DNA from: a virus
DNA: 23,362 bases
Direction: 5' to 3' (one strand)
Virus record (IMG/VR): IMGVR_UViG_3300031772_001573
Span: 1 to 23,362 of that record
The position numbers were made by a program, and so were the translations under genes. Below, piece by piece: positions 1 to 23,362 of this stretch. The notes under the pieces are model-generated. The model was given only the letters and a program-made list of their open reading frames with translations. It ran no database searches and was not told where the DNA came from. Numbering within the stretch: position 1 is the stretch's first letter; each line of letters begins with the position of its first letter.

Positions 1-243
1 AATGCGTCGGACGTGTTCCTGGCGGATGACGGTGGCGTGCAGATTGACGCCAGCCGCGAGGCATCCCTTGAAATGCTGGACGGTTCGTTGCAGCAGGATG
101 CCACCAGCGGAACGGGCGCCAGCCTGGTGTCCATGTTCCAGACCAACAGTGTGGCCATTCGCGCGGAGAGGGTCATCAACTGGAAAAAGAGGCGCGCGGC
201 CGCGGTTGCCATGATCGTGGCGGCGGCCTACTCGGCAGCCTGA
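1..243 (+). CDS. Major capsid protein, HK97 fold (C-terminal fragment)
   Basis: The reading frame is open from the first base and ends at TGA 241-243, leaving about 80 C-terminal residues; the start lies upstream of the window. The fragment has the typical end of HK97-type major capsid proteins: an ASDVFLADDG stretch, then DASREASLEM, then VSMFQTNSVAIRAERVINW followed by a basic KKRR cluster. In this family that region belongs to the A-domain and the closing strand of the shell subunit, which self-assembles into the icosahedral capsid. It is followed by a strong GC hairpin and a short gene, then the portal. Finding capsid upstream of portal is the reverse of the usual HK97/lambda order (portal, protease, capsid). 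The call rests on the C-terminal signature only. Confidence 0.85.
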   Translation, partial: NASDVFLADDGGVQIDASREASLEMLDGSLQQDATSGTGASLVSMFQTNSVAIRAERVINWKKRRAAAVAMIVAAAYSAA

Positions 244-259
244 CCAGCGGGCGACATTG

Positions 260-287
260 CCCCGCCCCGGGTCACACCGGGGCGGGG
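260..287 (+). terminator. Perfect 11-bp GC hairpin after the capsid gene
   Basis: CCCCGCCCCGG (260-270), a 6-base loop (271-276) and the exact reverse complement CCGGGGCGGGG (277-287) lie 17 bases after the capsid stop. Only a weak CTTTAA tract follows, so it is a poor intrinsic terminator. It could act as a partial terminator or as a 3' stabilising hairpin that raises capsid mRNA level relative to downstream genes; that role is inference. Confidence 0.55.
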
Positions 288-312
288 ACTTTAACCGGGA
301 CAGGGGGCAGCC

Positions 313-513
313 ATGGCCAAAGTGAGATTGCGAGCAATCCGGCGCGTGGGACGCTATGCCCCCGGGGATCATTTTGAGGAATCCAGCACGGACGCCAATA
401 TCCTTGTGCTGTTGGGGGTCGCGGTGGTCGCGGAGGAATCGGCACCGGCCGCCGGGCCGGCGCCGCGGGTCAAGCGGGCTTATCGGCGGCGCGATATGCG
501 CGCGGAGGGTTAG
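313..513 (+). CDS. Small basic hypothetical protein between capsid and portal
   Basis: A 66-residue protein beginning at ATG 313 with a purine-rich AGGGGG ribosome site a few bases upstream. It has no recognised domain. The N-terminal half (VRLRAIRRVGRYAPGDHF, then a short ILVLLGVAVVAEE segment) resembles small proteins often found beside phage capsid or portal genes, where a compact beta fold next to a basic tail is common. The C-terminus is Ala/Pro-rich and then strongly basic (RVKRAYRRRDMR). It sits 69 bases after the capsid stop and its TAG is three bases before the portal GTG, so it is cotranscribed with both. A role in head assembly is plausible from position but not shown. Confidence 0.6.
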   Translation: MAKVRLRAIRRVGRYAPGDHFEESSTDANILVLLGVAVVAEESAPAAGPAPRVKRAYRRRDMRAEG

Positions 514-516
514 CCC

Positions 517-2112
517 GTGCGGTTGCTGGGGCTGGAAATCACCCGGGCACCGCGGGCCGCCGTCCAAAAGGCAATGGAACCGGCGGACCAGCGCAGTTGG
601 TTCCGTATCTTTGAATCATTCGCGGGCGCGTGGCAGCAAAACGTGGTGGTGGACCGTGATACGGTGCTGTCATATTCCGCCGTCTTTGCTTGCACCACCC
701 TGATTGCCCAGGACATTGGAAAACTGCGCGTCAAGTTGATGCAGCAAAATGCGGCCGGCTTGTGGACGGAAACCACCAGCCCGGCATTCAGTCCGCTATT
801 GCGGAAGCCTAACCATTTCCAGAACCGCATCAAATTCCTAGAGCAATGGATTGCGAGCAAGTTGATGCACGGCAACGCGTATGTGCTCAAGGCGCGGGAC
901 TCGCGCGGCGTGGTGGTTGCCATGTACGTGCTGGACCCGACGCGCGTGCTGCCCCTGGTGTCGGATGACGGCAGCGTGTTCTATGAATTGAAAACGGACC
1001 GGCTGGCCAGCCTGGAAACCCAAGTGGTGGTGCCGGCGCGGGAAATTATCCATGACCCCATGGTGCCGTTGTTCCACCCGCTGGTGGGCGTCACGCCGAT
1101 TTATGCGTGCGGCATTGCCGCCATGCAGGGTGTGAATATCCAGCGCAATTCCAGTGCGTTTTTCGCCAATCAATCGCAGCCGGGCGGCATTCTGACGGCG
1201 CCGGGGTCCATTTCGGACGCCACCGCGGCCAGGTTGAAAACGCACTGGGAGGAAAATTTTACCGGCGAGAATGCCGGCCGCGTGGCGGTGGTGGGGGACG
1301 GGCTCAAATATGAACGCCTCACCGTCAATGCCGTGGACGCGCAATTGATTGACCAACTGAAATTTTCCGCCGAAACGGTGTGCAGCACGTTCCACGTGCC
1401 CCCGTACATGATCGGGGTGGGCCCGATGCCCGCATATAACAATATCGAAGCGTTGAACCAACAGTATTACAGCCAGTGCCTACAATCCCTGATTGAATCC
1501 CTGGAACTGTCTTTGGATGAAGGGTTGGGGCTGGTGGCCGCGTCCGGGTCCTATGGCACGGAGTTGGATTTGGACGGGCTGTTGCGCATGGACACAGCCA
1601 CGCGGTTTAAGTCTCACTCTGACGCAATCGCGGGCGGGTGGCTGGCGCCCAATGAGGCGCGGCGCAAGGAAGATTTCGCACCGGTCAAGGGTGGCGAAAC
1701 CCCCTACCTGCAACAGCAGAATTACAGCCTGGCAGCCCTGGCGGCGCGCGACGTGAAAGCGCAAACCGAAGGGGCGGACGTGCAAACATCCGTGATGAAT
1801 GGAGGCCAGGTGTCCGCACTACAGGCTTTGTTGACGGCGGTGGCGTCCGGGCAATTGCCCGCGGAGTCCGGCAAGGCGGCCATTGCGGCCGCCTTTCCGG
1901 CACTCAGTACCGCGGAAATTGACACCATGGTGGACCCGCTGGAGGAATTCGAACCGGACGCACCGGACCCCCCCACGGGCCCGCCGGGCGGGCCCCCGGT
2001 TGATCCGGCCGCGGACCCCGCGGCACAGGACCCGGAGGACGCGGCGGACCTGGCGGACCTGGCCAAGCACTTGGGCGCAGCCCTGGACGCGCGCCGAATG
2101 AGGGCAGCATGA
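517..2112 (+). CDS. Portal protein, HK97 family
   Basis: A 531-residue protein starting at GTG 517, with a GGAGG site at about 504-508. It forms the dodecameric ring at the capsid vertex through which DNA is packaged and ejected. Recognisable family segments are SYSAVFACTTLIAQDIGKL near residue 50, FLEQWIASKLMHGNAYV near 108, the HPLVGVTPIYACG segment near 190, SSAFFANQSQPGGILTAPG near 210, and KFSAETVCSTFHVPPYMIG near 285. These match the Phage_portal (PF04860) pattern. The last ~100 residues are an extension rich in Asp, Pro, Ala and Gly (DPLEEFEPDAPDPP and onward) that is probably disordered and lies outside the core domain. Its stop overlaps the next start (ATGATG), giving coupling. Confidence 0.93.
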   Translation: MRLLGLEITRAPRAAVQKAMEPADQRSWFRIFESFAGAWQQNVVVDRDTVLSYSAVFACTTLIAQDIGKLRVKLMQQNAAGLWTETTSPAFSPLLRKPNHFQNRIKFLEQWIASKLMHGNAYVLKARDSRGVVVAMYVLDPTRVLPLVSDDGSVFYELKTDRLASLETQVVVPAREIIHDPMVPLFHPLVGVTPIYACGIAAMQGVNIQRNSSAFFANQSQPGGILTAPGSISDATAARLKTHWEENFTGENAGRVAVVGDGLKYERLTVNAVDAQLIDQLKFSAETVCSTFHVPPYMIGVGPMPAYNNIEALNQQYYSQCLQSLIESLELSLDEGLGLVAASGSYGTELDLDGLLRMDTATRFKSHSDAIAGGWLAPNEARRKEDFAPVKGGETPYLQQQNYSLAALAARDVKAQTEGADVQTSVMNGGQVSALQALLTAVASGQLPAESGKAAIAAAFPALSTAEIDTMVDPLEEFEPDAPDPPTGPPGGPPVDPAADPAAQDPEDAADLADLAKHLGAALDARRMRAA

Positions 2113-2753
2113 TGCGCAAAACGGACGTGCCGGAATTTGCCGGGAGCCTGGCGGACGCTGTGGACGGGCTGGTGCAGTCCAGCATTGCGGAGGCACTGGC
2201 GCCGCTGGTGCGGCAACTGGACCAACTGGCGGGCGTGGCCGCGGTCCTGGAGCGTGCTGTGGCCGGGGTCACCAATGGGCAGGACGGTGCGCCGGGCGCC
2301 CCGGGCCAGCCCGGCCGGGATGGGTTGCCCGGGCGGGACGGGTTGCCCGGCAAGGATGGCGCGGACGGCGCCCCGGGCGCGGACGGGTTGGGCTTTGATG
2401 ACTTGGCGGTGGCTTATGACGGCGAGCGCACCTTGACGTTGCGTTTTGCACGGGGCGAGCACATGCGGGAATTCCCGGTCCGGCTGCCGGTGCCCCTGTA
2501 TCGCGGAATTTTCAAAGCCGGGGACCCTTACGAATCGGGCGACATGGTGACCAGCGGCGGGTCCGTGTGGCTGGCACTCAAGGATGCACCGGAGGGGCGG
2601 CCGGATGAACGGGCCACGGACTGGCGCCTGATTGTGAAACGCGGGCGCGACGGGCGCGACGGGCAGCCGGGCGTGAAGGGTGACCCAGGCCCGGAGGGGC
2701 GGCCCGGGCGTGACCTGACGGTGTTGGCGCCGGACGGGGGTAAATTCCGGTGA
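2109..2753 (+). CDS. Collagen-like protein with two Gly-X-Y segments
   Basis: A 214-residue protein beginning at ATG 2109 (a second ATG follows at 2112), overlapping the portal stop. Residues 1-55 are mainly helical and hydrophobic at heptad spacing, which would suit a trimerising stalk. Residues 57-95 are a Gly-X-Y run with glycine every third residue (GAPGAPGQPGRDGLPGRDG type). Residues about 125-178 form a compact aromatic module (YRGIFKAGDPYESGD, then VWLALKDAPEG, then DWRLIVKRG) similar to the small carbohydrate-binding-like modules seen in many phage fibre proteins. A second Gly-X-Y run covers about residues 179-202. Such proteins are usually virion fibres or decorations. The position between portal and connector is unexpected for a tail fibre, so a head or neck appendage is possible. 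The function is inferred. Confidence 0.75.
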   Translation: MMRKTDVPEFAGSLADAVDGLVQSSIAEALAPLVRQLDQLAGVAAVLERAVAGVTNGQDGAPGAPGQPGRDGLPGRDGLPGKDGADGAPGADGLGFDDLAVAYDGERTLTLRFARGEHMREFPVRLPVPLYRGIFKAGDPYESGDMVTSGGSVWLALKDAPEGRPDERATDWRLIVKRGRDGRDGQPGVKGDPGPEGRPGRDLTVLAPDGGKFR

Positions 2754-3088
2754 CCATGCTAGTGACACTGGACCAGGCCAAAGCACAGGTGCGAACGGCG
2801 CACGATGCCGAGGACGAAACCATAACGCTACTGGTGCACGCGGCCAGTGGCGCCGTTATCAATTATTTGAAGGATGCCGCGGAGGAATTCATAGATTCCA
2901 GCGGCGAAGTGGTCACGGACTCCAGCGACATTCCGCAAACCCCCTACGTGGTGCAACAGGCTACGCTGTTGCTGGTGGGACTCATGTTTGCGGACCGTGA
3001 GGGCACGTCGGACCTGTGGAAACCGGGTTACTTGCCGCCGGCCATTGTCGCGTTGCTGTATCCACTGCGGGACCCGGGGCTGGCATGA
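2750..3088 (+). CDS. Head-tail connector, gp6-like
   Basis: A 112-residue protein of the Phage_gp6/TIGR02215 type, which forms the ring directly under the portal after DNA packaging. The family pattern is visible: LVTLDQAKAQVR at the N-terminus, then DEDE-like acidic helix AEDETITLLVHAASGAVINYL, and a C-terminal helix with QQATLLLVGLMFADRE followed by LPPAIVALLYPLRDP. The GTG at 2750 overlaps the previous TGA and is nine bases from a GGGGG ribosome site; ATG 2756 in the same frame is the alternative. The ATGA junction at its end couples it to the following Rossmann protein. Confidence 0.87.
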   Translation: MTMLVTLDQAKAQVRTAHDAEDETITLLVHAASGAVINYLKDAAEEFIDSSGEVVTDSSDIPQTPYVVQQATLLLVGLMFADREGTSDLWKPGYLPPAIVALLYPLRDPGLA

Positions 3089-3738
3089 CCACCCCGTGGA
3101 CCATTCCACGGGACTGGGACGGGGACACGGTGGCCATTCTGGCATCCGGGCCCAGCATGTCCGCGGAAGTGGCGGGCATGGTGCGCGGCCGGTGCCGGGT
3201 GGTGGCAGTCAACAATCAGGGAATCCCAACGGTGCACGCGGTCACCGGGCGGGTGCTGCCGGCATTGGCGCCCTGGGCGGATATGCTCTATGCGTCGGAC
3301 GCCAAGTGGTGGATGCAGTACCAGGCGGACGCACGGAAGTTTGCCGGGGACAAGGTGACGGTGCGCGACGTGCTGCCGTTCCCCGAAGTGCTTTCGCTGC
3401 AACTGTCCACCGCGATTCCCTATGATCCGCGGCCCACCCACGTGGTGACCGGCGGGAATAGTGGTTACCAGGCCACGCACATTGCGGCGCAACGCGGCGC
3501 GCGGCGGATTTTGCTGTGCGGGTTTGACATGCGCCAGGTGCAAGGGTCTAAACATTGGTTTGGCGACCACCCCGGGAAACTCAATTCCCCCCAACGCTAT
3601 ACAACGTGGATCAACAATTTCGCGGAGTTGGGCAAAGCCCTGGCGGCGGTCGGGGTGGAGCTAATCAACTGCACCCCAAAAAGCGCACTGGTCGGACTGC
3701 GGCGCATGACACTGGCGGAGGCTTTGCCCAATGTTTAA
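3085..3738 (+). CDS. DUF115/GT42-like Rossmann protein, probable sugar-transfer enzyme
   Basis: A 217-residue protein starting at ATG 3085 in an ATGA overlap; earlier in-frame ATGs lie within the connector gene and are not preferred. Residues 16-24 (VAILASGPS) carry the GPS loop after the first beta strand, followed by VVAVNNQG and then LAPWADMLYASDAKWW. Around residues 120-142 is VVTGGNSGYQATHIAAQRG followed by RILLCGFDM. This layout matches a family of phage proteins related to DUF115/MptE-like and GT42 sialyltransferase-like folds, often labelled 'norphogenetic protein' in phage genomes. A nucleotide-sugar or nucleotide substrate is suggested by the GPS and SGYQA elements, but no reaction can be assigned. 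It separates connector from adaptor, genes that are normally adjacent, and may work with the downstream transferase block. Confidence 0.7.
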   Translation: MTTPWTIPRDWDGDTVAILASGPSMSAEVAGMVRGRCRVVAVNNQGIPTVHAVTGRVLPALAPWADMLYASDAKWWMQYQADARKFAGDKVTVRDVLPFPEVLSLQLSTAIPYDPRPTHVVTGGNSGYQATHIAAQRGARRILLCGFDMRQVQGSKHWFGDHPGKLNSPQRYTTWINNFAELGKALAAVGVELINCTPKSALVGLRRMTLAEALPNV

Positions 3739-4069
3739 TGCAGGACGATTGCGGCACCGCGTCAACATCCAAAAGCCGGTGCAGGCGCAGGACCCGGACA
3801 CCGGCGAAGTGACCCGCACGTGGTCCACCGTGTTTGCGGACGTGCCCGCGTCCATTGAGCCCATGAGTGTGCGCGAATTTATCGCGGCGCAACAAATGGT
3901 GGCGCAGTGCACCACCATGATTGTGTTTCGCTGGCTGCCGGGGCTCACCCCCACCATGCGGATTGTGCAGGGTGCGACGATATACAACCCCGCCGGATTC
4001 CTGGCGGACAAGGAAAGCGGCGCGGAATACGTGACCGCACCGTGTACCGTGGGAACCAATGAAGGATGA
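3731..4069 (+). CDS. Head-tail adaptor (SPP1 gp16-like, Phage_H_T_join)
   Basis: A 112-residue head closure protein. Family signatures are clear: GRLRHRVNIQKPV at the N-terminus, DTGEVTRTWSTVFADVPASIEPMSVREFIAAQ in the middle, then RWLPGLTPTMRIVQG, IYNPAGFLAD and the ending SGAEYVTAPCTVGTNEG. In SPP1 and HK97-like phages this protein closes the portal channel and provides the surface to which the tail attaches. The ATG at 3731 overlaps the preceding stop by eight bases. Its own stop overlaps the ATG of the first methyltransferase (ATGA), so translation of the modification block is directly linked to this structural gene. Confidence 0.9.
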   Translation: MFNAGRLRHRVNIQKPVQAQDPDTGEVTRTWSTVFADVPASIEPMSVREFIAAQQMVAQCTTMIVFRWLPGLTPTMRIVQGATIYNPAGFLADKESGAEYVTAPCTVGTNEG

Positions 4070-4536
4070 ACCACCGGGAAAGCATGGTGGCGAAAGTGGC
4101 GGCCGCCGGCTGGCGGCGCGGCGCCATGCTCGGGTTGGGGTCCGGCACCCTGTTTGAAATGCTGTTGCGCGGGGTCCCGGACTTGCATTTGATTGGCGTG
4201 GACCATTTCGCGCGGGAGGACCGGCGCGAACGGTTGGCGGAAATTGGCCGGGAGTATGCGGACCGGTGCACGGTGCACCCTTGCACCACCGCCCTGGCGT
4301 CCAATTTCATACCGGACCGCAGCCTGGATTTTATCTATTTGGACGCTGGCCACAAATATGGGTGCGTGCGCTCGGACTTGCGGCTGTGGTGGCCCAAGGT
4401 GCGGGTGGGCGGGTGGTTTGGCGGACATGACTTTGCCCCGAAATATCCCGGCGTTGTCCAGGCGGTTACGGAAAAGTTTGGGCGTGCATTCACGGTGGAC
4501 GCCAACACCGTGTGGCAGGTGGGCAAATCCGCATGA
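4066..4536 (+). CDS. Class I SAM methyltransferase (Methyltransf_24-like)
   Basis: A 156-residue protein starting at ATG 4066. A Rossmann methyltransferase layout is visible: motif I at residues 21-28 (MLGLGSGT), an acidic second strand at about 42-48 (LIGVDHF), and DFIYLDAGHKYGCVRSD at about 88-104, with D93 and H96 in the conserved position of the Methyltransf_24 family. This is followed by WWPKVRVGGWFGGHDF. The substrate is unknown; the family includes enzymes acting on sugars and small molecules. The protein is short for a stand-alone methyltransferase and lacks an obvious N-terminal substrate domain. ATGA overlaps at both ends place it in a tightly coupled run with two further methyltransferases. 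Confidence 0.8.
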   Translation: MNHRESMVAKVAAAGWRRGAMLGLGSGTLFEMLLRGVPDLHLIGVDHFAREDRRERLAEIGREYADRCTVHPCTTALASNFIPDRSLDFIYLDAGHKYGCVRSDLRLWWPKVRVGGWFGGHDFAPKYPGVVQAVTEKFGRAFTVDANTVWQVGKSA

Positions 4537-5195
4537 GCAAATTGGACAAGGTGTTTGCGGGCTATCGCCCCAACTGGGATTGGGCCGGGATGCAGGGCAC
4601 GCGTGCGTGTCTCAAGTGGAACGTGCGCGACCTTTACTCATTGGACCTGGCGTTGCGCCACACCAAAGGACGCAAGGCGGCAATCCAGGCGGGTGGCAAC
4701 CTGGGACTATTCGCCAAACGATTGGCGGAGGAATTCCGCCAGGTGTTCACGTTCGAACCGGACAAGGTGCTATTTGCGCAACTGGAGCACAACGCACCGG
4801 AGGCCAACATTGTGCCGGTGTGCGCGGCGCTGGGGTGCTCGCGGGACCCGGTGCGCATGGAATGTGGACGCCGGGACGATAGCGGGCGCGCAGTCCATGA
4901 GGGGTTGACCTACGTGGCCGGCGCCGGCGACACTCCGCAGATTCTTATTGATGACTTGGAATTGCCGGCACTCAATTTGATTTACCTGGATATTGAAGGG
5001 TACGAATTGAACGCATTACGCGGTGCGGAAAAGACCGTTGCACGCTGCCAGCCCACCATTGCGGTGGAGAGCAACGGCAATGCCCGGCACTACGGCAGCG
5101 ACAAAAAGCAATTGGCCAAGTGGTTCGGGTTGCACAGTTACCGGAAAGTGGTGCGCATTCACGGTGATGACATTTACGTGCCCCTTTCAAAATGA
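4533..5195 (+). CDS. FkbM-family methyltransferase
   Basis: A 220-residue protein; ATG 4533 is chosen because it overlaps the previous TGA and the upstream in-frame codons lie inside the preceding gene. FkbM (Methyltransf_21) features are in order: motif I at residues 50-58 (AIQAGGNLG), the strand-2 acidic loop FEPD at 74-77, EANIVPVCAALG near 90-100, LIDDLELPALNLIYLDIEGYE at about 138-158 with D153 and E155, and LRGAEKTV plus PTIAVE afterwards. FkbM enzymes O-methylate hydroxyls, often on sugars or lipids. Motif I has Gln (Q52) where the common form has Asp, a variant I also associate with phage-borne FkbM proteins. Likely partner of the glycosyltransferases that follow. Confidence 0.87.
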   Translation: MSKLDKVFAGYRPNWDWAGMQGTRACLKWNVRDLYSLDLALRHTKGRKAAIQAGGNLGLFAKRLAEEFRQVFTFEPDKVLFAQLEHNAPEANIVPVCAALGCSRDPVRMECGRRDDSGRAVHEGLTYVAGAGDTPQILIDDLELPALNLIYLDIEGYELNALRGAEKTVARCQPTIAVESNGNARHYGSDKKQLAKWFGLHSYRKVVRIHGDDIYVPLSK

Positions 5196-5908
5196 AAACA
5201 GCCGCGGACTATTCGGAAATTTTCCTGGCGGAGTGCACACGCAGCTATGCGGAAGTCACTGCGCTGGAGGCATCCTGCGGCTATGCGGTCAACCGCGCCA
5301 AGCTGGAGGCGGCCGCGCGCGTGCTGGCGTGCCCGCACAAAGTCAACCCGCCCAACTGGCAGCACGGGCGGGTCATCTATGCGCTGGCACGTGAGTTGAT
5401 CGCGGAGAGCACCGGGGCGGGCGTGTTCCTGGACATAGGCACAGCCAAAGGATTCTCCGCGGTGGTGCTGTCCTGGGCAGTGTCGGACGGCATGGTGCAC
5501 CGGCGCATAGTGTCCGTGGACGCGGTGGACCCGCTGGCGCGCGTGCCCCGCAACAGTGTGGCGGAGGCGGACGGCGCGTTGTGGACGGTGCCGGAATACG
5601 TTTCCAGGTTTGCGGCCCCGGGCGCCCCCATTGAATTCCGCGGCGGTGGCTCGGATGCGTTGCTGCGGGAGTGCGTGGCGAACGGCACCCGGGTGCGGTT
5701 TGCGTTTGTGGACGGCAAGCACAGCGAAACGGCAGTGGCGGCGGACGCGGCACACCTGGCGCAATTGCAGCGGGCCGGGGACCTGTGCGTGTTTGACGAT
5801 TTGCAAATAGACGGGGTGCGGGCCGCGTTAGCCAGGGTCAAAGCCTATTCATTCACCATTGTGAATGCGGGGCCCAGCCGGCGCTATGCGGTGGGGGTGC
5901 GGCTGTGA
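5192..5908 (+). CDS. Class I SAM methyltransferase, second Methyltransf_24-like enzyme
   Basis: A 238-residue protein starting at ATG 5192 in an ATGA overlap with the FkbM gene. Motif I is at residues 78-88 (VFLDIGTAKGF), followed by VVLSWA, and the second acidic loop is at about 107-113 (VSVDAVDP). The catalytic-region signature RFAFVDGKHS at about 169-178 has D174 and H177, followed by AVAADAAHLAQLQRAGDLCVFDDLQ. That arrangement is like the 4066 gene but with a longer N-terminal helical region (about 75 residues), so the two are probably distant relatives rather than recent copies. The substrate is unknown. The GTGA junction at the end couples it to the first GT8-like glycosyltransferase. 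Confidence 0.8.
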   Translation: MKTAADYSEIFLAECTRSYAEVTALEASCGYAVNRAKLEAAARVLACPHKVNPPNWQHGRVIYALARELIAESTGAGVFLDIGTAKGFSAVVLSWAVSDGMVHRRIVSVDAVDPLARVPRNSVAEADGALWTVPEYVSRFAAPGAPIEFRGGGSDALLRECVANGTRVRFAFVDGKHSETAVAADAAHLAQLQRAGDLCVFDDLQIDGVRAALARVKAYSFTIVNAGPSRRYAVGVRL

Positions 5909-6555
5909 CATTGACAGTGCTGTGCGTGTGGGTGGCCGGGCACGTGCCATTCACCCCGGACTATGTGGTGCGGTTGCGCAGCATGGCGCGGCGCGCGTTG
6001 CCGCCACACCGGTTTGTGTGCCTGACGGACCACCCGGAGCGGTTGCCCGCGGACCTGGAAACCCGCCCCGCCCGGGTGCCGCCGGGGTGCAAAGGGTGGT
6101 GGGCAAAGGTGCAGCTATTTGACCCCACGTTGACGGTGGCCGGGCGGTTGCTTTACCTGGACCTGGACACCCTGGTGGTGGATGACTTGACCCCGCTGGT
6201 GGAGTATCCGGCGGAGTTTGCATTGGCCCCGGACGGCGCCCCCAATTTCCGGCCGCGCGACGGCACGGCATGTGTTCACCGTTTCAATTCCAGTGCCATG
6301 GTGTGGGATCACGGCAGCCAGGCGCACTTGTTCCGGCAGTGGGTGCCCGGCGTGGCCCGCCGGCTGTGGGGGGATCAAGACTGGATAGGGGAACAGTGCC
6401 CCGGCGCCGCGGTCATGCCGGCCGCATGGTTTCCGCGGATCAGTGACGCCCCGGGCCCGGCGTGGCCGCCGGGCGCGCGTGTCATCCTGTGCAAGAAACC
6501 CAAGAATGCGGAGGCGGCCCGGCGCTGGCATTGGGTCGCGGAGGCGTGGCAGTAA
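5905..6555 (+). CDS. GT8-like glycosyltransferase A
   Basis: A 216-residue protein starting at GTG 5905, overlapping the previous TGA. It has the layout of a retaining GT-A enzyme: a short first strand (LTVLCVWVAG), YVVRLRSMARR, HRFVCLTDHPERL, GWWAKVQLF, and a metal-binding DXD motif at D86-L87-D88 within LLYLDLDTLVV. Then come FNSSAMVWD, the segment that usually contacts the acceptor, and WGDQDWIGEQ, a late acidic motif typical of GT8-type enzymes. It most likely transfers a sugar from a nucleotide-sugar donor. It is paralogous to the protein at 7312-8043 in all these segments. Acceptor and donor are unknown. Its TAA overlaps the next ATG (TAATG). Confidence 0.8.
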   Translation: MTLTVLCVWVAGHVPFTPDYVVRLRSMARRALPPHRFVCLTDHPERLPADLETRPARVPPGCKGWWAKVQLFDPTLTVAGRLLYLDLDTLVVDDLTPLVEYPAEFALAPDGAPNFRPRDGTACVHRFNSSAMVWDHGSQAHLFRQWVPGVARRLWGDQDWIGEQCPGAAVMPAAWFPRISDAPGPAWPPGARVILCKKPKNAEAARRWHWVAEAWQ

Positions 6556-7319
6556 TGGGGGCCCCGGGCTTTGATGATGCGACCATGGTGTTTCCGAAAG
6601 CCGGGGACCCAAAGCGCATTCAGTTTATATATCCGTACTATGAAAACCCGCAATTCTTTGAACGGCAATTGCACCTGTGGGAATCCTATCCGGAGCACCT
6701 GCGGGCGTTGCTGCGGGTCATCGTGGTGGACGATGGCAGCCCGGACCACCCCGCCGGCGCGGTGGTGCGCGCCCAAACGCAATGCAGTTTCAACCTTGTG
6801 GTCTTTCGGGTGGACGTGGACGTGCGCTGGAATTGGCTGGCGGCGCGCAATATCGGAATGCACCACGCGCACCCTGGCTGGTGCCTGTTGACGGACATGG
6901 ACCACATGGTGCCGGCGGACACGCTCGCGCACCTGGTCATCCGGGCCCACGATCCGGCCGCCATCTATCGGTTGTCCAGGCGCGAGAGCACCGGGGAACT
7001 GATACACCCCCACCCAAATTCCATGCTAATGACGCGGGAAAAGTTTTGGAACGTGGGCGGATATGATGAAGCACTCAGCGGTTTCTATGGCACGGACGGC
7101 GACTGGCGGCGCCGGTGCGCGGCCGCCGGCCAGGTGTGGACGCTGCCGGATGAACTGCGGCGGCATGAATACGCGGGCGACAGCAGCACCCGCAAATATT
7201 TGCGCAAGCAACCGCAGGACGCCGGCAAAAAAAAGGTGCTCCAGGCGCGGCGGTGGGACCGCACCTGGAAACCGCGCGTGCTGTCATTTCCATACCACCA
7301 GGAAATCCCAAGTGCTTGA
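6555..7319 (+). CDS. GT2-like (GT-A) glycosyltransferase
   Basis: A 254-residue protein starting at ATG 6555, inside the TAATG overlap. The N-terminal donor-binding strand IQFIYPYYENPQFF leads to VIVVDDGSPD with D59-D60, the family 2 nucleotide-binding signature. A metal-binding DXD is at D114-M115-D116 in LTDMDHMVP. A late acidic motif GTDGDWRRR (D181, D183) follows after EKFWNVGGYDEALSGFYG, the GT2/galactosyltransferase-like acceptor region. The ~50 C-terminal residues are basic (RKYLRKQ, KKKVLQARRWDR). No membrane segment is present, so it acts in the cytoplasm. An inverting sugar transfer is expected from family knowledge; donor and acceptor are unknown. Confidence 0.82.
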   Translation: MGAPGFDDATMVFPKAGDPKRIQFIYPYYENPQFFERQLHLWESYPEHLRALLRVIVVDDGSPDHPAGAVVRAQTQCSFNLVVFRVDVDVRWNWLAARNIGMHHAHPGWCLLTDMDHMVPADTLAHLVIRAHDPAAIYRLSRRESTGELIHPHPNSMLMTREKFWNVGGYDEALSGFYGTDGDWRRRCAAAGQVWTLPDELRRHEYAGDSSTRKYLRKQPQDAGKKKVLQARRWDRTWKPRVLSFPYHQEIPSA

Positions 7320-8043
7320 CGTGGTGTGCTGGAAATGGAAACCGCCCCCGGGGTATCGGTCCCACTTTGGGCCGGGCACTGTCAATGTTTTGCACAGAAT
7401 GGTGGCCCGGCACCTGGCCATGCCGCACCGGTTTACGTGCATCACGGATGACCCCACCGGCATTGACCCGGCAGTGAGAATAATTCCGCTGTGGAATGAC
7501 TACGCCAACGTGCCCAGTCCGTCCGGGCCGCACAATCCTTCATGCTATCGCAGGCTCAGAATGTTTGCCGCGGACGCGCGGGAATTGATCGGGGAACGGA
7601 TCGTAAGCCTTGACCTGGACACGGTGGTTACCGGTCCGTTGGACCCGTTGTTTGACCGGCCGGATGATTTTGTGATTTGGGGCGGGCAATCGGTCCAGCC
7701 CGGGCGGCCGGCGCCGTGGTGCTGGTATAACGGCAGTTTTATGATGCTGCGGGCCGGCACGCGCACCCAGGTGTGGGACCGGTTCAACCCCGCCACGTCC
7801 CCACGGGAGGCGCACGCGGCGAACGCGCGGGGCTCGGATCAAGGGTGGATCACCCATTGCCTGGGCAAAGGCGAAAGCACCTGGACCGCGGCGGACGGGG
7901 TGTATTCATTCCGCAGCCACATCGTGCCCAACGGGGGCCGGCTGCCGGCCGGTGCGCGGCTGGTGGCATTTCATGGTAAACATGACCCCTGGCTGGAAAC
8001 CACCCGGCGCATGGCGCCGTGGATTGCGGAGCATTATCACTGA
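7312..8043 (+). CDS. GT8-like glycosyltransferase B, paralogue of the 5905-6555 protein
   Basis: The start is set at GTG 7312, eight bases after an AGGA site (about 7300-7303) and overlapping the end of the GT2 gene; GTG 7321 is a less likely alternative. That gives 243 residues. Shared segments with the first GT8-like protein are MPHRFTCITDDPTG, IVSLDLDTVVTGPLDPLF with D101 and D103 as the DXD, WYNGSFMMLRAG, and GSDQGWITHCLG. A conserved AFHGKHDPW near the C-terminus is the His-containing segment usual in GT8-type enzymes. It differs from copy A in the loop between the second strand and DXD and at the C-terminus, suggesting a different acceptor. It is the last gene of the block; its TGA overlaps the gp10 ATG. 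Confidence 0.8.
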   Translation: MLDVVCWKWKPPPGYRSHFGPGTVNVLHRMVARHLAMPHRFTCITDDPTGIDPAVRIIPLWNDYANVPSPSGPHNPSCYRRLRMFAADARELIGERIVSLDLDTVVTGPLDPLFDRPDDFVIWGGQSVQPGRPAPWCWYNGSFMMLRAGTRTQVWDRFNPATSPREAHAANARGSDQGWITHCLGKGESTWTAADGVYSFRSHIVPNGGRLPAGARLVAFHGKHDPWLETTRRMAPWIAEHYH

Positions 8044-8606
8044 TGGCGTGGGCGCATTCTCCCAACGCGGAAATTTCGGTTGCCATGAGTGACACGCGGC
8101 CGATTCTCAATCGGTTGTCCAAACTGTCCGAAGATATGCAGAAAAAGGACGCCAAACGCGCGGCGCGCGTGGCCATGCGCCTGGTGCAACAGGCGGCGCA
8201 ACTGAATGCCGCGGAGTTTGACCGCGGGTGGACGCCCACCAGCGTCAAGAAAAACATCACGGTGGCATGGTCCCCGCGGCAGAGTCGCCAGCAAGGGGGC
8301 GTGGTCATGCGCGTGGGTGTGATGGGGGGCGCGGCGCAGTATGCCCACACCAAAGCAAACGTGCGCAAGGGGCGCGCGGGCAAGACTTACGCGACGGGGG
8401 GCGACAAGGGCAACCCGGGCGGGGATACGTGGTACTGGCGTTTTCTGGAATTCGGCACGTCCAAAATGCGGGCGCAGCCATTCTTGCAACGGGCCCTGGC
8501 GGACAACGTGGACGCGGTAACCACCGTGGCGCTGGGGGACTTGACCAAAACCCTTGACCGGCAATTCCCACCGGCGCCGGCGGCGCCCAGCGGGGGTGCA
8601 CGATGA
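8043..8606 (+). CDS. HK97 gp10-like head-tail/tail completion protein
   Basis: A 187-residue protein from ATG 8043 (TGATG overlap); ATG 8085 is a possible later start. It shows the gp10 (PF04883) pattern: an N-terminal helix KLSEDMQKKDAKRAARVAMRLVQQAAQLNA, a central basic region VKKNITVAW and VVMRVGVMGG, then DTWYWRFLEFGTSKMRAQPFLQRAL, the most conserved part of the family, and a C-terminal helix. Proteins of this family are placed at the neck or tail terminator in HK97-like phages. Its usual immediate neighbour, the head-tail adaptor, is almost 4 kb upstream because of the transferase block. Confidence 0.88.
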   Translation: MAWAHSPNAEISVAMSDTRPILNRLSKLSEDMQKKDAKRAARVAMRLVQQAAQLNAAEFDRGWTPTSVKKNITVAWSPRQSRQQGGVVMRVGVMGGAAQYAHTKANVRKGRAGKTYATGGDKGNPGGDTWYWRFLEFGTSKMRAQPFLQRALADNVDAVTTVALGDLTKTLDRQFPPAPAAPSGGAR

Positions 8607-8980
8607 AACCCCCCATATTTGAGTTGTGCTCCGCGGACACCACCCTGCAAGGGTTGCTGTCCGATGACTTGGGCCGGTTCCAGTTGTATCCGTTCGGGGA
8701 GGCGCCGCAGTTGGGCGCAAAGCCCTATGCGGTGTGGCAACTGGTGGGAGGCGGCCCGGAGAACTACATAAGCAACGTGCCCGACATAGACCAGGTGACG
8801 GTCCTGGTGGACACGTATGCGAAAGAGGCCAGCATGGCGCGGGAAGTGTCCGCGGCACTGGTGGCAGCCATAGAGTCCGTGGCGCACGTGGTGCGGCATA
8901 ATGGCGAATGGCGGGACCCGGAAACGCGCGCATATAGGTGCTCGTTTACCGTGGATTGGTTTGTGGAGCGGACCCAGTAA
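8603..8980 (+). CDS. DUF3168 tail terminator/completion protein
   Basis: A 125-residue protein at ATG 8603 overlapping the gp10 stop (ATGA). The DUF3168 pattern is present: an N-terminal helix with LCSADTTLQGLLSDD, RFQLYPFGEAPQ, PYAVWQLVGGGPENY, DQVTVLVDTYA, a long helix REVSAALVAAIESV, and YRCSFTVDWFV at the end. The family corresponds to lambda gpU-like tail terminators that cap the tail tube and join it to the head. The position between gp10 and tail tube genes is the standard one. Confidence 0.88.
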   Translation: MKPPIFELCSADTTLQGLLSDDLGRFQLYPFGEAPQLGAKPYAVWQLVGGGPENYISNVPDIDQVTVLVDTYAKEASMAREVSAALVAAIESVAHVVRHNGEWRDPETRAYRCSFTVDWFVERTQ

Positions 8981-8998
8981 ACAACGGAGACAGCAGCA

Positions 8999-9460
8999 AT
9001 GGCTAAGAAAACCCAGGGCACAGAAATGTGGTTCATTGATCCCACCGGGGATGTGGTCACCAAAATCGGGTGCGTCACGTCCATTTCCGGACTGACGGCG
9101 GCCCGCGATCAGATTGAGACGACGTGCCTAGAGGATCAGGCGCGCTCGTATGAGCCCGGGTTGGCCACTCCCGGCACGGCACAGTTTGGCGTGAATTTTG
9201 ACCCGTCCGACGCGAGCCACGTCCGGTTGCACGCACTGTATGTGGCGGGCACGCCCCTGACGTTTGCCATTGGCTGGTCCGATGGCACCGCGGCGCCCAC
9301 CAACGATTCCAGCCTGTGGACGCTGGAGGCTACGCGGTCCTGGCTTACGTTTGACGGTTTCTTGTCGGACGTGCCGTTTGATTTTTCAGGCAACGCGGTG
9401 GTGGCCAGTACCATTTCCGTACAGGTGTCGGGCTTCCCGCTGTTGACGCCCAAGACCTGA
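8999..9460 (+). CDS. Major tail (tail tube) protein
   Basis: A 153-residue protein at ATG 8999 preceded by a GGAG site at about 8986. Visible segments are EMWFIDPTGDVVTKIGCVTSISGL, DQIETTCLEDQARSYEPG, TPGTAQFGVNFDP, HVRLHALYV, FAIGWSDGT, and near the end FDGFLSDVPFDFSGNAVVASTISVQVSG. This is the arrangement of the single-domain tail tube proteins related to lambda gpV, which polymerise as hexameric rings round the tape measure. It lacks the C-terminal Ig-like domain found in lambda gpV. Its place right before the frameshifting chaperone agrees. Confidence 0.88.
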   Translation: MAKKTQGTEMWFIDPTGDVVTKIGCVTSISGLTAARDQIETTCLEDQARSYEPGLATPGTAQFGVNFDPSDASHVRLHALYVAGTPLTFAIGWSDGTAAPTNDSSLWTLEATRSWLTFDGFLSDVPFDFSGNAVVASTISVQVSGFPLLTPKT

Positions 9461-9479
9461 CCGGCCACCGCAACACATA

Positions 9480-9492
9480 GCACCGGGGGTGC
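9480..9492 (+). promoter_or_regulatory. Small hairpin covering the ribosome site of the tail chaperone
   Basis: GCACC (9480-9484), GGG loop, GGTGC (9488-9492) form a 5-bp stem three bases before ATG 9496. The purine-rich GGGGGT that could serve as the ribosome site is in the loop and 3' arm, so folding could reduce initiation of the chaperone. A regulatory effect is inference. Confidence 0.3.
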
Positions 9493-9495
9493 GAC

Positions 9496-9852
9496 ATGGA
9501 TTTAAACCAACTGCGGGCCAAGGGGGCTTTTGTGAAAGCCCCACCGGTGCCCACTCAGGTGACATGGACACATGACGATTCCGAGACAGGCGAAACCGTC
9601 ACGGATGAATTTACCGTGCATGTGTTGCGCATGTCCTGCGGCTGGCTGGACCGCGTGTTTGCGGCGGGGCGCGACCCGGACCGCAGCCGCACCGCAACCC
9701 TGATTGCGGAGGCAATCCGGTTTGGCGTGGACGGGCAGGAATCAATGACCTATCCGCAGGCGTATCAACTGGACTTCGGGTTGGCGTCCGCGTTGCTGGA
9801 GGCATTCAACACCGTAAACCGAAAGGGGGAGGCGGCAAGCCCAAAACCCTGA
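9496..9852 (+). CDS. Tail assembly chaperone (gpG-like, zero-frame product)
   Basis: A 118-residue protein read without frameshift from ATG 9496 to TGA 9850-9852. It begins MDLNQLRAKGAFVKAPPVP and continues with a beta-rich VTWTHDDSETG and DEFTVHVLRMSCGWLDRVF, then helical segments including ATLIAEAIRFGVDG and QAYQLDFGLASALLEAFNTVN. The size, position between tail tube and tape measure and the -1 frame extension are those of lambda gpG. Such chaperones coat the tape measure protein and recruit tail tube protein during tail assembly, and are absent from the finished particle. Confidence 0.85.
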   Translation: MDLNQLRAKGAFVKAPPVPTQVTWTHDDSETGETVTDEFTVHVLRMSCGWLDRVFAAGRDPDRSRTATLIAEAIRFGVDGQESMTYPQAYQLDFGLASALLEAFNTVNRKGEAASPKP

Positions 9853-10157
9853 CGCCCACCGATGAGTTTTGGCATGAATTGGTGTTATGTGGAATCGGCG
9901 GGCGGACGATAGAGGAATGCCGCGAGCGCATGAGTTTTGCGGAGGCACAGGATTGGGCCGCCTATTCGCGCAAACGCGGGACATTCAATATTGGTGTGCG
10001 GCTGGAATTCGGGTTTGCCATGCTCGCCACGTTGCTGGCAAAAAGCATGGGAGTGCGGGCAGAGTTTCGGGACTTCATGCCCAACCTGGCCGCCGAAGAT
10101 GAAGGGGACGCCACCCTGGGGGACGTGATGGACATATTGCGGGGAGTGAAAAAGTAA
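9496..10157 (+). CDS. Tail assembly chaperone GT fusion made by -1 frameshift
   Basis: The zero frame and the frame that ends at TAA 10155-10157 differ by exactly -1. The second frame has no credible start of its own but continues straight from the chaperone end: GGKPKTLTPTDEFWHELVL, CGIGGRTIEECRERMSFAEAQDWAAYSRKRG, RLEFGFAMLATLL and onward. The TPTDEFWHELVLCGIGGRT and WAAYSRKRGTFN segments are those of the T part of G-GT type chaperones. Translation would go join(9496..9828, 9828..10157) if the shift happens at the first heptamer. The T part links the tape measure to tail tube subunits. The stop overlaps the tape measure ATG (TAATG). Confidence 0.82.
9822..9828 (+). promoter_or_regulatory. 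Slippery heptamer A AAG GGG (candidate -1 frameshift site)
   Basis: In the chaperone zero frame the codons are CGA AAG GGG GAG, so bases 9822-9828 read A AAG GGG and fit the XXXYYYZ rule (AAA GGG after slipping). It is 24 bases before the zero-frame TGA and lies within the overlap of both frames. Confidence 0.6.
9840..9846 (+). promoter_or_regulatory. Slippery heptamer C CCA AAA (second candidate frameshift site)
   Basis: Zero-frame codons AGC CCA AAA CCC TGA place C CCA AAA at 9840-9846, also XXXYYYZ, two codons before the stop. Slipping here also leads into the T frame, with a slightly different junction. Either or both sites may work; nearness to the stop could aid pausing here. Confidence 0.45.
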
Positions 10158-12982
10158 TGGCCGCACGCAGCCTGGGCACACTCACCCTTGATTTGGTCAT
10201 GCGGTTGGGTGGATTCAAACAAGGCGCGGATGCGTCACAACGTGAATTTGACAAAATGGCCCGCGGGCTCAAGTCGCGTGCCAATAGCCTGGCCGGGGAT
10301 TTCAAAACCCTGGGCGCGTCACTGTTGGGCGGGCTGTCCATTGCCGCAGTGATTGCCGCCACGGCGGAGGCGGAAAAAGCGTTTGCCAAACTGGACAACG
10401 CGGTTAAATCCAACGGAGGCGCGGCGGGCCGCACCACGCAGCAATTAGCGGACCTGTCCGGCCAGTTGCAGTCCGTCACCACCTACACCGACGATTCAAT
10501 CCAGGTGGCGGAATCCCTGTTGCTGCGGTTCAAAAGCATACAGGGGGTCAACTTTGACCGCACCGTGGCGTCCGTGCTGGACATTGCCACCGCCATGGAA
10601 ATGGACCTTTCCGGCGCGGCCAAGCTGGTGGGCCGCGCGCTGGAGGACCCGGAAAAGGGCATGGCGCGACTGGCGAAAGCCGGCATATTGTTTTCGGCGG
10701 CCCAAAAGGACGTGATTGCAAACTTGATGGAAACCGGCCAGGTGGCCGCCGCGCAGACGTTCATGCTGGACGCACTGGACGCGACGTTTGGCAACGCGGC
10801 CGAATCGGCACGCAACAATTTCGGCGGCGCACTCATTGGGTTGAAAAACGCATTTGGTGACTTGCTGGAGGCAAAGGGTGGACTCCCGGAAGCCACGCGC
10901 AAGTTGGAGGAATTCAGCAAGCTACTCGCGGACCCGAAAACTAAACAGGCTGCGGACGTTTTCCTGACCACGGTTATAACGGCGCTGGGCAACGTCGCGG
11001 CGGCGCTGGCGCCGGTTATAGAGTTGTTCGCAAAAGGGATCAACGCGGCGGGGGACTTTGGCGCGCGCATTGACCACGCATTGGGCCGGAAATTTGACGA
11101 TGCCACGGAGGAAAGGCTATTCAGCATCAACGCGCAACTTGAGGAATTGCAGGCGCGGCGTGATGCACTGGAGGCCAGCAGCAAGCGCAATTTCCTGGTG
11201 GACAAGGGGCGCATTGCGGAGGAAATCGCAGCCATTGACGCGGAGGCGGAAGCACTGCGGAAATTGCAGGGTGGCCGCACCAGCAAGGGCACCCCGCCGG
11301 GCGGCCGCAACCGCGCGGGGCCCGGCAACGGGTTGCAGGTGGTCACGTCGGATGACCTGACGGCGCGCGACAAAATCCTGGCGGACATCACCACCGCGCA
11401 GGAAAAATACAATGATGCAATGGAGGACGCGGACCGGCTGTTGGTCAAACACATCATCACGCAAAAGGAGTACGACCGATACCAAGCCACCGCCGCGGCG
11501 GAGTTGAATAAAGCCCTGGCCGGCAAGAGTGGCGGCAAATCCGACGCGGCGCGCGAAACGGAACAAGCCACCAAAAAGGTGCAGGACTTCATTGCGCAAC
11601 TGAATCAGCAACGGGAAACACTGGGCATGACCCAGGCGGAGTTGCTGCGCTATTCGGTGGCCACCGGCGACGTGGCCAAAGCACTGGACGCCATGGGCGC
11701 GGCCGCGGCGCCATTCCGCACCGCGTTGCCCGCCATCGTGGACGCAAACATAACCGCCACCGCCACGCAGGCAATTGAGGATCAGATTAAAGCCTTGCAA
11801 GAGCAAGCAATCACCATTGGCATGACGGAGCAACAGGCATTTGCCTACAGTGTCACCCAGGGTGAATTGGCCAAGGTGCTGCGTGAGACTGGATTGAGCC
11901 AGGAGGAATTGACCCGGCGTTTGCTGGAGGGTTACCAGGCCACCGTTGACGCGCAAAAGGCGGCGGACGCGGAAAGGGAACGAGCATCCATTTACGATGC
12001 CACCCGGACCGCGGCGGAAGCCTATGCGCTGGAGTTGGAGCACCTGCAAGAATTATTCGCCAACAGCAGCGACCAGGAAACCTACGGGCGCGCGGTGGCG
12101 GATTCCGTGGAGGACTACATAACGGCCGGCAATGCGGTGACGGAATACCGTTTGAGGCTGGAGGAATTGGCGCGGCTGTTGGCCAGCGGGGACTTATCCC
12201 CGGAAGCCTACAAAGCTGCGGTGGAAGGGGTGGACAGGACGTTTGCGGAGGCTGGCAAAAAGTCTGCCCAGGCATTTTCCGATGAAGCAAAGCGGAACGT
12301 GCAAGGCATCGTGGCGGACTTTTTGGTGGACCCGTTTTCGGAAGGCATTGACGGGTTGGGCCGAAAGTTTGGGGAAATGCTGTTGCAAATGGCGGCGCAA
12401 GCCATTGCCGCGCAGATTGCGGACGCCATATTTTCCGGCTTTGACGATTGGATAAACAAAGCCAAAGAGGCATTGGCCAGCCTGGCGTCCGGTTCCGGCG
12501 GCGGGGCGTTGGGCTGGCTGGGCGGACTCTTGGGTGGCGGCGGGGGCGGGGACCTGGCGCCCATTGAAATCACAGCCCAATACATTCCGGGCTATGCGGC
12601 CGGCGGGTACACCGGGGACGGTCCGGCGTTGCAACCGGCCGGCGTGGTGCACCGCGGGGAGTTTGTGACCAGCGCCGCCAAGGTGCGCCAGCCCGGCGTA
12701 TTAAACCTGTTGCAGCGTATCCAATATGGACCCATGGACACGTTGCGCGCGCTGGAATCGCGGTTGCCGCGGTTTGCGGTCGGCGGACTGGTGGGCGCCG
12801 CGATGCCGGGCGCGGTGCGCGGGCTGGCGGCGGCCACCCCTGGCGGGTCCGCGGGCATTCCGTCCGTGGTGCAAAATTTCAGTATTGCGGCACCGGCCGG
12901 CACCGTGTCACGGTCAACCCAGCAACAGGTTGCGGCGGCGGCCGCACGCGGACTCAGCCAGGCCAGCCGGAGGAATAACTAA
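10157..12982 (+). CDS. Tape measure protein
   Basis: A 941-residue protein starting at ATG 10157 (TAATG overlap with the chaperone fusion). The N-terminal region is helical with VMRLGGFKQGADASQREFDKM, then a hydrophobic helix LLGGLSIAAVIAATAEA (about 55-71), and a block with LATAMEMDL and KLVGRALEDPEKGMARLAKAGI that is shared by many siphophage tape measures. Coiled-coil segments are seen at about 318-375. Two similar units (QRETLGMTQAELLRYSVATG near 484 and QEQAITIGMTEQQAFAYSVT near 547) form an internal repeat. The C-terminal part has a Gly-rich linker, then YAAGGYTGDG and GVVHRGEFVTSAA, typical tape measure end motifs. By the usual ruler relation (about 0.15 nm per residue) the tail would be near 140 nm. 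Confidence 0.92.
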   Translation: MAARSLGTLTLDLVMRLGGFKQGADASQREFDKMARGLKSRANSLAGDFKTLGASLLGGLSIAAVIAATAEAEKAFAKLDNAVKSNGGAAGRTTQQLADLSGQLQSVTTYTDDSIQVAESLLLRFKSIQGVNFDRTVASVLDIATAMEMDLSGAAKLVGRALEDPEKGMARLAKAGILFSAAQKDVIANLMETGQVAAAQTFMLDALDATFGNAAESARNNFGGALIGLKNAFGDLLEAKGGLPEATRKLEEFSKLLADPKTKQAADVFLTTVITALGNVAAALAPVIELFAKGINAAGDFGARIDHALGRKFDDATEERLFSINAQLEELQARRDALEASSKRNFLVDKGRIAEEIAAIDAEAEALRKLQGGRTSKGTPPGGRNRAGPGNGLQVVTSDDLTARDKILADITTAQEKYNDAMEDADRLLVKHIITQKEYDRYQATAAAELNKALAGKSGGKSDAARETEQATKKVQDFIAQLNQQRETLGMTQAELLRYSVATGDVAKALDAMGAAAAPFRTALPAIVDANITATATQAIEDQIKALQEQAITIGMTEQQAFAYSVTQGELAKVLRETGLSQEELTRRLLEGYQATVDAQKAADAERERASIYDATRTAAEAYALELEHLQELFANSSDQETYGRAVADSVEDYITAGNAVTEYRLRLEELARLLASGDLSPEAYKAAVEGVDRTFAEAGKKSAQAFSDEAKRNVQGIVADFLVDPFSEGIDGLGRKFGEMLLQMAAQAIAAQIADAIFSGFDDWINKAKEALASLASGSGGGALGWLGGLLGGGGGGDLAPIEITAQYIPGYAAGGYTGDGPALQPAGVVHRGEFVTSAAKVRQPGVLNLLQRIQYGPMDTLRALESRLPRFAVGGLVGAAMPGAVRGLAAATPGGSAGIPSVVQNFSIAAPAGTVSRSTQQQVAAAAARGLSQASRRNN

Positions 12983-13611
12983 TGTTTCTGGAGTCTCCCC
13001 GGTTTCCGGGCTGTCCGTCTTTTGGCTTTGTGGCGGAGCCCATGTATTCGGTCACGGTGATTGAACGGGCCAGCGGAATTGAAACCCGCAACCGCAATTG
13101 GTCGCGTCCGTTGACACGTTACACCGCAACGGTGGGCCCGCGGGTGCAAGCTGAAATCCAAGAGGCATTGGAGTTTTATCACGCTGTGGGTGGCCGCGCG
13201 TATGGCTTTCGGTTCCGAGACCCGGTGGATTATCTTTCATGCCGCGTCGGGGAAACGCCCAGTGCGTTGGACCAACCCATGATATTGGACGCCACGCAGT
13301 CCCCGGACGCATACCAGTTGTGCAAAGACTACGTGGCCGGCAGCAACAGCCAGCGCCGGGAAATATATAAGCCGGTGCAGGGCACAATCCTGGTGGCGGA
13401 CAATGGCACGCAGAAAACAGAAACCACGCACTATACGGTGGACTACACCACCGGACTGGTGGTGCTAAATTTCACCCCGTCCGGGACTCTCACCTGGGGT
13501 GGTGAATTTGATGTGCCAGTGCGATTTGATTCGGAATTCCCGGTGGAAGTGGCCAACCTTAGAATACAGTCCGCCCAATTCACCTTGCGGGAATTGCGGG
13601 TGGCCAGCTAA
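12982..13611 (+). CDS. DUF2460 distal tail protein (GTA gp12-like)
   Basis: A 209-residue protein from ATG 12982, overlapping the tape measure TAA. Segments known in DUF2460/TIGR02217 are FPGCPSFGFVAEPMYSVTV, NRNWSRPLTRYTATVGPR, LEFYHAVGGRAYGFRFRDPVDYLS, RREIYKPVQGT, and VDYTTGLVVL near residue 150, ending with FDVPVRFDSEFPV and FTLRELR. In gene transfer agents and related phages this protein makes the distal tail ring that joins tube and tip. Its order right after the tape measure and before DUF2163 is conserved. Confidence 0.88.
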   Translation: MFLESPRFPGCPSFGFVAEPMYSVTVIERASGIETRNRNWSRPLTRYTATVGPRVQAEIQEALEFYHAVGGRAYGFRFRDPVDYLSCRVGETPSALDQPMILDATQSPDAYQLCKDYVAGSNSQRREIYKPVQGTILVADNGTQKTETTHYTVDYTTGLVVLNFTPSGTLTWGGEFDVPVRFDSEFPVEVANLRIQSAQFTLRELRVAS

Positions 13612-14522
13612 TGCACACCATTCCGGCGCCACTGCAAGCGCACATTGCGGGTGAAGTCACCAGCCTGACGGTGTGTTGGGCAGTTACGCGGCAGGACGGT
13701 GTAGTGGTGCGCGGCACCCAGTGTGACCGCGACGTGGTAATAACCACCGGCGCCCTGGCCGGGACCTATTTGAGCACGTCCGGCATAACAGCCAGCACCG
13801 TGCGCGCGGGTGGTGACCTGTCGCCGGACAATTCGGAAATTGACGGAGTGCAGGACCCGGACTCATTCATAACCGGATTGACTGCCGCGGACATTGAAGC
13901 GGGGTTGTTTGATGATGCGGCACTAAAGGTGTTTCTGTGCAACTGGGCGGCGCCGGACGGCGGCCAGGTGCAGTTGCCAGGTGCATACCTTGGGAATATC
14001 CGCCGCACCAGTGAGGGCAGATACACCGCGGAAGTGCGCGGGCTCGCGCAACGGTTGACGCAGCCACTTTTGCGCACGTGCTCTGACACGTGCAATGCGG
14101 AGCTTGGGGACGCACGCTGTGGCGTGGACCCGTCGGCATTGATTGTGGCCGCCACCGTGTCCGCGGTCACGTCGCGGCGGTTGTTTACGTGCTCGCTGGC
14201 GGTGGATTCCTCCAGCGGAGTGGCCGGCGATTACATATTTGGCAAGCTGGTGGGGGTCACCGGACTGAATGCCGGTTACACCCGGGAAATTAAACAGGAT
14301 GCCGTCGGCGCGGTGTTTGGTTCCATTGCACTGCATGAACCAATGCCGGCCGCCGTCCAGGTTGGGGACACGTTTGCAATGCACCCGGGATGCAACAAAG
14401 AAAAAGACACGGACTGCAAACTGCGGTTTAACAACGTGCTGCGGTTCCGCGGGTTTGGCGTATTCACCCCGGGCGCCTATAAGATGCTGCGCGGACCGGC
14501 GCGCGGGTCCGGGCCGGTATGA
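13611..14522 (+). CDS. DUF2163 baseplate/tail tip protein (GTA gp13-like)
   Basis: A 303-residue protein at ATG 13611 overlapping the preceding TAA. It shows the DUF2163/TIGR02218 pattern: an N-terminal LQAHIAGEVTSLTVCWAVTRQDG, TGITAS-like TSGITASTVRAGGDLS, a middle AALKVFLCNWAAPDGG, YLGNIRRTSEGRYTAEVRGLAQRL, then a cysteine-rich signature CSDTCNAELGDARCGVD and, at the end, GCNKEKDTDCKLRFNN and LRFRGFG. The cysteines in the last two segments are a hallmark of the family and may bind a metal cluster, as reported for gene transfer agent tips. It forms part of the tail tip with DUF2460, the peptidase and the hub. Confidence 0.9.
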   Translation: MHTIPAPLQAHIAGEVTSLTVCWAVTRQDGVVVRGTQCDRDVVITTGALAGTYLSTSGITASTVRAGGDLSPDNSEIDGVQDPDSFITGLTAADIEAGLFDDAALKVFLCNWAAPDGGQVQLPGAYLGNIRRTSEGRYTAEVRGLAQRLTQPLLRTCSDTCNAELGDARCGVDPSALIVAATVSAVTSRRLFTCSLAVDSSSGVAGDYIFGKLVGVTGLNAGYTREIKQDAVGAVFGSIALHEPMPAAVQVGDTFAMHPGCNKEKDTDCKLRFNNVLRFRGFGVFTPGAYKMLRGPARGSGPV

Positions 14523-14932
14523 CGGTGGACGCCAGTATGGTGGTGACGGAGGCGCGCGGATGGGTGGGGCGTCCATTCTTGCACCAGGGCACCACGTGGG
14601 ATGGGGTGGACTGTGTTGGAATGGTGGTGGGGGTATGTAAAGCGTTGGGCATCGTGGCCCCGGATTTCACTACCGGACCCTATGGGCGCATCCCGGCGCA
14701 CGATATGTTGACCCGCCGCATTGCGGAGCATTGCATGGCAGTCGAACATCCGGGACCTGGCACCCTGGTGGTGCTGCGGTGGACCCGGGAGGCGGCGCAC
14801 GTCGCATTGTGCACCGGGCCCACCCTGATTCATTCCAACGAAAGAATGGGCCGCGTGGTGGAACACGGTTACCGCGGCCGATGGCTGCGCATGACGGCAT
14901 CCACGTGGCAGTTGCCGGGCGTGGTGTACTGA
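14519..14932 (+). CDS. Tail tip NlpC/P60-family peptidase (GTA gp14-like)
   Basis: A 137-residue protein at ATG 14519 in an ATGA overlap. The catalytic cysteine is C32 in DGVDCVGM, the histidine is H94 in EAAHVALC, and a third polar position is likely at H105 in TLIHS. These fit the NlpC/P60 papain-like layout of TIGR02219 proteins from gene transfer agents and siphophages. In those particles the enzyme is part of the tail tip and cuts the peptide part of peptidoglycan during entry. It is distinct from the endolysin candidate at 22310. There is no signal peptide, as expected for a virion component. Confidence 0.9.
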   Translation: MTVDASMVVTEARGWVGRPFLHQGTTWDGVDCVGMVVGVCKALGIVAPDFTTGPYGRIPAHDMLTRRIAEHCMAVEHPGPGTLVVLRWTREAAHVALCTGPTLIHSNERMGRVVEHGYRGRWLRMTASTWQLPGVVY

Positions 14933-17900
14933 ATGTCCACCGGTCAAATTGTCGGCGGGGTTGGCGGCGCAATCATTGGCTTTGTGCTGGGCGGGCCCGC
15001 CGGCGCACTTAAGGGGGCTTACTGGGGATATATGGCGGGGTCCATCGTGGACCCGTTGCCATTGCCCACGGTGCGCGGCCCGCGGCTGGAGGACCTTAAA
15101 GCGCAATCATCCGTGGTGGGCGCCACGTTGCCGTTGGCGTTTGGTACGTATGCAGTCTCCGGCAACGTCATTTGGGCCAGCGATCTAAAGGAAACAAAAC
15201 ACAAAGACACCGCAGGCGGCAAAGGCGGGCCCAGTCAAACGCAGATTTCATACACGTATTCCCAAAGCATGGCCATTGCGCTGGCGGAGTCCGCAACGCC
15301 GGGCACCCGCGCGTTTCAAGGCATCCGCCGAATTTGGGCCAACGGCAAATTGATATACACGCGCAAACGTCCACACCAGGACGTTATAGATGCGGCGCAT
15401 GATCGCAATAACGGAACAGCGATAGGCGAGGCAATCGCGGCAATGCTGGAAGAAATGATGCGCTCGCTGGGCGCGAGCGATTCACTTGAACGAATAATGA
15501 CGGTTTACGATGGCACCCAAACCACTGCGGACCCCGTAATTGAATCGTTCGAAGGGGTGGGGAACGTACCCGCATTCATGGACCTGGGCTATGTGGTCTT
15601 TGAAGATTTACAACTGGCGGACTATGGAAACCGTGCGCCGGAATTTCTTTTCGAAATTTACACCAACGGCACCCCGGAGCATTTGGATTTTGATTCCTAT
15701 GCCAATGATCAATTGTTTCCGTGGCGGTTGGGCGAGCACGATCCTGTCAACTATGGAAATGTGAACGAATACGCGCGAATTGGCGGGGGCGGGCCGGGCG
15801 CATATTCAACACTCGCGGCGTATATCGCGGCAGACAAACCCGGTTATGCGGATTGGGTGTTTGCGTACAAAGTTGAAGGGTTAACCAATGACAACATGCC
15901 GGCATATCCGATGGCGGGCGACCCGTCACCGTATGAGGGGGTGCGCATATTTGTTGCCATCAATTACACGGTGCCGGGAGTTCCCACTGCGGGGGGGACC
16001 CCCAACGGTGGCGTGATAAATGAATCACTAGCGTGGGGTGTGATGTTCACTCCGGGTGCGCCAATCCTGGGCGAAATGATGCCGCCGGATACGCTCAATT
16101 GGTGGTCCGGGTTTGGCGGGCCCACCTCTCAGTCCACCGGGATTTGGTACTACAGCAGCACCGGAAATACCAGCATTGGGGAAGCCGCATTTTTGCCGGT
16201 TACGATTGATTCCGGGTACACGCCATATGCGCCGGCCGCACCCTACTATTTATGGAAGTCGGATGATTTAGTGGAAGTGACGCGCACCCCGGCGCCACCC
16301 ACGGACACCGCCGATGACCCGGCGTATATTGCCATCCCGGACGTGCCGGGCTATTTCATTGACGCAATGGGGCAAACGTGGCGTGGCGCGGTGTGGGCAT
16401 ATGACAATTCCACCACCTATAAGGTGTTGCAAAAATACACCACGTCCGGGCTTAACGTCACAAAATACCCCTTGAGCCCCGCGCGCCCCGTGGGCCACGC
16501 ACAATATTCAGATTCGGCATTCTGGATTGCGGCATATGACGCGGCGGTGGCCGCCGGCGACATGCCGGGCGGGCTAACCTATGGGGTGCACTATCCGGCC
16601 ACGCAGTCTTACGGGTACATAAACGTGGCGCCGGATGACGTGGTAAACGTGTTCCCGGTGCCGGTGGCGGACATTGTAAGTGCACTGTGCGGACGGGCCG
16701 GCTTGACCGCGGGCCAAATTGACGTGACGGACCTGGACAGCATGTGTGACGGGTACGTGGTGGGCAGCAATTCGGACGGACGCGCAGCAATTAACCCCGT
16801 TGCCATGTTTGGATTATTTGGTGCGTTTGAATCCGGCGGGCAACTGGTCTTTGTGGAACGCGGCGCCGCACCACTGGTCACCTTGACGGCGGATGACCTG
16901 TGCGCCCATGAGTCCGAATCGGACCGGCCGCCGGCGGTGGAGGTAACTCGCAAACAGGACGTGGAATTACCGCGCACCATGCGGGTGACCTATGCGAGCC
17001 CGTCGCGCGATTACCAGCAAGGCGAACAATTGGCCGCCAGGATGACCACCCCGGCCATTAACGCAGTGGACGTGCAATTGCCCATTTCCATGTCAGACAG
17101 CACCGCATTGCAGTTAGCGGAAATTTACCTGTTTGACGCATGGACCGCGCGCAACGGGTACGGGTTTGCACTGGATATGTCGCACCTGGCGCGCACCCCC
17201 ACGGACGTGGTGGAGTTGCCCGTGGACGGCAACGTGGAGCGGGTGCGCATTGTGTCCGTGGACGCGGGACTGCCGGGCATCATTGCGTGCCAGGCTATCC
17301 GGGATGACGGGGAAGTGGTGATTTCTTACGCCACGCGCGGGGATGACGCGGCGCTGGAAAATAATCTGCCCACGGACGTGCCACTGGCGGGTCCCACCGA
17401 AGTGATTTTGCTGGACATTCCGGCCATGCGCCCCACGGATAACGACGCAGGATATTATGCGGCGGGTCGCGGGTATCTGCCGGAATGGAACGGATACGCA
17501 ATACTGCAATCATTCAATGGCGGCACTGAATACACCACAATTGCATCATGCGAGGATGCCGCCACCATTGGCACCCTGGTGTCCGCGTTTGAAGGAACCG
17601 CATCCGCAATTGAAGTGGTGGCGGATTCCGGCACCTTTGTGTCCGCCACGTCCGGGGAATTGGACGCCGGCGCCAACGTGCTGGCCATTGGCGCCCATGG
17701 CCGGTGGGAAATCCTGCAATTTATGACGGCAAGCCTGGCCGGCGGGGTGTGGACGTTGGGAGACTTCCGGCGCGGGCTGCGCGGAACGTCCGCCTATGAA
17801 ACAACGTCACTGGACGGGGACCGCGTGGTGTTGATAAGTGGCAAGGGAATTTTGCGTGTGCCCCTGGCGCCGTCACTGGTCAATGTCCCGCACTATGTCA

Positions 17901-18067
17901 AAGCCGCATCCCTGGGCACCAACGCGGCAGACAATGCCGCGCAACTATTCACCAGCACTGGACTCTCACTGCAAGGCGGCGGGCTGGTATTCAGCCCGGA
18001 TGACACGCTGGCGGTGGATTTCTCGGACGCCAGTGCGGAAATTGCCCGCCAAGTCTTTGGACCATAG
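14933..18067 (+). CDS. Tail tip hub / host specificity protein (gpJ- and GTA gp15-like)
   Basis: A 1044-residue protein starting at ATG 14933 directly after the peptidase stop. Residues 4-39 are a Gly/Ala-rich hydrophobic segment (GQIVGGVGGAIIGFVLGG), followed by RGPRLEDLKAQSSVVGATLPLAFGTYAVSGNVIW, the typical beginning of phage hub proteins. The strands LDLGYVVFEDLQLADYGNR near 222 and FLFEIYTN near 240 belong to the N-terminal hub domains, and PVADIVSALCGRAGL near 575 starts the Phage-tail_3-like region. The C-terminal half is beta-rich. Between about residues 245 and 572 is an extra stretch rich in Tyr, Trp, Pro and Asn that is not obvious in related hubs and may be receptor-facing. The gene ends 11 bases before the next start. 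Confidence 0.87.
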   Translation: MSTGQIVGGVGGAIIGFVLGGPAGALKGAYWGYMAGSIVDPLPLPTVRGPRLEDLKAQSSVVGATLPLAFGTYAVSGNVIWASDLKETKHKDTAGGKGGPSQTQISYTYSQSMAIALAESATPGTRAFQGIRRIWANGKLIYTRKRPHQDVIDAAHDRNNGTAIGEAIAAMLEEMMRSLGASDSLERIMTVYDGTQTTADPVIESFEGVGNVPAFMDLGYVVFEDLQLADYGNRAPEFLFEIYTNGTPEHLDFDSYANDQLFPWRLGEHDPVNYGNVNEYARIGGGGPGAYSTLAAYIAADKPGYADWVFAYKVEGLTNDNMPAYPMAGDPSPYEGVRIFVAINYTVPGVPTAGGTPNGGVINESLAWGVMFTPGAPILGEMMPPDTLNWWSGFGGPTSQSTGIWYYSSTGNTSIGEAAFLPVTIDSGYTPYAPAAPYYLWKSDDLVEVTRTPAPPTDTADDPAYIAIPDVPGYFIDAMGQTWRGAVWAYDNSTTYKVLQKYTTSGLNVTKYPLSPARPVGHAQYSDSAFWIAAYDAAVAAGDMPGGLTYGVHYPATQSYGYINVAPDDVVNVFPVPVADIVSALCGRAGLTAGQIDVTDLDSMCDGYVVGSNSDGRAAINPVAMFGLFGAFESGGQLVFVERGAAPLVTLTADDLCAHESESDRPPAVEVTRKQDVELPRTMRVTYASPSRDYQQGEQLAARMTTPAINAVDVQLPISMSDSTALQLAEIYLFDAWTARNGYGFALDMSHLARTPTDVVELPVDGNVERVRIVSVDAGLPGIIACQAIRDDGEVVISYATRGDDAALENNLPTDVPLAGPTEVILLDIPAMRPTDNDAGYYAAGRGYLPEWNGYAILQSFNGGTEYTTIASCEDAATIGTLVSAFEGTASAIEVVADSGTFVSATSGELDAGANVLAIGAHGRWEILQFMTASLAGGVWTLGDFRRGLRGTSAYETTSLDGDRVVLISGKGILRVPLAPSLVNVPHYVKAASLGTNAADNAAQLFTSTGLSLQGGGLVFSPDDTLAVDFSDASAEIARQVFGP

Positions 18068-18078
18068 GGGAACCTGTC

Positions 18079-18435
18079 ATGCCGTCATATTCAAGGGTTT
18101 TATTGTCCGGTTCCACCAGCGGTAAACCCATCAAAGTTACCGCAACCGCCACCGCGGGCACCACGCTGCACACCGCGGTGGCTGGCACCGTGTCATTTGA
18201 TGAAATTTATTTGTGGGTGACCAACACCGACACCGCGGCGGTTAATCTGACCATTGAATGGGGCGGGGTTTCGGACCCGGACCAACTGGTGTGCAAAGCG
18301 GTCCCGATTCCGCCCAACAGTGGGCCCATTCCGATTATGACCGGCCAAGTGCTAAACAGTGGCATGGTGGTGGGCGCGTTTGCATCCGCCGCAAGCAAAT
18401 TGCTGTTTACCGGGTACGTTAACCGGATTTCATAG
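18079..18435 (+). CDS. Conserved small virion-type protein of unknown function
   Basis: A 118-residue protein at ATG 18079 preceded by AGGGGAA, a good ribosome site. It begins MPSYSRVLLSGSTSGKPIKV, and continues with TTLHTAVAG, DEIYLWVTNTDTAAVNLTIEWGG and a C-terminal GFVNRI-like FTGYVNRIS. This pattern is common next to tail tip and fibre genes of siphophages and reads as a small all-beta domain, but I know of no assigned role. It could be a tail tip or fibre-attachment component. No membrane segment or signal peptide is seen. Confidence 0.75.
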   Translation: MPSYSRVLLSGSTSGKPIKVTATATAGTTLHTAVAGTVSFDEIYLWVTNTDTAAVNLTIEWGGVSDPDQLVCKAVPIPPNSGPIPIMTGQVLNSGMVVGAFASAASKLLFTGYVNRIS

Positions 18436-18436
18436 C

Positions 18437-18982
18437 GTGGCCGCGCAACATCTAAACCCGCTATTTTTGCTCGGGGGTGACCTGGCGGGCACCTTGCCAA
18501 ATCCGACATTTCGCAACAGTGCAAACGCGACAGTCGCGGCCGCGGTATTTGGCCGCCGGGTGCCGGCCACGGATTTGCTGGAACGGTTGGCCCCGCGGAC
18601 CGCTGGGCAACTGTTGACCGCGGACCCCACCACCCTGGCGGGCCGCAAGTGGCAGGACCCCGCGGACACGTCCGGCGTGGGTTTCCGCAACGTGCCGCGC
18701 GTGGCGTCCAGCGGCGGAACAGCGGCCGCCACCATCGTGGGCAAGTGTTATTCCACGTCCGGCAATATAACGATCCCGGACGCGACGTTTGCGGCGGGTG
18801 ATGCGTTTTCGATTTACAACAATACCGCGTCCCCCATTTCCATCATTGAGGGGTCCGGCTTTACGCTCCGCCAGGTGGGCACGACCACCACCGGTGACCG
18901 CACGTTGTCAGAATACGGTTTTGTATCCCTGTGGTTTGAGTCCGCCAGCGTGGCGGTGGTCATGGGTGCAATCCTGACGTGA
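18437..18982 (+). CDS. Short tail fibre-like protein
   Basis: A 181-residue protein; GTG 18437 lies one base after the previous TAG and is the only reasonable start, since in-frame codons further upstream are inside the preceding gene. The N-terminus has LFLLGGDLAGTLPNPTF, matching the GD(L/V)xGxxPNPT element found at the attachment end of many phage fibre proteins. The C-terminal half is a small beta domain: NITIPDATFAAGDAFSIYNN, PISIIEGSGFTLRQVG, and YGFVSLWFESASVAVVMGA. This resembles fibre tip or shaft domains. Likely a virion adhesin or an adaptor for the glycine-rich proteins downstream; that is inference. The TGA overlaps the next GTG. Confidence 0.72.
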   Translation: MAAQHLNPLFLLGGDLAGTLPNPTFRNSANATVAAAVFGRRVPATDLLERLAPRTAGQLLTADPTTLAGRKWQDPADTSGVGFRNVPRVASSGGTAAATIVGKCYSTSGNITIPDATFAAGDAFSIYNNTASPISIIEGSGFTLRQVGTTTTGDRTLSEYGFVSLWFESASVAVVMGAILT

Positions 18983-19845
18983 GCATGATTCCGCTATTGT
19001 TGGGCGGCGGCGGCGCGTCCGCGGGCGCCACCCCGGACATTCTCGACATTCAGTTTTATACAAGCAACGCGACCTGGAGCAAACCCACCGGGGCATTATT
19101 TGTTGAAGTGTTGTGCGTGGGTGCGGGTGGCGGTGGCGGCGGCGGTTACTACGGAAACAACGGGGGCGGCGCCGGCGGTGGTTCGGGCGGCATCACGTTC
19201 GCCGCATTCAATGGGTCATATTTGCCCAGTAGCGTTTCCGTGGTGGTGGGCGGCGGCGGTGGTGCCGGTGCCGCGAAAAGTGGCGGCGGCGCGTTGGCCG
19301 GCGGCAACGGTGGCAACGGGGCCGCGTCAAATTTCGGCCAATACCTGCAAGCCGGTCCGGGACTGGGGGGTGTGGGCGGCAACACCGCGTCCGTGGCAGG
19401 CGGCACCGCAGGCGGCGGGAATTTCCGGTCAGGCAATGCCGGGTGCACCGGGTCCGCCACCGCGGGCGTCAATGCAGACAGCACGGACCGGGTGATTGGC
19501 CCGATGGGCGGCGGCGGTGGTGGTGGGACCACCACCATAAACGGGCGCCGGGCCAATACATTTTCCAACGTGTCCGGCTATTCCGGCGCGGCCGGCGGCA
19601 ACGGCAACGCCGGTGGCAATGGTAGCCCCGGAACGAACGGGAGCGATTGGGGCGGGCTGTATGGCGGCGGCGGCGGCGGCGGCGGCGCGAGCACATTTGC
19701 AAACGGCACTGGGGGCACGGGCGGCAACGGTGCGGTGCCAGGCGGCGGCGGCGGTGGTGGTGGCACGGCACCGGTGGGCAGCGGCGCGAGTGGTGCGGGC
19801 GGCACCGGCGGCGGCGGACTGGTGGTGGTGGTGTCCTATGCCTGA
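18979..19845 (+). CDS. Glycine-rich adhesin-like protein 1
   Basis: A 288-residue protein beginning at GTG 18979 (GTGA overlap), with ATG 18985 in frame as an alternative. After a ~20-residue leader it has FYTSNATWSKPTGALFVEVLCVG (residues 26-48), the N-terminal signature of phage Gly-rich domain proteins. The rest is dominated by poly-Gly runs separated by short variable loops, and it ends in GGGGLVVVVSYA. Longest tract is eight glycines in LYGGGGGGGGAST. The structure is probably a polyglycine type II sandwich as in T-even gp38-like receptor-binding tips. Two paralogues follow. Function as a host-binding tip protein is inferred from composition and position. Confidence 0.72.
   Translation: MSMIPLLLGGGGASAGATPDILDIQFYTSNATWSKPTGALFVEVLCVGAGGGGGGGYYGNNGGGAGGGSGGITFAAFNGSYLPSSVSVVVGGGGGAGAAKSGGGALAGGNGGNGAASNFGQYLQAGPGLGGVGGNTASVAGGTAGGGNFRSGNAGCTGSATAGVNADSTDRVIGPMGGGGGGGTTTINGRRANTFSNVSGYSGAAGGNGNAGGNGSPGTNGSDWGGLYGGGGGGGGASTFANGTGGTGGNGAVPGGGGGGGGTAPVGSGASGAGGTGGGGLVVVVSYA
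19663..19686 (+). repeat. (GGC)8 microsatellite
   Basis: Eight uninterrupted GGC triplets, in frame as glycine codons of glycine-rich protein 1. Slippage would change length by whole residues. Confidence 0.85.
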
Positions 19846-20674
19846 CGTGCAAATTTTCTCCAGTCCGGGCACCACGTCATGGAGCAAGCCGGCCGCGGCA
19901 AAATGGGTGTATGTCATTTGCATTGGGGCGGGTGGTGGTGGCGGGTCCGGACGCCGCTCCACGGCTGGTTTGATTGCCTGGGGCGGTGGCGGCGGGTCCG
20001 CGGGCGGGCCCAGCCGGATGTGGCTGCGCGCAAGTGCTTTGGGCACCACAGAATCCGTAACGGTGGGGACCGGCGGGACCGGCGGGACGGCGGTTTCCGC
20101 AAACACATCCGGCGGAAATAATGGCACCGCGGGCGGCCAATCATCCTTTGGCGCGTACTGCAATGCGACTGGCGGCGGCCGCGGGATTGGAACCGCACAG
20201 GGCACCGTGTCGGACGCGGCCGGCGTGGGGTTTGATTTTGCGGCCGCGTTATCCGGCACCGCGGGTGGCGCTAGTTCCGGCGACGGCGCAGGGGCTAATG
20301 GGGCGGCATCCACCACCTTTGGGGAAGTGCCCACCGGCGGCGGCGGTGGCGCGGCAAAGTCAAGCGGCGGAACCACCAACGCAGGCGGAAATTCCAGTGG
20401 CTTTGCCAACATTGTGGGCTATGCAGTGGTGACCGGGGGCGCGGCGGGCGGCAGCAACGGCAATGACGGCACAGCGCAATCATTCTTTGCCGGCAAGGGT
20501 GGTGGCGGCGGCGGGTCGCGCATTGCGGCCGGGGCGCCGGCGGGCAGCGGCGGCGCCGGTGCGACCCCTGGCGGCGGCGGCGGCGGCGGCGCGGGGGCGG
20601 ACAATGCGGCGGGGAATTCCGGCAAGGGTGGGGACGGCGGGCACGGGTCCGTCATCGTTATTTCATTCACCTGA
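19838..20674 (+). CDS. Glycine-rich adhesin-like protein 2
   Basis: A 278-residue protein with ATG 19838 overlapping the end of protein 1 by eight bases; in-frame codons upstream belong to the Gly-rich repeat of the previous gene and are not used. The opening IFSSPGTTSWSKPAAAKWVYVICIGAG matches protein 1 residues 25-49 without its leader. The middle contains SSGFANIVGYAVVTGGAAGG, and the poly-Gly blocks follow in the same order as in copy 1, including GATPGGGGGGG encoded by seven GGC triplets. It ends in HGSVIVISFT. It is a full-length paralogue of its neighbours with differing loops, as expected of variable host-contact surfaces. Confidence 0.72.
   Translation: MPDVQIFSSPGTTSWSKPAAAKWVYVICIGAGGGGGSGRRSTAGLIAWGGGGGSAGGPSRMWLRASALGTTESVTVGTGGTGGTAVSANTSGGNNGTAGGQSSFGAYCNATGGGRGIGTAQGTVSDAAGVGFDFAAALSGTAGGASSGDGAGANGAASTTFGEVPTGGGGGAAKSSGGTTNAGGNSSGFANIVGYAVVTGGAAGGSNGNDGTAQSFFAGKGGGGGGSRIAAGAPAGSGGAGATPGGGGGGGAGADNAAGNSGKGGDGGHGSVIVISFT
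20570..20590 (+). repeat. (GGC)7 microsatellite
   Basis: Seven GGC triplets in frame as glycine codons of protein 2, in the conserved C-terminal PGGGG block. Confidence 0.85.
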
Positions 20675-20682
20675 CAATCGCC

Positions 20683-21498
20683 ATGGACGTACAGGAATTC
20701 ACCGCAAGCGGAACGTGGAATAAGCCAGCCGGCGCAAAATGGATTTACGTTGCGTGCACCGGCAGTGGTGGCGGCGGGGGCGGCGGGCGCAAGCAAATTG
20801 CGGGACTGGAACGCGGCGGCGGCGGCGGCGGTGGTGCGGCCGGACGGTCGGAGGGGTGGTTCCGCGCCAATACCATGCCGTCATCCGTCACCGTGACCAT
20901 TGCCGCGGCCGGCACCAGCGGCGCGGGTGGGCCCACGGACACCAGCAACGGCAGCAATGGCGGGGACGGGGGCAAGGCATCATTTGAGGGGTTTTTAACC
21001 GCAAATGGTGGGCTCAAGGGCACCGGTGCCACCGGCACCGGCACCGCGGCGGGCGGCGGCGGTGGTTCTGGAAACCGCACCAACGGGGCCGGCGGCGGCG
21101 CGGGGAACGGCGGATCTGCCGGGACCGCAGCCGCGGACAACGTGGTAAGGTTAGTTGCGTGCACGGGCGGCGGCGGTGGCGGTGGTAATGACACTTTCAC
21201 GCAGTACGCAGGCGGCAACAGCGGAAACCAAAGTGCCCTTGTCGGCTACACAACCAACGCAGGCGGCGCCGGCGGCGCGAACAATGGCGCCACGTCCACC
21301 ACGGAAACCGGCGTGGCCGGGAAGGGCGGCGGCGGCGGCGGCGGCAACAAAACCGCAAACCAGAGTTCCGGCAACGGCGGGCAGGGGGCATTTCCGGGCG
21401 GCGGCGGCGGCGGCGGCGGCGGATGCACCAACGGGAGCGGCACGTGCGGCAGCGGCGGCGCGGGCGGCGGCGGTTTGGTGCTGGTCATTTCCATTTGA
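20683..21498 (+). CDS. Glycine-rich adhesin-like protein 3
   Basis: A 271-residue protein at ATG 20683, eight bases after the protein 2 stop. It starts VQEFTASGTWNKPAGAKWIYVACTG, matching the opening of copies 1 and 2, and ends GGAGGGGLVLVISI. The block QSALVGYTTNAGGAGG corresponds to VGYAVVTGGAAGG of copy 2 and to VSGYSGAAGG of copy 1. The PGGGGGGGGG tract uses eight GGC triplets plus GGA. Cysteines in CTNGSGTCG near the C-terminus could form a disulfide in one loop of this copy only. Role as in the other copies: probable tail tip adhesin, by inference. Confidence 0.72.
   Translation: MDVQEFTASGTWNKPAGAKWIYVACTGSGGGGGGGRKQIAGLERGGGGGGGAAGRSEGWFRANTMPSSVTVTIAAAGTSGAGGPTDTSNGSNGGDGGKASFEGFLTANGGLKGTGATGTGTAAGGGGGSGNRTNGAGGGAGNGGSAGTAAADNVVRLVACTGGGGGGGNDTFTQYAGGNSGNQSALVGYTTNAGGAGGANNGATSTTETGVAGKGGGGGGGNKTANQSSGNGGQGAFPGGGGGGGGGCTNGSGTCGSGGAGGGGLVLVISI
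21397..21420 (+). repeat. (GGC)8 microsatellite
   Basis: Eight GGC triplets followed by GGA, in frame as glycines of protein 3, at the same place as the run in protein 2. Confidence 0.85.
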
Positions 21499-21503
21499 CG
21501 CCA

Positions 21504-21544
21504 GCCGGCCGCGTTGCGCCGGCCGCGACATTCAGTTATTTTTT
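21504..21544 (+). terminator. Candidate terminator after the glycine-rich genes
   Basis: GCCGGC at 21504-21509 and again at 21518-21523 can pair as a 6-bp stem with an 8-base loop; an AT-rich tract with TTTTTT at 21539-21544 follows. The T-run is about 15 bases after the stem, so it is not a textbook intrinsic terminator. It lies at the boundary between fibre genes and the probable lysis genes. Confidence 0.35.
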
Positions 21545-21587
21545 AGTGCAGTCCGACATTTTCACCGGGACGCTCCACGGTGGAAAC

Positions 21588-21953
21588 GTGACCACGCGCA
21601 AAATTGAAATAGAGGACGGAAACGCATCCCGGCGCAATGCACGCAGCCCGCTGTTTTCGGTCCCATCGCTGGTAAGTCTCGGACTTAGCATTTGCGCCAC
21701 CGCGTTTTCCGTGGGCATCCTGGCGCAGAAAGTGGCCCAAAACGCGGATGCGGTGCTGATCCTGCAAAACCGCAATGGCAGCATGACCCCGCAGGCCGCG
21801 CAGGAAATTGCTTCGCTAAAAGCCGTGTCCGTTGCGCAGCAGCAGCAAATCATAGACTTGCGGGTGGAAATGCATGATGACCGCAAAGAATTTATAGCCG
21901 CGATCCGCGACCTGGCGGAGCAATTCCGACAGCATACGGAACGGACAAGGTAA
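21588..21953 (+). CDS. Single-pass membrane protein with coiled coil (i-spanin-like topology)
   Basis: A 121-residue protein. GTG 21588 is preferred because GGTGGA lies six bases upstream; GTG 21546 would add 14 residues but has no ribosome site. The first ~22 residues are charged (RKIEIEDGN, RRNAR), followed by one hydrophobic segment at about residues 23-46 (FSVPSLVSLGLSICATAFSVG), then a helical part rich in Gln, Lys and Glu (QQQQIIDLRVEMHDDRKEF) that is predicted to be a coiled coil. An N-in anchor with a periplasmic coiled coil is the layout of inner-membrane spanins, and the gene sits before the endolysin candidate. No homology is claimed; it could equally be another small phage membrane protein. 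Confidence 0.6.
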   Translation: MTTRKIEIEDGNASRRNARSPLFSVPSLVSLGLSICATAFSVGILAQKVAQNADAVLILQNRNGSMTPQAAQEIASLKAVSVAQQQQIIDLRVEMHDDRKEFIAAIRDLAEQFRQHTERTR

Positions 21954-22018
21954 ACCGCCATGGCCCTTACACGGTTGACCCGGGCGCGCATTGCCGTGTG
22001 CAGTTGGTTCAAAATTCC

Positions 22019-22048
22019 TTGCACCGTGTCCCCATCCCCGCATTTAAT
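22019..22048 (+). promoter_or_regulatory. Possible sigma70-type promoter upstream of the endolysin region
   Basis: TTGCAC (22019-22024), an 18-base spacer and TTTAAT (22043-22048; five of six to TATAAT) lie in the 135-base gap 21954-22088, the largest non-coding stretch between genes here. The -35 element matches only three of six positions, so the call is weak. Confidence 0.22.
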
Positions 22049-22088
22049 GCGGTTGCTGTTTCTCATAAACGCGAAAACGGAGCTAATC

Positions 22089-22274
22089 ATGGAAACCCAA
22101 GTGGAATTGGCGGCCAGGCTCAATGCCGTTGCGGACCAGTTGACAAAGGCACTCGCGGAAATCCTGGCCGCAGTTGCAGCGCAGCCCAATGCGTCCCCGG
22201 AATTGGTGGCGGCCGCGGACCGGCTGGCAACGATTGCCAAGGCACTGGACGATATAAACCCGGACGCGGCGTAA
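22089..22274 (+). CDS. Small helical hypothetical protein
   Basis: ATG 22089 has GGAG at 22079-22082, six bases upstream, and gives 61 residues. An in-frame ATG at 21960 would add a 43-residue extension of unlikely composition and is rejected. The protein (METQVELAARLNAVADQLTK and onward) is alanine- and leucine-rich with a heptad-like pattern through most of its length, so it should be a helical or coiled-coil protein. There is no membrane segment. It lies between the membrane protein and the endolysin candidate. I do not recognise a family. Confidence 0.6.
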   Translation: METQVELAARLNAVADQLTKALAEILAAVAAQPNASPELVAAADRLATIAKALDDINPDAA

Positions 22275-22309
22275 GTACCACAGCACCGCACCAGGCGGAG
22301 GGCGGCACG

Positions 22310-22807
22310 ATGAACGGGGACCCCGTATGGCTGGACCGCGCGCGCGCCTATATCGGGGTGACGGAAACCCCCGGCAAGGAAACCACGCCCACCATTGCCG
22401 GGTGGCTGTTGGGGCTTAAGGCGTGGTGGCGCGACGATGAAACCCCGTGGTGCGGTGTCTTTGTGGCGCAGTGCATGAAGGAAAGCGGCGTGGCGTTGCC
22501 GGCCGCGTGGTTCCGGGCCCGGGGTTGGCTGGACTGGGGCGTGCCCATCTTCGCGCCCATGGTCGGGTGCGTGGTAGTGTTTGAACGGACCGGCGGCGGC
22601 CATGTGGGGCTGGTGCTGGGACGCGACACCGCCGGCCGGCTGTTGGTCCTGGGCGGGAATCAGGGAAACCATGTGGGCATTGCGCCATTTGACCCTGGCC
22701 GCGTGCTGGGGTACAGGTGGCCAGTGGGGGTGACCATGGCCAAGGTGGCGGCCAACTTGCCGGTGCTGGCATCCAACGGGGCGCCCACCAGCCGGTCCGA
22801 AGCGTAG
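22310..22807 (+). CDS. TIGR02594-like cysteine endopeptidase, probable endolysin
   Basis: A 165-residue protein at ATG 22310 with GGAGGG six bases upstream; in-frame codons further upstream overlap the previous gene. The N-terminus WLDRARAYIGVTETPG, the catalytic C48 in ETPWCGVFVAQCM, H98 in GGGHVGLVLG and the later GGNQGN segment are the signature of the TIGR02594 family, small NlpC/P60-CHAP type enzymes that cut peptidoglycan cross-bridges or stem peptides. There is no signal peptide, so export would depend on a holin, and a multi-pass membrane protein is encoded directly downstream. About 25 C-terminal residues (TMAKVAANLPVLASNG) are outside the core. The role as endolysin is inferred from position and family. 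Confidence 0.82.
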   Translation: MNGDPVWLDRARAYIGVTETPGKETTPTIAGWLLGLKAWWRDDETPWCGVFVAQCMKESGVALPAAWFRARGWLDWGVPIFAPMVGCVVVFERTGGGHVGLVLGRDTAGRLLVLGGNQGNHVGIAPFDPGRVLGYRWPVGVTMAKVAANLPVLASNGAPTSRSEA

Positions 22808-22816
22808 GGGGCAGCA

Positions 22817-23182
22817 ATGAACGGGCACGCACTCGTTTGGCCGGTGGTGGTATTCATGGCCATTTGCGGCATTGCCACGCACTGGCTTAAACAACTGGCA
22901 ATGATGCGCAAGGCAAGCACCCCGGGCATGGGCACCATTACAGCCCGCACCTATTGGGTGACCTACTGGCCGGAATCCCTGGCCGCCATCACGTCAACCG
23001 CAGCCGGCATCACTTTGCTGGCGGAATTGAACATGCTCACCCACGCATTGGCGTTTGGCGTGGGGTACATGGGCAACAGCATGGCGGACATGATCGGCGG
23101 GCGGGTACAAGCCATGATTACCGCGGCGCCCCCGCCCGTTCCACAGGTGGGGCAGCGTGGCCAACCGGGTGGGCCGCCTTGA
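22817..23182 (+). CDS. Multi-pass membrane protein, holin candidate
   Basis: A 121-residue protein at ATG 22817, ten bases after the endolysin stop, with AGGGGG upstream. Three hydrophobic segments are visible: about residues 6-24 (LVWPVVVFMAICGIATHWL), 54-74 (SLAAITSTAAGITLLAELN) and 76-95 (LTHALAFGVGYMGNSMADMI). The loop between the first two is basic (KQLAMMRKAS) and the C-terminus is Pro/Gln-rich (APPPVPQVGQRGQPGGPP). The number of segments and position beside a peptidase lacking an export signal fit a class I holin. Holins are too diverse to recognise by sequence, so another phage membrane protein remains possible. Confidence 0.6.
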   Translation: MNGHALVWPVVVFMAICGIATHWLKQLAMMRKASTPGMGTITARTYWVTYWPESLAAITSTAAGITLLAELNMLTHALAFGVGYMGNSMADMIGGRVQAMITAAPPPVPQVGQRGQPGGPP

Positions 23183-23357
23183 CGTGGACACCAACCCGGT
23201 AACCCTGTCCGATGAATTGCGCAACGTGCTGCGCGTCCTGGACGCACTGCGGGACCGGCTGGCGGATGAATACCAGCCGGAAAGGGAAGTGATTGAACGG
23301 GAAATAGCCAGCGGGGAAACATCCCTGCGGCGCGCACTGCACCTGATAGGGGGCTGA
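23157..23357 (+). CDS. Small charged helical hypothetical protein
   Basis: A 66-residue protein whose GTG 23157 lies inside the end of the membrane protein gene (26-base overlap) and has an AGGTGGGG ribosome site. Later in-frame GTGs at 23169 and 23184 are alternatives without good ribosome sites. The part from residue 18 on is a helical region with alternating charges (ELRNVLRVLDALRDRLADEY, then REVIEREIASGETSLRRALHL). No membrane segment or signal is seen. I do not recognise a family. The overlap and strand agree with the same transcript as the lysis genes. Confidence 0.55.
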   Translation: MANRVGRLDVDTNPVTLSDELRNVLRVLDALRDRLADEYQPEREVIEREIASGETSLRRALHLIGG

Positions 23358-23362
23358 AATCA

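Follow-up and report, generated by a model that had tools for sequence, protein, structure and literature searches.

Organization of the Locus

The window, by which we mean the whole 23,362-nucleotide stretch of viral DNA analysed here, carries six intact open reading frames on the plus strand at positions 4066-8043, between the genes for the head-closure adaptor Hc1 and an HK97 gp10-like protein (Table 1). The cassette encodes two Methyltransf_24 enzymes, one FkbM methyltransferase, two glycosyltransferases of the GT8 fold and one of family GT2, with stop/start overlaps throughout. A sequence-only reading of this DNA had named three class I methyltransferases, two GT8-like enzymes and one GT2-like enzyme, and the Pfam, PHROG and fold matches agree. 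That reading also described a six-gene run of exact stop/start overlaps. The overlaps are present, with the start of GT3 amended to a GTG that gives an 8-base overlap with GT2, but the chain extends past the cassette, with 12 successive overlaps (1, 4 or 8 bases) from the portal gene to the tail-completion gene, and overlap is therefore a feature of the whole operon. The six genes are likewise intact, but a seventh enzyme-like gene (3085-3738), directly upstream of the adaptor, also belongs with the set and is counted with it here.

Table 1. Genes of the portal-to-tail-completion interval, with the matches on which each assignment rests.
Gene	Position	Strand	Assignment	Evidence or remark
Portal	517..2112	+	portal protein	start of overlap chain
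HeadFib	2109..2753	+	collagen-like protein	Pfam Collagen 1.5e-9; phrog_1289 2e-24
Hct	2750..3088	+	head-tail connector	position after HeadFib kept in relatives
ST	3085..3738	+	seventh enzyme-like gene	phrog_4603 1.9e-37
Hc1	3731..4069	+	head closure / adaptor	Phage_HCP 5.8e-24; phrog_25 head closure Hc1
MT1	4066..4536	+	class I methyltransferase (Methyltransf_24)	E 2.9e-13
MT2	4533..5195	+	FkbM-family methyltransferase	PF05050 (Methyltransf_21) 1.6e-10
MT3	5192..5908	+	Methyltransf_24	6.2e-9; weak rhamnosyl-O-methyltransferase/CmcI match 0.0013
GT1	5905..6555	+	GT8-like glycosyltransferase	phrog_1962 'glycosyltransferase' 1.6e-16
GT2	6555..7319	+	GT-2 family glycosyltransferase	Glyco_tranf_2_2/Glycos_transf_2 6.3e-10
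GT3	7312..8043	+	GT8-fold glycosyltransferase	GTG start; AlphaFold2 pLDDT 91.8
gp10	8043..8606	+	HK97 gp10-like tail completion / Neck1	PF04883 1e-6; phrog_5 2e-16
Tcp	8603..8980	+	tail-completion protein	overlap chain end; position and conservation in relatives

The adaptor and gp10 genes, taken earlier to be normally adjacent, are so in relatives, where gp10 lies directly 3′ of Hc1 in contigs L077, L096, L101, L105 and L106. The edges of the block are free of direct repeats, as had been stated, and the block contains no tRNA, Rfam match or internal sigma-70-like promoter. A weak 28-nt inverted pair (79%) just within both block ends probably reflects chance. Megablast of the whole window against phages returned no match. 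Among the flanking genes, the portal has relatives in at least 570 viral contigs, and the C-terminal domain of HeadFib (a label used here) is common to other phage head and tail proteins.

The 3085-3738 protein matches a PHROG named alpha-2,3-sialyltransferase and shows an MptE-like trace (PF01973) under the cut-off. Its AlphaFold2 model (pLDDT 90) matches no PDB fold at E<=0.001, and the best TM is about 0.3. Assignment as a GT42 alpha-2,3-sialyltransferase was rejected, as the sialyltransferase fold was not found and the name comes from the PHROG annotation only. The missing fold match, the annotation of the PAJU2 homologue as a 'structural protein' and that of the P1/P7 homologues as morphogenetic (PmgP, HdmB) could all mean that the enzymes, or some of them and this protein in particular, are morphogenesis or structural factors in which catalysis is secondary. 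We consider this improbable, given the invariant catalytic residues of the cassette enzymes and the fact that relatives of the phage manage without the block.

Methyltransferases

MT2 scores 41.8 bits against Methyltransf_21, where the curated cut-off is 22.7, which places it in the FkbM family; it also matches the FkbM structure PDB 2py6 (3.8e-10), and the motif around D153, E155 and G156 is unchanged in 19 sequences. The MT3 family has two groups of invariant residues (D81, G83, T84, A85, K86 and G87; D174, G175 and H177) and no match among 50,697 phage records. A scan of genomes for MT3 found only relatives at about 25%, in Pelagibacteraceae, Chloroflexi and Marinimicrobia.

MT1 matches phrog_2675, which is named DNA methyltransferase, and phage glycosyltransferases can modify DNA, according to a reference cited in PMC12619734. 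These two points would fit modification of DNA or nucleotides, with methylated or glycosylated bases protecting against restriction. Yet the motif [DNS]PP[YFW] (the DPPY/NPPY-type motif IV) is absent from MT1-3, in a scan that covered the amino-methyltransferase motif IV and not the cytosine-C5 PC motif. The methyltransferases also belong to sugar-type families, the genes sit inside a late structural operon, and no base-hypermodification genes were seen within the window. Modification of DNA, which had been disfavoured from the outset, is on this evidence highly improbable.

Glycosyltransferases

GT1 and GT3 have no Pfam match, but both match PHROG 1962 and are paralogues of each other (hhalign 99.9%). 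GT1 also matches the Skp1 galactosyltransferase 6mw5 (8.6e-4), a cytoplasmic protein-glycan enzyme. In a Foldseek search with the AlphaFold2 model of GT3, the best fold match is LgtC (6e-9) and glycogenin is found as well, both of them GT8 enzymes; with a GT-A fold of this type and an invariant DLD motif (D101/D103) as its DxD, GT3 can be assigned to GT8. GT2 matches heparosan synthase B (1.1e-7). D86/D88 are invariant in the GT1 family and D114/D116 in the GT2 family, so that the DxD residues are unchanged in all three glycosyltransferase families and the catalytic motif is intact. The enzymes are predicted to be soluble, with no membrane helix (maximum 19-residue hydropathy <=1.33).

Occurrence and Selection in Related Phages

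By tblastn, relatives of GT2 were confirmed in 169 candidate stretches of IMG/VR contigs and relatives of GT3 in 515. A virion gene lies within 6 kb in 97 of the 113 non-redundant IMG/VR contigs with GT2/GT3 relatives, and in these contigs the neighbouring virion genes are co-oriented without exception (97/97). Where recognised virion genes flank the enzymes on both sides, all enzymes lie inside the block (39/39 contigs), and the set MT2-MT3-GT1-GT2-GT3 recurs in conserved order in 33 contigs.

The dN/dS values of the enzymes, from a comparison of contigs L006 and L007, are 0.03-0.12, close to those of the neck genes (gp10, 0.07; Tcp, 0.03), and the cassette is intact and under purifying selection. 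Along the portal tree the cassette label switches about 8-10 times, indicating that the block comes and goes; in this count the 'no cassette' label of L035 is uncertain, the closest portal relatives (L033-L035) have a structural repeat insertion after the portal, and L099 is labelled 'none' although a GT4-like gene lies further down. Such switching might be expected of an insertion that this phage alone carries as a neutral passenger, a reading that is contradicted by the dN/dS values and by the order conserved in 33 contigs, and to which we give almost no credence. An isolated, decaying insertion, named at the start as the outcome that would overturn a functional reading, is likewise at odds with purifying selection and with the linkage to virion genes seen across many independent phages. 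Other cassettes, with genes for LicD and GT9 (heptosyltransferase family) and one that weakly matches pyruvyl-transferase, occupy the same slot, and a methyltransferase is found there in phages D3 and PAJU2 too; the Hc1-gp10 slot is a hotspot.

Proposed Function

We consider it probable that the cassette decorates the virion with a methylated oligosaccharide, the best explanation because the set is intact, under selection and linked to virion genes, and has a precedent in Corndogvirus. The sugar-type families and predicted solubility of the enzymes, and the sugar-related neighbours of distant bacterial MT3 relatives, count in its favour too. The enzymes would be produced late, with the portal, neck and tail proteins. 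Working in the cytoplasm, the soluble glycosyltransferases, two of GT8 type and one GT2, would extend a structural protein with a short chain assembled from host nucleotide sugars. These sugars would be capped or tuned by as many as three methyltransferases, one of the FkbM family and two of Methyltransf_24. The released particle would then bear a methylated oligosaccharide on its surface, which could change how it adsorbs, how sticky it is, or how other cells or defences recognise it. We infer each of four elements here: enzymatic activity, late expression, a virion-protein acceptor and a benefit.

A point against this proposal is that no nucleotide-sugar synthesis genes were recognised within the window. 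As for the acceptor, particle decoration as first proposed agrees with the selection, linkage and precedent, but none of the candidates considered (the C-termini of MCP and MTP, and the collagen stretch) could be identified from sequence as the acceptor. In this phage the collagen-like stretch of HeadFib has 13 Gly-X-Y triplets, none of which contains Ser/Thr, and in relatives the Ser/Thr content of the stretch is about 2.6%; the stalk was rejected as a BclA-like Ser/Thr O-glycan acceptor because its repeats are almost without these residues. Phages that carry the cassette have longer collagen stretches (median 21 vs 5, p 6e-5), a difference that is not significant in phylogenetically independent pairs. 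Ser/Thr tails at the C-termini of MCP and MTP were also tried and rejected, with no cassette-linked Ser/Thr-rich extension found.

The main rival is that, late in infection, the enzymes alter a glycan of the host surface (LPS/LOS core or capsule), which would spare progeny re-adsorption to the dying cell or its debris and keep competitors out. LgtC, the best fold match of GT3, is a lipooligosaccharide galactosyltransferase, and GT8 enzymes of the LgtC kind also work on lipooligosaccharide. Distant bacterial relatives of MT3 adjoin GT4, GT2 and methyltransferase genes (L121) or a sugar-epimerase-type gene (L118), and the LicD, GT9 and pyruvyl-transferase-like genes of the same slot are typical for surface polysaccharide. 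However, the cassette lacks predicted membrane helices as well as the flippase and polyprenyl-linked enzymes of gtr-type serotype conversion, and it is persistently embedded among virion genes. Its Corndogvirus analogue, moreover, modifies virion proteins: PMC11600133 and PMC12363180 report that this enzyme block glycosylates the capsid and tail tube, both citing Freeman 2023. We regard the host-surface alternative as unlikely. Serotype conversion of the gtrABC type was rejected as a separate candidate, as its flippase and membrane-bound glucosyltransferases were not found in the cassette.

If decoration of the virion is accepted, a tentative extension is that the post-portal/neck interval of many uncultivated siphophages may be a dedicated, exchangeable slot for virion glycans, where the commonest full set, which includes the MT3 family unmatched in isolated phages, would make a multiply methylated oligosaccharide on a protein of the neck or head surface. 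Phages might then, with the same reserve, exchange cassettes to diversify the sugars of their coat, much as bacteria do with O-antigen loci. Were the cassette to glycosylate virions, methylated glycans on virions would be widespread among environmental phages and encoded at a predictable place, and coat chemistry would be a heritable, swappable trait, readable from gene order, that affects adsorption, particle survival and antibody recognition.

Comparison with Known Systems

To our knowledge, glycosylation of phage virions is known by experiment mainly from mycobacteriophages. For Corndogvirus we compared the cluster O mycobacteriophages Firecracker and Catdawg, in which gp33-36, an O-methyltransferase and three glycosyltransferases, overlap one another directly after the portal in the structural operon. 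As in the cassette, the O-methyltransferase is a Methyltransf_24 protein and one glycosyltransferase belongs to the GT2 superfamily, Firecracker gp35 being a putative distant relative of the window GT2 (E 2e-6 at a probability of 89 by hhalign, E 4e-6 by profile search); GT3 shows no similarity to Firecracker gp36. The Corndogvirus block differs in lying between portal and protease rather than at the neck, in having one methyltransferase instead of three, and in its other glycosyltransferases, GT25-like and phrog_4447, which are of other families; neither a 3085-3738-type gene nor an FkbM or GT8 enzyme was found in it. In Maravista (cluster F1, like Che8), glycosyltransferases lie near the 3′ end (PMC11256854), so linkage to virion genes is not required for virion glycosylation. 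The cassette does have this linkage (97/113 contigs; 39/39 flanked contigs), as does the Corndogvirus block.

Methylated virion glycans are also made by viral glycosyltransferases and sugar O-methyltransferases of PBCV-1 (A064R/A061L) and mimivirus (R132) (PMC9614988), although these clusters come from eukaryotic viruses and are unrelated in position and lineage. Closer in layout, the Pseudomonas phages D3 and PAJU2 have the order Hc1, orf12/ORF011, methyltransferase (orf13/ORF012) and gp10, with a 3085-3738-like gene nearby; their enzyme is a Methyltransf_23 rather than a Methyltransf_24 or FkbM protein, and no GT8/GT2 enzyme was recognised in the interval. Tetraselmis viridis virus S20/SI1, whose host is uncertain, has a GT-D-fold enzyme and no recognised MT3 or separate GT1, but carries relatives of GT2, MT2 and GT3 and two of the 3085-3738 gene in one run (eight genes in the S20 cassette) that precedes Hc1, gp10 and the tail genes. 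The earlier view that a gene set of this kind was unknown in such a position therefore does not hold, as D3/PAJU2, S20 and Corndogvirus carry comparable blocks.

Operon layout and cassette edges

In the window, an IMG/VR virus record of 23,362 bases, the genes from the portal to the tail-completion protein are linked by 12 overlaps in succession, of 1, 4 or 8 bases each, and the 4-base overlap is the commonest junction among 405 gene pairs in relatives, for which starts were chosen automatically. The sequence-only reading had seen no repeat at the cassette edges, and this was borne out for direct repeats, none of which was found around the cassette in the window sequence. Window searches also found no tRNA, Rfam match or sigma-70-like promoter inside the block. 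An imperfect 28-nt inverted pair (79%) lies ∼25-55 bases inside the cassette ends, and is probably a chance occurrence in GC-rich coding DNA.

Features of the window, with the basis of each assignment (MT, methyltransferase; GT, glycosyltransferase)
Feature	Coordinates	Strand	Description	Basis
Operon	517-8980	+	portal, collagen-like protein, head-tail connector, PHROG-4603 protein, Hc1 (adaptor), 3 MT, 3 GT, gp10, tail completion	
Collagen-like protein	2109-2753			
MT1, MT3			Methyltransf_24	family search
MT2			FkbM	family search
GT1	5905-6555		paralogue of GT3	
GT2			glycosyltransferase family 2	family search
GT3	7312-8043		paralogue of GT1	
GT3 start	7312	+	GTG codon	
Inverted pair	4119-4146; 7992-8019			
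Tail genes	12982-18067			
Glycine-rich proteins, three consecutive	18979-19845; within 19613-20674; 20683-21498			ORFs

Enzyme families

GT1 and GT3, which flank GT2, are homologous and both match PHROG 1962. The predicted structure of GT3 (pLDDT 92) matches LgtC and glycogenin, so the earlier label "GT8-like" was correct. GT3 precedes MT2 in many relatives, unlike in the window, and the duplicate glycosyltransferase thus shifts position inside the block. The cassette enzymes are predicted to be soluble, lacking membrane helices and a DPPY motif, and their likenesses are to saccharide enzymes (FkbM 2py6, heparosan synthase, the cytoplasmic Skp1 galactosyltransferase and glycogenin/LgtC). One distant bacterial relative of MT3, in Marinimicrobia, adjoins GT4, GT2 and methyltransferase genes, and another, in Pelagibacteraceae, adjoins an epimerase-type gene.

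The gene at 3085-3738, upstream of the adaptor, travels with the cassette in relatives and should be included in the set. Its PHROG name is sialyltransferase, an identity that is unsupported here because searching the PDB with the confident model (pLDDT 90) gave no significant match. Homologues are annotated as structural in PAJU2 and morphogenetic in P1/P7.

Recurrence and constraint

From viral-contig scans with MT2, GT3 and the portal, together with GT2 and GT3 alignments, 113 contigs carrying GT2 or GT3 remained once redundancy was removed. Of these, 97 have a recognisable virion gene no more than 6 kb away, always on the same strand (97/97), and where virion genes stand on both sides (39 contigs) all enzymes lie between them (39/39). 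MT2, MT3, GT1, GT2 and GT3 occur together in 33 of the 113 contigs, and the order MT2-MT3-GT1-GT2 in 32. Hc1 follows the block in 75 contigs, precedes it in 11, as it does in the window, and lies inside it in 3; the arrangement therefore spans the neck, and the exact adaptor/gp10 placement is one local form of it.

Between contigs L006 and L007, dN/dS of the enzymes is 0.03-0.12 (dS near 1), comparable to the neck genes gp10 (0.07) and Tcp, the tail-completion protein (0.03). In alignments of the cassette families other than MT1, the conserved motif residues do not vary. By their sequences the cassette genes are not decaying; the linkage in 97 of 113 contigs, dN/dS and invariant motifs contradict an isolated, decaying insertion.

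The window's tail genes, which we take to be in the order DUF2460-DUF2163-NlpC-large protein, recur in that order in many cassette-bearing contigs. This order recalls gene transfer agent tails. The three glycine-rich proteins look like tandem paralogues and are possibly Gly-rich adhesins; PHROG "tail fiber assembly" profiles match the first and third.

The neck interval as a hotspot

The Hc1-gp10 interval is a hotspot for sugar genes. Hc1 and gp10 are adjacent, without the block, in portal relatives L077, L096, L101, L105 and L106, and alternative sets occupy the interval in L062 (Methyltransf_23 pairs), L072 (Methyltransf_24 and a nucleotide-sugar transferase), L082 (LicD plus weak matches to pyruvyl- and nucleotide-sugar transferases) and L079 (GT9 and hexapeptide proteins). 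In D3 and PAJU2 it holds orf12/ORF011 and a methyltransferase. The neck cassette of L027 includes a B12-binding radical SAM protein (7565-8989), of a class that could methylate or rearrange sugars. On the portal tree the cassette label is clustered, with at least 8-10 changes, "none" being uncertain for L035 and L099.

In the closest portal relatives, L033 (7472-9676), L034 (3487-5655) and L035 (6273-11602), a VNVNVPE repeat protein lies directly 3′ of the portal. These post-portal inserts, which also encode large unknown proteins with C-terminal sequences in common, replace the collagen-like gene and represent a further decoration insert of the post-portal/neck interval.

Candidate acceptors

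The collagen-like stretch of the post-portal protein ranges from 0 to 88 triplets among relatives. The stalk has a median of 21 triplets with the cassette vs. 5 without (p = 6e-5), an association unconfirmed by phylogenetically independent pairs, and its repeats have almost no Ser/Thr. No telling extension was found at the C-termini of MCP and MTP. Since the search of stalk, MCP and MTP gave no acceptor, modification of the host surface by the cassette enzymes stands as the main rival, though a less likely one; LgtC, the fold match of GT3, acts on lipooligosaccharide. From sequence and analogy, we favor the reading that the window enzymes would put a methylated oligosaccharide onto a virion protein, which seems somewhat probable.

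Comparison with known systems

Virion glycosylation by phage-encoded enzymes is already known. The window's cassette is set apart by its mix of enzymes, its place in the neck, how widely it occurs among uncultivated phages, and MT3, a family for which a search of 50,697 phage records gave no match; GT2 matched only Tetraselmis viridis viruses and one marine single-cell virus among phage records. The closest functional precedent, the Corndogvirus glycosylation block, is reported to modify the capsid and tail tube (PMC11600133, PMC12363180). There, portal, O-methyltransferase and three glycosyltransferase genes overlap within the structural operon. The methyltransferase shares a Pfam family with MT1 and MT3, and one glycosyltransferase is a distant relative of GT2, whereas the others belong to different families; the two blocks thus appear to have been put together separately on a common principle.
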